Assembly: GCA_022446795.1 (NCBI GenBank)
Contig: JAKVBX010000016.1
Location: forward strand, 1-64,000
From: Phycisphaerales bacterium
GTDB taxonomy: Bacteria; Planctomycetota; Phycisphaerae; Phycisphaerales; SM1A02
Direction of reading: 5' to 3'
DNA length: 64,000 nucleotides
Positions within the stretch are counted from its first letter, which is position 1. Every line of letters starts with the position of its first letter. This document shows positions 1 through 64,000 of the stretch, in pieces. A program made the translations under genes and the position numbers. Under the pieces are notes generated by a model. That model worked only from the letters and a program-made list of their open reading frames with translations, made no database searches and was not told where the DNA came from.

Positions 1-2
1 CA

Positions 3-1487
3 CTCGCTGAGTACCCGGACCCGAATCCCCGGCCCAACGCTGATGGCACGAACACCTGGTACGTCGGCAACGACACCCAGTACCCGGTGATCCAGGATGT
101 CCTGAATGCCTGCGCTGATGGCGATGAGATCGTCGTCACCCAGGGGCAGTACGTCGAGAGCCTGCACATTGCGAACAACGACATCACGCTCCGACCCATG
201 GCCTTGGCTCCCACCGCTTTTCCTCGGGATTGCGTCTGGGCCGACGTCGTCTTCTGGAATCCCACCGAGGGTTTCAACAATGCCAACGGATACGCCATCC
301 GCATGACGGGCGGCAACAACACCTACGTCGGTGAGCCCCGCCAGTTCACGGAGTTGGCAAACGGCTTCGAATCCATGACGACGGTTCCCTGCCTGAACGC
401 CAACTACGCTGTCAACTTCAACCTCAATGTCTCTGACATTACGCTCCAGACCGGCCCAGGCGTAGTCGGCGGAGTGCCGAACTTGAAGCCTGGTCTCCTG
501 ACCTTCAGCTTCGCCAGCCGTTCGATCGACAACTGTGCGATCTACTCGACCGATGGCACGGGCACATTCAATCGCTGCTTCATCAGTTCCCAGGACGGCT
601 ATGGCGGAGGCATCATCTGTACGGGCGATTCCAATGCGACCCAGTTTGTCAGTTGTGTCATGCAGTTCATGTTTGCCACCGGCAACCCGCTGCGGCTGGC
701 TGATGGATCGACAGGTCCTGGCTGCAATGTCATCACGGTTACTGGCGGCCGTCCCCAGTTCCTGGGAAGCACGGCGTTGAATTCCCAAGTCAGCGGAAAC
801 ATATCTGGTCCGCAAGGCTGTATCAGTATCACCGGCGGCCACCCGATCTTTGACAGGGTTGGTATTGCAGGAAATCTATGTCTGACGGCTAATGGCACGA
901 TCATGGTCAGCGGTGATGCTCGTACGAAGATGTCGCGATGTGCCGTCGCGGGTAACATCTCCCGTTTCGGGACGTTCTACTGGGATTGTGTTGGCCAGTC
1001 TGGTCCTGATATGTGCAGCTTCTATCGTTGCAACTTCGTGGCGAACGAAACGGCCAACGGTACCGCTGGTGGTCAGGCGACTGGTGGCATTGCCTACGTT
1101 GCCGGTCCGGCTTACGGCTCGCCTCCACTGATCCACTTTTCCGAGTGCAATGGAACCGCTAACAACAACGCCCCAGTCCGTCCCTGGGAGCCTGGTTACC
1201 ACAACACCGCCTCTGGCCCGACTGGTGGTGTCCAGGACGTGACTACGCCGTTCTTTCCCATCTGCCGCGTTGGTGCGGGCTGGACAATGGGTGCCATTAC
1301 CCCCATTACTGATGTTGATTCGTACATCCCGGGCGACATGAATGGTGATGGCATCATCAACAGTGACGACCTGGCAGTGATGCATGCTGTCCTGGGAACG
1401 TGTCATTACGACGGCGACCTCAGCGGTGAAATCAACATCGATGACCTTCTCGGTGTGCTCGCGTCCTACGGCGGCACCTGCCAGTGA
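3..1487 (+). CDS. 5'-truncated secreted beta-helix-like protein with C-terminal dockerin-like module
   Basis: The frame is open from the left edge, so the true start and any signal peptide lie outside; 494 residues remain. The visible part opens with a phrase typical of the first turn of right-handed beta-helix (pectate-lyase-like) proteins, IQDVLNACADGDEIVV, then G-Q-Y in place of the usual G-T-Y. The middle is rich in Asn, Gly, Thr and Cys (SIDNCAIYS, FNRCFISSQDGYGGG, FYRCNFVANETANG), resembling beta-helix rungs. The last 55 or so residues hold two EF-hand-like loops (GDMNGDGIINSDD and DGDLSGEINIDD), and the protein ends YGGTCQ. This matches the dockerin-like tails of the six following secreted proteins. 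Inference: an exported, calcium-binding surface or matrix protein. No enzymatic motif is visible. Confidence 0.85.
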   Translation, partial: LAEYPDPNPRPNADGTNTWYVGNDTQYPVIQDVLNACADGDEIVVTQGQYVESLHIANNDITLRPMALAPTAFPRDCVWADVVFWNPTEGFNNANGYAIRMTGGNNTYVGEPRQFTELANGFESMTTVPCLNANYAVNFNLNVSDITLQTGPGVVGGVPNLKPGLLTFSFASRSIDNCAIYSTDGTGTFNRCFISSQDGYGGGIICTGDSNATQFVSCVMQFMFATGNPLRLADGSTGPGCNVITVTGGRPQFLGSTALNSQVSGNISGPQGCISITGGHPIFDRVGIAGNLCLTANGTIMVSGDARTKMSRCAVAGNISRFGTFYWDCVGQSGPDMCSFYRCNFVANETANGTAGGQATGGIAYVAGPAYGSPPLIHFSECNGTANNNAPVRPWEPGYHNTASGPTGGVQDVTTPFFPICRVGAGWTMGAITPITDVDSYIPGDMNGDGIINSDDLAVMHAVLGTCHYDGDLSGEINIDDLLGVLASYGGTCQ

Positions 1488-1663
1488 TTCACCGGCCTTC
1501 CGGCCTCCCGTGAGGCTCGCCGCGGACAGGGATGCCAGGCGGCGGATTTCTCCAGGAGACCCGGCGAATGGCAGCCAAATTTGGAACTTCCAGGTGGTCG
1601 TGAAATGGGTATCTGCTAGCCTTGCAGGGCTGGTTACGGCCGGTTGATCGGGGGGGAGTTGTG

Positions 1664-4378
1664 ATGATGCGACGTGTGATTATTGCGACCTTGATGTGCC
1701 TGTCCTCCGCCGCTGTTGCGGAGAACGATGCGCTGCATTCCAGGCTCCTCGACGCTCCGGAAGGCTCATGGTTCCATCTTGATGCCGAGCAGTCCATGCT
1801 CGATGTACCAGCGGCGGCCGTGTACGTCTTTTTGTCGGACGGCGTTACTGCTGTCCAGGGTGAGGCATTGATTCGGGCTCGCGGTGGCGTGGTCCGAAGT
1901 CAGATTCCCTTGCTCAACGGGCTGGTGGTCGAGATCCCACGTGGTTCACTCGCCAGCCTGGGCGAGGAACCGAAGATCCGGTGGGTAGAGCCAGCGTTGC
2001 CTCCACTTCAGACCACAAGTGATGATGCGCGGTCAGCCGTGAACGTCGCACCACTCTATGATTCGCCCTGGTCGCTTTCGGGAGACGGAGTCCGCCTGGG
2101 CATCGTGGAAGTGGAGTTTCCGGACGCCCATGCGGATCTTGCCGGGCGGCTCACGTTCCACGGGTCCGGGTTCACCGGAGGGCATCCAACGCACGTGGCC
2201 GGGATCATGGCAGGAAATGGGCAGGAGAGTGCCGGTCAGTACCAGGGAATGGCGAACCAGGCGTTGATCGACGCCTACACCCTGTCTACTCTCAGTGGCT
2301 ACTTGTTCTACAGCAACCCGGGCACCTTGGCGAATGCCTATTCCACGCAGATGGGCCTGGGCGGCGCAGCCGCCATGAACCAGTCGATGGGCATCAACGT
2401 GGGTCTGAATGAGTTTCCGTGTTGGTTGCTGGGCGACTACGGGGCGACATCGGCCCTGTTGGACAACCTGGTCCGTGGCGAGCAGGGGATGCCGTTCGTC
2501 AGTGTCTGGGCCGCGGGTAATGAGCGAGCCTATGACCACTGCAGTGCCTTGTACGGTACGGTAGGGCCCCCGGCGTGTGCGAAGAACGTCATCACGGTCG
2601 GTGCGGTGTACAGCAACACATCGAATCCAACCTGGTTCTCTGGCTGGGGCCCGACGGATGACGGCCGAATCAAGCCCGATCTTGTTGCTCCTGGCAGCCA
2701 GGTCGGTGGTGATGGTGGCATTACGTCATGCAGCGAAGGTGGTGGCTACTCGGTCCGATCAGGCACCTCCATGGCCACTCCAGTCGTGACGGGCATCATC
2801 GGGCTCATGGCGGAAGCACTGGAGCAGGCCAGCGGTGGCTCGCGGACGGCCTTGCCTTCCACCATACGCATGATTCTCTGCCACACGGCCGAAGACCGGG
2901 GAAACATCGGTCCCGATTACCAGACCGGCTGGGGCCTCGTGGATGCCGAGAAGGCCGTCGCGGAGATCGCTATTCAGCACTGGATTGAAGAGGAGATTTC
3001 CAGCGGCGAGGTCTTCATGAAGACGGTGGATCTGACGCCTGACCAGGCCACGTCGCCTTTGAAAGTGACCATGGCCTGGGACGATCCGGCATCCGTTCCC
3101 GGCAACGATGCGGGACTGATTGATGACCTGGACCTGATGCTCCAGGCGCCGGATGGAACACTCCATTACCCCTGGACGCTTCAGCCATCTGATCCTGAAG
3201 CACCTGCCGTTCGCAACTCGGCGGATCGCGAAAACAACATCGAGCAGGTCGTGGTCGACCAACCCGATGCGGGTGCCTGGAACATCATCGTTGCCGCGGG
3301 GCAACTGCAGGGAGGATCGCAGGTCTTCAGCCTGGGTGTCGCTCCGAGGTCAGCCAGCACGCTGATCAGTTTCGATCCACTTCCTGAGTACTACCCACGA
3401 AATCAGGAACTGGAGGTGACGGTTCGAATCAGTCCATGGGGCGAAGAGATCGTGCCTGGTACCGAGACCTTGGTGTATTGGCTCGACAACGGGAGCGAGG
3501 TCTCGCTGCCACTGGTGGCCACAACGGAACCCCAGGAGTACACCGCTGTCCTTCCGGTGATTCCATGTGAATCGATCATCTCTTTCTACGCCGAGGTGGA
3601 GTCGACCCTGACGGGGACGCATACCTCGCCTGCTGGTGGATCCGCTGATCCCATTGAACGTGGCGTACTGGGCGAGTTGGACGTGGTCTTCCTCGATGAC
3701 TTCACTGGGGACAATGGCTGGCAGGTCGATGGTGAGTCGGTGTCTGGAGAGTGGACTCGTCAGGTACCCGATAGTTACTGCACCCTGCCGTCACCCGCCG
3801 GTGGCCGGGTCTACATGACAGGTTACGAGGGGAACTTCTACTGCTCCGATCTTGATGGGACCACGGTGCTGACCTCTCCGAGGATCGTACTCATGGATCC
3901 GAATCCAGTGATTTCCTATTGGCGGTTCTACTACAACGATATTCCAGGGCCGCCGATCTACGATCCGCTTTTGGTCGAGTTCTCCATCGATGATGGCGTC
4001 ACGTGGCACTTGATCGAGAGCGTGTATGAGGGCACCATTGAGTGGACATATCACACGTATGACATGGGTGACTATGCCGACTACAGCCCCACCGATTTCT
4101 TCCGCCTGCGGTTTTCGTACTCGACGACCTGGGGGTACCTGTACAAAAACGAGGCAGGAATCGACCACGTCGAAGTCAGGGATAATATGTGCATCCCGGA
4201 TGAAGAGACGTGTCCGGCAGATATTGCGGGCGGTGACGGCTATGTCAATGTCAAGGACTTGCTGTTTCTGCTGGCCGGTTACGGCCTTGATGTGCCTGAA
4301 GCGGACATCGATGGCGATGGAGATGTCGACATCGTGGACCTCCTGACCGTGATCGATGCCTGGGGTGCGTGCGAGTAG
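1664..4378 (+). CDS. Secreted subtilase-like (S8 family) protein with dockerin-like C-terminus
   Basis: 904 residues. The ATG at 1664 is chosen over an in-frame ATG at 1622 because it follows a G-rich ribosome-binding-like stretch (1650-1657) and begins a clean signal peptide (MMRRVIIATLMCLSSAAVA). The subtilase fold is recognised from the His box GGHPTHVAGIMAG (His174), the oxyanion Asn286 in VWAAGN, and the Ser box SGTSMATPVVTG (Ser369). The Asp box reads LGIVEVEFPDAHADL, so the catalytic Asp appears to be Glu149. After the catalytic domain comes a beta-sandwich like those following many S8 domains (VTMAWDDPASVPGNDAG). A second beta-rich region follows, then two EF-hand-like loops (DIAGGDGYVNVKD, DIDGDGDVDIVD) and the tail AWGACE. 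It is probably exported and held at the surface by the dockerin-like module. Whether it is an active protease is uncertain because of the Asp-to-Glu change. Confidence 0.88.
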   Translation: MMRRVIIATLMCLSSAAVAENDALHSRLLDAPEGSWFHLDAEQSMLDVPAAAVYVFLSDGVTAVQGEALIRARGGVVRSQIPLLNGLVVEIPRGSLASLGEEPKIRWVEPALPPLQTTSDDARSAVNVAPLYDSPWSLSGDGVRLGIVEVEFPDAHADLAGRLTFHGSGFTGGHPTHVAGIMAGNGQESAGQYQGMANQALIDAYTLSTLSGYLFYSNPGTLANAYSTQMGLGGAAAMNQSMGINVGLNEFPCWLLGDYGATSALLDNLVRGEQGMPFVSVWAAGNERAYDHCSALYGTVGPPACAKNVITVGAVYSNTSNPTWFSGWGPTDDGRIKPDLVAPGSQVGGDGGITSCSEGGGYSVRSGTSMATPVVTGIIGLMAEALEQASGGSRTALPSTIRMILCHTAEDRGNIGPDYQTGWGLVDAEKAVAEIAIQHWIEEEISSGEVFMKTVDLTPDQATSPLKVTMAWDDPASVPGNDAGLIDDLDLMLQAPDGTLHYPWTLQPSDPEAPAVRNSADRENNIEQVVVDQPDAGAWNIIVAAGQLQGGSQVFSLGVAPRSASTLISFDPLPEYYPRNQELEVTVRISPWGEEIVPGTETLVYWLDNGSEVSLPLVATTEPQEYTAVLPVIPCESIISFYAEVESTLTGTHTSPAGGSADPIERGVLGELDVVFLDDFTGDNGWQVDGESVSGEWTRQVPDSYCTLPSPAGGRVYMTGYEGNFYCSDLDGTTVLTSPRIVLMDPNPVISYWRFYYNDIPGPPIYDPLLVEFSIDDGVTWHLIESVYEGTIEWTYHTYDMGDYADYSPTDFFRLRFSYSTTWGYLYKNEAGIDHVEVRDNMCIPDEETCPADIAGGDGYVNVKDLLFLLAGYGLDVPEADIDGDGDVDIVDLLTVIDAWGACE

Positions 4379-4550
4379 CAACTCGCAGCAGCACCTTCCT
4401 GAATTATCTGAATTGACGTCCCCTCTGGATGCCAGTGAGGGCAGTCGCCCAGTGTGCTCATTGGCCCGTCTCGCGGGCATGGAGCGGTCTGGGCTGGTCC
4501 CTGTTGTTGTCTCTTGGCTGGAGCAAGTCGGCTGAGACGGCCCACAAGAG

Positions 4551-4597
4551 CCGCTGCGGCCCGCCGTGGGAGGAAGCCAGTCGACGGGCCGCAGCGG
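4551..4597. terminator. 13-bp perfect inverted repeat between convergent genes
   Basis: CCGCTGCGGCCCG (4551-4563) is followed after 21 bases by its exact reverse complement (4585-4597). It sits between the subtilase stop (4378) and the stop of the convergent minus-strand gene (4649), so it could end transcription from both sides. No T-tract follows in either direction, so a classic Rho-independent terminator is not proven. Confidence 0.5.
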
Positions 4598-4618
4598 GGA
4601 GATGTGGAGACGATCGAG

Positions 4619-4636
4619 GCCTGCCCGCAGGCAGGC
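4619..4636 (-). terminator. Short GC hairpin downstream of the propeller/beta-helix gene
   Basis: GCCTGCC (4619-4625), a 4-base loop, and GGCAGGC (4630-4636). Read on the minus strand it lies 12 bases past the stop codon at 4649. There is no T-tract, so the terminator role is inferred from position only. Confidence 0.4.
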
Positions 4637-4648
4637 CCGGGGGGCCGA

Positions 4649-7177
4649 CTACGTGTCGCAGGGGCCCCAGCCAGCGACCATCATCAACACATCAGTGACA
4701 TCCACGACGCCATCGAGATTCACGTCGGCGGGGCAATCCGCCCCCGGGCAGTCGCCCCAGTTCTCGAGTGCGGCCAGGATGTCATTGCTGTCGACGATGC
4801 CATCACCGTCCGCATCAGTGCAATCGCATTCATCGCTCACGATGGTGCCGCCAAGATCGTTCCATGGCCCCAGCAGGTTTCCGCCGGAGTGGCCACAGAA
4901 GGTGGAGGCGGACACGTCGAGCGTGCTCTCCGCGATCATCACGCCACCACCCGGCAGTTCGGACGTGTTGTACCGGAACTCGGATCGATCAAGCTGGACC
5001 GTGCTTTCGTTGATCACCAGTCCACCACCCGTGAAGGCCGACTGGTTGCCGAGAAAGACGCTGCGGGTGATCGAAACCTGGCCGTCGGTGATGGCGAGGC
5101 CACCGCCACTGCCGCCCTCGAGTGACTCGCCGAAGGCGACATTGTCGTGGAACCGGCAGTCGATGAAGACGGCCGTGCCATCACCACTGCCATCCACGCA
5201 GGCACCACCACCACGAGGCGCGCGATTCCCTCGGAACACGCAGTTGCTGATGGTCGGTGCGGCGTTCCTGATCAGCAGACCACCGCCTGGCCAGGGAACG
5301 TCGGCGCCGGTCAGCGTGAAGCCATCGAGAAGGTGGTCACTGGTTCCCCGCTCGCTCTGGATTCGAACGACGGTCGAGTTGCGATCGCCCACGATACTGG
5401 TGTGCCCCGGGCCCTCTTCCGAGATCAATGCGACGGGGTGATCCGGGAACACGATCGGTCCGTGGTAGGTGCCCGGGCCGACCATGATGGTGGCGGTCGG
5501 CAGGGCGACATTCAAGGCCGACTGGATGTCATCGAAGAAGGCGCTGCCGTCGGCGGCCACTCGCAGCGGGATGAGCGGATGGCACTCATCCGGTGAGCCA
5601 TCATCATCGGAGTCGGGCGAGGTGCCCTGGGCGATGTCACAGGAGTCCGGCACGCCGTTGTCGTTGCAGTCCGGTTCGAACCCCTGGGCGATCTCATCAT
5701 CATCGGGCCAGCCATCGGCATCGCAGTCGGCCTCGCAGGCGTCGAGAACGCCGTCACCGTCGACGTCATCGAGGCCGTCGGCCAGATCACAGTCGTCCGG
5801 GACGCCGTTGCCATTGCAGTCGCGGCTGGCGAAGGACGCGATGTCGAGTTCATCACACAGGCCATTGCCGTTGCAGTCGTCGCCATTGTCGAAGGTCGAA
5901 ATGGTGTGGATGTCGACCAGGTCGGCACCGATCAGGTCGTTCGGGGCGGCGATGATGAGTTGGTTGCCGGACAGGTCGGCCTGAGGCGCGGTCCAGTAGG
6001 ACGCGGGCAGATCGGACCAGGCAATCGTCTCCAGGAAGGCCCACTGGCCGTCCTTGAGCTGGTAGAGCTCGGCGAAGCCGACGTCTCCCGGGTCGTCGTA
6101 GGACACCGTGCCCGAGGTCACGGAGACCAGTGAACCCTGCAGTCGAACACCATGTCCGAATGCCTCAGGGTCGGCGTCATTGGACTGTGACGACAGTTCC
6201 TGTTCGATCGCCCAGTTCATGCCGTCGTGGTGCAGGACATGGACACGACCGTTGCCGTCTTCGTCCCGCGATCCGATGACGGCTCGCGGGCCATCCAGGT
6301 CCACGCTGCGGGCGAGACGGGTCACACCATCGATCGCCAGTTCCTCCGACGCTTGCCAATGTCCATCCTCGTTGGTGAAGATCTTGAGCGTGTCCAGGGC
6401 CAGGCTGCCAGCCAGGATCGTGTTGTCATCAATCGTCACGTCCACGCCGAAAGAGGCGCCGCTGTGCGGACCATCGTCGGGGAGGAGAATGTCCTGCCGA
6501 ACCCATTGGCGGCCCACGCGGCGAAAGACATGGGCACTGCCATTGTGTCGTCCGAATGGCGTGTACTGGGGCGCTCCGACGACGGCAGCATCTCCCGAGA
6601 TCGCCACCGAGATCCCGAACATGTCCCGGTACTCGGGATTGTCTGATTGCAGCGTTGCTTCCAGCAGCCACTGCCCATCAAGCCGGTGGTAGATCCTGGC
6701 TTCACCATGGCTACCATTGCAATCTCCTGGCAGGGAGACGATCACCCGATCGCCGGAGATGCTCAGCATTCGCCGGGGAAAATAGAAGCACCCGATCGAG
6801 TCCACGTCGATCCGGGCCTCTTCGGCCCAGGTGCCCTGTGTATTGCGATAGAAGAGAATCCGGTCTTCGTAGGGACCGTCCGGGGTCTGCTCGGCCACGA
6901 ACAGCACGGCGAGATCCGCTTCGATGGCGACATCGAGCGTGTAGAAGTCCGGTGCGGCGGAGTAGTTCAACTCGGTCAGCAGCCCTTCGCAGGCGGTCGA
7001 GCGGTCGCGTGGTGCCTTGGCGTCACGAGGGAGATGCCCGGTCGAGGCGGTCTCATGAACCAGGTGTGGCTTGGTCGAGTTGGCGGGTGCCGGCGCCTCA
7101 AGGCCGAGTGCCATTGAGCCCAGGAAAACGGCCATGGCCAGTCGTGTCTTGTGAGTGTGCATAGCGAGGGATCCCAT
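4649..7177 (-). CDS. Secreted beta-propeller / Ca-repeat / beta-helix protein with dockerin-like tail
   Basis: 842 residues from the ATG at 7177; an in-frame ATG at 7162 is an equal alternative. Both give a signal peptide with hydrophobic core LAMAVFLGSMALGLEA. Neither has a clear Shine-Dalgarno, and the longer open frame upstream is rejected as Arg-rich non-coding translation. Domains in order: FG-GAP/integrin-type beta-propeller repeats (about 60-430; for example FGISVAISGDAAVVGAP), then Cys-containing calcium-binding repeats of thrombospondin type 3 style (about 432-533; DCNGNGVPDDCDLADG). Next is a right-handed beta-helix (about 535-760; IMVGPGTYHGPIVF, NCVFRGNRAPRGGGA), then two EF-hand-like loops and the end GWGPCDT. 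The core is clearly paralogous to the genes at 8707-12459 and 15735-20432. No catalytic motif is seen; a structural or adhesive surface role is inferred. Confidence 0.87.
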   Translation of the reverse strand: MGSLAMHTHKTRLAMAVFLGSMALGLEAPAPANSTKPHLVHETASTGHLPRDAKAPRDRSTACEGLLTELNYSAAPDFYTLDVAIEADLAVLFVAEQTPDGPYEDRILFYRNTQGTWAEEARIDVDSIGCFYFPRRMLSISGDRVIVSLPGDCNGSHGEARIYHRLDGQWLLEATLQSDNPEYRDMFGISVAISGDAAVVGAPQYTPFGRHNGSAHVFRRVGRQWVRQDILLPDDGPHSGASFGVDVTIDDNTILAGSLALDTLKIFTNEDGHWQASEELAIDGVTRLARSVDLDGPRAVIGSRDEDGNGRVHVLHHDGMNWAIEQELSSQSNDADPEAFGHGVRLQGSLVSVTSGTVSYDDPGDVGFAELYQLKDGQWAFLETIAWSDLPASYWTAPQADLSGNQLIIAAPNDLIGADLVDIHTISTFDNGDDCNGNGLCDELDIASFASRDCNGNGVPDDCDLADGLDDVDGDGVLDACEADCDADGWPDDDEIAQGFEPDCNDNGVPDSCDIAQGTSPDSDDDGSPDECHPLIPLRVAADGSAFFDDIQSALNVALPTATIMVGPGTYHGPIVFPDHPVALISEEGPGHTSIVGDRNSTVVRIQSERGTSDHLLDGFTLTGADVPWPGGGLLIRNAAPTISNCVFRGNRAPRGGGACVDGSGDGTAVFIDCRFHDNVAFGESLEGGSGGGLAITDGQVSITRSVFLGNQSAFTGGGLVINESTVQLDRSEFRYNTSELPGGGVMIAESTLDVSASTFCGHSGGNLLGPWNDLGGTIVSDECDCTDADGDGIVDSNDILAALENWGDCPGADCPADVNLDGVVDVTDVLMMVAGWGPCDT

Positions 7178-7537
7178 GGAAAGAAGTAGAGGACGGTTCG
7201 AGTCACGAACCTCTCCATGCGACGTGCCTGCGTGCCGGGTCGGTGCGCGCCGTCTGGAACGACACCTCGCCGCCGTTGAGACACGGCGATTCACGTGTGG
7301 CCGAGTGCTCATCGCCATGATGAGACAAGCGGCCCGTTCTGGTTCCCTTGCGTGGTTGGCGGTGTGCTGTTCACCGCCCGGTTGAGATAGGCACGAGATC
7401 GTCTCGCGAGCGCGGCCCGATCGTGTCATTCCAGGTCGTGATTGTCATCAGGGCGACAAAGAACATCGCGTGCGCCGCGGATAAGACCGGGCGCACGCGT
7501 CATGGTGTGTTCCGTGTTGTTCTCTCGAAGCGGTGGT
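7178..7537. other. 360-bp gene-free stretch
   Basis: It lies upstream of the 4649-7177 gene and downstream of the 7538-8446 gene, both on the minus strand. It should hold the promoter of the first and the terminator of the second. Apart from the hairpin at 7467-7499 I see no convincing promoter box, RNA or small gene. Confidence 0.5.
7467..7499 (-). terminator. 10-bp inverted repeat downstream of the LMDQIG-domain gene
   Basis: CGCGTGCGCC (7467-7476) and GGCGCACGCG (7490-7499) are perfect reverse complements separated by 13 bases. On the minus strand the stem begins 38 bases after the stop codon at 7538. There is no T-tract. The terminator call rests on stem strength and position. Confidence 0.5.
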
Positions 7538-8446
7538 TCAGCCGCAGTTGCCCCATCGGCCGATCACCAGCAGCACGTCGTTGACATCCACGGTGCCGTC
7601 CAGGGTCACGTCGCCGGGGCAGTTCCCGTCGGCGGGGCAGCCGCCCCAGGATTCCAGGACCGAGAGGATGTCATTCACATCGACGATGCCGTCGCTGTTG
7701 ACATCGGGGCACTCGCACTCATCCGGGATGCCGTTGCCATCGGCGTCCTGGCTGCTGCCGTCCGCGATGTCATCGCTGTCGGGTGTTCCGTTGTCGTTGC
7801 AGTCGGGGCTGGTTCCGGTGACGCGGAACGCGAGATTGTCATCGATCTGCCAGTAGGCACCCTGTCCGAAGCCGAAGCCGGGGTTGGCCTGCCAGGCCAC
7901 GCCATCACCAACGGTTGATGCGAGTACCGAGACCTGCCCGTTGTTGCTGAACTCGTTGAACGGGACCATGGCGACGTACTGGGTGCCACTGTTGAGTGCC
8001 CAACCGGAATCGCTGGTCGCCTTGATGAGGTCGCAGCCGCTGAGACCCCAGGAACCGTTTCCGGAGGGGACGCCCGCGATGTTCTCGGTGACGTACCCGA
8101 GGAGATTGTTCTCGGCAGCCTCGGAGTAGTGGTTGTAGAAGTTGACCTGGAGGCCCTGGATACCGGAGAGGCCGTTGTATCCGTTCCATCCCTTGATCAC
8201 GACTTCGACGGAGGTGACCGTTGCGGCCCCGCTGTTGTCGAAGTTGTCGGTGGCGACGATGTCGTAGACGGCGAAGTTGCTTTCGAAGAGCTGGTTGGCG
8301 TAGTCCCGGGACGTGGCGATGGCGGACCCATCGTCCGATCCGATCTGGTCCATCAGGGTGACGGTCTCATCCGCGGTGGCGGTCATGGCCAGGGCGGCAA
8401 CGGCCAGGCAGGCACCCAGTCCTTCGGTAGTCATCATCTTCGCCAT
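7538..8446 (-). CDS. Secreted LMDQIG-domain protein with Ca-binding repeats and dockerin-like tail
   Basis: 302 residues. The ATG at 8446 has a strong Shine-Dalgarno (AAGGAGG, about 7 bases upstream). Residues 1-25 are a signal peptide (CLAVAALAMTATA). Residues 28-212 form a beta-rich domain with the phrases LMDQIGSDDGSAI, ANQLFESNFAVYDIV, GIQGLQVNFYN and FGFGQGAYWQID. The same phrases recur at the N-terminus of the 1565-residue protein at 15735-20432. Two 19-residue Cys/Asp repeats follow (DCNDNGTPDSDDIADG), then two EF-hand-like loops (DVNSDGIVDVND, DVTLDGTVDVND) and the end RWGNCG. I do not recognise the N-terminal domain; its layout suggests an exported binding module. It is the simplest member of the local family. 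Confidence 0.87.
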   Translation of the reverse strand: MAKMMTTEGLGACLAVAALAMTATADETVTLMDQIGSDDGSAIATSRDYANQLFESNFAVYDIVATDNFDNSGAATVTSVEVVIKGWNGYNGLSGIQGLQVNFYNHYSEAAENNLLGYVTENIAGVPSGNGSWGLSGCDLIKATSDSGWALNSGTQYVAMVPFNEFSNNGQVSVLASTVGDGVAWQANPGFGFGQGAYWQIDDNLAFRVTGTSPDCNDNGTPDSDDIADGSSQDADGNGIPDECECPDVNSDGIVDVNDILSVLESWGGCPADGNCPGDVTLDGTVDVNDVLLVIGRWGNCG

Positions 8447-8643
8447 CAGATCCTCCTTGCCCCGCTACGTTGACCGTAGCCCAGGCTTCGCTCGATGCTG
8501 CCAAAAACAGGCCTTCAGGCCCCTGTCCGGCGCCGGAAGGTCGGAAAAATCCGCCTGGAGGCTCGAAATCCGACCCTGGCGGCTCTCCTGGCTACTCCAG
8601 GAGGCCTCACGGGCCCCTAAGGCCCTTTCAGACAGCCCCTTAT

Positions 8644-8694
8644 GGCCCTCGGCGTTCCACGCCCCCTGGGGGGCGTGGAACGCCTTGGAGGGCC
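8644..8694 (-). terminator. Long hairpin (about 23 paired bases) downstream of the double-propeller gene
   Basis: GGCGTTCCACGCCCCC (8651-8666) pairs with GGGGGCGTGGAACGCC (8669-8684), a 16-bp stem with a 2-base loop. After a 3-base bulge (8685-8687), GGCCCTC (8644-8650) pairs with GAGGGCC (8688-8694). On the minus strand it starts 12 bases past the stop codon at 8707. It is the strongest fold noticed in the window and has no T-tract. Position supports a terminator or 3'-end-protecting structure for the upstream gene. Confidence 0.6.
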
Positions 8695-8706
8695 GGTAGG
8701 GTCTGT

Positions 8707-11700
8707 CTATTGGCAGGTGCCCCATCCACTAAGGACGCTCAGGACGTCCAGGATGTTCACCTCACCATCGAGATTCACATCCCCGGGGCAATCCGCCAGG
8801 GGAGCGCAGGGGCCCCAGCCCTCCAGCACGGCCAGGACGTCATCGGTATTGACCTGGTCATCACCGTTGGCGTCGGGGCATTCGCACTGGTCGCTGAAGG
8901 CGTTGCCGCCCAGGTCCGTCCAGGGTCCCAGCAGATCCGAGGGGTCATTGCTGCAGAACGAGGACAGCTCCACGTCCAGCAGGCTGTCGATACTCGTGGC
9001 ACCGCCGCCGGGCAGATCCGACCGGTTGTAACGGAACGAGCATTCCGACAGCAGCACGGTTCCACCGTTGGCGATCAGCCCACCACCGGTGAACTCGGAC
9101 TCATTCGCGAGGAAGTCGCTGTTGGTCACGAGCACATCGGCATTGGCGGCCGCGAGTCCGCCACCGCTGCCGTCGTACTGGTCATCACCGGTTGCGGTGT
9201 TCTGCAGGAAGCGGCAATTGGAGAAGACACAGGGTTCGCCGGCCGAGCCCACGATGTTGACGCCACCACCACGTTGGGCGGTGTTGCCTCGGAACGTGCA
9301 GTTCGTGATCTCGGGCGAGGCATTGACAATGCTCAGTCCACCGCCGAGGTCGAACGATCGACCCTGTGCGAACGTGAACCCGTCAACACGGGTATCCGAA
9401 CCCTGGCCGTTGGCAATCACCATCGCCCCCTGGTAGTCGCCACCAAGGATGATCGTGGCATCAGCGCCATCCTCGGAGACCAGCGTGATCGGGTAACGAG
9501 GCAGGGCGATCGTGCCCGAGTAGGTGCCCGGACCCACCGAGATCGTGCTGCCCGGCAGGGCCACGACCAGGGCGGCCTGGATCGTCTCGAATGGCGCCGT
9601 GCCATCGGCAGCGACGCGGATCAGGTAATCGGGGTCACACTCATCCGGAACGCCGTCACTGTTCTCATCGGGCGATGAGCCACTCGTGACGTCGCAGGCG
9701 TCCGGGATGCCATTCCCGTTGCAGTCGGCTTCGAAGCCCTGTTCGATCTCGTAGTCATCGGGCACGAGATCGCCATCGCAATCTGGTTCGCAGGAATCGG
9801 GAATACCGTCGGAGTCACCGTCACAGACCACTCCCTGTGCGATATCACAGGCATCGGGAACACCATTTCCATTGCAGTCCTGGCTGATACCGGCGTTGAT
9901 TTCCAGGGTGTCGCAGATCCCATCGAAATTGCAGTCGCTCGTGGCGGGGTTGCCCGGCGGCACCACGGCATACACGGAAATCTGTGAGAACGCCGAGAAG
10001 GCATCATCGATGAACCCGCCGGCCACCTGGTTGCCGGACAGCGCGACACGTGGGGCGGACAGCCAACTCTGGGGGAGACCGATGTCCTCGAAGGTCTCGA
10101 TCTCGTTCCACAGTTCGCCATCGAAATGGAAGACGTGGATCTTTCCGGAGGGATTGCCCGAGAAGTCCCCGAAGACTCCCGAGCTGGCGGCGATGAGATC
10201 GCCATCAGCTCTCACGGCGAAGCCGAGGCTGGAATTGTCCAGGTTGCGGGACTCGAGCATCTGCTCGAACACCCATTCGTTCTTGTGCCTTCGGAAGACC
10301 ATGGCCAACCCGGATCCGCTGCTCAGGTCGTATGTCCCGACGGCCGCGACATCGCCATCGATGTCGACGGAACTGCCCACGTTGTCGCCGTCGACAGTCA
10401 GTTGCTGGGTCTCGACCCAGGACTGGCCGTCAAAGGTGTACACCCAGGTGTCCTGTTGGAGGCTGCTGACCATGATCGTGTCGTTGTCAACGGCCACGTC
10501 ATTGGCAAACCAGTCCGGGGCCGGAGTGGGCGCCAGTTCGGCCTGCTTCGACCAGTAGTTCCCGATGCGACGATAGACCACGGCCCGGCCTTCGGCGTTG
10601 CGAGTGTCCCCGACGACGGCGACATCGCCCGAGATCGAGACACTGATGCCGAACTGCGATTCGGCGTCGCCGGGGATGTTCGCCTCCTGGTTCCATTGGC
10701 CATCCTGCCGCCGGAAGATGCGAACCGCGCTGGCCGCTTCCGTCACGACCCCCGCGATCACCGTGTCGCCGGAGATGTCCAGTCCCTTGAATGGGAAGTA
10801 GATGGAGTAGTCCGACTGAAGCAGGGGTTGGGTGCTCTCCAACTGCCAGTCGCCGTTCTCACGGTGATAGAGGAGGACTTCATGCGTGGAGGAGGTGCCA
10901 TTCCAGTCGAGGACGGCTGCGATGTCACCCGAGATGGCGATGTCACGGCCATCGGAGAGGCTGCCGTCGCCGGTGCCGTCATAGTTCATTTCCTGCTCCA
11001 GGATCGAGCAGGGCAGGGGGCACTCGTCCGGAATGCCGTCGCCGTTCAGGTCTTCGCTGGTTCCATCGGCGATGTCACACTCATCGGGGGCACCGTTCTG
11101 GTTGCAGTCAGGACTGGAGCCAACCAGGATGTCGCACGTGTCCGAGACGCCATTCTGATTGCAGTCGTTTTCGCCCGAGTCAGGGACCACGAGGTAGCTG
11201 TAAGCGCGGCCGGAGGATGTTCCATTGTCATCACTCCCGGGCATGCCGATGACCGTGATGTCTTCGACAAGATCCAGGGCGTAACCGAATCCATCTTCAG
11301 CCTGGCCATTGGGTGGAACCAGCGTTTCCACCTGGAGCCACTGGCCATCGTCATCTCGTTGGAACACGCAGGCATAGCCGGGGGTCGCCGGCGGCGCGTC
11401 CATTCGGGTGGGTGCGCCGACCAGGGCCCGATCGCCTTCCAGGGCAACCGAGCTGCCGAACTGGTCATAGGCGCCAGCGTCCATGGCCGTGAGCTTGGCG
11501 ACCTGGGACCAGGACTCGGTGCCATCCCATTCGAAGATGTAGGCGCTTCCGGTGTGGGTGCCGCCATCGTTGTCCCAATGGGCGCCGATCAGTGCGCGAT
11601 CGTCCTGCAGGCTGACGCGATAGCCGAAGCTGTCAAAGGACTCGCCATCGGAAGCCCTGAGCTTGGCACTGGCCATCCAGTCACCCTGTGAAGACCTGCG

Positions 11701-12459
11701 GAAGACGTAGGCCGCTCCGGAGACCTGGACATTGCCCGTGCCACGGCTCGATCCGACGAGGGCCACGTCGCCCGAGACACTCACGCTGGAACCGAATTGA
11801 CCGTTGGCCACGGGATCGAAGGCGGCGAGTTTCTGGACCTGGTCCCAACTGCCGTCGTCCTGTCGCTCGAACACGTACGCGCTGCCGGAGGTCAGGCCGT
11901 TGTCGTCATCGGCGAAGGCACCGATGAGCGCCGTCTGGCCGGAGAGGCTGACACTGTTCCCGAAGAAGTCGCTTGGCTCACCATCGTCGGCCCGGAGCTT
12001 TGCCGCCTGGTACCAGAGGCCGCTGCTGTCGGACCGCTGGAACACGTACACGCTGCCGGCGCTCTGGCCGTTCGGGTTGTCATCATTTCGGGCGCCGACC
12101 AGTGCCAGGTCTCCGTCAACGGCCACGCTGAAGCCGAACAGGTCCGACTCCTGGCCGTCGGCGGCGAACAGGGTGTTGGTCAACTGCCAGTTGGCCGACA
12201 CGGGCCCGTCATCGAAGGATCGGGAATAGACATAGACGAGCCCCCTGGATTCACTTTCCCCGGGGGCGGTGACGAGGGCCGTATCGCCGGAAACGCTGAT
12301 TGCGGTGCCATAGCTGTCCCACTCCGAGTAGTAGGGCCCCGGGGTGAGTTCGATGGCACAGATCGCCGAGTCACCGGATCCAGCGATGGATGGTGCTGGC
12401 GGGATCAGTACAGCCAGGATCATGAGGCACCAGGCGGTGCGGAGAAGAGAGTGGTTCAT
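8707..12459 (-). CDS. Large secreted double-propeller / beta-helix protein with dockerin-like tail
   Basis: 1250 residues. The ATG at 12459 starts a signal peptide (TAWCLMILAVLIPPAPSIAG); the longer open frame upstream is Arg/Pro-rich and rejected. Domains in order: a first FG-GAP-like beta-propeller (about 35-425; repeats such as VDGDLALVGARNDD and SGSAYVFERQDDGSW), then Ca-binding Cys repeats (about 430-483). A second propeller follows (about 484-840), homologous to that of its neighbours (SQFGISVSISGDVAVVGD, SGKIHVFHFDGELWNEI). Then come more Ca repeats (about 841-943; DCNGNGVPDACDIAQG), a right-handed beta-helix (about 945-1190; ISVGPGTYSGTIALP, NCTFRGNTAQRGGG) and two EF-hand-like loops ending GWGTCQ. 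It is the shared three-domain core with an extra propeller added at the front. An exported surface or matrix role is inferred; no enzyme motif was found. Confidence 0.87.
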   Translation of the reverse strand: MNHSLLRTAWCLMILAVLIPPAPSIAGSGDSAICAIELTPGPYYSEWDSYGTAISVSGDTALVTAPGESESRGLVYVYSRSFDDGPVSANWQLTNTLFAADGQESDLFGFSVAVDGDLALVGARNDDNPNGQSAGSVYVFQRSDSSGLWYQAAKLRADDGEPSDFFGNSVSLSGQTALIGAFADDDNGLTSGSAYVFERQDDGSWDQVQKLAAFDPVANGQFGSSVSVSGDVALVGSSRGTGNVQVSGAAYVFRRSSQGDWMASAKLRASDGESFDSFGYRVSLQDDRALIGAHWDNDGGTHTGSAYIFEWDGTESWSQVAKLTAMDAGAYDQFGSSVALEGDRALVGAPTRMDAPPATPGYACVFQRDDDGQWLQVETLVPPNGQAEDGFGYALDLVEDITVIGMPGSDDNGTSSGRAYSYLVVPDSGENDCNQNGVSDTCDILVGSSPDCNQNGAPDECDIADGTSEDLNGDGIPDECPLPCSILEQEMNYDGTGDGSLSDGRDIAISGDIAAVLDWNGTSSTHEVLLYHRENGDWQLESTQPLLQSDYSIYFPFKGLDISGDTVIAGVVTEAASAVRIFRRQDGQWNQEANIPGDAESQFGISVSISGDVAVVGDTRNAEGRAVVYRRIGNYWSKQAELAPTPAPDWFANDVAVDNDTIMVSSLQQDTWVYTFDGQSWVETQQLTVDGDNVGSSVDIDGDVAAVGTYDLSSGSGLAMVFRRHKNEWVFEQMLESRNLDNSSLGFAVRADGDLIAASSGVFGDFSGNPSGKIHVFHFDGELWNEIETFEDIGLPQSWLSAPRVALSGNQVAGGFIDDAFSAFSQISVYAVVPPGNPATSDCNFDGICDTLEINAGISQDCNGNGVPDACDIAQGVVCDGDSDGIPDSCEPDCDGDLVPDDYEIEQGFEADCNGNGIPDACDVTSGSSPDENSDGVPDECDPDYLIRVAADGTAPFETIQAALVVALPGSTISVGPGTYSGTIALPRYPITLVSEDGADATIILGGDYQGAMVIANGQGSDTRVDGFTFAQGRSFDLGGGLSIVNASPEITNCTFRGNTAQRGGGVNIVGSAGEPCVFSNCRFLQNTATGDDQYDGSGGGLAAANADVLVTNSDFLANESEFTGGGLIANGGTVLLSECSFRYNRSDLPGGGATSIDSLLDVELSSFCSNDPSDLLGPWTDLGGNAFSDQCECPDANGDDQVNTDDVLAVLEGWGPCAPLADCPGDVNLDGEVNILDVLSVLSGWGTCQ

Positions 12460-12943
12460 TGGTGGAGCCTTTCGCAAGCGGGTTGAAATCAAGTCGAGCG
12501 GGCTCTCACATGCATCAGCGAAGCGGGGGCGGAGTGCGGCCTTGTTCTCCATCGGGCGGCCGTCGCCCGGGTTCGAGTCGGGGGGCGTACACGGCGTCCT
12601 CCAGTGACGGAGGGCGTGAAGCCGGCTCGCCAGGCGAGCGCGGCGGGTTTGGGAATGGGAGGGGAGAGGTGTGGTCATGCGTTTGCCTTTACCAAGTCGT
12701 GTGATTCGCAGTCTGAACTCGTCTCACACTCACCTCTGGGTATGGAATCTATGGGCTCATGTACTCAAGCCCGTGAAACACGGCCAAAATTCTCGCGATG
12801 GCCAGTTCGCGGCTTGGCGTGGCAAGGGGGTCACGGTCTGAACGTGTCGAGGTCCCGGGCTCACCATCGGGTGCGCAGCGGGTATCTCCCCCTGTGAGAG
12901 AGGGTAGCGGACATGTCTATGAATCTGCGAATGAGCCTTTGAT
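12460..12943. other. 484-bp gene-free stretch
   Basis: It separates two minus-strand genes (stop at 12944, start at 12459). Open frames crossing it are Arg/Ser-rich with no domain or ribosome site and look non-coding. It should contain the promoter of the 8707-12459 gene. I could not pick out a convincing promoter, hairpin or RNA. Confidence 0.45.
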
Positions 12944-15598
12944 TTAGGCGCACAATCCCCAGTCGCTGATGACCTGGAGGACATCAGTGACGTTCACGAT
13001 GCCATCATTGTTGACGTCCGCGGGTCCGCCGGGCTGTTCCCACTGGCCGATGACCTCGAGCATGTCATCAACGGCAACGACGCCGTTGCCATCGATGTCG
13101 CTTGGGCAGGCGCAGTCGCCATCGATCACATCGTTGTCACCAGGATCATTCCAGTATCCCGTGATCTGGAGCGAGTCACCCTGGCAGTCATTGCCTCGCA
13201 CCGTGCTGGACGCCAGGGTGTTGAGGATGACGTCCGGCGGGAAACTGAAGGCGATTCCACCGCTGTCCATCGCGGTGTTGCCTGTGATCGTGCATCCGTC
13301 GATGTCCAGGTTGCTGGTGAGTTCGTCATCGCCGCGGCCGCTGAGGCCGCCACCGGTCTGCAGGGCTTCGTTGTCCGCGATCAGGCAGTCCACGAGGGTG
13401 GGCGAGGTGGCCTGTCCGGCATGCACGCCGCCGCCATTCATGGCGAGGTTCCCCGTGATCGTGCTGCCGATGATGGTGCAGTTGGGCGTGACGCCGTAGG
13501 ACCAGCAGGCGATGCCGCCGCCGAACCGGGTGGCCGTGTTGTTCGTCATGTTGCAGTTGGTCGCGGTGAGATTGACGCAGGCGATTCCACCGCCGCGACC
13601 CGCTTCACCACTGGCCGAGTTGCCGATGAACGTGCAACTCTCCAGGACGGCGGGGCTGGAGTCATGTGAAGAGAATCCACCACCACGATCGCCGGCATCG
13701 TTGCCGGTGAAGACGCACTCGATCATGACCAGCGAGCTGGCCTCGTTGCATCGAACGCCACCACCAGTGCCTACGGCCGAGTTGGCGTCAAAGGTCGACT
13801 GGATCACCTGGGTCGCGGCGGAACTGCAGGCGATACCGCCACCGTGCTGTGCCACGTTTGCGGTGAACAGGCACGAGTGGATGATCTCATCCACATTGAT
13901 GGAGTAGTCGCAGTGGATCCCGCCGCCACGTTCGACGGCCGTATTCCCGCTGAACGTGCCATTGGTGATGGTGAAGCCCTGGGTTCCCCCGTGGAGTCCG
14001 CCGCCATGACGGCCGGCGTGATTCGAGTCAAAGACGCACCCGGTGCTGTTGAGATTGTGTCCGTTCGACTCCAGGTGGAGTCCGCCGCCGTCGAAGTTGG
14101 CGGTGTTCCCCGTGAAGTGACAGTCGTGCAATTGGGGCGCGAAGATCGCGTAGGCCGGGTCGCCCGGTACGTCATAACTGTTCCAGGCGAAGCTCACGCC
14201 GCCGCCGAAGCCGGCGAACTCCTGCGGATCGAACGTCGGATAGTTCGCCTGGTTGTCCTGGAAGGTGCACGACTCGATTCGGGTCGAGCTCTCGCGGGCC
14301 CAGAGTCCGCCGCCGGCGCCATTCATCGCGGTATTGCCGGAGAAGGTGCAGTTGGTGATCGTCGGGCTGGTGTCGATCTCGGGAGCCGGGCCCCAGTAGT
14401 AGTGGCCATCGATCAGGTGCAGGCCACCTCCGCTGATCCAGGCGAGATTGTCTTCGAAGGTGCAGTCGGTGATCTCGGTCTTGCTGTCGGAGTACATCAT
14501 GACGAAGTGGGGCGGTTCGTCGATGAATGTCTTGAATTCAAGTTGCCCATGTTCCCGATGAAGTCCGCCTCCGGTATTCGCGATATTGCCTCGAAACACG
14601 CAGTTGGTCAGGCGGACGCCCCGGTCTTCGACGGTGTCATCATCGATTTCGCCGCCGAAGGTCTCGGCAAACATCCCGCCGCCGGCATTGACGGCTTGAT
14701 TGAACTCGAAGGTGCTGTCGCTGACGTCGAGGATCAGGTTGATGCCGTAGAGCCCACCCGCGGTATCGGTGGCGTTGTTGTTCGATACGGTGCAGTCGCT
14801 GATCGTGGCTTGGCCGTACTGGCAGTACAGGCCGCCCGCGGACTGGCTGGCGTTGCGGGAGATGTCGCAGGTGTCGCCGATGGTGAGTTCACTGGAATGG
14901 CAGTAGAGGCCTCCTCCCCGGCCTGACGCCGAGTTCGCGGCAATGGTGCTGGCGAGGAGGATGAGTTCCCCGTCTTCGCAGTAGATGCCTCCGCCGTGGC
15001 GGTTGAACGTATCCGGGGTCTGGTTGCCCAGGACGGTGCAGTCCGTCAGCGAGGCGGTGCCCTGGTCGATCGCGACGCCGCCACCATGGGTGCTGGCGTT
15101 GTTGTTGGCAATCGTGCAGCCGAGCAGGGTGGGGGTACTGTCGATGATGGCGATGCCGCCGCCTCGGCCTGCGGTGGTGTTGCTGATGAGATGGCAGTTG
15201 GTGATGGTCGGAGCGGAGCCGTTTTCGCACGCGATCCCACCGCCGTCACTGTTGGAGGCGCAGCGGGTGATGGTGAATCCGTCGATCACGGTCTCGGCGG
15301 TTTCCTCTTGGTCACAGGTGAGACCTCTTCGCACGCGTTCGCCATCGATGATCGTGACGGCGGGTCCGTCGGTGGACCGCAGCGTGATCTTCTTGCCTTC
15401 GAGGCTCACGACCTGTTCGCCTGATCCGAGGTAGGTGCCTGGTCCGACGAGGACGGTGTCTCCATCCGCGGCCGCGTTCACGGCGGCCTGGATCGAGGTG
15501 TAGGTCCCGGGAACATCGAGGGTGTCAGCCCCCGCGGTACCGATCATGCTGAGCGTGAACACGGTGGTGACAAGCCGGCGAATCATCGGTCGGGTCAT
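12944..15598 (-). CDS. Secreted polymorphic-type right-handed beta-helix protein with dockerin-like tail
   Basis: 884 residues. The ATG at 15598 is preceded by GGAGAG at a suitable distance and starts a signal peptide (LVTTVFTLSMIGTAGA). The body begins with the classic first rung (IQAAVNAAADGDTVLVGPGT). It then repeats about twenty GGG-plus-hydrophobic turns alternating with C-x-F-x-x-N rungs (for example CTFSGNTAMNGAGGGLWA), a pattern like the FxxN/GGA repeats of chlamydial Pmp proteins and other parallel beta-helices. The end has two EF-hand-like loops (DIDGNGVVAVDD, DVNNDGIVNVTD) and the tail DWGLCA. Unlike its neighbours it has no propeller and no DCNGNG repeats, so it is a stand-alone version of the beta-helix module. 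Adhesion or polysaccharide binding is possible but not shown. Confidence 0.88.
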   Translation of the reverse strand: MTRPMIRRLVTTVFTLSMIGTAGADTLDVPGTYTSIQAAVNAAADGDTVLVGPGTYLGSGEQVVSLEGKKITLRSTDGPAVTIIDGERVRRGLTCDQEETAETVIDGFTITRCASNSDGGGIACENGSAPTITNCHLISNTTAGRGGGIAIIDSTPTLLGCTIANNNASTHGGGVAIDQGTASLTDCTVLGNQTPDTFNRHGGGIYCEDGELILLASTIAANSASGRGGGLYCHSSELTIGDTCDISRNASQSAGGLYCQYGQATISDCTVSNNNATDTAGGLYGINLILDVSDSTFEFNQAVNAGGGMFAETFGGEIDDDTVEDRGVRLTNCVFRGNIANTGGGLHREHGQLEFKTFIDEPPHFVMMYSDSKTEITDCTFEDNLAWISGGGLHLIDGHYYWGPAPEIDTSPTITNCTFSGNTAMNGAGGGLWARESSTRIESCTFQDNQANYPTFDPQEFAGFGGGVSFAWNSYDVPGDPAYAIFAPQLHDCHFTGNTANFDGGGLHLESNGHNLNSTGCVFDSNHAGRHGGGLHGGTQGFTITNGTFSGNTAVERGGGIHCDYSINVDEIIHSCLFTANVAQHGGGIACSSAATQVIQSTFDANSAVGTGGGVRCNEASSLVMIECVFTGNDAGDRGGGFSSHDSSPAVLESCTFIGNSASGEAGRGGGIACVNLTATNCNMTNNTATRFGGGIACWSYGVTPNCTIIGSTITGNLAMNGGGVHAGQATSPTLVDCLIADNEALQTGGGLSGRGDDELTSNLDIDGCTITGNTAMDSGGIAFSFPPDVILNTLASSTVRGNDCQGDSLQITGYWNDPGDNDVIDGDCACPSDIDGNGVVAVDDMLEVIGQWEQPGGPADVNNDGIVNVTDVLQVISDWGLCA

Positions 15599-15734
15599 TG
15601 GGGTCTCTCCATGGCCTGATCGCATGCCAGGCGTATACCCCTCCCACGACGCGTGATTCAAGCACCCCGGAGACTACCGCTGGTGACCCTGCCGGACCCG
15701 TCGAAATGCCCAATTTCGTGCCGATGCCCCGTGC

Positions 15735-18700
15735 CTACTCGCACAGGCCCCATTCGCCGATGACCAGCAGGACATCATTGACGTTCACGGTGCCGTCGCC
15801 ATCGACATCGGCGGGGCAGCCCTGGTCCGGAACACAGTCGCCCCAGGCGTCGATGATCACGAGCAGGTCGTTGACATCCACGGCGCCATCACCATTGGTG
15901 TCGGGGCACTCGCACTCGTCCGGGATGCCGTTGTTGTTCGTGTCCTCGGAGGTGCCGAAGGCGATGTCGATGAAGTCCGGGTAGCCGTTCTCGTTGCAGT
16001 CCGGATCGCACTCGTCCGGGACACCGTTCTGGTTGAGATCGGCGCTGGTTGCGTCAGCGATGTCACAGAAGTCCGCGATGCCGTTGGGCTGGCAGTCGGC
16101 GTACGCAGGATCGCATTCGTCTGCGATGCCATCATCATTGCAGTCAGTGAGTGTTCCATTGTCCACATCGCATTCATCCGGCAGGCCGTTCTGGTTGCAG
16201 TCCTCGCTGGTTCCATCGGCGATATCACAGAAGTCGGCGATGTCGTTGCCATTGCAGTCCAGGTAGCCGGGCTGGCACTGGTCGTCGAGGCCATCGCCAT
16301 CGCAGTCATTGATCACACCATCAGCGATGTCGCATTCATCCGGAACGCCATTCTCGTTGCAGTCCTCGCTGACCCCGTCGAACAGATCGCAGCTGTCCGG
16401 CACGGTGTTCGCGTTGCAGTCCGATTCCCAGCCCTGCTCGATCTCGTAGTCATCGGGAACAAGGTCGCCGTCGCAGTCGGGCTCACACTCGTCCGGGGTG
16501 CCATCGCCGTCAATGTCCTGGCTGGTTCCATCAGCGATGTCGCAATGGTCGCCGATGCCGTTGCCGTTGCAGTCCTCGCACTCGTCGGGAATGCCGTTCC
16601 CGTCACAGTCCTCGGAGTTGCCCGTGGCGATGTCGATGTAGTCCGGGATGCCATTGTCATTGCAGTCGGGCTTGCATTCGTCCGGAACGCCGTTCCCGTT
16701 GAAATCAAACGAGGTGCCGTAGACATAGATGTCACACCAGTCGGGGATGCCGTTCCCGTTGCAGTCCAGTTCGCTCCCATTCGTGATCTCGCAGGAATCC
16801 AGCAGGAAGTCGGCGTCACAGTCAAGGTCCGGGTTCGACAGGATCTGTTCGACGTCACAGGTTCCATCGCCGTCGCAGTCACCGCTGATGAAATTGCCGC
16901 CCAGGTTTGCCCATGGTCCGACAATATCCGCGAAGTCATGCCCGCACAGCACGCAGTCCTGGACCGTTGTCTCGCCGGAGACGACATATCCAAGGGTGCC
17001 GTATGACGGATTGGCCACATTGTCGGTGAAGTGACAACCCGCGAACGTGGCATTCGTTGCCCTGATCGAGAAGCCGCCGCCGAACGTCTGGGAACTGTTT
17101 GTTCGGAGCCGGGAATCGCGAATGATCAGCTTGGTTTCGTCGGCGGCAAGACCGCCACCACCAAGAAGGTTCAGATCGGGAATGCCATAGGTTGCGACAT
17201 TGTTCGTCAGGATGCAGTTGATAATGGAAGTTGCTTCCGCGGTGTCATGCAGGCCCATTGTTGCAATGCCACCTCCGCTCAAGGCCGTGTTCAAGAGGAA
17301 CTGGCAATCCTCGAATGTTGGAGCACTGTGGAACAGGTAGGCCCCGCCGCCTTGGTTGGCGGTGTTCTCAAGCATGATGCAGTTTCGGATGGTCGGTGAA
17401 GAATTCGTGATGACCATGCCGCCACCATTCCACGGGACATCGGCGCCAGTTACGGTGAACCCCTGGATAATCGTGTCTGGTTGTTGACCACTTGTGATCA
17501 GGATTCCGCTGGCGTTCGTGTCACCCAGGATAACGGTGGACAATGGTCCGCTTGTCGAGATGAGGGTGACTGGATGGGCTGGCAGGGACACGGGACCCTG
17601 GTATGTGCCAGGTGAAACTGAAATCGTCGCACCGGGAAGAGCCAGGTCAAGGGCTGGCTGAATCTCGGTAAAGAGACCGCTGCCATCGGCGGCGACGGGG
17701 ATGATGAAATCGGTTTCACATTCATCAGGGATGCCATCTCCGTCGGCATCCGGCGACTCGCCTGCTGCAATGTCGCACGAATCTGGCACGCCGTTGGCGT
17801 TGCAGTCGGGGGCGAGGCCCTGATCGATCTCATAGTGATCCGGCCATCCGTTGTTGTCGCAATCAGCTTCGCAGAGGTCGGGGATGCCATTCAGGTCGAC
17901 GTCGAAAGCGGTTCCGTCGGCGATGTCGCATTCATCAGGAATGCTGTTGGCGTTGCAGTCCTGGCTTCTGCTTGAGGCCAGGTCCATCTCATCACAGATT
18001 CCATTGGCATTGCAGTCCAATCCAGTGGGACCGCCAGCAGGATGTACCGTGAAGATCGGAACCTCTGAAAACAGGAACGAATCCTGGCTGAACCCGGCGG
18101 CAATCTGAAGGCCCGAGAGTCCGATCCGGGGAGAGGGTGCCCAGGATGGCGGGAACTCGGGTCGTTCCATGATCGCGATCTCGTTCCAGTACTCGCCGTT
18201 GAAACGGAAGATGTGAATCTTGCCCTGGGGCTGGTCAGTGTCGTGATTCAGTCCAGAGGTGACGGCAATGACATCACCGCTCAGCCTCACGCTGTAGCCG
18301 AGGCTGACTGTCGATGGATCGAGCGATTGCAATACCTGGCCCGGTACCCAGGTGCCGTCAACTCGGTTGAAAACCTGTGCGTAGTTGACAGGTAATCCGT
18401 GGTAATGGCCCATGACGGCGCGATCACCTTCGATGTCAATCGTGGCGCCGAGTTGGACGCCTGCCGATTCCAGGTATTGGGTTTCCACCCAGCCGGTTCC
18501 ATCATGTTCAAAGACCCAGGCGCCGTTATCCAGGCTGCCAATGATGATGGTATTGCCATCGACGGCAACTTCTGAGCCAAACCAACTGCTGGGGTCGCCG
18601 AGGGTCTGTACCAGGGTGGCCTCGTGAAGCCAGGTTGTGCCCACGCGACGGTACACCAGTGCCTCTCCGTTGATGTTGGAGTCATATGACTTGCTGACGA

Positions 18701-20432
18701 CGGCAACACTTCCAGAGATGGCGCAGCTCAAGCCGAAGTAGGAAGATTCTTCGGTATCTGCAATGGTTGTTTCTGTCACCCACTCGCCGCCGGGCATCCG
18801 CTTGTAGATGGCGGCCCGGCCTCCCTGGTACGTGTTGTAGATGCTCGCAATCACCGTGTCGTCGGAGATGTCGAGGGACTTATGGGGGAACCACATCTTG
18901 CCGGTGGTCGGACCTAATGTTCGTTCGGCTTCCCGCTTCCAACCTTCGCTATCCCGGTAAAAGAACTGAAGCGTCACGCCCAGATCGGTGTCAACATCCA
19001 TCGTGCAGGCGATGTTGCCGGCCATGGCAAGGTCATAGCCAGTCGGCGACTTGGCGTCGCCTGGCGACTGGTAGCCGAGGTCCTGTTCGAGCAGGCCACA
19101 GGGCAGGACGCACTCGTCGGGGACGCCGTTGTCATCAACGTCCTCGCTGGTGCCATTGGCGATGTCGCATTCATCGGGGACGTTGTTGCCATTGCAGTCA
19201 ATGACAACAACCTCGCATTCGTCAGGGATGTTGTTCGTGTTGCAGTCCGGGCTGGCGCCATCGATGATGTCGCAGAAATCGAGGACCCCATTGGCGTTGC
19301 AGTCCATCTGTGATTCGCATTCATCGGGAACGCCATTCATGTTGCAGTCGGTCGCGGTCCCGTCGGCAATGTCGCATTCGTCCGGGATGGTATTGCCGTT
19401 GCAGTCCCCGCTGTCGCCATTGTCCAGGTCACACGAGTCAGGAATCCCATTGCCATTGCAGTCGCTGTCATCTCCGTCGGCGATATCGCACTCGTCCGGG
19501 ATGCCATTGCCATTGCAATCCGCGCTGGTACCGTCGGCGATATCGCAGGGGTCGCCCTCGCCGTTTCCGTTGCAGTCCTCGCATTCGTCCGGGACACCGT
19601 AGCCGTCACAATCCTCGCTGGTGCCCGAATCGATGTCGCAACGGTCGATGATGCCGTTGTCATTACAGTCGTCAGCGATTCCCCATTCGAATTCACATGA
19701 ATCGATGAAGCCATTGCCGTCACAGTCGATCGATGGGTCGTTTTCGATGTCAATGTCGTCATCGATGCCGTTCTCATTGCAATCAAATGGGCCTGGCAGG
19801 CCGGTGATTCGGTAGGCGCAGTTGTAGGCGACTTCCTGGTAAGGGCCGAAACCGAATCCGCCAGCGGGGTTGCATTGCCAGCACTGCAAGTTGCCGATTG
19901 TCGAAAGAGCTACAGCGGTCTGACCGTTGGTGCCATACTCGTTATGCGGAATCATCGAAGCATAGACGGTTCCAGACGGCAGGCCCCATGGGGCGCTGGC
20001 GGAGAACTCGATCAGGTCATAGTCGGGAAGTGACCAAGTCGGGTCAGTGACTGGGGTGCCCGGGCTGTAGTCGTGGATGTAGCCCGTGAGATTGACTCCA
20101 GCATCCTCGTAGCTGTTGTAGAAGTTGACTTCAAGGCCTTGTATTCCAGCGATACCGGAATAGCCGCTATAGCCATAGAGGACCATCTCCATCCCATAGC
20201 CAATCAATTCGCCATTGCTCGTGAAGTCGTCGACACAACCGATGTCATAAATCGCGAACCCTGGCTCAAAGATCTGGTTGGCGAGTATGTTCCCGGTGTT
20301 GATCGCACTGCCATCGTTGGGCCCGATCTGATCCATCAAGGCCAACTGGCCGTCGCCTGCTGACACGACGCCCGCCATCATGGCAATGGCCAGGTTGGCG
20401 CCCGCGGCCCCGACTGTATTCATGCGATTCAC
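15735..20432 (-). CDS. Giant secreted multidomain Ca-repeat / propeller / beta-helix protein
   Basis: 1565 residues. The start is a GTG at 20432 with GGGAG about 8 bases upstream; an ATG three codons later is less well spaced. Domains in order: signal peptide (ANLAIAMMAGVVSAG), then the LMDQIG domain (about 30-215; paralogous to the 7538-8446 protein). Next come 13 Cys/Asp Ca-binding repeats (216-441), a beta-propeller (442-805; FGLSCAISGSVAVVSKS, GKIHIFRFNGEYWNEI) and 6 repeats (805-905). A right-handed beta-helix follows (about 905-1185; ISVSPGTYQGPVSLPAH), then 19 repeats (1184-1507) and two EF-hand-like loops ending GEWGLCE. The 19-residue repeats resemble thrombospondin type 3 repeats with paired Cys and DxNxNG loops, and should be rigid only when calcium is bound. 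It is the most composite member of the local family. A surface, stalk or matrix role is inferred. Confidence 0.87.
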   Translation of the reverse strand: MNRMNTVGAAGANLAIAMMAGVVSAGDGQLALMDQIGPNDGSAINTGNILANQIFEPGFAIYDIGCVDDFTSNGELIGYGMEMVLYGYSGYSGIAGIQGLEVNFYNSYEDAGVNLTGYIHDYSPGTPVTDPTWSLPDYDLIEFSASAPWGLPSGTVYASMIPHNEYGTNGQTAVALSTIGNLQCWQCNPAGGFGFGPYQEVAYNCAYRITGLPGPFDCNENGIDDDIDIENDPSIDCDGNGFIDSCEFEWGIADDCNDNGIIDRCDIDSGTSEDCDGYGVPDECEDCNGNGEGDPCDIADGTSADCNGNGIPDECDIADGDDSDCNGNGIPDSCDLDNGDSGDCNGNTIPDECDIADGTATDCNMNGVPDECESQMDCNANGVLDFCDIIDGASPDCNTNNIPDECEVVVIDCNGNNVPDECDIANGTSEDVDDNGVPDECVLPCGLLEQDLGYQSPGDAKSPTGYDLAMAGNIACTMDVDTDLGVTLQFFYRDSEGWKREAERTLGPTTGKMWFPHKSLDISDDTVIASIYNTYQGGRAAIYKRMPGGEWVTETTIADTEESSYFGLSCAISGSVAVVSKSYDSNINGEALVYRRVGTTWLHEATLVQTLGDPSSWFGSEVAVDGNTIIIGSLDNGAWVFEHDGTGWVETQYLESAGVQLGATIDIEGDRAVMGHYHGLPVNYAQVFNRVDGTWVPGQVLQSLDPSTVSLGYSVRLSGDVIAVTSGLNHDTDQPQGKIHIFRFNGEYWNEIAIMERPEFPPSWAPSPRIGLSGLQIAAGFSQDSFLFSEVPIFTVHPAGGPTGLDCNANGICDEMDLASSRSQDCNANSIPDECDIADGTAFDVDLNGIPDLCEADCDNNGWPDHYEIDQGLAPDCNANGVPDSCDIAAGESPDADGDGIPDECETDFIIPVAADGSGLFTEIQPALDLALPGATISVSPGTYQGPVSLPAHPVTLISTSGPLSTVILGDTNASGILITSGQQPDTIIQGFTVTGADVPWNGGGMVITNSSPTIRNCIMLENTANQGGGAYLFHSAPTFEDCQFLLNTALSGGGIATMGLHDTAEATSIINCILTNNVATYGIPDLNLLGGGGLAADETKLIIRDSRLRTNSSQTFGGGFSIRATNATFAGCHFTDNVANPSYGTLGYVVSGETTVQDCVLCGHDFADIVGPWANLGGNFISGDCDGDGTCDVEQILSNPDLDCDADFLLDSCEITNGSELDCNGNGIPDWCDIYVYGTSFDFNGNGVPDECKPDCNDNGIPDYIDIATGNSEDCDGNGIPDECEDCNGNGIGDHCDIADGTSQDIDGDGTPDECEPDCDGDLVPDDYEIEQGWESDCNANTVPDSCDLFDGVSEDCNENGVPDECDIADGVINDCDGDGLDDQCQPGYLDCNGNDIADFCDIADGTSEDCNQNGLPDECDVDNGTLTDCNDDGIADECDPAYADCQPNGIADFCDIADATSADLNQNGVPDECDPDCNENGYPDFIDIAFGTSEDTNNNGIPDECECPDTNGDGAVDVNDLLVIIDAWGDCVPDQGCPADVDGDGTVNVNDVLLVIGEWGLCE
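15912..16880 (-). repeat. About 19 coding repeats of the 57-bp DCNGNG unit (block 3)
   Basis: In-frame tandem repeats with consensus DCNGNGIPDECDIADGTSx (19 residues, 57 bp), some units shortened to 12-16 residues. They lie between the beta-helix and the dockerin-like tail of the giant protein. Spacing and frame are kept, so these are protein repeats and not intergenic DNA repeats. Confidence 0.85.
17718..18017 (-). repeat. About 6 coding repeats of the DCNGNG unit (block 2)
   Basis: Six units link the propeller to the beta-helix of the giant protein. The first is more divergent (DCNANGICDEMDL), as it is at the same place in the two paralogues (DCNFDGICDTLEI and DCNGNGLCDELDI). The junction therefore duplicated as one piece with the flanking domains. 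Confidence 0.8.
19110..19784 (-). repeat. About 13 coding repeats of the DCNGNG unit (block 1)
   Basis: Thirteen units lie between the LMDQIG domain and the propeller of the giant protein. Several consecutive units are nearly identical at DNA level (for example around 19370-19530), pointing to recent unequal exchange or slippage. Confidence 0.8.
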
Positions 20433-20548
20433 TGGCAGTTCTCCCGCCCCGCATCCTATCCCAGATCAGCCCTGGCTCAGGCAGGGAAAATCCAGCTCTG
20501 TCTGCTGTATGCCGGGGAACGCATGCAGGCGGGGATATCCGGCCCAAG

Positions 20549-21610
20549 CTACCGCCAGGTCTCGCCCAGCACACGCAGCCAGTTGCCGTGTGCCATCGCG
20601 ATGAGCGAATCCTCGGACCAGCCGCGATCACGCAGCAGGTCGACGAGCTTCGGCAGGCCGGTGCAATCACCCAGTTCGTCAGGCATCTTCGCGCCATCGA
20701 AGTCACTGCCCAACGCGACATGCTCGATGCCCATGTGGTCGACCATGTAGTCCAGGTGATCAGCAATCACGCCCAGTGGCGTGTCCGCATTCTCCGTGCC
20801 ATCAGGTCGCAGGAACCCCACGTGGAAATTCACGCCGACCAGGCCATTGGTTTCCTTGATGATCGTCAACTGATCATCAAGCAGGTTCCGGGTCGAGGCA
20901 CAGATCGCATGAACGCCGCAGTGCGTCGCCACCACGGGCGCCGTCGTGAGCTCGGCCAGGTCCATGAACCCACGGTAGTTCAGGTGCGAGACATCCAGCA
21001 TGATGCCCAGGTCATTGCAGCGTCGAACCAGTTCACGGCCGGCCTCCGTCAAGCCCGGCCCGATGTCCGGCGTACATGGGAACCCGAATGGAACACCGTG
21101 CGCGAAGGCGTTGGACCGACTCCACACCGGCCCCAGTGACCGAAGACCACGGTGGTACTCGCTCTCCAGGTCCGAGAGATCCTCGCGGAGCATCTCCACG
21201 CCCTCGTAATGAAGGATGCAGGCGATCACCTCGTCCGCGAGACACCCCTCGATGTCCTGGACCGTACGGACCAGCCGAATCGCACCATCCGCCTCGTTGA
21301 ACAACTCCGCCATCTGGCGAAGCACGCTTTCCAACTGGGTCCGGGCCAGGTCCCGCTCGACCGGCTCCGGGCAGAGCGCCTCGACCTGGGTCCCGTCGTT
21401 GGCCGTGACCATCCGTCTCTCGCTCTTGTCCTCGCCCTCCACGAAGACCGCGAAGAAGCCACCGGCCAGGTTGCCCTCGTGGGCCCGCGGCAGATCGATG
21501 TGGCCCTTGGTGTCCCGCCTCAGGAAGGCGTGCCGGGGCTGTTCATCAGGCGGACACACCCGCGTGAGCGTGTCGTTGTGACCGTCGAGGATGGGAATCG
21601 AGCCACTCAT
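20549..21610 (-). CDS. Membrane dipeptidase family (M19) peptidase
   Basis: 353 residues. Peptidase family M19 (renal dipeptidase type) enzymes hydrolyse dipeptides, sometimes with D-residues, using a two-zinc site in an amidohydrolase barrel. Seen here: the N-terminal metal motif DGHNDTL, the bridging Glu in HYEGVE, DVSHLN, the ATHCG segment, the R-N-L-L-D-D-Q loop, and the Asp in GSDFDG. No signal peptide is apparent, so it is probably cytoplasmic. The start (ATG at 21610) lies 10 bases past the stop of rimO on the same strand, so the two are likely co-transcribed. Substrate is not deducible; cell-wall peptide or dipeptide turnover is a reasonable guess. Confidence 0.9.
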   Translation of the reverse strand: MSGSIPILDGHNDTLTRVCPPDEQPRHAFLRRDTKGHIDLPRAHEGNLAGGFFAVFVEGEDKSERRMVTANDGTQVEALCPEPVERDLARTQLESVLRQMAELFNEADGAIRLVRTVQDIEGCLADEVIACILHYEGVEMLREDLSDLESEYHRGLRSLGPVWSRSNAFAHGVPFGFPCTPDIGPGLTEAGRELVRRCNDLGIMLDVSHLNYRGFMDLAELTTAPVVATHCGVHAICASTRNLLDDQLTIIKETNGLVGVNFHVGFLRPDGTENADTPLGVIADHLDYMVDHMGIEHVALGSDFDGAKMPDELGDCTGLPKLVDLLRDRGWSEDSLIAMAHGNWLRVLGETWR

Positions 21611-21620
21611 GTCGGTTCGG

Positions 21621-23183
21621 TCATCCGATCACCGGCAGGCTGGCCACGCGTTCGAGTTCCGACTCTGGACGCGCGACCAGGTCGTAGCCATCGGAGGCGA
21701 CGACCCGACATCGCACCAATTCGCCCGGTGACAACTCGCCTTCGCTCGCCACGAGCGTGATCGAGTCGACCTCCGGCGCCTGGTGATAACACCGGCCTCG
21801 GTAGGTTCGAAGCGGCGTGTCATCCTCGGTGATCTCCCGGTCCATCGCTTCGTCGTCGATCAACACGTCGAACAGGACGCCTTCCTCGGCGAGATAGGCG
21901 GCGTTCTCGAAGGCCAGTTCCTGCTGCGCCATCATCAGTTCCTGCTCGCGCCGCTGCTTGATCTCGTCTGGCACTTTCAGGTCGGGGTCGTCTTCCATCG
22001 TGGCGGCGACCGTTCCGTCCTCGTGGCTGTACTGGAAGACACCCATCATGTCGAACTGGAACTCGCGGATGAACTCCAGCAGTTCCTGGTGATCCTGCTC
22101 GGTCTCGCCGGGGAAGCCGGTGATGAAGGTCGTCCGGATGGCCAGGCCGGGGATGCGGTCCCGCAGCTTGTGCATCAGCGCTTCCTGTTCCTGGCGGAGC
22201 AGGCCGCGACGCATCGCCGTAAGCATGTTGTCCGAGATGTGCTGCAGGGGAATGTCGATGTACTTGGCGACATGGTCCAGCGAGGCGATCGTGTCGATCA
22301 TCTCGTCGGTGAAGTTGGTCGGGTAGGCGTACATCAGGCGGATCCAGCCGTTGCCGTGCCGGGCGACCGTGTTGTTGAGTTCGGTCAGCAGGCCCACCAG
22401 GCCACGGTCATCGCCGATGTCGCGGCCCCAGTTGGTCGTGTCCTGGCCGATGAGATTCAATTCGAAGGCGCCATCCGCCAGCAGGGCGCCCGCCTCGGAC
22501 AGGATGTGATCCATGGCCTTGCTGCGCATCTTGCCGCGGATGGAGGGAATCGTGCAGAAGGCGCATCGCTGGTTGCAACCCTCGCTCATGCGCAGGTAGG
22601 CCCAGTGACGTGGCGTCAGTCGCAGGCGGGCGCCATCACCTTCGAAGTAGCCGATGCCCTTGCCGTCCTTGCCCTGGACGGTGAGGTCGGTCGTGTCGAG
22701 ACCACGATCGCGTGCCGCCTGCAGCGCGTTGCCGGCAATCCAGTACCGGGGACCGTCGGAGGCTTCCGCCAGGCCCGGTCGGTCCGGTGTTCCAGAGACG
22801 GCCTCGATCACGTGGTCGCGATCGAAGACACCGATCATGGCATCAATGCCGGGAGCCCAGTCGAGCATCTTGGCCCGGTGACGCTGCACCAGGCAGCCAG
22901 CCACGACGACCCGCTTGAGCTCGCCATCATTCTTCCGATCAATGGCCTCGCGGATCACCGAGAGCGACTCTTCCTTGCTGGCCTCCAGGAATCCACAGGT
23001 ATTGACCACGATGGCATCATGGGGTTCCACCTCGGGGACCACCTCGTAGCCGGCATCCACCAAGGTGCCCAGCATGGCCTCGGAATCCACGAGGTTCTTG
23101 GGGCAGCCCAGGCTCACGAAGGCGAGGCGTCGGACCTCGTTGTCGGAGCCGGTCGTGCTGGATGGAGGGGCGGGGTGGGACAT
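21621..23183 (-). CDS. rimO: Ribosomal protein S12 methylthiotransferase RimO
   Basis: 520 residues. RimO adds a methylthio group to an Asp of ribosomal protein S12 using two [4Fe-4S] clusters and S-adenosylmethionine. Seen: the N-terminal UPF0004 domain with Cys27 (SLGCPKN), Cys63 (NTCGF) and Cys97 (AGCLVQ); the radical-SAM motif CNQRCAFC (Cys203, 207, 210); and a C-terminal TRAM-type segment (about 440-515). The GCPKN start and acidic TRAM region favour RimO over MiaB. The ATG at 23183 is chosen because the longer open frame overlaps the divergent gene at 23423 and is poor coding sequence; there is no clear Shine-Dalgarno. The stretch between the last UPF0004 Cys and the radical-SAM Cys is about 105 residues, longer than I recall for E. 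coli RimO. Confidence 0.92.
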   Translation of the reverse strand: MSHPAPPSSTTGSDNEVRRLAFVSLGCPKNLVDSEAMLGTLVDAGYEVVPEVEPHDAIVVNTCGFLEASKEESLSVIREAIDRKNDGELKRVVVAGCLVQRHRAKMLDWAPGIDAMIGVFDRDHVIEAVSGTPDRPGLAEASDGPRYWIAGNALQAARDRGLDTTDLTVQGKDGKGIGYFEGDGARLRLTPRHWAYLRMSEGCNQRCAFCTIPSIRGKMRSKAMDHILSEAGALLADGAFELNLIGQDTTNWGRDIGDDRGLVGLLTELNNTVARHGNGWIRLMYAYPTNFTDEMIDTIASLDHVAKYIDIPLQHISDNMLTAMRRGLLRQEQEALMHKLRDRIPGLAIRTTFITGFPGETEQDHQELLEFIREFQFDMMGVFQYSHEDGTVAATMEDDPDLKVPDEIKQRREQELMMAQQELAFENAAYLAEEGVLFDVLIDDEAMDREITEDDTPLRTYRGRCYHQAPEVDSITLVASEGELSPGELVRCRVVASDGYDLVARPESELERVASLPVIG

Positions 23184-23422
23184 CTGGTCGGGCGCCAAGG
23201 GGGTGGGGTGACGGTTGCTGGCCTGGGAATCGCCTCCAGTGGGCCTGGAGAGGGGGTCGGGATAAGCCGAAACCCCGATTGTAGGGCCACACGCCCTGTA
23301 ATCGGCGAAATCAGCTTCCAGCAGTGTGAGATGTTGCCAAGAGCGTTCGCAGCCCCGGTGAAGGAGAGTTTTTCTCGGCCAACGGGGCCGGGAACTTGTG
23401 GATTGCCATGCTTCGGCAGGAA

Positions 23423-24028
23423 ATGGAGATGCTCGAAATGCTCGGACGAACACTACTCAACCCACTCCACGCCACGGTCAGCCTGGCCACCCTCGCCCTC
23501 GTCCTCCTGGTCAGCGCCAGCGGCGTGTGCTCCCTCGCTGATGAACTGGAAGTCCGCGATGACTGCTCGTTCCGGCGGGCCATGCTTCGCAGCACGGCGG
23601 TCTTCGCCTTCGAGTCCCCGGAATCGGCCCTGGATCACTGGATCGATCTCTGGACCGTATCGGGTGAACTCGATGACCGCACTCGCAGCGGCCGTCGCAG
23701 CCTGTTGATCAATGCGGTCAGGCCGCTGCTGGCGAAGGCGACGGCGCCGGGCATGATGGCACCGGTCAAGAACATCCGGGATCGGCTGGAGGAACGCCTC
23801 AATGCCGGCCGCCTGGGTGGTGAGGTGCCATCCGATGAGATGTGCGACTGGATCGTGCTCAACCGGGTCCTCGGTGAGAACGACCGCACGATCGACTGGA
23901 TGTCGCATCGATGCCGTGTCGCCCCATTCCGTCCCCTGCCCAAGCAGGTCAAGGAGACCGCGTCCGTCGAACTGGCGGACGACGTCGAGTGGGACGAGAC
24001 CTGCAATTGCCCGGTGCAGAAGTCCTGA
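23423..24028 (+). CDS. Hypothetical exported protein
   Basis: About 201 residues from the ATG at 23423; ATGs at 23429 and 23438 are also possible, and the last has GGAG at a good distance. A hydrophobic N-terminal segment (VSLATLALVLLVSASGVCSL) predicts a signal peptide or a lipidated/anchored N-terminus, followed by an Ala-Asp-Glu cleavage-like site. The rest is a soluble, charged, mostly helical-looking domain with five cysteines (for example RDDCSFRRAM, ETCNCPVQ near the end). I recognise no family. It is divergent from rimO and convergent with nadD (6-bp gap), with no sign of an operon partner. Confidence 0.7.
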   Translation: MEMLEMLGRTLLNPLHATVSLATLALVLLVSASGVCSLADELEVRDDCSFRRAMLRSTAVFAFESPESALDHWIDLWTVSGELDDRTRSGRRSLLINAVRPLLAKATAPGMMAPVKNIRDRLEERLNAGRLGGEVPSDEMCDWIVLNRVLGENDRTIDWMSHRCRVAPFRPLPKQVKETASVELADDVEWDETCNCPVQKS

Positions 24029-24034
24029 CGATCG

Positions 24035-24688
24035 TCAGGCGCGCCCGTCGGTGTAGAGACCATGTGCTCGGATGTAGTCGAGCACCGCGGGCGCCAGGAC
24101 GTCACTGGCATCCTGGCCATCGTGAAGCCGATTCCGGATCACGGTGGCCTCGACGTCCATGATCGGCAGGTCGAGCCGCCAGTCGAGCCAGTGGGAGATG
24201 TCATCTTCGGTCCAGGCCGACTCCCGTCGCAGTGCCTCCGCAAAGGCCTCGGGCGTGGCGTGCAACCGCGGCAGCACCAATGGCTCGGCGATCGAGATGA
24301 TGTCGTCCCAGTCCTTCCAGCGGTGAAAGGGAATCGCCTGGTCATCACCGATGAGGAGGCGAAGCGGTGTGCCCGGGTCGATTGACTCCCGGAGCGCCCG
24401 GGCCGTATCGATGGAATAACTCGGTCCCTCGCGTTCCACTTCCATCCGGTTGACCACGGCTTCCGCAGCATCGGACACGGCCAGTTCAAGCATGGCCACC
24501 CGATGAGCGGAGTCGATCGGGGGTTGATCGAGCTTGTGCGGACTGATGGCCGCCGGGATGTAGATCACCTGTCGAGCACCGACGAGTTCGGCCGCGCGCA
24601 TCGGCAGGACCCGATGCGCCAGGGTCGGTGGATCAAAGCTGCCGCCGAAGATGAGGACCGGTACCGCCACGCGGGAATGGTATGGCAT
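24035..24688 (-). CDS. nadD: Nicotinate-nucleotide adenylyltransferase
   Basis: 217 residues. NadD transfers AMP from ATP to nicotinate mononucleotide in NAD synthesis. Seen: the nucleotidyltransferase motif GGSFDPPTLAH (a T-x-x-H variant of the HxGH box), the substrate-binding SPHK motif, and a C-terminal ATVIRNRL segment in place of the ISSTxIR motif. Length is normal for the family. The ATG at 24688 lies 15 bases beyond the aldehyde dehydrogenase stop on the same strand, suggesting co-transcription with panC and the dehydrogenase. The first residues (MPYHSRVAV) could be trimmed if an internal GTG is used. Confidence 0.9.
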   Translation of the reverse strand: MPYHSRVAVPVLIFGGSFDPPTLAHRVLPMRAAELVGARQVIYIPAAISPHKLDQPPIDSAHRVAMLELAVSDAAEAVVNRMEVEREGPSYSIDTARALRESIDPGTPLRLLIGDDQAIPFHRWKDWDDIISIAEPLVLPRLHATPEAFAEALRRESAWTEDDISHWLDWRLDLPIMDVEATVIRNRLHDGQDASDVLAPAVLDYIRAHGLYTDGRA

Positions 24689-24703
24689 CCAGCGATGGAG
24701 GCG

Positions 24704-26080
24704 TCAGGCCTGCTTGGGTCGGCTGATCATCCGAACCTGCGTGAACTGGCGGTGCCCGTCGCGACCACTGTGATAGCCGTAGCCTGATTGCTGGGCGCCC
24801 ACCCAGGGCGTTCCCGTGGCGCCACCACATCCCTGGTTCACGCCGGTCATTCCGGCCGTCAACTGCCGGGCGACCCCTTCTGCTCGCGCGGTGTCGCCGA
24901 AGACGGCGGCGCCGAGTCCGTAGGGCGTGTCATTGGCCAGGGTCACGGCCTCATCCGCATCCTGCACGCGGACGATGCAGGCCACCGGGCCGAAGGTCTC
25001 GTCCCGCATGATCTCCATGTCGTGGTTCAGGCCGGTGAGGACGGTGGGGGTCACGAAGTTGCCATCGGCGGGGCTGTCTCCGCAGGCCACCGTTGCGCCC
25101 TGCTGCTTGGCTCGCTCCAACTGGGCCAGGACATGGTCCTTCTGGCGGCGACTGATCATCGGCCCGGTCGTCGTGCCGTCAGTGGCGCCGTCACCGATCT
25201 TCAACTTGAGGGTCCGGTCAATCACGGCCTGCTCGAAGACATCGGCAATGCCCTCCTCGACGTAGATCCGCTCGGTACTGACGCAGACCTGCCCGCAGTT
25301 GCGGAAGGAGTTCGTGACGGCGAAGTCCGCAGCGGCGTCGACGTCGGCGTCCTTCAGCACGATCATCGGATCCTTGCCGCCGAGTTCCAGGACGACCCGC
25401 TTGAGATCCGCACCCGCGGTCGACAGGATGTGCTGGCCGGCTTCGCGTGATCCGACGAAGGCGATGAGATTCACGTCCGCCTTCACGAGTGCCTTGCCCT
25501 GGTCGTCACCGCCGTGGATGACCTGGAGCACGTTGGCGGGCAGGATCTCCATGAAGATCTCGGCGAAGGCCTGGCCCGTCAGGGGTGTTTCATCGGAGGG
25601 CTTCATGACAACGGTGTTGCCGGCCGCCAGCGCCGGGATCACGACCTGCAGGGGCATCAGGAACGGGAAGTTCCACGGCGTGATGGCGGCGCACACGCCC
25701 AGGGGATCGTGGTAGAGGGTCGACGTCGTATTGCCGTCGGCATGTTCCTCCGGCGCCAGGGCGTCCTCGATCTCCTTGAGTTCCTGTTCGTAATTTCCGA
25801 TTCCATAGGAGATCTCGCCCAGTGACTCCTTCAGGGTCTTGCCCATCTCGGCCGTGAGCTGTGCGGCGATGGACTCCTTGCGGGCTTCCATCAGCGGGAC
25901 GGCGCGACGAAGCACGTTGATCCGGTCGCTGGTGGACATGGCCGCCCACGACTTCTGCGCCGCCTGCGCATCAGCGACGATCCCGGTGATCGACTCGACG
26001 TCAGTCACGGGGACACTGCCGACGGGCTCGCCGGTCGCGGGGTTCATGGAGGTCAGTTCGGCACCGAGAATCGTGGTCAT
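24704..26080 (-). CDS. NAD(P)-dependent aldehyde dehydrogenase, succinate-semialdehyde dehydrogenase type
   Basis: 458 residues. The ATG at 26080 has AGGAG about 8 bases upstream. Aldehyde dehydrogenases oxidise aldehydes to acids through a catalytic Cys. Seen: Asn137 in TPWNFPF, the general-base Glu232 in LELGGKDP, and catalytic Cys266 in NCGQVC; the ETFGPV and NDTPYGLGA motifs are also present. The C-terminal pattern (GMTGVNQG, SGYGYHSGRDG) resembles the GabD/Sad group of succinate-semialdehyde dehydrogenases, but substrate cannot be fixed from sequence alone. It sits between panC (102-bp gap upstream) and nadD. A link with malonate-semialdehyde or succinate-semialdehyde metabolism is speculative. 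Confidence 0.88.
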   Translation of the reverse strand: MTTILGAELTSMNPATGEPVGSVPVTDVESITGIVADAQAAQKSWAAMSTSDRINVLRRAVPLMEARKESIAAQLTAEMGKTLKESLGEISYGIGNYEQELKEIEDALAPEEHADGNTTSTLYHDPLGVCAAITPWNFPFLMPLQVVIPALAAGNTVVMKPSDETPLTGQAFAEIFMEILPANVLQVIHGGDDQGKALVKADVNLIAFVGSREAGQHILSTAGADLKRVVLELGGKDPMIVLKDADVDAAADFAVTNSFRNCGQVCVSTERIYVEEGIADVFEQAVIDRTLKLKIGDGATDGTTTGPMISRRQKDHVLAQLERAKQQGATVACGDSPADGNFVTPTVLTGLNHDMEIMRDETFGPVACIVRVQDADEAVTLANDTPYGLGAAVFGDTARAEGVARQLTAGMTGVNQGCGGATGTPWVGAQQSGYGYHSGRDGHRQFTQVRMISRPKQA

Positions 26081-26182
26081 GGGGTGTTCTCCTGGACCGG
26101 ACATGGTACCGCTCCAGTCGCGTCGAGAGGAGGTGTTTCCGACCAGGTCTCGTGGGATCCGCTTGGATCCACTCGTCCTCGG

Positions 26183-27004
26183 TCACATGGCCATGTTGTC
26201 GATCAACCGGACGTCATCGAGGCCGGCGGCGATCAGGCCTCGATGTCCGCGGCACGCGCCCGTGACCGGCATGAGGGTGCGATCATCACGGACCACGGCG
26301 TAGTCGACGTCGAGGTCATGCTGTTCGAGCACGGATACCATCCGTGCTTCCGCCGCGTCGACGGTTGATTCCAACTGGGCCTCGTGAAGCGCCCGGGAGA
26401 GTCCCAGGGCGCGGAGTCGCTGGTCCGGATCCAGGTAGGCATTGCGGCTGCTGAGGGCCAGTCCATCATCCGCGCGGATGGTCGGCGCGCCGATCACGTC
26501 CAGGTCGGGCCATCGGTTCGGGTCGGCGTCGACCATGGCCTGGAGGACCAGCAGTTGCTGGTAGTCCTTCTCGCCCATGATCATCCGCCGGGGTCGGACG
26601 AGGTCGAGCAGGCGGGCGACCACGGTGCACACGCCACCGAAGAACTGTGGTCGATGGCCATCTTCCAGGCCCGGCTCGGTCGCCACCGCGGGCAGTGGCG
26701 GACCGGGTTGTGCGTCATTCGGCGGATACATGGTGTCGACATCGGGAGCGAAGACGACGGCGGTGCCCGCCGACTCGGCCAGGGCGAGGTCCTGCTCCAG
26801 CGTCCGGGGATAGGACTCGAAGTCCTCGCCGGGGGCGAACTGCTTCGGGTTGACGAAGATGCTCATGATGACCTCGTCACCATGGGCGAGACCGGCCTGC
26901 ACGAGCGAGAGGTGCCCGTCATGCAAGGCGCCCATCGTCGGCACGAAGGTCAGTCCGTGGACCGATTCCAGGTCGGAGACGGTGTTGATGACGCGAAGGC
27001 TCAC
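26183..27004 (-). CDS. panC: Pantoate--beta-alanine ligase
   Basis: 273 residues. PanC joins pantoate and beta-alanine with ATP to make pantothenate, the precursor of coenzyme A. Seen: PTMGALHDGHLSLV with the HIGH-like nucleotide-binding motif, the VNPKQFAPGEDFESYPR substrate loop, GEKDYQQL and LSSRNAYL. All are standard PanC signatures. The GTG at 27004 gives the normal PanC N-terminus (about 20 residues before PTMG); no Shine-Dalgarno is visible. It is divergent from the cysteine desulfurase gene with only 41 bases between starts, so their promoters must overlap. The genes for beta-alanine or pantoate synthesis are not nearby. Confidence 0.93.
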   Translation of the reverse strand: MSLRVINTVSDLESVHGLTFVPTMGALHDGHLSLVQAGLAHGDEVIMSIFVNPKQFAPGEDFESYPRTLEQDLALAESAGTAVVFAPDVDTMYPPNDAQPGPPLPAVATEPGLEDGHRPQFFGGVCTVVARLLDLVRPRRMIMGEKDYQQLLVLQAMVDADPNRWPDLDVIGAPTIRADDGLALSSRNAYLDPDQRLRALGLSRALHEAQLESTVDAAEARMVSVLEQHDLDVDYAVVRDDRTLMPVTGACRGHRGLIAAGLDDVRLIDNMAM

Positions 27005-27045
27005 GGCGACGCATAGTCTATGGTCAGCACGTCCCGGGGACCCCA

Positions 27046-28188
27046 ATGGCCGATTCCTGCATCTATCTCGATCACGCCGCGACCACGCCCGTGGATGACC
27101 GTGTCCTGGACGCGATGCTCCCATGGTTCCGGGGGAACGGGGCGGCGAATCCGGCCAGTGGGCAGCATTCGCCCGGTCGTTCGGCCGCGGCCGCGGTGGA
27201 CACGGCTCGCCGCCAGGTTGCAGAACTCATCGGTGCGGATTCGACCGAGATCGTCTTCACATCCGGAGCAACCGAGTCCTGCACGCTGGCGATACGGGGA
27301 TTGGCCCGTGCGGCCGGAACCGGTCACATCGTCACGGTGGCGCACGAGCACCCCGCGGTACTCGATCCGATCCGTCGACTGGAACGCGAAGGTCATGAGG
27401 TCACGATCGTGACACCACCGGCCAGTGGCGTGGTGACGGGCGCTCATATCGCCTCGGCGATCCGGGACGACACGATTCTCGTCTCCGTGATGTGGGTGAA
27501 CAACGAACTGGGAACGATCAACGACATGGCGTCGATCGCCGCGACGTGCCAGGATCGTGATGTCGCCCTGCATTGCGATGCGACGCAGGCCGTGGGCAAG
27601 ATTCCCATCGACCTGGGGACGGTTCCGGTGACGGTGCTGTCCTGCTCGGCGCACAAGTTGCACGGCCCCAAGGGTGTCGGGGCGCTCTTTGTTCGCGGCG
27701 GCCCGGCGACCACGCGACTCCAGCCCATCATCGAGGGCGGTGGACATGAGCGAGGTCTGCGCAGTGGCACGTTGAATGTTCCCGGGATCGTGGGGTTCGG
27801 CGAGGCGTGCGCGATCAGCAATCGTGAGATGGACGTGGAATCCCCGCGACTGGCGTCGTTGCGAGATCGACTCGAGGTCGGCCTGCAGGAGCGCCTGGAT
27901 GCGGTTTCGGTCAACGGAGCGGTTGCCACGCGGGTGCCTACGATTACGAACCTGTCCTTCGGCGGACTCGTCGGCCCCGAGCCGCTGGTGAATCGCCTCG
28001 CCGGCGTGGCGGCCGCGGCAGGCTCAGCCTGCAGCAGCAGCCGGGAAGGGCCCAGTCACGTGCTGGCGGCGATCGGTGTACCGGATCACCTGGCGGCCAA
28101 TGCGCTTCGATTGAGCGTCGGGCGAACGACGACAACCGCGGACGTGGACCAGGCCATCGAGGCGATCGTGGCAGCCGTGGGATGTTGA
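27046..28188 (+). CDS. Cysteine desulfurase (NifS/IscS family)
   Basis: 380 residues. PLP enzymes of this family take sulfur from cysteine for Fe-S cluster and thio-cofactor assembly. Seen: YLDHAATTP at the N-terminus, SGATES, the HEHPAV region with the PLP-stacking His, HCDATQAVGK with the PLP-binding Asp, the Schiff-base Lys204 in SCSAHKLHGPKG, and the catalytic Cys329 in GSACSSSREG. Class I (NifS/IscS) is favoured over SufS by the overall motif set and the long Cys loop. There is no iscU, iscR or suf gene in the window, so which pathway it serves is open. It is convergent with the fabF-like gene (4-bp gap). Confidence 0.92.
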   Translation: MADSCIYLDHAATTPVDDRVLDAMLPWFRGNGAANPASGQHSPGRSAAAAVDTARRQVAELIGADSTEIVFTSGATESCTLAIRGLARAAGTGHIVTVAHEHPAVLDPIRRLEREGHEVTIVTPPASGVVTGAHIASAIRDDTILVSVMWVNNELGTINDMASIAATCQDRDVALHCDATQAVGKIPIDLGTVPVTVLSCSAHKLHGPKGVGALFVRGGPATTRLQPIIEGGGHERGLRSGTLNVPGIVGFGEACAISNREMDVESPRLASLRDRLEVGLQERLDAVSVNGAVATRVPTITNLSFGGLVGPEPLVNRLAGVAAAAGSACSSSREGPSHVLAAIGVPDHLAANALRLSVGRTTTTADVDQAIEAIVAAVGC

Positions 28189-28192
28189 CCGG

Positions 28193-29497
28193 TCAGGGAC
28201 GCGTCAGGACCAGCGTGTCGTTCTGACCGCCGAACCCGAACGAGTTGCTCAGGCAGGTATGGACCGGCGTGTGACGCGCCTCGTTGGGAACGTAGTCCAG
28301 GTCCAGCGCCGGGTCGGGCTCGGTGAGGTTGATCGTCGGCGGGATGATGCCGTCACGCATGGTCAGCAGGGCGGCGATGCACTCCACGGCACCGGCCGCG
28401 GCGATCAGGTGACCCATCATGGACTTGATGCTGGTCATGGGAATGCGGCCGGCGTTCTCTCCGAAGACCCGCTTGACCGCCAGCGTCTCGATGCTGTCGT
28501 TTTCCTTCGTGCTGGTGCCGTGTGCCGAGATGTACTGCACCGGCGGCGTGTCGCCCGTGGCGAGGGGGTCGATCTTGGCGCGGCCGAGCGCCTGCGTCAT
28601 CGCGGCCGCGGGACCGCGACCTTCCGGGTGGATGTCGGTGATGCGATACGCGTCGGCACTGCTGCCGTAGCCGATGATCTCGCCCAGCGGCGTCGCGCCG
28701 CGGGCCTCGGCATGCTCGAGTGTCTCCAGCACGACGATCCCGGAGCCCTCGCCCATGACGAACCCGTCACGCGATCGGCTGAAGGGGCGGGACGCGTGGG
28801 CGATGTCGTCATTACGAGTGGACAGGGCGGTGAGTCGATTGAATCCCGTCAGGCCCAGCACGTGCAGCATGGTGTGCGTGCCGCCGCTGATCATGACGTC
28901 CGCATCACCACGCCGGAGAATCGACCAGGCTTCACCGATGGCCTGCGTACTGGCGGCGCAGGCGGTGAGACAGTTGAACGCGGGGCCACGCAGGCCGAAC
29001 TCCCGGGCGATGTGGCACACGGGCATGTTGGGTTCCTGTGCCAGTTCGTCGGCGCCATCGATGAACTGTCGCGCGGCATCGATCCACTGCTGGCCATCGA
29101 TCACCCGCTTGGCATCGTCCCAGCCGCCCAGCGAGGTGCGCTGGTAGGAATCGAAGTTGAGTACGCCTTCCCCGGCACCGAGGTAGAGCCCGACGCGTCG
29201 GCGATCAAGATCGGACATATCGCCCAGGCCCGACATTTCCCAGGCCTGGCGGGCGGCGCCGAGCGCAAAGGCCGTGTGCTTGCCCGGCGAACCGTGTTTC
29301 GTGGCGTCATCGACGTATTCACGCCAGTCGTAGTCGCTGATCTGCGAGGCGAAGGTCGTGGGGAATGTCGTGGCATCGAATCGCTTGATGCGGTCCACCG
29401 CGGTATCACCCGCGACGAGTCGCTTCCAGACGGATTCCAGGTCGTGGCCCAGGGGCGTGATCCAACCACCACCGGTGATGACGATGCGACCACTCAT
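28193..29497 (-). CDS. fabF: Beta-ketoacyl-ACP synthase, FabF type (catalytic partner)
   Basis: 434 residues. Condensing enzymes of this family extend acyl chains on acyl carrier protein. The full triad is visible: Cys180 in LTACAAS, His326 in SAHGTST and His363 in KSMMGHL; VMGEGSG and SNSFGFGG are also present. The ATG at 29497 has GGAGG about 8 bases upstream and overlaps the stop of the preceding synthase-like gene (ATGA), so the two are translationally coupled. That partner lacks the triad, an arrangement known from KS-alpha/chain-length-factor pairs of type II polyketide and aryl polyene systems. A housekeeping FabF role therefore cannot be assumed. No acyl carrier protein gene is adjacent. 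Confidence 0.9.
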   Translation of the reverse strand: MSGRIVITGGGWITPLGHDLESVWKRLVAGDTAVDRIKRFDATTFPTTFASQISDYDWREYVDDATKHGSPGKHTAFALGAARQAWEMSGLGDMSDLDRRRVGLYLGAGEGVLNFDSYQRTSLGGWDDAKRVIDGQQWIDAARQFIDGADELAQEPNMPVCHIAREFGLRGPAFNCLTACAASTQAIGEAWSILRRGDADVMISGGTHTMLHVLGLTGFNRLTALSTRNDDIAHASRPFSRSRDGFVMGEGSGIVVLETLEHAEARGATPLGEIIGYGSSADAYRITDIHPEGRGPAAAMTQALGRAKIDPLATGDTPPVQYISAHGTSTKENDSIETLAVKRVFGENAGRIPMTSIKSMMGHLIAAAGAVECIAALLTMRDGIIPPTINLTEPDPALDLDYVPNEARHTPVHTCLSNSFGFGGQNDTLVLTRP

Positions 29498-30804
29498 GAA
29501 TCCGCCCTCCCGAGGATGACGGCGGTGTTCTGTCCGCCCTGGCTGGCACTGATCACCATGATTCGACCCAGGTCCGCGTCGGTGGCGGGCGCAACGCCAG
29601 CTTCGACGCTCTCGGGCGTGCCGGCATTGAGCCGCGCGGGAAGACGCTGGTGTCCCAGGGCTGCCGCGGCGACGCACAGGCCGATGGCGCCGTTGCCCGC
29701 CGTGCAGTTGCCGGTATAGGGGATGGTGCAGACCAGGGGCAGGCTCGATGCCCGATCGCCGAAGACGGTGTGCATCGCCTCCTGCTCGGCGGCATCGATC
29801 GCGGGAATGCTGCTGCCCAGTGGAACGATCGCGTCGATGTCAGCGGCGGTGCATCCGGCCGATGCCAGGGCGTGTTCCATGGCATCACCGATGGCGATGG
29901 CGGAGGCACCCAGTTCATCGGTCATGCAACTCTGCGTGCAGGCAAAGGCGTCGACCGTCGCGCGGGCGCGGCCGCCGCGTCGATCGAGGCTCTCGCGGGA
30001 TTCGAGAATGAGAATGCCGCCACCCTCGCCCAGCAATGTTCCGCCGGCATCCGGCGCGAAGGGCCGCAGCAGCGAGGTCGGGTCATCCGTCGAGTCGGAC
30101 GAGATGATCCGTCCGGAGCACCACTGTCGGTAGAAGGCCATCGGGTTGAGTCGACTCTCGGCACCGCCGGTGAGGCAGGCGTCTGCATCGCCCCGTTCGA
30201 TGACACGTAGCGACTCGCCCAGTGACAGGGCACTGCTTGATTCGCAGCAGGTAATCGTGTTGCTGGGGCCGCGGCAGTCGTGCACGATCGTCACGTGACA
30301 CGCGAGCATGTTGGGGAGGTACTTCAGCAGCCACAGGGGGGTGAGGTTCTCCATGCCCTGCTCGCCCCAGTGGTGCAGGTCGAAGTCGCCGGAGTCACTG
30401 CGACTGGGCCACAGGGCCGCGGCCAATTCATCCACGTCGGAGCAGATCAGTCCGGCGCCGATGTGGCAGCCCATTCGATTCGGATCGATGGTGGGCTCGC
30501 CTTCTTCCGCGGCCGTCACCAGGCCGGCGTCGGCGACGGCGGCCGAGGCGGCGCCGATGGCCAGCTCGATGTCGCGGCACATCACCTTGGTGGCCTTGCG
30601 ATAGGACTTGGGGACGATCTTCCGAATGGCGAAGTCGTCACCGCTCACCTCGCCGGCGATCCGGCAGGGGAACCCGGTCGAGTCGAAGGTGGCAATGGGC
30701 CCGAGACCGCTCCGTCCCTCGGTCATCGCGTTCCAGGTCGCGTCAATGCCGAGGCCCAGGGCCGAGATGGGGCCGATGCCGGAAATCACCACGGGTGAGG
30801 ACAT
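29494..30804 (-). CDS. Beta-ketoacyl synthase homologue lacking the catalytic triad (KS-beta/chain-length-factor-like)
   Basis: 436 residues from the ATG at 30804, where the first beta strand (VVISGIGPISALG) begins; no Shine-Dalgarno is visible. Overall thiolase fold and length match FabF. Aligned without gaps to its neighbour from the shared R-G-P, the active-site Cys position is Glu188 (TITCCESSSALSLGE). The first His is Leu329 (VPLGSSI) and the second is Asn366 (YTGNCTAG). Loss of all three residues implies it is not a condensing enzyme alone. In KS-beta/CLF proteins the Cys is usually Gln, so Glu is a chemically similar replacement. It overlaps the intact synthase by ATGA, so a heterodimer is the likely product. 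A Cys just before Glu188 (Cys187) means a one-residue alignment shift must be excluded. Confidence 0.85.
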   Translation of the reverse strand: MSSPVVISGIGPISALGLGIDATWNAMTEGRSGLGPIATFDSTGFPCRIAGEVSGDDFAIRKIVPKSYRKATKVMCRDIELAIGAASAAVADAGLVTAAEEGEPTIDPNRMGCHIGAGLICSDVDELAAALWPSRSDSGDFDLHHWGEQGMENLTPLWLLKYLPNMLACHVTIVHDCRGPSNTITCCESSSALSLGESLRVIERGDADACLTGGAESRLNPMAFYRQWCSGRIISSDSTDDPTSLLRPFAPDAGGTLLGEGGGILILESRESLDRRGGRARATVDAFACTQSCMTDELGASAIAIGDAMEHALASAGCTAADIDAIVPLGSSIPAIDAAEQEAMHTVFGDRASSLPLVCTIPYTGNCTAGNGAIGLCVAAAALGHQRLPARLNAGTPESVEAGVAPATDADLGRIMVISASQGGQNTAVILGRADS

Positions 30805-30889
30805 GGGGGGGCAGTGTATCCGCACCCCCGGGCTGGCGACCGGCATCCGGGCGTGGTGATGCGATAGGGTGCCTTTCGAGGAGGTTCGC

Positions 30890-31624
30890 GTGGTCGGAAC
30901 CGTGGCTACCTGGATGCTGCTGCCGCTGGGCACGATCGTCCTGGGCGGTTGGGTGGCGACTCGGCGGTCGCCCGGCCCACGACTGACCTCCGCGCTGCAG
31001 CACTTCGCGGCCGGCATCGTCATTGCCGCGGTCTGTACCGAGGTGGTCCCCGAGGCCATCGCCCGGGATCACGTGTGGTCAGTCATCATCGGTTTCACGG
31101 TGGGGGTTGCCCTGGTGATGCTGGTGCGGGAACTGTCCGGCGAGGGGCGACGCCGCGAGACACCGGTCGAGGACGAGGGTGCCGATCGGGTGTCGATCGG
31201 GATGATCGTCACCACGGGTATCGACCTGTTCATCGATGGCCTGCTCGTGGGACTGGGATTCACCCTGACGAGCGCCAGTGGTGAATTGCTGGTCATCGCC
31301 GTGACCTTCGAGGTGCTGTTCATCGCCATGAGCCTGGCGGCCACCATGCGATCCGCGGGGGTTCGCCTTGCTCGCGTGATGACCATGTTGATCGTGTTGG
31401 GTGGACTGACTGTTCTCGGCGGCGTCCTCGGGGCGTGGGTCCTCGCGGGCGCCAGCGGTGTCTTTCTGTCTGGCCTGGCTGCGTTTGCGGCAGCGGCGCT
31501 GCTCTACCTGGTCGTCGAGGAACTTCTGGTCGCCGCTCATGAACAGGGCGAGACAACACTTGGCTCTACCCTCTTCTTCGTAGGCTTCGGGGCGTCACTC
31601 GTGCTGTCAATGCTGTTGGGGTAG
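30890..31624 (+). CDS. ZIP-like integral membrane protein with altered metal-site residues
   Basis: 244 residues. The GTG at 30890 is chosen because a perfect GAGGAGG ends 5 bases before it; an upstream GTG at 30869 lies ahead of that site. About seven or eight hydrophobic segments are visible. The segment HFAAGIVIAAVCTEVVPE resembles the second helix of ZIP zinc/iron transporters. GIDLFIDGLLVGLGF matches the usual H-x-x-x-[E/D]-G helix 4, but with Asp in place of His. The helix-5 motif reads TFEVLFIAMSL, where ZIP proteins have HE-x-x-H. A late VVEELLVAAHEQGET segment carries the remaining acidic/His residues. It may be a ZIP relative with a different metal preference or a non-transporting form. 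Confidence 0.7.
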   Translation: MVGTVATWMLLPLGTIVLGGWVATRRSPGPRLTSALQHFAAGIVIAAVCTEVVPEAIARDHVWSVIIGFTVGVALVMLVRELSGEGRRRETPVEDEGADRVSIGMIVTTGIDLFIDGLLVGLGFTLTSASGELLVIAVTFEVLFIAMSLAATMRSAGVRLARVMTMLIVLGGLTVLGGVLGAWVLAGASGVFLSGLAAFAAAALLYLVVEELLVAAHEQGETTLGSTLFFVGFGASLVLSMLLG

Positions 31625-31663
31625 GATGCGACCGTTGTCGATAACCATGGGAGGCACGACACC

Positions 31664-31939
31664 ATGATGGAACATCAGGAATTCAATGCGGAAGAAGTGC
31701 AGTCCAAGAAGATCATGTGCGGCATCTTCGGAATCCTCCTGGGCGGATTGGGTATTCACAAGTTCGTACTGGGCTATACCAGCACGGGACTGATCATGTT
31801 GCTGGTGAGCGTTCTCTCCGTCGGCATTCTCTATCCGGTGATGTACGTGATCGGACTCATCGAAGGCATCGTCTACCTGACGAAGACCGATCGAGATTTC
31901 TATGAGACATACATCGCCCACGAGAAGAACTGGTTCTAG
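31664..31939 (+). CDS. TM2 domain small membrane protein
   Basis: 91 residues. GGGAGG lies about 9 bases before the ATG. A short cytoplasmic N-terminus precedes two transmembrane segments separated by a short loop, with the TM2-family signature GGLGIHKFVLGYTSTG (Gly-rich turn, His, Phe, Gly-Tyr). The C-terminus (KTDRDFYETYIAHEKNWF) is polar. TM2 proteins are widespread; their molecular role is not established. The stop codon overlaps that of the convergent DAHP synthase gene. Confidence 0.85.
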   Translation: MMEHQEFNAEEVQSKKIMCGIFGILLGGLGIHKFVLGYTSTGLIMLLVSVLSVGILYPVMYVIGLIEGIVYLTKTDRDFYETYIAHEKNWF

Positions 31940-33300
31940 GCGTTGATGCGCTTGGCGATCAGCATGGCCATCTCGAGCGCCTGCTCGTAGTTGAGCCGGG
32001 GATCAACCAGCGATCGATAGCCTTCACCGCCGAGATCGTCATCGGTGAGTCCACGGGCTCCACCGGTGCACTCGGTCACGTTCTCACCCGTCAGTTCAAA
32101 GTGAACCCCACCCAGTCGCGAATCACAGTTGCGATGGATCTCGATGGACTGTTCCAGTTCCATCAGAATGTCATCGAAACGTCGTGTCTTGATGCCCGCG
32201 TCGGTTGATCGCGTGTTTCCATGCATCGGGTCGCAGACGAACAGCACGGTTCGACCGGTCGATCGAACGGCTTCGACCAGGGCCGGCAGATGGTCGGCGA
32301 CCTTGGCTGCACCGTAGCGGTGAATCAGGGTCAGCCGCCCCGGCTCGTCATCGGGATGCAGGGCATCCATGAGCGGTTCGATGAACGACTTGATCTCATG
32401 GGGTTCGATGCTGGGCCCGACCTTGACGCCCAGCGGGTTGCGGATCCCGCGGAAGAACTCCACGTGGGCACCGCCAGCGGCGGCCGTTCGCATGCCGATC
32501 CAGGGGAAGTGCGTCGAGAGGTTGTACCAGCCGTCCCGGCGAGGCACGACGCGAGTCAGTGCCGCTTCGTACTCCAGCAACAGACCTTCATGACTGGTGA
32601 AGAAGTCCACGCGTGACAGGTCGCCCACGGAAATGCCGGTCAGGGTCTCCATGAACTGCACGGCGTCGGCGAGTTGGCTCACCATGGCCTGGTAGTCACC
32701 GGACCGAGGCGAGTGTTCCACCCAGCCGAGATCCCAGTACTCCGGGTGATGCAGGTCAGCGAACCCGCCACCGACGAGCGCGCGAATGAAGTTCATCGTG
32801 AGAGATGCCCGCTCGTATCCCCGGAGCAGTCGCCAGGGGTCGGGTCGACGAGCCTTTTCCTCAAAGGCCGGACGGTTGACGTTATCGCCGAAGTAGGACG
32901 GCAGTTCGACACCGTCCCGCGTTTCGCAGGCGGATGATCGGGGCTTGGCGTACTGGCCGCCGAGTCGCCCGACCCGGATCACCGGCAGGCGGGTGCCCTG
33001 GACCAGCACCAGTGACATCTGCAGCAGGATCTTCAGCTTCGCGGTGATGTCGTCGGAGTTGCATCCGCTGAACTGCTCGGCGCAGTCGCCACCCTGGAGC
33101 AGGAAGCGCTGGCCCTGTGCCGCTTCGGCCAGTCGCTCCTTGAGACGCTCGATCTCCCAGGACGTGACGAGGGGGGGAAACTGTGCCAGTTCACCGGCCG
33201 CTTCCTTCAGGGCATCGGCGTCGGGATACTCCGGCTGGTGCAGCGCGGGGCGGTCCCGCCAGGAGTCGATCGACCAGGATGAGGGGCTATTGCGCTTCAT
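31936..33300 (-). CDS. 3-deoxy-7-phosphoheptulonate synthase, class II
   Basis: 454 residues. It catalyses the first step of the shikimate pathway, joining phosphoenolpyruvate and erythrose 4-phosphate. Class II (plant/mycobacterial type) is clear from LLQGGDCAEQF (metal-binding Cys), RVGRLGGQYAKPRS, RNPLGVKVGPS, CDPMHGNT (metal-binding His), HFELTGENVTECTGG (metal-binding Glu) and LVDPRLNYEQALEMA (metal-binding Asp). Length is normal. It starts at the ATG at 33300 and is followed upstream by tRNA-Leu on the same strand. Its stop (CTA on the plus strand, 31936-31938) overlaps the TM2 gene stop. No other aromatic-pathway gene is nearby. Confidence 0.94.
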   Translation of the reverse strand: MKRNSPSSWSIDSWRDRPALHQPEYPDADALKEAAGELAQFPPLVTSWEIERLKERLAEAAQGQRFLLQGGDCAEQFSGCNSDDITAKLKILLQMSLVLVQGTRLPVIRVGRLGGQYAKPRSSACETRDGVELPSYFGDNVNRPAFEEKARRPDPWRLLRGYERASLTMNFIRALVGGGFADLHHPEYWDLGWVEHSPRSGDYQAMVSQLADAVQFMETLTGISVGDLSRVDFFTSHEGLLLEYEAALTRVVPRRDGWYNLSTHFPWIGMRTAAAGGAHVEFFRGIRNPLGVKVGPSIEPHEIKSFIEPLMDALHPDDEPGRLTLIHRYGAAKVADHLPALVEAVRSTGRTVLFVCDPMHGNTRSTDAGIKTRRFDDILMELEQSIEIHRNCDSRLGGVHFELTGENVTECTGGARGLTDDDLGGEGYRSLVDPRLNYEQALEMAMLIAKRINA

Positions 33301-33391
33301 GGACCTGCGAAGGGTACCGCGTCGGGGCCCTCGGGACCCCCTGGACCCGGGGTCGAGGACGCCGGAAGGCGACCGGGTCGGTTTCTGGAAA

Positions 33392-33473
33392 TGCGGGTGA
33401 GAGGATTCGAACCTCCACGGGTTGCCCCACTGGAACCTAAATCCAGCGCGTCTGCCAGTTCCGCCACACCCGC
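33392..33473 (-). tRNA. tRNA-Leu (UAG)
   Basis: On the minus strand the 7-bp acceptor arm GCGGGTG pairs with CACCCGC followed by discriminator A. The anticodon stem CTGGA/TCCAG encloses the loop TTTAGGT, giving anticodon UAG (Leu CUN). A long variable arm (GGG-loop-CCC type) and a T arm with TTCGAAT confirm a class II tRNA. The 3' CCA is not encoded. Length is 82 bases. Confidence 0.95.
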
Positions 33474-33578
33474 TCGGACAGTACGTGTGAAGCCTCGGCG
33501 GCTTCCGGGTCGATGATGGGGTGGGAACGGTCTCCAGTCAAGACCGCGCCCGCCAACCAGCCCAGGGAGCTATCCAGA

Positions 33579-34226
33579 ATGAGTTTCAGTCGAACAGCCG
33601 GGGTCACGATCGTGCCGCTCCTGAGCCGGATCGTGCTCGGTGCCGCATTCCTGCTGGCGGGGTGGTACCACTGCTTCTCCAATACCACGTTCACGGATGA
33701 CCAGGTCCAGCAGATCGAGGCGATGCAGACCAATGCCCGTCCCGTTCCGACGATTCACCTGGCGGCCCTGCAGGGCAATGACAACGCGTCCGAGCCGGCC
33801 GAGGCCGAGGCGGAGCCTCCGGCTGATCCCAACAGCAAGCGAGCGGTGTATCACTTCGCGTTGGATCTGCACAGCTGGGGCATTACCAAGGGGGCGATCC
33901 CACTGGCCTGGGGTATCGCGGTGTTCGAGATCGTGGCGGGTGCGTTGGTCCTCCTGGGCCTGTTCACGCGGCTCTGGGGTTTCCTCATGGCGGGATTGAT
34001 CGGGACCGCATTCGTCTTGACGAGCGTGCAACGTGATGCCATGTTCGACGTGAACCCCTTCACCTGGCGTGGCGATCCATCGTCGTACTACGAACTGTTC
34101 TTCCAGTTGGCAGCGTTCGTGCTGGCCATCGGACTGTTCGTCACCGGTCCGGGCGTCCTGGCCCTCGACAGCATGGTGTTCGGTCGTCGAGACGCACCGC
34201 CGGCGACCCCGCCGGCCTCCTCGTGA
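33579..34226 (+). CDS. DoxX-like integral membrane protein
   Basis: 215 residues from the ATG at 33579, with GGGAG about 10 bases upstream. An in-frame ATG at 33513 would prepend a polar non-conserved stretch. Four hydrophobic segments are seen: IVLGAAFLLAGWYHCF, then after a polar Glu/Pro-rich insert of about 75 residues WGIAVFEIVAGALVLLGLFT, MAGLIGTAFVLTS and LAAFVLAIGLFVTGPG. The pattern matches DoxX/DoxD-like proteins, whose roles range from thiosulfate:quinone oxidoreductase subunits to uncharacterised membrane proteins. The extracytoplasmic insert after helix 1 is unusual. It lies 34 bases before the VWA gene and may head that operon. Confidence 0.75.
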   Translation: MSFSRTAGVTIVPLLSRIVLGAAFLLAGWYHCFSNTTFTDDQVQQIEAMQTNARPVPTIHLAALQGNDNASEPAEAEAEPPADPNSKRAVYHFALDLHSWGITKGAIPLAWGIAVFEIVAGALVLLGLFTRLWGFLMAGLIGTAFVLTSVQRDAMFDVNPFTWRGDPSSYYELFFQLAAFVLAIGLFVTGPGVLALDSMVFGRRDAPPATPPASS

Positions 34227-34260
34227 CAGGCTCGTAGCGAGACAGCAGGGAAGACGGCGG

Positions 34261-35220
34261 ATGGGCAACGGTCATCGATCCGAACGCCCCCGATCCGGCC
34301 GACACCGGGTGGTGCCGTGGTTGGCATCGATCCTGCTTCATGCCGGTCTGATCGTGATCGGGCTGATCGTGACCTGGTCCGTGATCCGGACCGAGTCGCG
34401 TCGACCGCCACGACCGATCGTCGCGGACTTCCAGGCGACCGCCTTCCTGCCCGTCGACGAACTGCCGGATGTCGAGACGACTGCCCCCGCGGACGTGCCT
34501 TCCGAACTCGAGCCGCCGGAGCCGGTGGAATTCACCCTGCCTGAAGACGTGGATACGGTCTCGGCGCTCTTCGAGGCCTCCCGGGCCGGGCAGTTCAATG
34601 TGCAGGAACGCGAGACCTCGTTCGCAGGCGTGAGGATGACCAATGCGCGATCCATCGTGTACGTGATTGATGCCAGTGGAAGCATGACCACCTGGCTGCC
34701 CCTGGTTCTCCGGGCGTTGCGTCGGTCACTGGATCGACTTGATGCGGCCCAGCGATATGCCGTGTTCTTCTTCCAGGGCGGTGATGTCGTGGCGGTACCG
34801 CCGGCGGGTCGGCTGCAACCGGCGACGCCTCGGGCGATCAACGAAACGATGGCCTGGACGAGCCGGGGGGCCAACCTGATTCCCGGTCGTGGCTCGGATC
34901 CCACCGCGGCCCTCGAGGCCGCCTTGCAGATGGAACCCGACGTCATCTTCCTCCTGAGCGAAGGGCTCGCCGGTGCCGGGGCGTCCACGATCGATGAGAC
35001 CCGGTTGATGGAACGGTTGGATGAATTGAACCCCATCGCGGATGCGGTCACCGGTAACCGATGGACCCGCATCCAGTGCATCCAGGTCGGTGGGGAGCAG
35101 GATGAAACCACGGGAGAGAGGACAGTGATGAGACGAATTGCCGATCGACATGGAGGCCCGGAGGCATGGACCTTCCTGGGGCGATCGGACCTGGATGAAG
35201 ACCAGGGAGGAGACCAGTGA
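34261..35220 (+). CDS. Membrane-anchored von Willebrand factor A (VWA) domain protein
   Basis: 319 residues; the ATG at 34261 follows an AGGGAAG stretch. A short basic N-terminus leads into one transmembrane helix (PWLASILLHAGLIVIGLIVT, about 25-45), then a Pro/Glu-rich linker. The VWA domain runs from about residue 130 to 310. The metal-ion-dependent adhesion site is intact: DASGSM (D-x-S-x-S), a Thr in GSDPTAALEAAL, and an acidic residue after DVIFLLSEG. The topology puts the VWA domain outside the cytoplasmic membrane. The gene overlaps the following exbB-like gene by one base (TGATG), implying translational coupling. A role as binding or load-bearing partner of the ExbB/ExbD motor is inferred. 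Confidence 0.85.
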   Translation: MGNGHRSERPRSGRHRVVPWLASILLHAGLIVIGLIVTWSVIRTESRRPPRPIVADFQATAFLPVDELPDVETTAPADVPSELEPPEPVEFTLPEDVDTVSALFEASRAGQFNVQERETSFAGVRMTNARSIVYVIDASGSMTTWLPLVLRALRRSLDRLDAAQRYAVFFFQGGDVVAVPPAGRLQPATPRAINETMAWTSRGANLIPGRGSDPTAALEAALQMEPDVIFLLSEGLAGAGASTIDETRLMERLDELNPIADAVTGNRWTRIQCIQVGGEQDETTGERTVMRRIADRHGGPEAWTFLGRSDLDEDQGGDQ

Positions 35221-35975
35221 TGAAGACCGGAGTGGGATCGATGATGAGCGTCGCGATTGGCGGCCTGGCCCTGCTGGGCATCTCCTCACCGGGACGGGCG
35301 GCGCCGGTGGAGCAGTCCTTCGCGGATGCCTTCTTCATCGCCCGCCGGGCCGATGGCAACCTCGAACTCCTCGGGAGCATCGTCATCTGGCTCCTGCTGG
35401 CCCTGTCGATATTCGGCATTGGCTTGATCGTGTCGATGGCCATCTCCAATCGTCGCCGGACGATCCTGCCGAGGGATTCGGTCAAGCGGATCGGCGAGGA
35501 ACTCAAGAAGGGTCGCTACGAGCAGGCCATCGCCGCGGCGGAAGCGGATGGAAGCTACTTCGGTCGCGTCCTGTCCGGAGGCCTGCGGCAGGCGACGCAT
35601 GGCTATGACGCGATCATCCGTGGACTGGAACAGTCTGCGGCGGAAGAAACAACGATTCGTTTCCGAAGAATCGAACTGCTGAACGTCCTGGGGCAGGTGA
35701 GCCCGATGATCGGGCTCTTTGGAACGGTCTACGGCATGATCCTGGCCTTCGGTGCCATCGTCGCCAGCGGTGGTGCAGCCGATCCGGTCATGCTTGCCGG
35801 TGGTATCGGCACCGCGTTGACGACGACGTTCTGGGGACTGGTCGTGGCCATTCCGGCCCTGGCCGGTTACGCCCTGCTCCGCAACCGGATTGATGAACTG
35901 ACCGTCGAGGCCGCGTTGGAGGCCGAGGAACTCGTTTCGCGGTTCCGTCCCGGGAGCACCGAAGCCGCATCATGA
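35220..35975 (+). CDS. exbB: MotA/TolQ/ExbB family proton channel protein
   Basis: 251 residues; GGGAGG lies 9 bases before the ATG at 35220. The protein has an N-terminal signal-like hydrophobic segment (VAIGGLALLGI), one transmembrane helix (IVIWLLLALSIFGIGLIVSM), a cytoplasmic domain, and two further helices (VLGQVSPMIGLFGTVYGMI and GIGTALTTTFWGLVVAIPAL). The last two carry the GLxGTVxGM and ALxTTxxGLxxAIP signatures of ExbB/TolQ. Such proteins form a proton channel with ExbD/TolR that couples the proton motive force to work at the envelope. The extra N-terminal segment is a feature of some ExbB proteins outside Enterobacteria. It is coupled to VWA upstream and to the first exbD (ATGA overlap) downstream. 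Confidence 0.92.
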   Translation: MKTGVGSMMSVAIGGLALLGISSPGRAAPVEQSFADAFFIARRADGNLELLGSIVIWLLLALSIFGIGLIVSMAISNRRRTILPRDSVKRIGEELKKGRYEQAIAAAEADGSYFGRVLSGGLRQATHGYDAIIRGLEQSAAEETTIRFRRIELLNVLGQVSPMIGLFGTVYGMILAFGAIVASGGAADPVMLAGGIGTALTTTFWGLVVAIPALAGYALLRNRIDELTVEAALEAEELVSRFRPGSTEAAS

Positions 35976-36448
35976 GCGTCATCTTCCAACGTGGTCCGGC
36001 TCGCCCACAGGCGAGTCTCACGCCGATGATTGACGTCGTCTTCCTGCTGGTCGTCTTCTTCGTGGCCGTGTCGCAGATCGTCGACCAGGAGCGACTCGAC
36101 ATGGATCTCCCGGCGCCGAACCCCTCGGCGGCGCACCAGCCGGCCGAGGGTCCGCGTGCCGTTGTGAACGTCATCCCCGGACCGGGTGGTTCGAGCCTGG
36201 GCTACCGGGTCGACGGGCTGGTCTTTCCTGCTGACGCGGTGGGACAACAGTCATTGGCGGATCACCTTCGAGATCGCATGGACCGATCGCCGGGCCTGTA
36301 CGTGAATGTCCGGGCGGATCGACAGACGGGCTGGGGCTGGGTGGCTCCCGTGCTGGGCGCGGCGCGGCATGCTGCGGCGACCGCATCACCGCCACTGCCC
36401 GCGGCACGCGTGCGGGTTTCGGTCGAGCCGGCAGGGATGTCGCGATGA
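35972..36448 (+). CDS. exbD: ExbD/TolR family protein (first copy)
   Basis: 158 residues. The ATG overlaps the exbB stop (ATGA). A short cytoplasmic N-terminus precedes one transmembrane helix with the essential Asp: LTPMIDVVFLLVVFFVA. A periplasmic domain follows (about 45-155), with the family pattern of alternating strands and helices (YVNVRADRQTGWGWVAPVL). ExbD/TolR dimers complete the proton channel with ExbB. Two different ExbD proteins follow one ExbB here, suggesting a heterodimeric rotor. Confidence 0.9.
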   Translation: MSVIFQRGPARPQASLTPMIDVVFLLVVFFVAVSQIVDQERLDMDLPAPNPSAAHQPAEGPRAVVNVIPGPGGSSLGYRVDGLVFPADAVGQQSLADHLRDRMDRSPGLYVNVRADRQTGWGWVAPVLGAARHAAATASPPLPAARVRVSVEPAGMSR

Positions 36449-36957
36449 CAGTGACGCCGGCATCCCGTCGAATGATCCTGCCGACATCAACACGTCGCCC
36501 ACCGCGGATTGGTGTCAATCTCGCGGCCATGATCGACGTGGTGTTCCTGCTCCTGATCTACTTCATGGTGGCAACCGATTTTCGCAAGGGCGAGGAGGTC
36601 TTCCGGTTGGATCTGCCCGAGCGGCAGGCCGGGGCGAACGAGGCCCTGTATGACCTGGCCGAGGAGCCCCTGCTGATCCGGCTGCGGGAAGACCCGGCCA
36701 GCGACCAGGGCTACACGGTGACAATCGAGGGTGGATGGCCCGCCGTGGACGATGCCGAGGCCGTTGGCCGGTTCCTGGCCGCCAGCTTGATCGGTGGAAC
36801 CGCTTCGGCGGCGGCAGGTGGCGATGGAGGCTATTTCACGGCCGACCATCCCGTCATCATCGTGGCGACCCCGGTGACGGCCTGGGCCCACGTGGTGAGT
36901 GTCTTCAACGCCGTGGTCGGAGCGGGCTACGATGCCGTGTCGCTGGACGTCCAGTAG
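36445..36957 (+). CDS. exbD: ExbD/TolR family protein (second copy)
   Basis: 170 residues; the ATG overlaps the stop of the first exbD (ATGA). The transmembrane helix NLAAMIDVVFLLLIYFMVAT retains the proton-path Asp. The periplasmic part carries a Gly/Ala-rich insertion (IGGTASAAAGGDGGYFT) before the last strand-helix unit. It is only distantly similar to the first copy outside the helix, so this is an old duplication rather than a recent one. Confidence 0.9.
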   Translation: MTVTPASRRMILPTSTRRPPRIGVNLAAMIDVVFLLLIYFMVATDFRKGEEVFRLDLPERQAGANEALYDLAEEPLLIRLREDPASDQGYTVTIEGGWPAVDDAEAVGRFLAASLIGGTASAAAGGDGGYFTADHPVIIVATPVTAWAHVVSVFNAVVGAGYDAVSLDVQ

Positions 36958-36978
36958 ACCACGCAGGAGACATCGAAA

Positions 36979-39453
36979 GTGATTTGTTCGAACGCGATCG
37001 CAAGGCGATTGGTGGCAGGGCTGGCGGCCCTGCTGGTCCTGGGTGGTGTCGTGGGTACGACGGGGCTGGCACAGGACCCGTATGCCAATGTGACTGCTGA
37101 GAACGTTGATCGCCTCCGGCGGATGATCGACGCGGCGGATACCAACCCGGCAGATCGCGAGGCCATACTGGAGCAGGTGATGGACCGTCGCCGCGACCTG
37201 ATCGCGGCATCAGCGGATCATCCAGAGGTCCTGTTCTGGTGCGCCGCCCAGGTCGAGGACGACCTGCTCGTGGGCATTCCCATGAATGCGCTCGAGCTGA
37301 CTGTTCGGCATGGCCTGCCCTCGGTGGAGCAGCAGGACAAGGTGGACGCCTATGTCCGCGATGCGCTTCGATATCTCGCGATCCTGGAGGCGAACCTGCC
37401 AGCCAGGATTCAGGCCGAGCAGACCGCCCAGCGGACGGAACGGTATGAACTGCTGCGGGACAGGCGACTGCCTTTCCTGGAGGGCATCGCCCGGATCCTG
37501 GAGGCCGACCGCGGCATCGCATCGGATCCCAGTGTGAGTCGACGGGCCGGTATCGAACTGCTCGAACGCGTGCGGCCCGGCCTTCGCGGCGAGGATGCGT
37601 TGACAGCTGATCGGTACATCGCCCTGGGCTACCTGGGGCTGGGCGAACTCGATACCGCGCGGGCCATGTTCGAGAAGCTCCGTGCGGAGGAGATGGCCTC
37701 GCCATTGGACATGGTGGGCTATCGACTGGCGCTGGTGGATGTCCGAGGCCTGGATTCCGGGTCGCGGCGTGCCGCGGGCGATGCGCAGGTCGCTGCCGCG
37801 ACGAATTCCGATCCCCTGGAGAGACTGCTCCTGATCGAGCAGGCGGCGAAGTACTGGATGATCACCTCCCGTGCTGTTGCCGGGGAACCGGATGATCCCG
37901 ACGCCCAGGCCACACGCGATGAGTTGGAACGGAATGCGGCCGACGCCTTCCTGCTGCTTCATCCCGAGCAGGGCGGTCTGAACCTGTCCGATCAGCAGCC
38001 CATGCTGGACCTGCTCATCGAGCAACGACTGGGCCGACTTGATTTCCGGGATCCGGCGGCGGCGCACCTGCCGATCGTGGCCACGATCGCCGCGGCCGTG
38101 CCGCTGGCGGCCGAGCCCGAGACGGCGCAGCAGGCCCGTGACCTGTTGCTTCCATTGGTCGATCGTCCCGGGATCATGCCGCGGAACCGGGCCCGCATTC
38201 TCCGCGTGATGGTCCAGGCGGATGTCCAGGTCGACGACCGGCCGGCGGCCATTGAGCACGCGATCATGTGGTCGCAGGTCGCAGCGGATCGTCCCGAGGC
38301 GCACGGTGCAGCGGAACTGGCCGCAACGGTGGCGGGGCAGTTGGCGGCCCGGCAGCCGAATGATGAACAACTCGTGGCCCTGTACCAGAAGGCCCTCAAC
38401 AACCTCCTGGTGCACTTCCCCGATCATCAGAAGATCAACACCTGGCGACGTCGTTCCGGGCAGTTGGCGGAGCAGACTGGTCAATTGGAATTGGCGAGGC
38501 GGCGGTATGCCGAGGTGCCGCAGGATGCCGTTGACCGACCCGATGCACTGGCTCGAATCGCCGTGATCGTGGTTCGCGAAGCGGCGGCGTCCAACGAGTA
38601 CGACACCAAGGCCCGGACCCGAGCCGTGGCGCAGGCGAGGCAGGACCTGGAGAAGATCCAGTCCGAGTTCGAGCGGCTTTCGACCCGCTTCCCGAAGCGA
38701 TCGACGACCGCCCGGGCCAGCCTGGACCTGGCGAGTGCCCGCCTGGACATGCTGGAAGGGGATGCCATCTCGGCCCTGGACCGACTGTCCCGCCCGGGAT
38801 TCACCGAGGTTGATCCGACGCTGCGGCGAGCGGTTCACATGGCCCGAATCGAAGCGGCCATGAAGACGGGTCGTGCGGCGGCGGTTGATGCAGTGGTTGA
38901 CGGGCTTCCGGAGGAACTCCAGGTCGAAATCGCTCGCGCCATGTTGCCGACGGTCCTCGCCTACCAGGGGATTCCCCTGCCACGTGATCCACTTCTGGAC
39001 CCGGGGCAATCGGAAACAGCGCTCCGCCTGGCGCAGGTACTGGAAGCAGCCGGCCCCATGGACCCGGGGACGGAGATCCTGGTCATCGAGGGGTTGCGAC
39101 GAGGTGGCGATCCGGTCACGGCGTTGGCGCGGGCCGATGCCCTCCTGGCGTCCAACCCGGACCTGGGTGATGCGTTGTTGAGCAAGGCCGAGTGCCTGCA
39201 GGCGGATCCCGAGGCGGATCGGGCCGAGGCGATCGCGATCTACATCCGCCTGTCCAAGGGCGACAAGGCAGCCGACCCCGATCGATTCTGGATGGCGCAA
39301 CTGCGGCTGTTGCAGTCCATGGTCAAGGATGGGCGTGATACGCAGTCGGTTCTGGCCACGCTCAATCGATTGGAGCGTGAACACCCGGACCTGGGCGGAC
39401 AGCCCTATGTCGGGCAGTTCGCGGTGCTCCGCGGCCTGCTGGAACAGCAGTGA
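36979..39453 (+). CDS. Large exported helical-repeat (TPR-like) protein
   Basis: 824 residues. The start is a GTG at 36979 with CAGGAGA about 9 bases upstream, 21 bases after the second exbD. The N-terminus has a hydrophobic segment (RLVAGLAALLVLGGVVGTTG) read as signal peptide or anchor. The rest is almost wholly helical, with Ala/Leu/Arg-rich pairs of the tetratricopeptide type (YIALGYLGLGELDTARAMFE, AEQTGQLELARRRYAEVPQD). No enzyme motif is present. Position and export signal suggest a periplasmic scaffold or adaptor for the VWA-ExbB-ExbD complex. The resemblance to TPR is by pattern only. Confidence 0.8.
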   Translation: MICSNAIARRLVAGLAALLVLGGVVGTTGLAQDPYANVTAENVDRLRRMIDAADTNPADREAILEQVMDRRRDLIAASADHPEVLFWCAAQVEDDLLVGIPMNALELTVRHGLPSVEQQDKVDAYVRDALRYLAILEANLPARIQAEQTAQRTERYELLRDRRLPFLEGIARILEADRGIASDPSVSRRAGIELLERVRPGLRGEDALTADRYIALGYLGLGELDTARAMFEKLRAEEMASPLDMVGYRLALVDVRGLDSGSRRAAGDAQVAAATNSDPLERLLLIEQAAKYWMITSRAVAGEPDDPDAQATRDELERNAADAFLLLHPEQGGLNLSDQQPMLDLLIEQRLGRLDFRDPAAAHLPIVATIAAAVPLAAEPETAQQARDLLLPLVDRPGIMPRNRARILRVMVQADVQVDDRPAAIEHAIMWSQVAADRPEAHGAAELAATVAGQLAARQPNDEQLVALYQKALNNLLVHFPDHQKINTWRRRSGQLAEQTGQLELARRRYAEVPQDAVDRPDALARIAVIVVREAAASNEYDTKARTRAVAQARQDLEKIQSEFERLSTRFPKRSTTARASLDLASARLDMLEGDAISALDRLSRPGFTEVDPTLRRAVHMARIEAAMKTGRAAAVDAVVDGLPEELQVEIARAMLPTVLAYQGIPLPRDPLLDPGQSETALRLAQVLEAAGPMDPGTEILVIEGLRRGGDPVTALARADALLASNPDLGDALLSKAECLQADPEADRAEAIAIYIRLSKGDKAADPDRFWMAQLRLLQSMVKDGRDTQSVLATLNRLEREHPDLGGQPYVGQFAVLRGLLEQQ

Positions 39454-39465
39454 ACCGGAAAGACG

Positions 39466-40353
39466 TCAGGACGCCTTGGTCTCGGGCAGATCAGTGCCCT
39501 TGGCCAGTTGCTTGAAGAGGTGACGACGATCGTCATTGAGCCTCGCCTTGATTCGGCGAAGCGTGTCGACCTCGATCTGCCGCACGCGCTCCCGGGTCAG
39601 ACCGACGATCACGCCGATCTCCTTGAGTGTCAATGGTGCCTGGCCGGAAAGACCGAAGCGGAGCTTGAGCACGCGGGCTTCGCGAGCGTCGAGGTTGTCG
39701 ACCATGTTCAGGACGGCCTTGATCTGCTCGTCCTTTTCCGACTTCTCGAACGGCGGGGCGTACCGACGATCTTCCACCACGTCGGCGAAGTCCAGCGCCT
39801 GGCCATCCTCGCCTGTCGGGGCGTGGGAGGAGGACTGGTAGGCTCGCATGGCCCGGACGATGACACCGATCTTCTTGAGCGGCAGGTCCATGGCCTCTGA
39901 CATCTCGTGGTGATTGGGACCGCGTCCCAGTTCGTCTTCCATCCGTCGGTAGGTCTGCTTCCATCGCCCGATCAACTCGACCATGTAGGCCGGGATGTGG
40001 ATGGGCTGGACAGCGTTGATGAGTGTTCGCTTGATGGCCTGCTTGATCCACCAGGAGGCATAGGTGGAGAAGCGGGCACCCTGGGCGGGGTCGAAGCCTT
40101 CCACGGCGCGGATCAGGCCGATGTTGCCTTCCTCGATCAGGTCCGACAGTGACAGGCCGCGTCGGGTGTAGTGCTTGCTGATGGAGACCACCAGGCGGAG
40201 GTTTGCACGCACCATCCGGTCCTTGGCTTCCAGGTCGTTGTCATTGATCACGAGCCATCCCAACTCCTTCTCTTCCGCAGGAGTCAGGAGGGGGGTGCGG
40301 TTGATTTGCTTGAGATAGGTCTCAAGATCGCGATCGGATGTGCGGTAAGCCAT
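39466..40353 (-). CDS. RNA polymerase sigma-70 family factor, RpoD/SigA-like (group 1/2)
   Basis: 295 residues from the ATG at 40353 ([14 protein letters not shown]); an upstream in-frame ATG at 40398 is less likely. Region 1.2 is [16 protein letters not shown]. Region 2 contains [18 protein letters not shown] and the 2.4 helix [15 protein letters not shown]. Region 3 and region 4 follow, with the helix-turn-helix [20 protein letters not shown]. There is no long acidic region 1.1. The length and region 2.4 sequence match primary-type factors; whether it is the housekeeping or an accessory group 2 factor cannot be settled without the rest of the genome. It is convergent with the TPR-like gene (12-bp gap). 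Confidence 0.92.
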
Positions 40354-40759
40354 GAGAGGATGATCCCCGGGTGTTCGTCTCAGACGGGTACTGTTCATCC
40401 GCCACCAACCGCGGAAAACCGTGTCTGAGGTCTCAACCAACTATGCGTCCGGACTATCCGGATGCTCTCATCCCGTCCCTCAATTCGTGCCTGATTGGCC
40501 CGGGGATGCACTTCTTCGGGCCTTATGGCCCCTTGCGGCCCCAGGTGGGCAAACTGGTTCGAACCAGTGGACTGGACGAGCGTTAGAATCGGTGTATGAA
40601 CGGGGGTTCTTGACCCCCAAGCAAGGCAAGAAACGGCATTTGGCGGGCAAGCGGCCCTATTTGGGGTCCACAGCCCACATAGGCGGCACAGATGGACCCT
40701 TGGGCCCGGTGTGACGCCTCCAGCCCCCTCTAGTTATCCCGGGGAAGGATGTGTGACGG
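40354..40759. other. 406-bp divergent intergenic region
   Basis: It lies between the sigma factor start (minus strand) and the UVR-motif gene (plus strand), so it should hold both promoters. It contains the 16-bp palindrome at 40553-40568 and a TAGAAT hexamer at 40584-40589. It also has a small hairpin (GGGGGT at 40602-40607 and ACCCCC at 40613-40618) and a GGGTCCA/TGGACCC inverted pair (40664-40670 and 40693-40699). The open frames that cross it look non-coding. A long structured leader for the UVR-motif gene is possible. Confidence 0.5.
40553..40568. promoter_or_regulatory. 16-bp perfect palindrome, possible operator
   Basis: ACTGGTTCGAACCAGT is a perfect 16-bp palindrome. A TAGAAT hexamer (40584-40589, five of six matches to the -10 consensus) lies 15 bases downstream. 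With 17-base spacing the -35 region would fall inside the palindrome, as expected for a repressor site on a promoter reading towards the UVR-motif gene. The regulator is unknown. Confidence 0.4.
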
Positions 40760-41500
40760 ATGTCCAGGCAGGACCTCAGCGATGTGTTCCAGGAATGGCC
40801 CCATGAGCCGGGGCGGTTCCTGGTCCGGATGATCGAGGCCCAGGGCGGCCGACCCCTGCTCCAGATCCGGATCGACCTGGGCATCCTCCAGATGGAGGTC
40901 GAGGGCCGTCCGGATGGGATTCGACCCAACGACCAGGAATCCTGGCTGCACGGCCAGTTGGCGGACCTGGCCCGCTACCAGGAGGCCAATGGATCGGCCC
41001 GCGGGTTCGTGATTTCCGAGGACGACTGCCGGGCCCTCCGCGAGGAAGCGGCCCAGTACTTCCATCGCTACGTGGCCATGTTCCACCTGGGCCGATTCGA
41101 TGACGTGGTTCGTGACGCCAGCCGGAACCTCGACTGCATCAACCTGTGCCAGGCGTTCGGTGCCACTGAGGGCGATCGTGATGCCATGGAACCGTTTCGA
41201 CCGCAGGTCATCACCATGCGGACCCGAGCGGAGGCAGAGGTTGCGGTCGCCAACGATCAACCCAGCGTGGCGGTGACGATCATCAACCGGGGCCTGGAGG
41301 AACTGGAAGATGCCATCCCGCCCGATCACTTCGAGTCCAGCAACGAGGTGAGCCTGCTCCGCGGCATGCTGGACCTGCTCGTGCCCAAGCTGCCCTCGTC
41401 GCAGCGGGCGGAACTGGAAGACCGCCTGCAGCGGGCCCTGGACGCGGAGAACTACGAATTGGCCGCGATCCTGAGGGATGAACTGCGTCAGCTGTCCTGA
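40760..41500 (+). CDS. UVR (UvrB/UvrC) motif-containing protein
   Basis: 246 residues from the ATG at 40760. The C-terminal 35 residues form a UVR motif (LEDRLQRALDAENYELAAIL), the helical hairpin used by UvrB and UvrC for contact and also found in McsA/ClpC-type regulators. The N-terminal part (LLQIRIDLGILQMEVEGRPD, then a helical segment YFHRYVAMFHLGRFDDVVRD) is of no family I recognise. No zinc-finger cysteines are present, so it is not a typical McsA. Soluble and cytoplasmic. A protein-contact role is all that can be inferred. Confidence 0.8.
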   Translation: MSRQDLSDVFQEWPHEPGRFLVRMIEAQGGRPLLQIRIDLGILQMEVEGRPDGIRPNDQESWLHGQLADLARYQEANGSARGFVISEDDCRALREEAAQYFHRYVAMFHLGRFDDVVRDASRNLDCINLCQAFGATEGDRDAMEPFRPQVITMRTRAEAEVAVANDQPSVAVTIINRGLEELEDAIPPDHFESSNEVSLLRGMLDLLVPKLPSSQRAELEDRLQRALDAENYELAAILRDELRQLS

Positions 41501-41559
41501 GTCGGTTCTTTGTCCGGCTGATGCACCCCCTCCGGCCCCGGTGCGGATACCCTTCCGGA

Positions 41560-42681
41560 ATGACCACTACCGTCCAACTCGCTGAGACCCCCTTCCACGG
41601 ATACCACACGGCACACGGCGCCAAGATGGTGCCCTATGCCGGCTGGGAGATGCCGCTCCTGTACACCTCGATCATCGAGGAGCACCGGCAGGTCCGGACC
41701 AGTGGCGGCCTGTTCGATGTCTCGCACATGGGGCGGATCCGTTTCAGTGGTCGGGATGCCTGTCGCTTCCTTGATCGAATCTGTACCCGCAAGATTCACG
41801 GCACGGCGATTGACCAGGCCCGATACACCATCATCTGTAATGAACGCGGTGGGTGCCTCGATGATGCGCTGGTGACGCGTCTGGATGAAAACGAGTACCT
41901 GATGGTCTGCAACGCATCCAACCGCGAGAAGCTCCTGCAGCACTTCGCCCGCGAGAAGCGTGACCTGGTATTCAAGCAGGTGGACCAGACCACGAAGACC
42001 GCGATGATCGCGCTCCAGGGCCCCAAGGTCATGGATCTGCTGTCGCAGTTTTCCAGCGAGATTCCCTCGCTGAAGCGCTATCGCTCGACGACCAAGAGCC
42101 TGTTGATGGCGAAGTTCATCGTTTCCAGGACGGGGTACACCGGCGAGGACGGCGTGGAGGTCATCCTGCCGGCGATGCTGGCCAGCAAGGCGGTCGAGAT
42201 GATGCTGAAGAACAGCTCACCGGATGAGATCAAGCCATGCGGTCTCGGCGCCCGTGACTCACTGCGCCTGGAGGCGGGGATGGCGCTCTATGGTCATGAG
42301 ATCGACGAGGACACCGATCCCCTGACGGCGAACCTGCACTTCGCGGTTTCGTTGGACAAGGGCATCGACGACCCGGAGGTCGAGCCGTTCATCGGGCAGG
42401 AGGCACTTCGCCGCATCAACGAATCCGGCCCTTCCCGAACGACAACCGGCCTGGTCCTGGAGGGCCGCCGGGCCCCGCGCCAGGGGATGGCCGTGGTTCG
42501 GGATGGAACGCCGGTCGGGGTGGTGACCAGTGGTTGCCTGAGCCCGACATTGGACAAGCCCATCGCGATCATCCGAGTGGATCGGGAGCATGCCGAGCCG
42601 GGGGTGGCGCTTGGTGTCGATGCCGGCCGCCAGGTGCTCGAGGGTGAAGTGACGGCGTTGCCCTTCTACTCGTCGCGCTGA
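41560..42681 (+). CDS. gcvT: Aminomethyltransferase (glycine cleavage T protein)
   Basis: 373 residues from the ATG at 41560; an earlier in-frame ATG at 41521 adds a non-conserved tail. GcvT transfers the methylene group from the H-protein-bound intermediate to tetrahydrofolate, releasing ammonia. Seen: TPFHGYHTAHGAKMVPYAGW, FDVSHMGRIRFSG, the folate-site segment SRTGYTGEDGVEV, and LGARDSLRLEAGMALYGHEI, all typical of GcvT rather than YgfZ. The genes for GcvH and GcvP are not in the window. Its last 16 bases overlap the end of the convergent lpxD gene. There is no room for a glycine riboswitch directly upstream (59 bases to the UVR-motif gene). Confidence 0.93.
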   Translation: MTTTVQLAETPFHGYHTAHGAKMVPYAGWEMPLLYTSIIEEHRQVRTSGGLFDVSHMGRIRFSGRDACRFLDRICTRKIHGTAIDQARYTIICNERGGCLDDALVTRLDENEYLMVCNASNREKLLQHFAREKRDLVFKQVDQTTKTAMIALQGPKVMDLLSQFSSEIPSLKRYRSTTKSLLMAKFIVSRTGYTGEDGVEVILPAMLASKAVEMMLKNSSPDEIKPCGLGARDSLRLEAGMALYGHEIDEDTDPLTANLHFAVSLDKGIDDPEVEPFIGQEALRRINESGPSRTTTGLVLEGRRAPRQGMAVVRDGTPVGVVTSGCLSPTLDKPIAIIRVDREHAEPGVALGVDAGRQVLEGEVTALPFYSSR

Positions 42682-43712
42682 GCAGCCCGGTCAAGCGTAC
42701 GTTCAATCGTTCGAACACGGCGCACCAGTCCAGCCAGGTTCATGGCGGCGAGTGCGTTGCGCTTCGCGGCATCCGCATCGACGGCGGGCGCTCCGCCGAC
42801 GGTGGCCCCGTCGGGAATGTCACCCGTGACCCCGGTCTTGGCCAGGGCCTGGACACCATCGCCGATGCGGAGGTGTCCAGCAACGCCGGTCTGCCCACCC
42901 AGGGCGACGTAATCTCCAACCTCGACGGAGCCGGCGATACCCACGAGCGAGACCAGCAGGCAGTGCTTGCCCATGGTGGTGCCATGTCCGATGGAGATCA
43001 GGTCGGCGAACTTGGTGCCCGCACCGATGACCGTCTCGCCCATCGCGGCCCGCTCGATCGCGCAGTTGGCGCCGATCTCCACGTCATCCTCGAGCACCGT
43101 GATCCCGGACTGGGGAATCTTGTGGTGCGCACCGGCGTGGGTGGCGTATCCAAAGCCATCGTTGCCGATGGCCGAGCAGGCGTGGACGGTGACGCGGTCA
43201 CCGAGCCGACACCGGTCATAGATCACGACGTTGGAATACAGGATGCAGTCATCGCCCAACTGGGCCTCCGGGCCGATGGAGACACCGGGGTACAGGTGGC
43301 AACCGGTCCCGATCCGGGCACCGGCTTCGATCGTGACATGTGGATGGACCCGGGTGCCTTCACCGATCACGGCATCCGGGTGAACGGCTGCGAGACGGGA
43401 GACGCCGTCGCCGCGGTCCTCGATCACGTCCGGGTGCTGGCGGAACCCATGGAGTTCGATCATGGCGTTGCGAAAGGCGAAATAGGGGTCATCGCAGACC
43501 AGCCGGGCCAACCCGTCCGGGCAGGGATCGGAATCCCGAATGAAGACGGCTGCTGCCTTGGTCGAGGCCAGGTGGGCCTGGTACTTGGAATTGGCCAGGA
43601 AGGTGACCTCAGTAGGGCTTGCGGCCTTGATACCGGCGCAGCCAGTCACTTCCAGTTCCCCGTCCCCGTGAAGGACGGCGTCAACCCGCGTGGCTAATTC
43701 CGAGAGGATCAT
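42666..43712 (-). CDS. lpxD: UDP-3-O-acylglucosamine N-acyltransferase LpxD (first copy, divergent from bamA)
   Basis: 348 residues from the ATG at 43712; an in-frame GTG at 43733 is possible. LpxD adds the N-linked hydroxyacyl chain to UDP-3-O-acylglucosamine in lipid A synthesis. Seen: an N-terminal uridine-binding domain (VTFLANSKYQAHLASTKAAA), then a left-handed beta-helix of hexapeptide repeats (IGEGTRVHPHVTIEAGARIG). The conserved IGHGT/VGIAGS segment carries the catalytic His position, and the C-terminus is helical. It differs clearly from the second lpxD at 47576-48631. It lies head to head with bamA (128 bp between starts) and overlaps gcvT at its 3' end by 16 bp. Confidence 0.9.
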   Translation of the reverse strand: MILSELATRVDAVLHGDGELEVTGCAGIKAASPTEVTFLANSKYQAHLASTKAAAVFIRDSDPCPDGLARLVCDDPYFAFRNAMIELHGFRQHPDVIEDRGDGVSRLAAVHPDAVIGEGTRVHPHVTIEAGARIGTGCHLYPGVSIGPEAQLGDDCILYSNVVIYDRCRLGDRVTVHACSAIGNDGFGYATHAGAHHKIPQSGITVLEDDVEIGANCAIERAAMGETVIGAGTKFADLISIGHGTTMGKHCLLVSLVGIAGSVEVGDYVALGGQTGVAGHLRIGDGVQALAKTGVTGDIPDGATVGGAPAVDADAAKRNALAAMNLAGLVRRVRTIERTLDRAAQRDE

Positions 43713-43840
43713 GCGGATGAGGGGCTCCAGCACCGGGGATTGGCCCCCGGGCGGGGGCAGACTAGCAGACCCGGGCCCGGATCTCGCGGCATGATCACAT
43801 GGCGGTGGGGCGGGTGGGCGGATATCCTCCGTCGCAATCC

Positions 43841-46222
43841 ATGCGATCCTCGCTCTCCATCGCGTTCCGCGGGGTGATGCCTCTCGTTCTCCTGCTTCTC
43901 GGGGTCCTTCATTACGGGGGGTCAGTGGCGCTGGCCCAGCAGGAGCAGCTCGTGGATCGCCCGGTCTCGCGGATTACCCTCCGCGGACTCGACCGAGTTC
44001 CCGAGCAGAAGATCCTCAACAACATCCGGTCGAAGGTGGGGGCGGCCTACGAGCCGTCGACGGCTCGCGGCGATGTCTCGCGACTGACCCGCCTGGGCGA
44101 TTTCTCCAGCATCGATGTGGAAGCCACGCTGCTGGGTGACGGCACGGTGGCGCTGACGTACTACTTCAAGGAGCAGCAGCTCCTGGCCCAGGTCCAGGTA
44201 GTGGGCAACCGCGTCCTGAGCGACTCGGCCCTGCTGGGGCCCACCGGCCTCCGGCGCGGATCGGCGCGGGATGACTTCCTCATTGAGCGTGGTATCCGGG
44301 ACATGAAGGAGGCCTACCGCAAGAAGGGCTACTTCCTGACCACCGTGAGCATCGATGATGAGCAGTTGAATACCAATGATGTGCTGATCTTCGAGGTGAT
44401 CGAGGGGCCGCGGGTTCGCGTGCGACAGATTGACTTCGTCGGCAACACCCAGTTTCCCACCAAGGTGCTCCAGGCCGAGATCAGCACCCGGACATGGTTC
44501 CCCTTCCTCGTCCGCGGTGAGCTGGACAACCAGCAACTGGCGTCCGACGTCAAGGGGCTTGATACGTACTACAAGGATCGCGGCTACCTCGACGTGCGGG
44601 TCGACCGGACGATCGAGATCTCGCCCGACCAGAAGGAAGCCAAGGTCATCTTCCTCATCGAGGAAGGGTCGCGTTTCCGCGTCGGCGACATCCAGGCCAC
44701 CACGTTCCAGGGTGAGCCGCTGGAGGTTTTTGCCGCGGAACAGCTGGCCGGGCTGATGTCCCTGAAGAAGGGTGATATCTACCGGGCCGACCGGGTCCGG
44801 CGGTCCCAGACCAGCATCCAGAACAGTTACGGCGCCATGGGCTACCTGGACACGCAGGTCCAGTTGTTCCCGGTTCGCCGCGAGGCCGGTTCCCCGATCG
44901 TGGACGTCCGTATCGAGGTCCGCGAAGGCGAGGTGGCGGACGTGGGCCTCATCAACGTCCATGGCAACTCCCTGACGCGGGACCGGATCATCCGTCGACC
45001 GATCAACCTGGAACCGGGGCGTCGTTTCGATGTCAACGAGGTCGAGAACGCCAAGGACGCGATCGAGCAGAGCAACCTCTTCAATGATGTCCGGGTGACG
45101 GTCCAGCAGGAATCCGAGGACAACCCGGGTTTCCGCGATGTCCTGGTGGAGGTCAAGGAGAAGAACACGGGTTCATTGAACTTCGGTGTCGGCTTCGGTT
45201 CGGACTCCGGCGTGCTGGGACAGATCTCGCTCCGGCAGGACAACTTCGACATCTTCGATGTCCCCGAGACCTTCAACGAACTGGTGCGAGGCCGGGCGTT
45301 CCGTGGTGCGGGGCAGAAGTTCGCCATCACGTTCCAGCCCGGTAACGAGATCTTCTCGTACGACATTTCGCTCTCGGAGCCGAATATCTTCGACACGCCC
45401 TACACGCTCGGCGGTACGGGTGGGTACTACCGCCGGATCTTCCGTGACTACACGGAGGAACGTATCTACGGTGGTGCCGCGGTCACTCGTCGCTTCGGCG
45501 ATGTCTGGGTCGCCGAGGGTCGGTGGAACTGGGCCAACATCAGGCTCGATGACATCGCCTTCGGTGCGCCGATCCAGATCTACGAGGACGAGGGGCCCTC
45601 GGATGCCGTGAATACCGGCGTCTCGGTCATCCGCACGACCATCGATCGACTCACGCGTCCGACCAAGGGAAGTCGAATCGACTTGAGCTATGACAACTTC
45701 GGCGCCTACGCCGGCGATCTGTCATTCAACCGTGTCCGGGGTGACTACACCGGCTACTTCGCGATCGACCGGGACTTCCTCGGGCGGACGTCAACGCTGC
45801 GAGTGGACGCCTCGGTGGGGTATATCTTCGGTGGCGAGGCGCCGACCTATGAGAAGTTCTACCTCGGCGGCCGAACCCTGCGCGGATTCGAGTTCCGGAC
45901 GGTCAGTCCCAAGGGCACGCCCAGTGTCCCGGGAGGACCGGTGGACATTCCCATCGGCGGCAACTGGCTGCTCTTCCTGGGGGCCCAGTACCAGTTCCCG
46001 GTCGTGGGCGAGGTCATCGATGCTGTCTTCTTCTGCGATTCCGGCACCGTGACCGAGGAAGTCGGATTCGACGACTACCGCCTGTCGTTCGGGATGGGTA
46101 TCCGCCTCTACCTGCCGCAGTTGGGCCCCACGCCCATGGCGTTCGACTTTGCCTTCCCGATCATGACCGGGGAGTATGATGAGACGCAGGTATTCAGCTT
46201 CTCGGCCGAGTTGCCGTTCTGA
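43841..46222 (+). CDS. bamA: Outer membrane protein assembly factor BamA
   Basis: 793 residues from the ATG at 43841, which starts a long signal peptide (VMPLVLLLLGVLHYGGSVAL). BamA inserts beta-barrel proteins into the outer membrane. Repeated POTRA domains occupy about 35-430 (VSRITLRGLDRVPEQKI, VRVRQIDFVGNTQFPTKVL, VADVGLINVHGNSLTRDRII). A 16-strand-type barrel follows (about 440-793), with the family motif VRGRAF/GRTLRGFEF near the L6 loop, and the C-terminus ends in Phe (FSAELPF). It leads a run of co-directional genes for chaperones and lipid A synthesis, a common bam-skp-lpxD-fabZ-lpxA layout. It is direct evidence for an outer membrane. Confidence 0.95.
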   Translation: MRSSLSIAFRGVMPLVLLLLGVLHYGGSVALAQQEQLVDRPVSRITLRGLDRVPEQKILNNIRSKVGAAYEPSTARGDVSRLTRLGDFSSIDVEATLLGDGTVALTYYFKEQQLLAQVQVVGNRVLSDSALLGPTGLRRGSARDDFLIERGIRDMKEAYRKKGYFLTTVSIDDEQLNTNDVLIFEVIEGPRVRVRQIDFVGNTQFPTKVLQAEISTRTWFPFLVRGELDNQQLASDVKGLDTYYKDRGYLDVRVDRTIEISPDQKEAKVIFLIEEGSRFRVGDIQATTFQGEPLEVFAAEQLAGLMSLKKGDIYRADRVRRSQTSIQNSYGAMGYLDTQVQLFPVRREAGSPIVDVRIEVREGEVADVGLINVHGNSLTRDRIIRRPINLEPGRRFDVNEVENAKDAIEQSNLFNDVRVTVQQESEDNPGFRDVLVEVKEKNTGSLNFGVGFGSDSGVLGQISLRQDNFDIFDVPETFNELVRGRAFRGAGQKFAITFQPGNEIFSYDISLSEPNIFDTPYTLGGTGGYYRRIFRDYTEERIYGGAAVTRRFGDVWVAEGRWNWANIRLDDIAFGAPIQIYEDEGPSDAVNTGVSVIRTTIDRLTRPTKGSRIDLSYDNFGAYAGDLSFNRVRGDYTGYFAIDRDFLGRTSTLRVDASVGYIFGGEAPTYEKFYLGGRTLRGFEFRTVSPKGTPSVPGGPVDIPIGGNWLLFLGAQYQFPVVGEVIDAVFFCDSGTVTEEVGFDDYRLSFGMGIRLYLPQLGPTPMAFDFAFPIMTGEYDETQVFSFSAELPF

Positions 46223-46262
46223 ATCGATACCGCAAGAACAGAGATGGGGAGTGACCCTGGCC

Positions 46263-46898
46263 ATGATCAATCGCAGTCGAATTACCGTCCTTGTCAGCCT
46301 CGTGATCGCGGGGGTGGCGCTTGGCATCTCGGTGCAGGCCGGTGCGGCACGCCGCGCCATGATGGAGCCGACCATCGTCGCGACGGTCGATATCAATCGG
46401 GTCCGCGAGGGGCTTTCCGAGCGGGTTGATGCCCAGGCCGGCCTGGTGGCCAAGGCCCAGCAGATCGAAGCCGAGAACACCGAGCGGATCAGCAAGATCG
46501 AGGAGATCCAGGCCGAGCTGGCCGATGTCGTCGATCCGGCCCGCCGCGAGGAACTCCAGGATGACCTGGACATGCACCTGGTTCGCGCCGCGGCCTGGCG
46601 GGAGTACATCAAGCAGCAGTTGGACATCGAGAAGTCGCTGCTTCTGCAGGACCTCTATCGCAAGATCACCGAGGCAGTCACCGAGGTGGCCGAGTTGGAA
46701 GGCATCGGGCTGGTGCTGATCAATGACAGCAACCTGACGGTTCAGACCATCTCCGACTCCAAGGTGGCGAGGGAACTGCAGGTGCGTCAGCAGATCAGCT
46801 CCCGTCGGATCATCTACGCAGCGCCGACGATCGACATCACCGAACAACTGGTCGTCCGAATGAACAATGCCTATGCCTCCGCCCAGGGCGGACGCTGA
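46263..46898 (+). CDS. OmpH/Skp-like periplasmic chaperone (first copy)
   Basis: 211 residues; the ATG at 46263 is preceded by GGGGAG. A signal peptide (ITVLVSLVIAGVALGISVQA) is followed by the OmpH start VATVDINRVREGLSE and a long charged coiled coil (about 60-130), then a C-terminal strand region (GIGLVLINDSNLTVQTI). Skp/OmpH trimers hold unfolded outer-membrane proteins in the periplasm. The end (QISSRRIIYAAPTIDITEQL) is shared with the next gene, showing a tandem duplication. It is 40 bases after bamA, so probably the same operon. Confidence 0.88.
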   Translation: MINRSRITVLVSLVIAGVALGISVQAGAARRAMMEPTIVATVDINRVREGLSERVDAQAGLVAKAQQIEAENTERISKIEEIQAELADVVDPARREELQDDLDMHLVRAAAWREYIKQQLDIEKSLLLQDLYRKITEAVTEVAELEGIGLVLINDSNLTVQTISDSKVARELQVRQQISSRRIIYAAPTIDITEQLVVRMNNAYASAQGGR

Positions 46899-46951
46899 GC
46901 CCGAGCGCCACGCGCGCTTGACACATCCCAGCAGCAATGGGGAGATCACGA

Positions 46952-47572
46952 ATGAACCTGAAGATTGACATCACCCGCGGCATGCTCGTGGGCCTGTGCC
47001 TGGTCCTCCTGGTGGCGCTCATCGGCAACAGCCGAACCGATGCCACGCAGGGTGCGCCGGCAACCAAGACCGCCGTCGCGGTCGTCAACCTCGAGAAGAC
47101 CTTCAATGGCCTTGAGGAGTGGACCGCCGCCGAGAGCCAGATCATCGAGATGGGGGCCACGATCGAGGATGAGGCGACCCGTCGGAGGGAGATGGTCGAG
47201 GGCCTCTTCGCGGACACCGAGGATTACCCGGTGGGCTCCGAGAAGTTCAAGGAAGCCCAGCGGAAGTACGAGATCGCCGCGCTTGAATTCCAGGCCTACG
47301 TGGCGATGCACCAGAGTCGCCGGATGGAATTCAACGACTACGAGATCAGGCGCATCTACGAGAAGATCAAGTCTTCGGCGCAGCAGATGGCTGACGAGCG
47401 CGGTATCGAACTGATCCTCGTCGATGATTCGGTCGTTCCCATCCCGCCCAATACCACGGACATCCTGGCCCAGATCTCCAGCCGCCGGGTGCTGTTCGCC
47501 CGGACCCAGTTGGACATCACCGATGCCCTGATCACCCAGATGAACACGGCGTTCCGAGCGGCGGGATCCTGA
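46952..47572 (+). CDS. OmpH/Skp-like periplasmic chaperone (second copy)
   Basis: 206 residues; GGGGAG sits 8-9 bases before the ATG at 46952. The hydrophobic N-terminus (GMLVGLCLVLLVALIGN) could be a signal peptide or anchor. The AVVNLEKTFNGLEEW start and the helical middle match OmpH/Skp. The C-terminus (GIELILVDDSVVPI, QISSRRVLFARTQLDITDAL) parallels the first copy. The two are divergent enough elsewhere to have separate roles. Only 3 bases separate it from the following lpxD. Confidence 0.88.
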   Translation: MNLKIDITRGMLVGLCLVLLVALIGNSRTDATQGAPATKTAVAVVNLEKTFNGLEEWTAAESQIIEMGATIEDEATRRREMVEGLFADTEDYPVGSEKFKEAQRKYEIAALEFQAYVAMHQSRRMEFNDYEIRRIYEKIKSSAQQMADERGIELILVDDSVVPIPPNTTDILAQISSRRVLFARTQLDITDALITQMNTAFRAAGS

Positions 47573-47575
47573 GCC

Positions 47576-48631
47576 GTGTCGAGCCCGGCTCGTGCCGGTA
47601 TCGGAGTCGGGTCGACGGTTGCGGAGATTGCCGCGTTCGTTGGCGGCGATGTCGAGGGTCATGGCGACCTGGTGATCACCGGGCTCAACAGCCTGGAGGC
47701 AGCCGCGCCGGATGAACTGACCTTCATTCGATCATCGCGCTGGGCGGCGGACTGGGCCACGGTCTCTGCCGGCGCGACGCTGGTCACGCGAGGCGTGGAA
47801 ATCGCCGGGCACGACCCGTCGTCGCGTGCGGTCGTGCACGTTGATGACGCCGAGATCGCGATGATCAAGCTGCTGGAGGCCTTCGACGACAGCCAGCGGG
47901 TCACTCCGGAACCGGGGATCGACGCCTCGGCGGTGATTGATCCGGCGGCGGATATCGGGACGGATGTCTTCATCGGGCCGCACGTGAGCGTGGCCGCCGG
48001 AGCGACGGTCGAGGACGGTGCCTGTCTGCACGCGGGGGTCCGGATCGGGACCGGTGCGGTCATCGGCGCGGGTTCGGTCCTGCATCCCAACGTGGTCGTC
48101 GGTCGTGACTGTCGAATCGGTCGAGGCTGCTGTTTCCACGGCGGCGTCGTGATCGGTGCCGACGGCTTCGGCTATCGCCCGGATCCCGGAGGGGGAGGGC
48201 TCCTGAAGGTGCCGCACCTGGGCATCGTCGAGATCGGCGATGACGTGGAGATCGGTGCCGGGACCTGTGTCGACCGTGGCAAGTTCGGTGCCACGTCCAT
48301 CGGCACCAATACCAAGATCGACAACCTCGTCCAGGTGGCTCACAACGTCACCATCGGCTGCTCGACGGTCATCGCGGCCCAGGTCGGAATCGCCGGATCG
48401 GCCTCCATCGGCCATGGCGTCCAGGTCGGCGCCCACGCCGGCATCGTGGAGCACATCCGGATCGGGGATGGTGCCCGGATCGGTGCCAAGGCGGGCGTGA
48501 TCCGGGATGTCCCCGCTGGCGAGGCTGTAGCGGGCATTCCGGCCCAACCGGCGAAGGATACTTTGCGTCAGTTGACGGCCCTTCGTAAACTGCCCGAATA
48601 CCTCGCTCGGCAGGGGCGAAACAGGCGTTGA
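47576..48631 (+). CDS. lpxD: UDP-3-O-acylglucosamine N-acyltransferase LpxD (second copy, in bamA cluster)
   Basis: 351 residues; GTG start at 47576, three bases after the ompH-like stop. It has the LpxD N-terminal domain ([20 protein letters not shown]), hexapeptide repeats ([20 protein letters not shown]), the signature segment [14 protein letters not shown] with the catalytic His, [13 protein letters not shown], and a C-terminal helix. This copy is closer to textbook LpxD in the catalytic region than the one at 42666-43712. Its place before lpxC-fabZ and lpxA suggests it is the main lipid A enzyme. Confidence 0.92.
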
Positions 48632-48683
48632 CGCTCACTGCCGATCGGCTCGTGCGGTGAATCTCGCGCACGTCGGAGTGTCC

Positions 48684-50036
48684 ATGATCCAAGAGGCTGA
48701 CGAGATCCAGCAGGATGACCTGTCCCCGGCGCAACACACGGTTGCGAAGCCGGCGGCGATCCGTGGTCGGGGACTGCTCCACGGCGAGGAAGCTGAGTTG
48801 GTCATCGAGCCCGCCCCGGTCGACCATGGCATCGTGTTCGAGCGGGTCGACCTGGATCCCCCGGTGCGGATCCCGGCGCTGATCGACCACGCCCTGGACC
48901 GGGAACGACGGACGACGCTCAAGAACGGGTCCAGCACGGTCGAGACGGTGGAGCACTGCATGTCCGCCCTCGCGGGCCTGGGCATCGACAACGCGCTGGT
49001 GCGGATCAACGGTCCCGAGGTTCCCCTGGGTGATGGCAGTGCGTCAGCCTTCGTCGAGGCCATCCAGGATGTGGGCATCCAAACGCAGGACGGCTCGCGG
49101 CTGATCTACCAGGTGACGGAGCCGATCATTCTCGATGAGGGTGGATCGATGCTCGCGGCCTTCCCCAGTCGGCATGACGACTTCCGGGTGATCTACGAAC
49201 TGGACTACGGCACGGGCGAACAGCGGATCTCTCGCCAGTCCCAGGGATTCGTACTCGATACCGAGCAATACCTGTCGGAGTTGTCCACGGCGCGGACCTA
49301 CAGCCTGAAGGAAGAAGCGCAGGGACTCTGGGAACAGGGCCTGTGTCGGCACCTGACCCCCAAGGACGTACTCGTCATCGGGGAAGACGGTCCGATTGAG
49401 AACGCGTATCGCTTCGACAACGAACCGGCTCGACACAAGATCCTCGATCTCATCGGGGACCTGTACCTGCTCGGTGGTCCCGTGCATGGTCGGTTCGTGG
49501 CTTCGCGATCCGGCCACGCGTTGAACCGCAAGATGTGCACGCGGATCCGCGAGCAGGCGGAAGCCCGGCGACGCCAGGACCTGCTGCGTGATGGGCAGGT
49601 CATGGATATCCGGGCGATCCAGCAGATCATGCCGCACCGCTATCCGATGTTGCTCGTGGACCGGGTGGTGGAAGTCGAGGGTCATCGCCGGGCCATCGGC
49701 GTCAAGAATGTCACGATCAATGAGCCCTTCTTCGGAGGGCACTATCCGAGCACGCCGCTCATGCCCGGCGTCCTGATTGTCGAGGCGATGGCGCAGTTGG
49801 GCGGACTGCTCCTGAGCCAGAAGCTGGAGCACGCCGGCAAGATCGCCGTGCTCCTGAGCCTCGACAAGGTCAAGCTCCGACACCCGGTCACCCCGGGTGA
49901 CCAGCTCGTGCTGGAGGCGGAGACGGTACGGGCCAGTTCACGGACGGCATCGATCAGGTGCCAGGCCTTCGTGGGAAGCCAGGTCGCAGCGGAGGCCAGC
50001 ATCCGCTTCATGATGGTGGATGCAGAACAGCGTTGA
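48684..50036 (+). CDS. lpxC-fabZ: Bifunctional LpxC deacetylase / FabZ dehydratase fusion
   Basis: 450 residues; the ATG at 48684 has GGAG 6 bases upstream (a GTG at 48657 is less likely). The N-terminal LpxC half (about 20-295) deacetylates UDP-3-O-acyl-N-acetylglucosamine, the committed step of lipid A synthesis. Zinc and catalytic residues are visible: His91 in TVEHCMSA, His251 and Asp255 in HKILDLIG, and His278 in RSGHALN. The C-terminal FabZ half (about 305-450) dehydrates 3-hydroxyacyl-ACP: IMPHRYPMLLVDR, His353 in GGHYPSTPLMPG and Glu367 in VEAMAQLGG. Such fusions are known, for example in Bacteroidetes. Joining the two puts competing uses of 3-hydroxyacyl-ACP under one gene. Confidence 0.95.
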   Translation: MIQEADEIQQDDLSPAQHTVAKPAAIRGRGLLHGEEAELVIEPAPVDHGIVFERVDLDPPVRIPALIDHALDRERRTTLKNGSSTVETVEHCMSALAGLGIDNALVRINGPEVPLGDGSASAFVEAIQDVGIQTQDGSRLIYQVTEPIILDEGGSMLAAFPSRHDDFRVIYELDYGTGEQRISRQSQGFVLDTEQYLSELSTARTYSLKEEAQGLWEQGLCRHLTPKDVLVIGEDGPIENAYRFDNEPARHKILDLIGDLYLLGGPVHGRFVASRSGHALNRKMCTRIREQAEARRRQDLLRDGQVMDIRAIQQIMPHRYPMLLVDRVVEVEGHRRAIGVKNVTINEPFFGGHYPSTPLMPGVLIVEAMAQLGGLLLSQKLEHAGKIAVLLSLDKVKLRHPVTPGDQLVLEAETVRASSRTASIRCQAFVGSQVAAEASIRFMMVDAEQR

Positions 50037-50077
50037 GGAGCACCCCGTCTCCCCCGTGGGAGACCGTGAGAACACAC

Positions 50078-50935
50078 ATGGCGACGATTCATGACACAGC
50101 CATCGTTGATTCGACCGCTCGCATCAGTGACGAAGCCACGATCGGTCCCTACTGCGTGATCGGCCCCGAGGTCGAGATCGGCCCCGGGACGGTCCTGCAG
50201 AATCACGTGACGGTCCAGTGCCATAGCCGGATCGGCGCCAACAACCTCTTCTACCCGTTTGCCGTGATCGGCGCCGATCCCCAGGACAAGAAGTTCGACG
50301 GCGAGCCGACCGAGTGTCTGATCGGTGACAACAACGAGATCCGTGAGCACGTCACGATCCACCGGGGCACCGGCAACGGTGGCGGCGTGACCAGCATCGG
50401 GGACGACAACCTCATCATGGTCGGGTGCCACATCGCTCATGACTGCCGGATCGGGAACGGCACCGTGATCGCGAACCAGGTCATGCTGGCCGGACATGTC
50501 GTCATCGGTGACGCCGCAGGCATCGGCGGAGGAGCCGGCGTTCATCACTATGTCACCATCGGGCAATCAGCCTTCGTCGGCGGAATGGCCCGCGTCTCGC
50601 GCGATGTGCCGCCCTACATGATCGTCGAGGGACATCCAGCGGAAGTTCGTGCGGTCAACGTGATCGGCATGTCGCGTCGCGGGTTCTCCAGCGAACATGT
50701 CGATGCGATGAAAGAGACGTTCCGACGGTTGTTCCGTGAGAACAGCAACATGGTCGAGGGCCTGGCCGCCGTTCGACTGGAGTTCTCCGGGGTACCGGCC
50801 ATCGACGCGGTCTGCCAGGCCATCGAGGATGCTTCCGGTGGCACGCATGGTCGCGCGCGAGAGTCTACCCGTCGTGATGACAAGTGGGCCGGTGCCGCGG
50901 GTTGTGCCGTAGCCGAGACCGACGGGCCGAAGTAG
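50078..50935 (+). CDS. lpxA: UDP-N-acetylglucosamine acyltransferase
   Basis: 285 residues from the ATG at 50078. LpxA transfers the first 3-hydroxyacyl chain to UDP-GlcNAc. It shows left-handed beta-helix hexapeptides from the N-terminus (IHDTAIVDSTARISDEATIG), the conserved FAVIGADPQDKKFDGEPTE, the REHVTIHRGT loop, and CHIAHDCRIGN with His118 and catalytic His121. The C-terminal helical domain (NVIGMSRRGFS) is standard. About 25 extra residues at the end (after GGTHGRA) are charged and not conserved in LpxA as I know it. It is the last gene of the cluster, 6 bases from a convergent small gene. Confidence 0.94.
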   Translation: MATIHDTAIVDSTARISDEATIGPYCVIGPEVEIGPGTVLQNHVTVQCHSRIGANNLFYPFAVIGADPQDKKFDGEPTECLIGDNNEIREHVTIHRGTGNGGGVTSIGDDNLIMVGCHIAHDCRIGNGTVIANQVMLAGHVVIGDAAGIGGGAGVHHYVTIGQSAFVGGMARVSRDVPPYMIVEGHPAEVRAVNVIGMSRRGFSSEHVDAMKETFRRLFRENSNMVEGLAAVRLEFSGVPAIDAVCQAIEDASGGTHGRARESTRRDDKWAGAAGCAVAETDGPK

Positions 50936-50941
50936 CCTCAG

Positions 50942-51145
50942 CTAGAGATCGTCCGGGTCGTCGAGATTATCGGGGTCGTCATCGGTGACCTCGGTGCCCT
51001 CGTCGTGCTCTTTCTCGTCGTCATCCGTGAAGTCGTCGTCATCGTCATCGAGCGCTGCGTCAAGCAGGCCCGGTTCGAGGGAATCTTCATCTTCGATGGG
51101 ACGGTGGTCGTCGGCGTCCATCTGATCGGCTGTGATGATGGTCAT
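50942..51145 (-). CDS. Small, extremely acidic protein
   Basis: 67 residues; the ATG at 51145 has GGAG about 7 bases upstream. It contains 25 Asp and 7 Glu (about 48% acidic) with a run of six Asp (LDDDDDDFTDDD). No hydrophobic core or cysteine is seen, so it is probably disordered, possibly metal-binding or a charge mimic. It lies 18 bases after the stop of the large PQQ-type propeller gene on the same strand and is probably co-transcribed. No family is recognised; a real gene is supported by the ribosome site and the tight spacing. Confidence 0.6.
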   Translation of the reverse strand: MTIITADQMDADDHRPIEDEDSLEPGLLDAALDDDDDDFTDDDEKEHDEGTEVTDDDPDNLDDPDDL

Positions 51146-51163
51146 CGGTCATTCTCCGCGGTG

Positions 51164-54100
51164 TCATGGACCCGGTTGTCCGGGTGCCAGCGCGGGCGGC
51201 AGGGTCACGGTCAGGATCTCGTCATCCGTTGACAGCAACAACGCGTCATGCACCGCCCGTGCGGCGCGGATTTTACTGTCAAGCTGGTAGAGGTCAACAA
51301 GATCTTCCGTTCGTCCACCGGGAGACAGAACGTGCAGGCGGTGCTGGTGGCCGGACCCACGGAGGCCGGCCGACGTGCGGAAGCTGGGCTGGTTGCGGAC
51401 ATGGCTGACGAGGACCAATCCGTCGGAGAAAGGTGCCAGGGCTTCCAGCGTGTGCCCCTGGGTCCGACTGGTGGCATCCGAGCCGACCAGTTGGCCATCG
51501 GCATCCAGGATCAGGAGTTCCGACTCGTAGCGGAGCCACAGGCGATCGCCACTGACGGTGATCTGGGGCAGGCTGCTGGGTGTATCACGGCCGGGGGAGG
51601 GCTCCGGTGTGCGGCGGAGGCCTGTCTCCAGCGAGAACGTGTGCATCGTGTTCTTGAGATCGGTCACGATCATCGATCTGGGCGTGATCCTCGCTTCTTC
51701 CCGGATCCGGTGGGCCTGGAGCGGCCACCCGCGGGAGATCCAGGCCAGCCCGTCCTCGGGCGATCGCACCAACGCCACCCCATGGGTTCCACCGATGATG
51801 AGGTCCCCGAGTTGGTTGGACTTCATCCACTGGGCCCCGCCCAGTTCCACCGGGATATCCATGGTCGTGATGTTGCCCTGCTCCGCATCGATCCAGGCCA
51901 GGATCATGTCACCAGACTCGGGCACGCTTTCGACCCAGGAGGGCACCGAGTCGTTTGCCGCGACCCGGTAGCCAATCGCGGCGACACCATCGTGCCACGG
52001 GGCGTGGAACTGGAAGACGTAGCCGGGGATATCGGTGGTCCATTGCGGGACCGGCTCGGCATCGGCATCGATCGCGATCGTCCGGCCATCGGGATGCATC
52101 AGGATGATCCGGGACCCGACCGGAATGATGGCGACGTGCGCCATCGGTGCGAATGCGACGATGTTGGCGTCGTCCATGCCGCGCTGCGGCGGGAAGAGAT
52201 CGCCGGGAAGCTCGAGGTCCCAGAGCACATCACCATCGGTCATCGCCAGGGAGACGAGATGCGGAGGACGGCCCAGTTGTTGAAGCAGGACCGTGGCCGT
52301 CTGCTCGTCCTGGCGGACGATCGCGGCATCACGGTGTGGCAACGTCGCGGACCACGACACGTCGTACTCGGGGCCCTCGTGAAGGGACAGGCGGTCTTCG
52401 TAGGAGCGGAAGAAGGAGGGCTGTGACGGATCAAGATGATTGGTGTCCAGCGGATGCACCAGCCGACCGTCCCATCGCCGTGACTGGCCGCCAAGTTGAT
52501 CGGAGCGGGGAATGACCGGCCGGGCAGCGGCGACCAGCTTGGCTCGCCACTGGGTCGTCGTGTCGGGACCGGGCAATGGTTGCGAGTTGCCGTGCGTGGT
52601 CTGCCACAGGTCGAGCATGGCCAGGCCATCAGTGGCTCGATCCTGGATCAGCGAGTCCTCCAGCATCTGGACGGTCAACTGGCCGAGCTTGTCCCGATCA
52701 CGTTGTTCCCTCAGGTTGAATGCCAACGCATGAACGCGGCGTGACCAGGGATCGGAAGGGCTTGTGTCGCGCCAGGGCAGCGGGGTCACCAGGTCGGGAT
52801 TCACCTTCGCCATCTCGGACAGCCGCAATCGTGCCCAGTGAGCGGAAGGCGCGAGCACCGTTTCTTCCTCTCGCATGACCTGGTTGAAGCGTGGATCGGA
52901 TTCCACGACGAGCCAGTTCGATACCGCTTCGGCGGGATCGGATTTCGCGATCCAGTCGCCCAGTGCCAAGCGGGAAGCGGCCGCCATGTCCGTGTCCCGG
53001 GTCAGGCGGTCAAGCAGACCGGCGACCCGTCGATAGTCCTGCGGGTCGACAGTCTCCTCGGGATCCAGGGTCGAATGCACCTCGTCGAAGATCACCTGGC
53101 GGACAACCTCCCGGTCTCGTTCGGTGGTGTCCTCGGCGTCCATGATCAGGTCAATGGCGGTCGTGGCCCGGTCCAGCAACTCGTCGAGGTTGTCGGAACG
53201 AGCGGCGATCCGGATGAGCGCGAGATGTGTCCCGGGATGATCCGGGTTGTCCTCGAGTCGTTCCTTGAGCGTGACGGCGATCGAGTCACCGTCGGAGTGG
53301 AGCGACAACCCCTCGGTACCGCCGACCAGGAGATGTCCCTGGACAACCAGCGGCAGGGCCGAATCGGGGATCGGCAGACGTCGCGTGATCGTCCCGGTTG
53401 CGGTATCGATTTCGGCGATGCTTGAGCCCGTGGGGGCATACAGGCGATCGCCAGCGAGGTGCACACGACCGGCGGGGGGCATGCCCTGGCCTTCGCCACG
53501 GACTCGGGGGGAACTGGTCCAGATCGGAACCGCCAGGTTCTCCGGATCAAAGGCCGAGATGGAGGAACCGACGACGTAGAGTCGCTCGTCATCAGCCAGC
53601 AGGTATCGCGCGTTGTTCCATTCCACACGGCCCTCGGTCTGGAGGACCTGCTCTCGCTTGCCGGTGAATCGATCCAGTCGAACGATGTGACGGAAGTCGG
53701 GGCTGATCGACAGCAGGTTGTCCCCGATGACGACCGGGACGTGAATGTCATACGGCCGGACCGTCTGCAAGGGACGGGTGCCGCTGACGGGTGTATCCAT
53801 GCGTTGCACCCACTCAAGTCGACCGGAGGCCACGTTGATCGAGCCGATGGCGCCGATGGAGGTGGCGACGAAGATCTGGTCTCCCTCGACGACGGGCATG
53901 GTCAGCGGCCGAAGGCTGCCGTCGCGATACTGGCTGCCGGTCGAGGCGATGTAGGTCGTTGAGAGGGGTGTTCCATCGGACCGGTCAATCGCGAGCAGGT
54001 AACAACTCTTGAGTCCCTGCCGACTCTCGCGGCGGGCGATCACGAAGACTCGATCATCATGTATCACCGGCGGGCCCGCCGGGTACAGCGCGTAGGGCTC

Positions 54101-55234
54101 GTCGATGCGAGGGGTGTTCGCCAGGTCAAACCGCCATCGAATCTCGCCGGTGCCGGCGTCCAGGCACACGACCTGTTCGGTTTCGGAGGTGCCACCGTCG
54201 AGGCTGTAGCCGATCCAGGCGATCACATCTTCTTCGTCGACTGCGACGGCGGTGGGGCCAATGGGGTCGCCGACCCGATCCGATCGATCCGCGGGGGGCA
54301 GCACGGAGGTCCGCCATCGTTCGATTCCGGTGAAGAGATCCATGCAGACCAGTTCGGCACCTTCGTTGACGATGATGTACTCACCCTGGACGGCGGGGAA
54401 GATGGCAGTCATCCGCCCGCTTTCCAGTGCGGTCTTGAGGACATCCTCGGCGAGTTCATTGCTCCGCATGATGCTGGCGGGTGTTCGCTGGTAGGGCGCC
54501 TGCCACAAGGCGGGTGACAGCAGCGGACCCGCGGCAGTGTTGGTTGCGTCCAGCGTGTCATGTCCCTGCCAGGGCAGCGGAGCGGGATCCTCTGACCACG
54601 TCTCCAGCGCGTCGAACCAGGGTTGCGCCTCGGGTCCACCGTCGCTCAGTTGATTCGCCAGCAGGCCACGCGTGACGAGATCGTCACGGGCGTGCGCCAC
54701 CATGGCCAGCATCAACCAGGCGGCCCATCGGTCCTCGTCTTCCATCGCCGGGTGATCGAGGGCTTCCTGCAGCCAGGTCGATGCCACGGAGAATCTCCCG
54801 GTCTCCAGGCCCTGCTGGCCCAGGAGCAGCAACGCTTCCAGGCCGGGCGCCGTCAGGGGTCGCGTCTCGATCAGTCGCCTGAGCCGACCTTGTTCCAGCA
54901 ATCGCCGGGCCTCGCTGGACTCGGCCCGGGTGTACACCTCCAGGAGATCCGGGTTGGCCCGGAGGATCGCCAGCGCGGCGTCACGGGTGGATTCGAATCG
55001 ACCCGGTTCACCCGGATCGGGTACCAGCGTCTGTCCGTGCTCGTCGAGTACGACCTGGATCAACCGGATGGACTCGGCGGGATTGGTCTCGGTGATTCCC
55101 TCGGCCATCGCCAGCAGGCGAGCGGCTTCGGCGGAGTCGTTGACGAAAACGGGATTCGGGGGGGGTGCCTGGCCGCTCGCCATCGAGGATGCGAGCAGGA
55201 GGGAGGCTGTCAGGATGCCGAGACGGATGTTCAT
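51164..55234 (-). CDS. Large exported PQQ-like beta-propeller protein with helical repeats
   Basis: 1356 residues from the ATG at 55234, which starts a signal peptide (IRLGILTASLLLASSMASG). The longer open frame upstream is rejected because it overlaps the divergent lipoprotein-like gene. In order: a helical-repeat region (about 25-240), then PQQ-like propeller repeats (about 300-640). Their strands include YIIVNEGAELVCMDLFTGIE, VVCLDAGTGEIRWRFDL and IFVATSIGAIGSINVASG. A second helical region follows (about 670-880), then a second set of propeller strands (about 990-1350; MTDGDVLWDLELPG). PQQ-like repeats with W-docking motifs also occur in non-enzymatic scaffold proteins such as BamB. No quinone-site Cys pair or Ca-ligand set was identified, so a binding or assembly role is more likely than a dehydrogenase. 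Confidence 0.82.
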   Translation of the reverse strand: MNIRLGILTASLLLASSMASGQAPPPNPVFVNDSAEAARLLAMAEGITETNPAESIRLIQVVLDEHGQTLVPDPGEPGRFESTRDAALAILRANPDLLEVYTRAESSEARRLLEQGRLRRLIETRPLTAPGLEALLLLGQQGLETGRFSVASTWLQEALDHPAMEDEDRWAAWLMLAMVAHARDDLVTRGLLANQLSDGGPEAQPWFDALETWSEDPAPLPWQGHDTLDATNTAAGPLLSPALWQAPYQRTPASIMRSNELAEDVLKTALESGRMTAIFPAVQGEYIIVNEGAELVCMDLFTGIERWRTSVLPPADRSDRVGDPIGPTAVAVDEEDVIAWIGYSLDGGTSETEQVVCLDAGTGEIRWRFDLANTPRIDEPYALYPAGPPVIHDDRVFVIARRESRQGLKSCYLLAIDRSDGTPLSTTYIASTGSQYRDGSLRPLTMPVVEGDQIFVATSIGAIGSINVASGRLEWVQRMDTPVSGTRPLQTVRPYDIHVPVVIGDNLLSISPDFRHIVRLDRFTGKREQVLQTEGRVEWNNARYLLADDERLYVVGSSISAFDPENLAVPIWTSSPRVRGEGQGMPPAGRVHLAGDRLYAPTGSSIAEIDTATGTITRRLPIPDSALPLVVQGHLLVGGTEGLSLHSDGDSIAVTLKERLEDNPDHPGTHLALIRIAARSDNLDELLDRATTAIDLIMDAEDTTERDREVVRQVIFDEVHSTLDPEETVDPQDYRRVAGLLDRLTRDTDMAAASRLALGDWIAKSDPAEAVSNWLVVESDPRFNQVMREEETVLAPSAHWARLRLSEMAKVNPDLVTPLPWRDTSPSDPWSRRVHALAFNLREQRDRDKLGQLTVQMLEDSLIQDRATDGLAMLDLWQTTHGNSQPLPGPDTTTQWRAKLVAAARPVIPRSDQLGGQSRRWDGRLVHPLDTNHLDPSQPSFFRSYEDRLSLHEGPEYDVSWSATLPHRDAAIVRQDEQTATVLLQQLGRPPHLVSLAMTDGDVLWDLELPGDLFPPQRGMDDANIVAFAPMAHVAIIPVGSRIILMHPDGRTIAIDADAEPVPQWTTDIPGYVFQFHAPWHDGVAAIGYRVAANDSVPSWVESVPESGDMILAWIDAEQGNITTMDIPVELGGAQWMKSNQLGDLIIGGTHGVALVRSPEDGLAWISRGWPLQAHRIREEARITPRSMIVTDLKNTMHTFSLETGLRRTPEPSPGRDTPSSLPQITVSGDRLWLRYESELLILDADGQLVGSDATSRTQGHTLEALAPFSDGLVLVSHVRNQPSFRTSAGLRGSGHQHRLHVLSPGGRTEDLVDLYQLDSKIRAARAVHDALLLSTDDEILTVTLPPALAPGQPGP

Positions 55235-55324
55235 GGGTCGCTGGGCCCGCCCGCGTGGTGGACGGAACGTGTTGATTCTACGGGGGCTTTGGAGGGGTTG
55301 TTCCCCTCCTGATACAGTGCCCCC

Positions 55325-55867
55325 ATGCGTGGCGTGATCCCCCTCCTCCTGGTCGCGATGATGTGCTCCGGGTGCCTGACGAGGCCCCCGGCCATCGGCG
55401 TGGACAGCGTCGAAATCACGGCTCGCAACGAGCAGGCGATGGCCGTGCAGTTCAACATGGTCCTGTCCAACGGCAATAACAGGCCCATCGAGCCCCTGGA
55501 GTTCACCTACAACGTCTCCGTGGCCGGTCGAGGGGTCTACAAGGGTCGACATGCGGCCGAGATGACGCTTGATGCCGGTGGCCAGGACCGGCCCCTGGCC
55601 TTGCCGGCGGTCATTCCCTATGACCGCGTCAGCTGGAGCGAGCAGACGATCCCAGCCTCCGTGTCCTGGTCGCTCTCGGGCACGCTGGTGTACATGGACG
55701 AGGGTGTCTTTGCCGAGACGCTGCTGGACCTGGGCTATCGGCCCTCCACGGGGTTCCGTGCGTCCGGGGAACTGCAGACAACGGTTGGCGGCAGTGAACC
55801 CGCAGGATCCGACCAGGTGTCTTCGTCCGCCCAGTCGTCCTCACCCACCGACGCCGCAGGGTCCTGA
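55325..55867 (+). CDS. Putative lipoprotein with LEA14/WHy-like domain
   Basis: 180 residues. The ATG at 55325 starts a short lipoprotein-type signal (LLLVAMMCSGC, Cys17), although the -3 residue is atypical. Residues 25-140 look like a single beta-sandwich: VDSVEITARNEQAMAVQFNM, then LEFTYNVSVAGRGVYKGRH. This recalls the LEA type 2/WHy domain pattern (N-P-x-P-[IL] then Y-x-[IV]-x-[IV]-x-G). The C-terminus is Ser/Gly-rich and probably disordered. It is divergent from the PQQ-like gene across 90 bases and 140 bases ahead of pilT. The domain call is tentative. Confidence 0.65.
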   Translation: MRGVIPLLLVAMMCSGCLTRPPAIGVDSVEITARNEQAMAVQFNMVLSNGNNRPIEPLEFTYNVSVAGRGVYKGRHAAEMTLDAGGQDRPLALPAVIPYDRVSWSEQTIPASVSWSLSGTLVYMDEGVFAETLLDLGYRPSTGFRASGELQTTVGGSEPAGSDQVSSSAQSSSPTDAAGS

Positions 55868-56007
55868 GAGGCCTTCCAGTCCTGTTTCCACTCGATTGAA
55901 GGCTCTGCGAATGGAATGCGCGGCCTGAGCGCTTGTCGGTGCAGCGCCGATAGGTGCAGTTGAACCCGTTCTCTACTGACCGTCGGACCTGGGCTGGAAT
56001 TCCAACG

Positions 56008-57063
56008 ATGCACCTCAATGACATTCTTCGAATGGCAGACGATCGCGGCGCTAGCGACGTCCATCTTGTTCCTGATCATCCGCCGATGGTTCGTGTCAAC
56101 ACCGTGATGGAGCCGTTGACGGATACGGCGCTGACGGCCGAGACGACCCTGGCCTACGTCCAGTCGATGATCACGGATCGGCAGCAAAAGGCCTTCGATC
56201 AGAACCTGGACCTGGACTTCTCCCATTCGGTGGACGGCCTGGGTCGATACCGCGTCAATGCGCACGCCCAGCAGGGCGGTACGGCGCTGGCCATGCGGAT
56301 CATCCGGACCATGGTGCCGCAACTGGAGGACCTGAACCTGCCGGACGTCATTCAGAAGCTCACGTGGTTGCCCCGTGGCCTGGTCCTCGTGACGGGTGAT
56401 ACCGGGTCCGGCAAGTCGACGACGTTGGCCGCCATGATCGAGGCGATGAATGCGAGGTATCGCAAGCACATCATCACCCTCGAGGACCCCATCGAGTATG
56501 AACTCAAGTCCCGGGAATGCGTGATCGAGCAGCGGGAACTCGGCGTCCACATGCCCAGCTTCGCGTCCGGACTGAAGCACGCACTTCGCCAGGATCCCGA
56601 CATCATCCTCGTGGGTGAGATGCGTGATCTCGATACGACGGCGTTGGCGATGTCTGCCGCCGAGACCGGGCACCTGGTGCTTTCCACGCTGCATACGTGC
56701 AACGCCGGGCAGACGGTCGAACGCATCATCGACATGTACCCGGCCGGTCAGCAGAACCAGATCCGGTCCATGCTGGGGAACACCCTGCAGGCGGTCGTGT
56801 CGCAGACGCTCTTCAGTCGTGTTGATCGTCCCGGCATGGTTCCGGCCGTCGAGGTGCTGTTGTGTACGCCTGCCGTCCGCAACATCATCCGCGAGAACCG
56901 GAGCTTCGAGATTCCCAACGTGATCGAGACGAGTCGGCGGGCCGGCATGGTCAGCCTCGATTCCTCGATCGCGGAGTTGTACTTCAACGGTTTCATCAGT
57001 CGGCAGGATGCCGTCGCCCAGGCGTCCTACCCCGAGCAGATGGAGCGTCAACTGGCCGCGTGA
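56008..57063 (+). CDS. pilT: Type IV pilus retraction ATPase PilT
   Basis: 351 residues from the ATG at 56008, the normal PilT N-terminus (LNDILRMADDRGASDVHLVP). PilT hexamers depolymerise type IV pili and power twitching. Seen: Walker A GDTGSGKST (130-138), the Asp box region ITLEDPIEYEL, Walker B-type RQDPDIILVGEMRD, and the His box STLHTCNAGQTV. Length and the absence of a long N-terminal domain favour PilT over PilB. The next genes encode the platform protein and prepilins, so this is a pilus cluster; the extension ATPase PilB is not in the window. An alternative is a T2SS-like or competence pilus ATPase. Confidence 0.92.
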   Translation: MHLNDILRMADDRGASDVHLVPDHPPMVRVNTVMEPLTDTALTAETTLAYVQSMITDRQQKAFDQNLDLDFSHSVDGLGRYRVNAHAQQGGTALAMRIIRTMVPQLEDLNLPDVIQKLTWLPRGLVLVTGDTGSGKSTTLAAMIEAMNARYRKHIITLEDPIEYELKSRECVIEQRELGVHMPSFASGLKHALRQDPDIILVGEMRDLDTTALAMSAAETGHLVLSTLHTCNAGQTVERIIDMYPAGQQNQIRSMLGNTLQAVVSQTLFSRVDRPGMVPAVEVLLCTPAVRNIIRENRSFEIPNVIETSRRAGMVSLDSSIAELYFNGFISRQDAVAQASYPEQMERQLAA

Positions 57064-57092
57064 GCCTTGGCTCGACGTGGGAACGGATTTTC

Positions 57093-58325
57093 ATGCCGCA
57101 GTATCGGTACCAAGCTCGAATGAACACCGGCAAGCTCCAGGGGGGCGTGCTCACGGCGGACAGTGCGGCGGCTGCGGCCACCATGCTGCGCAGCCAGGGT
57201 CAGCACGTGCTCAAGCTGGTGCCGTTGCACGGTGCCGGTTCGACGGACGTTCTGAAGAAGATCGGGCAGGCCTTGAACTGGAGTTCCGGGCCGACGCTCA
57301 AGGAGGTCCTGGACTTCACGTCGCAGTTGGCCGTGATGATCCGGGCCGGCATCAGCATTCGCCAGGCCCTCGAGGGGATCGCGGACCAGACCGACAATCC
57401 CAAGTTCAAGAAGATCCTCCAGTCGATCCGGCAGGATGTCGAGTCGGGCAAGCAGTTCTCGGAGGCCATCAGCAGGTATCCCAAGCTCTTCGATGCCCTG
57501 TACGTCAACATGGTGAAGGCCTCGGAGATGTCCGGTTCCTTTGCGCACATGCTGGATCGCATCGCGACCTTCATGAAGCAGCAACTCGAGACCCGCAAGA
57601 TGGTCATCGGGGCGAGCATCTACCCGGGCGTCATCGCGACGCTGGCGACGACGGTGACGATCTTCCTGATGACGTTCGTGCTGCCTCGCTTTGCCTCGGT
57701 CTTCGAGGGCAAGGAAGCGGCCCTCCCGTGGCCGACCAAGCTCCTCATGGCGATCTCGGACTGGATGGTCGCCAACTGGTGGGTCCTGGTGGCGGTGCCC
57801 ATCGTCGGGCTGATCGGGTTCATCTTCTTCATCCGAACCGAGGTCGGTCGATTCTGGTTCGACGGCACCAAGCTCAAGGCGCCGTTGTTCAGCCGGATGT
57901 TCCGCGCGCTCTACGTGAGCCGGTCGCTGCAGACCATGGGTGAACTGCTCAATGCCGGTGTGCCCGTGCTCGATTCACTGACGGTGACCGGTGACATTTC
58001 CGGGAACGTGCTGTATCGCGGCCTGTGGCGGAAGGTGAACCTGTCCGTACGCCAGGGACAGAAGATCCACACCTCGCTGGACCAGACGCCGCTGCTGCCC
58101 AAGTCGGTCGTGCAGATGGTGGCGGCCGGCGAGGATTCCGGCAAGCTCGGCGAGGTGCTCGAGGAAGTCGCCGAGTATTACGCTGCGGCCCTTCGTGATG
58201 CGATCAAGACCATGACGAGCATGATCGAGCCGATCCTCATCGTCGTCATGGGTTCCATCGTCGGCTTCATCGCCATGGCCATCATCCTTCCAATCTTCAA
58301 GATGAGCGCCATCGTGGCGGGCTGA
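57093..58325 (+). CDS. pilC: Type IV pilus inner-membrane platform protein PilC (GspF family)
   Basis: 410 residues from the ATG at 57093, 29 bases after pilT. PilC/GspF anchors the assembly ATPases to the membrane. It has two repeated cytoplasmic helical domains (LDFTSQLAVMIRAGISIRQA and SRSLQTMGELLNAGVPVLDS, each with the L-x-x-G-x-x-[IL] pattern) and three transmembrane segments (IYPGVIATLATTVTIFLMTF, WWVLVAVPIVGLIGFIFF, PILIVVMGSIVGFIAMAII). The N-terminal YRYQARMNTGKLQGG segment is standard. It is the structural heart of the pilus cluster. Confidence 0.93.
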   Translation: MPQYRYQARMNTGKLQGGVLTADSAAAAATMLRSQGQHVLKLVPLHGAGSTDVLKKIGQALNWSSGPTLKEVLDFTSQLAVMIRAGISIRQALEGIADQTDNPKFKKILQSIRQDVESGKQFSEAISRYPKLFDALYVNMVKASEMSGSFAHMLDRIATFMKQQLETRKMVIGASIYPGVIATLATTVTIFLMTFVLPRFASVFEGKEAALPWPTKLLMAISDWMVANWWVLVAVPIVGLIGFIFFIRTEVGRFWFDGTKLKAPLFSRMFRALYVSRSLQTMGELLNAGVPVLDSLTVTGDISGNVLYRGLWRKVNLSVRQGQKIHTSLDQTPLLPKSVVQMVAAGEDSGKLGEVLEEVAEYYAAALRDAIKTMTSMIEPILIVVMGSIVGFIAMAIILPIFKMSAIVAG

Positions 58326-58344
58326 TGCCGGGAGGTCTCACGTG

Positions 58345-58911
58345 ATGACAGTTCATGCACAGCGACAACGACCGTTCCGCCGGGCCGCCGATGCACGCGG
58401 CTTCACGCTGCTGGAGACGGCGCTGGCCATCGTCATCGTGGGGGTTGGTGTCCTCTCGATGATGGCGGCGCAGCAGGCCTGGCACAAGCAGAATGACTGG
58501 GCCGAGAACGTCGGGCTCGCCACCCGGCTGGGCAACGAGATCCGCGAGATGACCCTGACCCTGCCGCGGCACGATCCAGTGACCGGTGTCGATACCTGGG
58601 GCACGGAGTTGAACGAGGACGTCGTGGCTGATTTCGACGACCTTGATGACTTCGACGGTGCCGGGAGCGGGCTCTCCTTCTCGGGTGCCGATTCGACGGG
58701 TCCGCTCAACAGCCTTCGCCAGCCGATCGTCGGCTTGTCTGACTGGTCGCAGGAAGTGCAGGTCTGGAACGTCGACCCCGGGGACATCAACGCGGTCGTG
58801 CCCGATGGCACCTCCGAGTTGATGGTGGTGGAGGTCACCGTGTTCTGGGACGACCCCAGGGGCGGTGGGGTTCGGGAGATGACGCGGGTGAGGTGGGTCG
58901 CGCCGAACTAG
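58345..58911 (+). CDS. Type IV prepilin-like protein (minor pilin)
   Basis: 188 residues; GGAGG lies 9 bases before the ATG at 58345 (a GTG at 58342 is also possible). The class III signal is clear: a basic leader of about 20 residues, then the prepilin peptidase site G|FTLLE with Glu at +5 and a hydrophobic helix (TALAIVIVGVGVLSMMAAQQ). The C-terminal domain has a long acidic loop (DFDDLDDFDGAGSG) and a predicted strand VVEVTVFWDDP. It resembles PilV/GspI-type minor pilins by the leader and short length. It is co-directional with pilC (19-bp gap). Confidence 0.85.
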   Translation: MTVHAQRQRPFRRAADARGFTLLETALAIVIVGVGVLSMMAAQQAWHKQNDWAENVGLATRLGNEIREMTLTLPRHDPVTGVDTWGTELNEDVVADFDDLDDFDGAGSGLSFSGADSTGPLNSLRQPIVGLSDWSQEVQVWNVDPGDINAVVPDGTSELMVVEVTVFWDDPRGGGVREMTRVRWVAPN

Positions 58912-58995
58912 AACGGCCCGATGACGCCACCAATGCCGACCTGGTGATGGTCCCGACGTCAACACAATCGGATCCTCTACGAGGGGTCCTCCGGA

Positions 58996-61395
58996 GTGCT
59001 TGAGTTCATGTTCTTCCCTGCTGATCCAACCCGCGTTCGTCATCGCCACGGTCGTCGTGGCGTGGCCGCGATCCTGGCCATGATGTTCCTCGTGCTCTTC
59101 GCGTCCCTGGCGGCGGTCATGGCGGTCGTGGCCCAGGGCAACGTGCGCACGGCCCACACCGGGCTGCGGATCTCCCGGGCCTTGAGCGTTTCCGAGAGCG
59201 GCCTGGCCTTTGCGGCCCGCCGCCTTGCCATCGAGAGTCGGCGGTTCATCGTCGAACGGGGTGTGATCGATTCCACGTTCGGCGAACGACTGTGGCTCGG
59301 AACGTGGACCGCTGAAGACGGTTCAGTCACCGTGTCGGACCCGGATGGATACGCGGTTCCGAATCCGAGTGGGGCGGGCCTGATCCACGCGATCTATGAC
59401 GCGCATCGGCTCGCGGATGACTATGACGAGGTCGACGACGAGGGCATCATTCATGCCTTGACGATCGATGACACGAACGGCGTCATCGTGACGCCGCCGA
59501 TCCGGCTGGGGACCGATGCGGCCGATCCGTGGTTCCGTCTCCGCTACGAGTTGCTCGCCGATGGTTCGCAGGTTCGCGTCACCAGCCAGGGCCATGACGG
59601 GGGACTGCGCCGCAACCTGCAACTGGATTTCCGGATCGACAAGAAGATCGAGTTCGCCGTGCTGGGTCCCAACCGGATCATGATCGGGAAGAACGTCCTG
59701 GTCGAAGGCCCGATTGGATCGATGTACGGAACGGTCGCGGGAGAACTGGATCCGGCCAATGGCGACCCGCTGGTGCTGCGCAGCGACTACTACGACCTCA
59801 GCGCGTCGCTCGACGCCCAGTTGGATGAACTCTATGCCGCGATCGCGTTGCACGACGTCGATGGGGACAATCGACTGCGACCGGATCATCCGGCGGAATC
59901 CGCCGGGGTCGCCATGCAGGCGTACTTCCAGGACAACGACGGCGACGAGTACGTTGACGACTTCGATCTGTTCCTGGGGGTGTTCGATGCCAACAGCGAC
60001 GGGCGAGTCGTGTATGACGAGACACTCGCGGCAGCTACGGGGAACAGCGGGACGCTCGAATTCAATGTCGATCCCCAGTTGGGCCCATTGGTCGATACGG
60101 CATTGCCCGATCGAAACAGCGACGGATCGGTGACGGCCACTGATACGGCGCTGGGTTGGAAGGACGGCGTGCTCGATTCCCGGGATCGCTACATCAAGGC
60201 GCGTGGTGGCATCATGTTCGCAGTCGACCAGGCCAGTTGGGACAGTGCCAACGGCACGGGGTACCAGAACCTGGTCCAGGGTCCGGTGGAGTCCGAGGTT
60301 GACGTGGCGCCCACGGCCTTTGACGTCGGTGAACCGGACATGATCGAACTCTCGACCGAGATGTTCTCCACGGCGCATTCCTGGTTCAGTGACGAGGCCG
60401 ATACCGGGGCTGCCTTTGGTGACGCGTCCTCGGGCCAGGTGGCCGCAGGCATTTCATCAGGGGGCATCTACATCCCACCCGGGGGCGAGCCGGCAGAGGC
60501 CGTGCCCTACGGATCGCTGGGCGCCTATGACTACTACCAACGACCCGTCTACGAGAACATGACATTCACCAACGTGAGGATTCCCGCGGGAACCAATGGC
60601 CTGTTCCGCAACTGCACCTTCATCGGCGTCACCTGGGTCGAGGTGGAGGAAGGGTGCACGGACCCGAACTGGAACTACACCGGTGCCGTCGAACCCGATG
60701 GCCAGGGGGGCTTCGTGGAACGCTTCCCCGACCTGGTGTCGGACCTGGGTGGCACAGTCATCGAGGACACGAGGGACTACTCCAACAACATCCGGTTCGA
60801 CGGCTGCACGTTCCTGGGATCGTTGGCCGGCAACCGTCCGAGCGAGTTTGCGCATTGGCGGAACAAGGTCCAGTTGACGGGCAACACGCGGTGCTTCATT
60901 GATCCGTATGACCCGGACCTGCTGCAGGAGACGGATGCCCCGACGCTGCAGACGACTCTGCTGGGCATCCCGGAAGCCGACCGCGATGAACTGGCTCGCA
61001 GTTCGATCCTGATGCCCGGTTGGTCCGTCGATGTCGGCAACTTCGAGAACGACACCACGACGAAGATCAAACTGACGGGGACCATCGTGGCCGGGATCAT
61101 CGACATCCGCGGTACCGCGGATGTGCATGGAACCGTGCTGATGACGTTCCGTCCGGAAGAAGGGGCCGGCCCGCTGTTCTACGGCGGTACGCCTGACGCC
61201 TTCAACACGACGCTGGGCTACTTCGGCAGTTCCGATGGCGATGCCGAGGGAGTTGATCCGGCGGATCCGAGTTTTCCCGGGTTCGGGGAGATCACGCTGC
61301 GCTATGACCCCGATGGCAAGTTGCCCGACGGCATTCCCTGGCCGGTCCGGATGACGCCATTGCCCGGCACCTACGTCGAGGGAGGTGCCCTGTGA
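58996..61395 (+). CDS. PilX-like large pilus-assembly protein with EF-hand-type loops
   Basis: 799 residues from the GTG at 58996 (GAGGGG upstream); an ATG four codons later is the alternative. An N-terminal basic stretch RHRHGRRG leads into a hydrophobic helix (AILAMMFLVLFASLAAVMAV) and a helical SRALSVSESGLAFAARRL segment, the pattern of PilX-type N-termini. The large remainder is extracytoplasmic. Residues about 285-395 contain four acidic loops with the D-x-[D/N]-x-[D/N]-G spacing of EF hands: DVDGDNRLRPD, DNDGDEYVDDFD, DANSDGRVVYD and DRNSDGSVTATD. Further on are beta-helix-like rungs (FTNVRIPAGTNGLFRNCTFI). A tip or adhesin role with calcium dependence is inferred. It overlaps the next prepilin gene by four bases (GTGA). 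Confidence 0.78.
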   Translation: MLEFMFFPADPTRVRHRHGRRGVAAILAMMFLVLFASLAAVMAVVAQGNVRTAHTGLRISRALSVSESGLAFAARRLAIESRRFIVERGVIDSTFGERLWLGTWTAEDGSVTVSDPDGYAVPNPSGAGLIHAIYDAHRLADDYDEVDDEGIIHALTIDDTNGVIVTPPIRLGTDAADPWFRLRYELLADGSQVRVTSQGHDGGLRRNLQLDFRIDKKIEFAVLGPNRIMIGKNVLVEGPIGSMYGTVAGELDPANGDPLVLRSDYYDLSASLDAQLDELYAAIALHDVDGDNRLRPDHPAESAGVAMQAYFQDNDGDEYVDDFDLFLGVFDANSDGRVVYDETLAAATGNSGTLEFNVDPQLGPLVDTALPDRNSDGSVTATDTALGWKDGVLDSRDRYIKARGGIMFAVDQASWDSANGTGYQNLVQGPVESEVDVAPTAFDVGEPDMIELSTEMFSTAHSWFSDEADTGAAFGDASSGQVAAGISSGGIYIPPGGEPAEAVPYGSLGAYDYYQRPVYENMTFTNVRIPAGTNGLFRNCTFIGVTWVEVEEGCTDPNWNYTGAVEPDGQGGFVERFPDLVSDLGGTVIEDTRDYSNNIRFDGCTFLGSLAGNRPSEFAHWRNKVQLTGNTRCFIDPYDPDLLQETDAPTLQTTLLGIPEADRDELARSSILMPGWSVDVGNFENDTTTKIKLTGTIVAGIIDIRGTADVHGTVLMTFRPEEGAGPLFYGGTPDAFNTTLGYFGSSDGDAEGVDPADPSFPGFGEITLRYDPDGKLPDGIPWPVRMTPLPGTYVEGGAL

Positions 61396-61964
61396 ACCGG
61401 CGCCGATCCCGCGCACGCTTCGGGTTCAGCGTGCCTGAACTGTTGATGGCCCTGGCGATCTCCGCCACGTTGCTGCTGGCGACGATGGTGGCGCTCAGCG
61501 CGTCGTTCCACGCCTTCCAGGCAACGACGCGTACGGCGTCAACGGGCGTGACCGGCCGGGTCGTGATCGAGCGGCTCCAGGCGCTCGTTCGGGCGGGGGT
61601 GGACTTCGGGCCATTGCCCACGAATCCCCTCGACACCATCGTGTCCTCTGATTCCATCGACATCGACATCGGCGGCGGGGAGTGGGTCACGATGCGATGG
61701 GACCAGGCCACCAACAGCCTGATGTGGGAAGCCAACGGTGGCTCCTGGCCCCTGCTGGAAGGGGTCACGCAGATCCCCCCGGGAGAGAGCATGCCGATAT
61801 CGCCCTTCACGCTGGAGTACCGGGACGGGCGGTGGCTGAATCGGGCCGTGATCGACCTGGTGGTGGAGCACGATGAGGCCCATGATCTGCAGGTCGAGGG
61901 CGAGCGGAGCGACCCCTTCCGCCTGATTGGCTCGGCCATGCCTCGGATCGCCGCCTGGAACTGA
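61392..61964 (+). CDS. Type IV prepilin-like protein (PilW/GspJ-like)
   Basis: 190 residues; the GTG start overlaps the previous stop (GTGA). A basic leader (MNRRRSRARF) is followed by the prepilin site G|FSVPE with Glu at +5 and the helix LLMALAISATLLLATMVALS. The rest is a beta-rich domain with a helix RVVIERLQALVRAG, as in PilW/GspJ minor pilins. Translational coupling to the PilX-like gene suggests the two products form one minor-pilin complex. Confidence 0.85.
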   Translation: MNRRRSRARFGFSVPELLMALAISATLLLATMVALSASFHAFQATTRTASTGVTGRVVIERLQALVRAGVDFGPLPTNPLDTIVSSDSIDIDIGGGEWVTMRWDQATNSLMWEANGGSWPLLEGVTQIPPGESMPISPFTLEYRDGRWLNRAVIDLVVEHDEAHDLQVEGERSDPFRLIGSAMPRIAAWN

Positions 61965-61998
61965 TGCCGAAAGGCCGCCGCTCGGCTATCGTTCCGGG

Positions 61999-62370
61999 AT
62001 GTACTCGATCCGTGTTGAACGCGTGTTCTCCGCCGCCCATGCGCTGGTCATCAATGGTGTCACCGAGACCCTGCACGGCCATGACTGGCGGGTACGGGTG
62101 ACCGTTGAAGCGCCCTCGCTCGACGCGGACGGTCTGCTGTGTGACTTTCACGACCTGGAACGGCATCTCGATGAGATTCTCCGGCCGTTCCGGGACGCGA
62201 ACCTGAATGACACGCCACCGTTTGATCGGCAGAACCCGTCCGCCGAGCATGTTGCGTTGCACATCGCCCGATCACTGGACCCGGTTCTGCCCAAGTCGGT
62301 GACGGCCGTCACCGCCGCCGTGACCGAGGCGCCGGGATGCGAGGCCCGCTATCGCCTGGATCGATCCTGA
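61999..62370 (+). CDS. 6-pyruvoyl-tetrahydropterin synthase / QueD family protein with altered active site
   Basis: 123 residues from the ATG at 61999. The family (T-fold) includes QueD of queuosine synthesis and PTPS enzymes. The zinc site is intact: His14 in FSAAHAL, and His26 and His28 in LHGHDW. The conserved Glu110 in TEAPG is also kept. The catalytic Cys four residues before the first His of HGH is Thr22 (GVTETLHGH), with Glu23 next to it. The Asp-His pair of the usual LDHxxLN motif is Arg65-Asp66 (FRDANLND). So the classic triad is missing, and a PTPS-III-like or other activity should be considered. It lies between the pilus cluster and glmM with no other queuosine gene near. Confidence 0.85.
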   Translation: MYSIRVERVFSAAHALVINGVTETLHGHDWRVRVTVEAPSLDADGLLCDFHDLERHLDEILRPFRDANLNDTPPFDRQNPSAEHVALHIARSLDPVLPKSVTAVTAAVTEAPGCEARYRLDRS

Positions 62371-62385
62371 TAGGATTCTCCACCC

Positions 62386-63783
62386 ATGTCCGACCATGAC
62401 ACCAACGAAGCGCCGCTGATGCTCACGATCTCGGGCGCGCGCGGAATCGTCGGCGCGTCCATGACGCCCGAGGTTGCGCATCGGTTGGCCGCGACCTGGG
62501 GCGACTATCTCGCATCGACCACCGACGGTTCGCCCGTGGTTGTCCTGGGACGGGACAGCCGGCCATCAGGTCCGGAACTGTCCGAGGCGGCGGCTCGCGG
62601 GCTCCAGGACGCCGGGTGCCAGGTCGTGTCGCTGGGTATCGTCACCACGCCGACGACGGGTGTGATGATCGGTGCGCTGCGTGCGGTCGGCGGCGTGATG
62701 ATCACGGCGTCACACAATCCCTCGCCCTGGAATGGACTCAAGTTGCTGGATGGCCGCGGAACAGCGCCGCCGGCAGACGTCGCCTCCGGCATCATCGAAC
62801 GATACCGCAGCGAGGAACCGACGCCTCGTTCCGCAACGCCGGCTGATCGGCGCGAGGATGCCCGCGGTCATGACACGCATGTGGCCAAGGTGCTGGGCCA
62901 GGTGGATCCCATGCCGATTCGTGAGCGGGGCTTCCGCGTCGTGCTTGACTCGGTGAATGGGGCCGGCGGCCCCGCGGGGCGAATGCTCCTGGAGGCCCTG
63001 GGCTGCGAGATCGTGCACCTGCATGGCGAACCCACGGGGAACTTCGCCCATCCACCCGAGCCTCGCAAGGATCACCTGGGCGAACTGTGCCAGGTCGTGG
63101 TGGACTCGGGAGCCGATATCGGGTTCGCCCAGGATCCTGATGCGGATCGCCTGGCCATCGTCGATGACGGTGGTCGCTACATCGGCGAGGAATACACGCT
63201 GGCACTGGCGGCCCGGACCATTCTCGGTCGGGAGCCGGGACAATCGGCCGCAGCGAATCTCTCGACCAGTCGCCTGATCGACGATGTGGCCGCCGGATTC
63301 GGCGCGACGGTGCACCGCTCACCGGTGGGGGAAGCCAACGTGGCCGAGGTCATGCGGGCACAGGACGCCATCATCGGGGGCGAGGGCAACGGCGGAGTGA
63401 TGCTTCCGGCGGTGACCTGGGTCCGCGACAGCCTTTCGGCCATGGCCCTGGTTCTTGAACTGCTCGTGAGCGAGGGATGTTCCCTCTCGGGCATCGTTGA
63501 CCGGATGCCTCGCTACGCGATGCTCAAGCAGACCATTGAACTGGATGGACAGGATGCTTCGGTTCGACTTCACCGGGGCATCGAGGCCGTCGCGGAAGCC
63601 TATCGCCAGCGCGACGAGGCGACCGTGCAGACCGGTGACGGGGTTCGGGTGGATCTGCCCACGGGTTGGTTCCACCTGCGGGCAAGCAATACCGAACCCA
63701 TCGCCCGGTTGATCATCGAGTCAGATGATGAGGCGACGGCCCAGCAGTTGGCGTCGGAGGCTCGAGCAATCGCCGACCTGTGA
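62386..63783 (+). CDS. glmM: Phosphoglucosamine mutase / phosphomannomutase family enzyme
   Basis: 465 residues from the ATG at 62386. The alpha-D-phosphohexomutase fold is shown by TISGARGIVG at the start, the phosphoserine loop MITASHNPSPWNGLK, the metal loop DPDADRLAIVD, the sugar-binding loop GGEGNGGVM and the phosphate-binding loop RASNTEPIARLII. All four active-site loops are complete. The sugar loop (G-E-G-N-G-G) is of the form I associate with GlmM-like enzymes of archaeal type rather than the G-E-x-S-G-H of E. coli GlmM, so glucosamine versus mannose/glucose phosphate is not certain. GlmM would feed UDP-GlcNAc to LpxA. It is convergent with a Nudix gene across 2 bases. Confidence 0.88.
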   Translation: MSDHDTNEAPLMLTISGARGIVGASMTPEVAHRLAATWGDYLASTTDGSPVVVLGRDSRPSGPELSEAAARGLQDAGCQVVSLGIVTTPTTGVMIGALRAVGGVMITASHNPSPWNGLKLLDGRGTAPPADVASGIIERYRSEEPTPRSATPADRREDARGHDTHVAKVLGQVDPMPIRERGFRVVLDSVNGAGGPAGRMLLEALGCEIVHLHGEPTGNFAHPPEPRKDHLGELCQVVVDSGADIGFAQDPDADRLAIVDDGGRYIGEEYTLALAARTILGREPGQSAAANLSTSRLIDDVAAGFGATVHRSPVGEANVAEVMRAQDAIIGGEGNGGVMLPAVTWVRDSLSAMALVLELLVSEGCSLSGIVDRMPRYAMLKQTIELDGQDASVRLHRGIEAVAEAYRQRDEATVQTGDGVRVDLPTGWFHLRASNTEPIARLIIESDDEATAQQLASEARAIADL

Positions 63784-63785
63784 TT

Positions 63786-64000
63786 TCAGGCCTGCTCCAG
63801 CCCGTCCTGGGCGAGTGACCAGGTGAATGGATCGGTCCGACAGTCGATGTGAACACCGAAGAACCCACCACGGTGCTTCTGCACCAGTGGCCAGATCACC
63901 CGTCGATCGGTCTCGGGGATCGGCAGATCCAGCACGGCATCGGTCGCGATCCACTCCAGGGTGCCCTCGTCGAACTCGGTGAAGCTCAGTTCGCCAGGAG
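63786..64000 (-). CDS. Nudix hydrolase, C-terminal part (5' end outside the window)
   Basis: The last 71 codons of a minus-strand gene run off the right edge. The visible sequence (GELSFTEFDEGTLEWIATD, ETDRRVIWPLVQKHRGGFFG, VHIDC) matches the C-terminal half of small MutT-like Nudix hydrolases, where a [G/E]L-x-F-T-E-F-D-E strand follows the Nudix helix. The Nudix box itself lies outside the window. It ends 2 bases from the glmM stop. Confidence 0.75.
   Translation of the reverse strand, partial: PGELSFTEFDEGTLEWIATDAVLDLPIPETDRRVIWPLVQKHRGGFFGVHIDCRTDPFTWSLAQDGLEQA

Follow-up and report, generated by a model that had tools for sequence, protein, structure and literature searches.

The window, a stretch of 64,000 nucleotides of a Phycisphaerales genome, contains six consecutive genes in the order DoxX, VWA, ExbB, ExbD, ExbD and helical repeat (Table 1). 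In the ORF calls, the DoxX gene is separated from the VWA gene by 34 nt, and overlaps of 4 bases join the VWA gene to the ExbB gene (for which an alternative ATG start exists at 35220), the ExbB gene to the first ExbD gene and the latter to the second one. A gap of 21 nt precedes the helical-repeat gene. The operon proposed in the original prediction is real, as judged from the ORFs, the Pfam matches and a gene order that recurs in relatives beyond chance. Scans for promoters and terminators gave site numbers close to those of shuffled sequences, or fewer.

Table 1. Genes and sequence features of the operon (positions in the window).
Feature	Position	Strand	Basis
DoxX-family membrane protein, 215 aa, first gene	33579..34226	+	PF07681, E 1.2e-6
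VWA-headed TonB/TolA-like putative force transducer, 319 aa	34261..35220	+	motif and structure prediction
Ser-x3-His codons (S23 to H27), TM helix of the VWA protein	34327..34341	+	computed from start 34261
Proline-flanked D-box-like segment codons (P50 to P64), VWA protein	34408..34452	+	computed from start 34261
MIDAS first motif codons (D137 to S141), VWA protein	34669..34683	+	computed from start 34261
ExbB/TolQ/MotA-type channel subunit	35217..35975	+	PF01618 (MotA_ExbB)
ExbD/TolR-type subunit 1, TM Asp D21	35972..36448	+	Pfam ExbD, E 2.5e-14
ExbD/TolR-type subunit 2, TM Asp D31	36445..36957	+	Pfam ExbD, E 2.4e-13
All-helical repeat (TPR-like) protein, 824 aa, signal-like N-terminus	36979..39453	+	structure prediction

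ExbB is recognized by PF01618 with 92.4 bits (cut-off 22.9, E 2.4e-26) and its best-scoring solved channel chains are those of TolQ. The pore-helix residues of ExbB and the transmembrane Asp of both ExbDs are found in 81/81 aligned rows, each row being the best match of a locus (for L058, one gene supplies both the ExbD1 and the ExbD2 row). The two distinct ExbD proteins noted at the outset are present, each with its proton Asp; this unlike pair is compatible with a heterodimer and does not demonstrate one. The profile alignment places S64 of ExbB, conserved in all 81 rows, on Ser28 of TolQ, which contacts His22 of TolA according to the available text of PMC12215075. The Trp that completes this contact in TolQ and ExbB is not conserved here, its place being occupied by I68. 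The residues S54 and W58 of ExbB were considered as the Ser-Trp contact pair and rejected, because the alignment puts S64 and I68 at these two places.

The VWA protein is composed of a transmembrane helix (residues 14-44) bearing S23 and H27, a D-box-like segment (50-64), a disordered linker and a VWA domain (about 117-315). Pfam gives this protein no more than a weak match, under the cut-off (VWA_2, E 0.01). The fold of its C-terminal domain is assigned from an AlphaFold2 model, for which the best VIA match is 6fpy_A (Z 17.8, rmsd 2.3, 163 residues aligned). In the alignment of VWA proteins, from which the L032 row, incomplete at a contig end, was left out, the Ser of the Ser-x3-His motif is conserved in 67/69 rows and the His in 69/69, the latter value being partly a product of a trimming rule that required a His in the hydrophobic stretch. 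Among the ORFs themselves (70 with that of the window), Ser and His in this spacing lie within the transmembrane segment in 67 of the 69 VWA ORFs that have one. The same combination occurs in 17 of 979 TM-like segments from the remaining ORFs of the retrieved loci and, by eye, 14 of these 17 are copies of a motif that recurs in one enzyme family. At 20 hand-picked loci of the phylum outside the order, inspection by eye found Ser-x3-His in 12/12 VWA genes close to an ExbB match and in 4/8 without one. The second half of the SHLS motif is not kept: the place of Leu is Gly or Ala in 69/69 rows and that of the second Ser is Thr in 54/69. These two places are also reported as less conserved in Ton, in the part of PMC12215075 that is available.

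The D-box-like segment lies at a distance of 26 residues from the His, the same spacing as that between His20 of TonB and its strand at 46-49 (PMC10907165, available part). It is conserved and proline-flanked, with a pattern looser than the published one. The monomer model has no strand there, and residues 56-67, which overlap the segment, have a pLDDT below 50. No TonB_C domain was matched in the VWA protein at E 0.1, its C-terminal fold being VWA. The original prediction stated that the locus lacks a gene for TonB or TolA; this overlooked the VWA protein itself, which has the Ser-x3-His membrane helix of TonB and TolA together with a D-box-like segment, and the absence of any TonB/TolA-type protein is rejected. 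Because of these two features, the VWA protein is most likely the lever, i.e. the TonB/TolA-type part of the motor.

The metal site of the VWA domain had been described as intact. This holds for its DxSxS motif, which is kept, and not for the Thr ligand and the third Asp, replaced in the window protein by Ser and Glu, respectively. Across the VWA alignment the Thr ligand is found in 0/69 rows and the third Asp in 11/69, so that an intact MIDAS is rejected for the family. From these residues, the site appears altered relative to the paralogue type, an addition of the present analysis.

Relatives were collected with an ExbB query of one collection, from which 80 of the 98 loci found were kept. 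A VWA gene is present in 68 of these loci, a DoxX gene in 60, and a large repeat gene downstream in about 68. When only loci with upstream sequence are considered, the VWA gene lies beside ExbB in 68/73. For the five loci without a VWA neighbour and for L055, ended by its contig, the VWA gene is encoded elsewhere in the genome (6/6). The gene order suggested for verification is kept in close relatives. In some relatives (L059, L060, L063 and L071) it is broken, with the motor genes lying apart from the DoxX-VWA pair; breakdown of the order was among the refuting outcomes listed with the original prediction. In the five genomes with motor genes elsewhere, DoxX always adjoins the VWA gene (5/5); the tie between these two genes is a further addition of this work. 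At L115, L117, L118 and L119, the sequence after the VWA gene, of at most 1.5 kb, contains a match to the repeat protein and none to ExbB. The operon is nearly universal in the order and its neighbours are stable, with housekeeping genes around it.

The helical-repeat protein has no Pfam match. Its predicted structure (pLDDT 94) is all-helical and TPR-like. The fold matches were uninformative, since many kinds of TPR solenoid were returned with near-tied Z values and query TM-scores of about 0.14-0.27; the Campylobacter flagellar scaffold chain (9hmf_K) is no more informative. The alignment of this protein comprised 52 of the 60 full-length proteins listed, together with that of the window. 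The gene is absent in L012, L013, L014 and L084, and L017 and L022 have a short version of it, which indicates that it may not be essential. A small TPR gene is absent from the lineage of the window, a feature also added here.

In its own genome, the operon is accompanied by a second, paralogous cluster. Contig C15 encodes a TonB-like protein of 443 aa with an SVVLH helix and a proline-rich linker, encountered through the ExbD search and matched weakly, below cut-off, by TIGR01352 (E 0.0093). Its gene adjoins its own ExbD and no ExbB gene was seen beside it; a lone ExbB is located on contig C34. As possible Pal-like proteins, two OmpA-domain ORFs are found on C45 and one more beside a MotA-like gene on C1, none being inside the operon. 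In this genome, which is 96% complete, the TonB_C profile gave nothing over cut-off (marginal matches at E 0.34 and 0.60), and the profiles of the Plug and of the TonB-receptor barrel (each positive in 3/14 control genomes, including E. coli) as well as TolB_N (likewise positive in 3/14, including E. coli) gave no match at E 0.1. These absences weigh little, because the TonB_C profile missed the TonB-like protein of C15. The search for TonB and Tol genes elsewhere in the genome, recommended with the original prediction, had a mixed outcome: TolB_N and the receptor profiles are unmatched, and C15 carries the TonB-like gene next to a separate ExbD. Nothing observed shows that the C15 protein works with the ExbB/ExbD set of the window, the other refuting outcome listed with the original prediction.

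We propose, with a probability of roughly 0.7 for the explanation as a whole, that the operon encodes a proton-driven motor moving a VWA-headed TonB/TolA-like lever, with the helical-repeat protein as candidate partner. The part concerning motor and lever is held with greater confidence than the whole and is considered highly probable. The energised envelope machine first suggested, in which the VWA protein would receive the force, is supported by the docking motif, the motor residues and the genetic linkage. Stoichiometry, docking, strand capture and force are all modelled on the structures of TonB and TolA. By this analogy, the motor would be of the 5:2 type, with five ExbB subunits enclosing two different ExbDs. 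The N-terminal helix of the lever would use Ser23 and His27 to dock on the outside of ExbB, as suggested by the motif and by the same analogy, and residues about 50-64, just outside the membrane, would be captured by the periplasmic domains of the ExbDs. Proton flow would then pull on the linker and, through it, on the VWA head. This head would most likely grip a periplasmic partner, for which the co-encoded helical-repeat protein is our best guess, and by this means may act on the wall or the outer membrane.

Several known systems share parts of this organization. Like TonB-ExbB-ExbD, the operon combines an ExbB/ExbD-family motor with a lever carrying a Ser-x3-His helix and a proline-flanked segment at equal spacing; unlike it, the lever ends in a VWA domain instead of TonB_C and the TonB-receptor profiles are unmatched in the genome. 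In E. coli, CpoB closes the tol-pal operon. The likeness to Tol-Pal (TolQ-TolR-TolA-TolB-Pal-CpoB) lies in the TolQ channel chains and in the TPR protein that ends the operon of the window, whereas TolB_N is unmatched in the genome, the lever has a VWA head rather than TolA domain III, and two TolR-type genes are present. A housekeeping (Tol-Pal-like) role in the envelope is a guess, to which we give somewhat less than even odds; it is suggested by the near-universal presence in the order, the housekeeping neighbours and the lack of TolB and TonB-receptor profile matches. A more specific version is doubtful: a Phycisphaerales-specific housekeeping subtype would have replaced the outer-membrane pulling of Tol-Pal, with DoxX as fixed partner of the lever, a VWA head gripping the long TPR solenoid independently of metal, and a second copy with an intact metal site working in parallel.

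The closest description is that of the vWA force transducers predicted in the PVC group by Williams-Jones et al. 2025 (PMC12204202), in the literature surveyed the only account of this class. According to the available text, a full SHLS is reported for many of these transducers without being required of each, and the vWA gene is often downstream of TPR-tolQ-tolR-tolR. The protein of the window shares with them the Ser-His half of the SHLS helix, the disordered linker and the C-terminal vWA domain, and the operon shares the tolQ-like gene, the pair of unlike tolR-like genes and a TPR gene nearby. It differs in that the vWA gene is upstream of the motor genes, with DoxX attached, and in its metal site, which departs from the paralogue type; the class, whose reference protein is from Tichowtungia, was assigned on the published description of features. 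As a prediction of this class has been in print since 2025, the system of the window belongs to a kind already known, so far by prediction, and the "less described system" evoked at first is no longer without a description.

Four other explanations were weighed. AglRQS of Myxococcus xanthus consists of one TolQ-like and two TolR-like subunits, the same composition as here, and the operon could encode a similar surface-motility (gliding) motor, in which the VWA head would serve as an adhesin-linked carrier. A GltG-like match, weak and well under its cut-off, occurs in a different cluster of the same genome, on contig C10, and the available part of PMC12204202 names AglRQS among such motors and suggests gliding for vWA transducers. 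Against this, no gliding family was matched among eight proteins of the window with Pfam or six with NCBIfam, and the occurrence in nearly the whole order points to a general role; we consider gliding unlikely. A further difference from AglRQS is the anchoring of the lever in the inner membrane. Combinations of VWA and TPR proteins occur in Bat/MoxR systems, and the altered metal site would suit an assembly or regulatory subunit of that sort in place of a lever. This is quite improbable, as no MoxR-type ATPase was found among the eight proteins of the window scanned and the Ser-x3-His helix and D-box-like segment would be left unexplained. Barely more improbable is an ordinary ExbB/ExbD energiser for the TonB-like protein of C15, the VWA gene being a mere neighbour. 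That protein exists and has no ExbB gene seen beside it, but it has its own ExbD, the lone ExbB of C34 could serve it and no TonB-receptor profile is matched, and it is the VWA protein that bears the docking motif and accompanies window-type ExbB also where the two genes lie apart. A Zorya-like anti-phage motor is scarcely credible, the weak ZorA match of ExbB (E 0.0074) being the only defence-family match at E 0.01 in six proteins scanned and the operon being conserved throughout the order in a stable neighbourhood.

Among the levers of ExbB/ExbD-type motors, TonB and TolA are those that have been studied well, and in the literature surveyed a VWA-headed lever is so far known only from predictions. 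With its conserved docking residues, its two parallel copies and a genome in which no TolB or receptor profile is matched, the putative motor and VWA-headed lever of this locus would make outer-membrane energisation testable in planctomycetes that can be cultured and mutated.

The VWA protein is most likely the lever of the operon. The original prediction held that no protein of the TonB/TolA type is encoded at the locus; this view is abandoned here, as the VWA protein itself carries a membrane helix with the sequence SxxxH, at a TonB-like spacing from a proline-bounded segment. The overlaps announced between the VWA, ExbB, ExbD and ExbD genes were recovered, with 4-base overlaps read along the series VWA-ExbB-ExbD-ExbD.

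Features of the operon and its flanks (window positions) and other gene sets of the same genome (G000; locus L and contig C, then positions within the locus)
Feature	Location	Strand	Description
DoxX	33579-34226	+	ORF
VWA	34261-35220	+	ORF
ExbB	35217-35975	+	ORF
ExbD1	35972-36448	+	ORF
ExbD2	36445-36957	+	ORF
Helical-repeat protein	36979-39453	+	ORF
tRNA-Leu	33392-33473	- (opposite operon)	upstream flank of operon
Sigma-70-type gene	39466-40440	- (opposite operon)	downstream flank of operon
Class-II DAHP synthase gene	upstream of operon	opposite strand	
Second, paralogous cluster	L123 (G000:C77:15000-30000), 4842-11170	-	VWA, small TPR-like, ExbB, ExbD, ExbD, 880-aa protein
ExbD + TonB-like protein	L127 (G000:C15:16000-25000), 3226-4913	-	SVVLH helix, proline-rich linker
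Small ExbB, short ExbD-like ORF, proline-rich 260-aa protein	L126 (G000:C10:48000-57000), 3411-6586	-	

In the window VWA protein, the strongest hydrophobic stretch ahead of the VWA domain is close to the N-terminus (PWLASILLHAGLIVIGLIVTW). The Ser-x3-His part of the docking motif SHLS is the one by which TonB (Ser16, His20) contacts ExbB and TolA (Ser18, His22) contacts TolQ, according to the available part of PMC12215075. The alignment of 69 VWA rows (the window, 67 locus rows and the second copy of locus L076) reveals that the Ser and W20 of the helix are conserved in 67/69 and 68/69 rows, respectively, and the His in 69/69, a value that is not a blind count since the trimming of rows required a His within the hydrophobic stretch. 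The sole row lost by this rule was L032, cut by a contig end, and a listing of the most hydrophobic stretches made without the His requirement left the picture unchanged. The count of S...H in TM-bearing VWA ORFs (67/69) agrees with the alignment; among 979 TM-like segments from the remaining ORFs of these fetched loci (six frames), 17 have it, and 14 of them are, as judged by eye, one motif that recurs in a single enzyme family. SHLS is not retained in its second half: the Leu place is occupied by Gly or Ala in 69/69 rows and the second Ser place by Thr in 54/69.

The proline-bounded segment lies 26 residues past the helix His. P50 and P64 are found in 78% and 87% of rows, and positions 53, 57 and 62 are hydrophobic in 90, 94 and 78% of rows. 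The D-box of E. coli TonB, which is captured by the ExbD dimer, has a predicted strand (46-49) located 26 residues past His20 (PMC10907165, available part); the spacing of the VWA segment fits it well, whereas the residue pattern is looser. No strand is present at this segment in the single-chain AlphaFold2 model (mean pLDDT 80 overall, above 90 across most of the VWA domain), where a linker of about 73 residues runs from the end of the window helix (44) to the VWA start (about 117). The median proline content of the linker is 14% across rows. The remainder of the protein adopts a VWA fold (best VIA-align match 6fpy_A, Z 17.8, rmsd 2.3, 163 residues) and the Foldseek list is headed by VWA domains. 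The metal site had been described as intact. The window-type family does retain DxSxS (D137 in 69/69, S139 in 68/69, S141 in 63/69), but Ser occupies the place of the Thr ligand in 68/69 rows (Thr in 0/69), and the place of the third Asp holds Asp in only 11/69 rows and Asp or Glu in 42/69. In the paralogous type (the VWA protein of contig C77 of the same genome and 12 phylum loci; printed alignment read by eye), the third ligand is Asp in 13/13 sequences, against the 11/69 of the window family, and Thr is present in 11/13; the description is therefore true of the paralogue and only partly of the window family.

ExbB matches PF01618 and its top-scoring solved chains are TolQ. Over 81 rows (the window and 80 relative loci), many residues of TM2-TM3 are invariant, among them T170, T203, T204 and P213. 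S64 (81/81) is aligned with TolQ Ser28, which touches TolA His22 (PMC12215075, available part), whereas I68 stands at the place of the TolQ Trp of the TolA-His contact. Since the TM Asp is retained by each ExbD in 81/81 rows (the two rows of L058, where this search found no second ExbD, being one gene), a pair of unlike and both competent ExbDs, possibly forming a heterodimer, is plausible from the sequences. The N-terminus of the repeat protein looks like a signal sequence in the window and, as judged by eye, in the majority of the relatives compared. The protein is modelled with confidence (pLDDT 94) as an all-helical solenoid matching generic repeat solenoids, and the best-conserved stretch of its consensus, near the C-terminus, might at a guess be the natural candidate contact site.

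The ExbB search found 98 relative loci, of which 80 were kept. The VWA gene is present in 68/80 loci and DoxX in 60/80 (single-sequence search), and breaks in gene order occur in some relatives. A profile placed a large repeat gene downstream in 68/80 loci (that of L063 is a short spurious frame; L072 adds one by another search). Among the 12 loci devoid of a VWA gene, seven are cut by a contig end (L018, L020, L024, L049, L055, L064, L080) and five are not (L048, L059, L060, L063, L071). Whole-genome searches of these five genomes and that of L055 gave a strong VWA match elsewhere in 6/6 (E 1.1e-82 to 6.1e-122): in five, DoxX directly adjoins VWA with no ExbB match within the 1.5 kb examined (L149-L153), and in the sixth DoxX-VWA-ExbB-ExbD-ExbD are together at another place (L148). 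No repeat gene stands between ExbD2 and the sigma gene in L012, L013, L014 and L084, and it is short in the relatives L017 and L022. L115, L117, L118 and L119 have a repeat-protein match after the VWA gene, and the 1.5 kb or less examined there gave no match to ExbB. An extra small exported-looking protein with a TPR-like C-terminus is encoded between VWA and ExbB in at least L015, L021, L026, L033, L036, L041, L042, L046, L050, L057 and L076, further loci probably escaping the gap rule; it is absent from the window and from L006-L010, the relatives nearest to it, where VWA and ExbB are adjacent. Tandem VWA matches were observed in same-order genomes (L101, L103, L108, L109, L113), and L076 has two VWA matches as well. 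L060 is titled Vicinamibacteraceae (Acidobacteriota), yet its ExbB falls within a planctomycete clade of the tree; it is perhaps a mislabelled bin.

In an ExbB tree, the 81 window-type ExbBs form one clade (100/93), and the ExbB of C77 groups with phylum-wide ExbBs, though on long branches. The C77 VWA protein displays an SVVVH helix and a complete MIDAS. Where the operon has the repeat gene, the C77 cluster encodes the large 880-aa protein, which looks exported and has no match to the repeat-gene profile; it is followed by a 1019-aa gene without clear Pfam match. The TonB-like protein of C15 gives a weak TonB C-terminal match (TIGR01352, E 0.0093, below cut-off), with no ExbB match beside it in L127; both C15 genes stand, by eye, behind gyrase-like and STAS-like ORFs. 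The C10 set is possibly a further lever-motor set, its 260-aa protein having a membrane helix with GLH and matching GltG weakly. C34 contains an ExbB without ExbD match in the 7 kb examined, and C1 a MotA-like gene and an OmpA-domain gene near ORFs that we take to be FliP/FliO-like. Three OmpA domains were detected in the genome. As to TonB/Tol genes elsewhere, the genome encodes the C15 protein, and its profile searches gave no TonB_C match above cut-off and no Plug, receptor barrel or TolB_N match at E 0.1. These absences are not proof, since genome completeness is 96% and the C15 protein escaped the TonB_C profile.

Concerning the phylum, VWA profile matches occur in 326/392 genomes, ordinary VWA domains included. 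In the same family or order, 30/31 listed genomes match at 1.6e-36 or better, and these are taken as mostly window type; G376 matches at paralogue level only (9.9e-24), and the ExbB of G231 scores at paralogue level (1e-43, L121), so that its system may be of the other type. Outside the order, 20 loci were chosen by hand and their VWA helix read by eye: all 12 loci whose VWA gene has an ExbB match close by carry SxxxH, as do 4 of the 8 others.

A class of vWA force transducers has been predicted by Williams-Jones et al. 2025 (PMC12204202, available part). The operon shares with it the helix with Ser and His, the vWA head and the set of neighbouring genes, whereas the Leu-Ser half of SHLS is not retained. 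A candidate for the motor box is the D-box-like segment, which has a TonB-like spacing but a looser pattern and is modelled without a strand in the single chain. Section 8 of that paper mentions neither DoxX, nor an altered metal site, nor two parallel SHLS-type systems per genome. The operon is real and well conserved, and of a recently predicted kind for which we found no experimental test in the literature. The vWA adhesin of Myxococcus gliding is CglB. In section 8 of PMC12204202, the secreted vWA protein in this gliding is named AglZ.

By analogy with TonB/TolA (available parts of PMC12215075 and PMC10907165), proton flow via ExbB and the ExbD pair would pull the lever, and the VWA head would hand the pull on to a periplasmic partner, for which the repeat protein is the best guess. 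An adaptor is favoured because the VWA linker is short for an unaided reach to the outer membrane. The near-universal presence of the system in the order, together with the failure of TolB and TonB-receptor profiles to match in the window's own genome, suggests a possible housekeeping role in the envelope.
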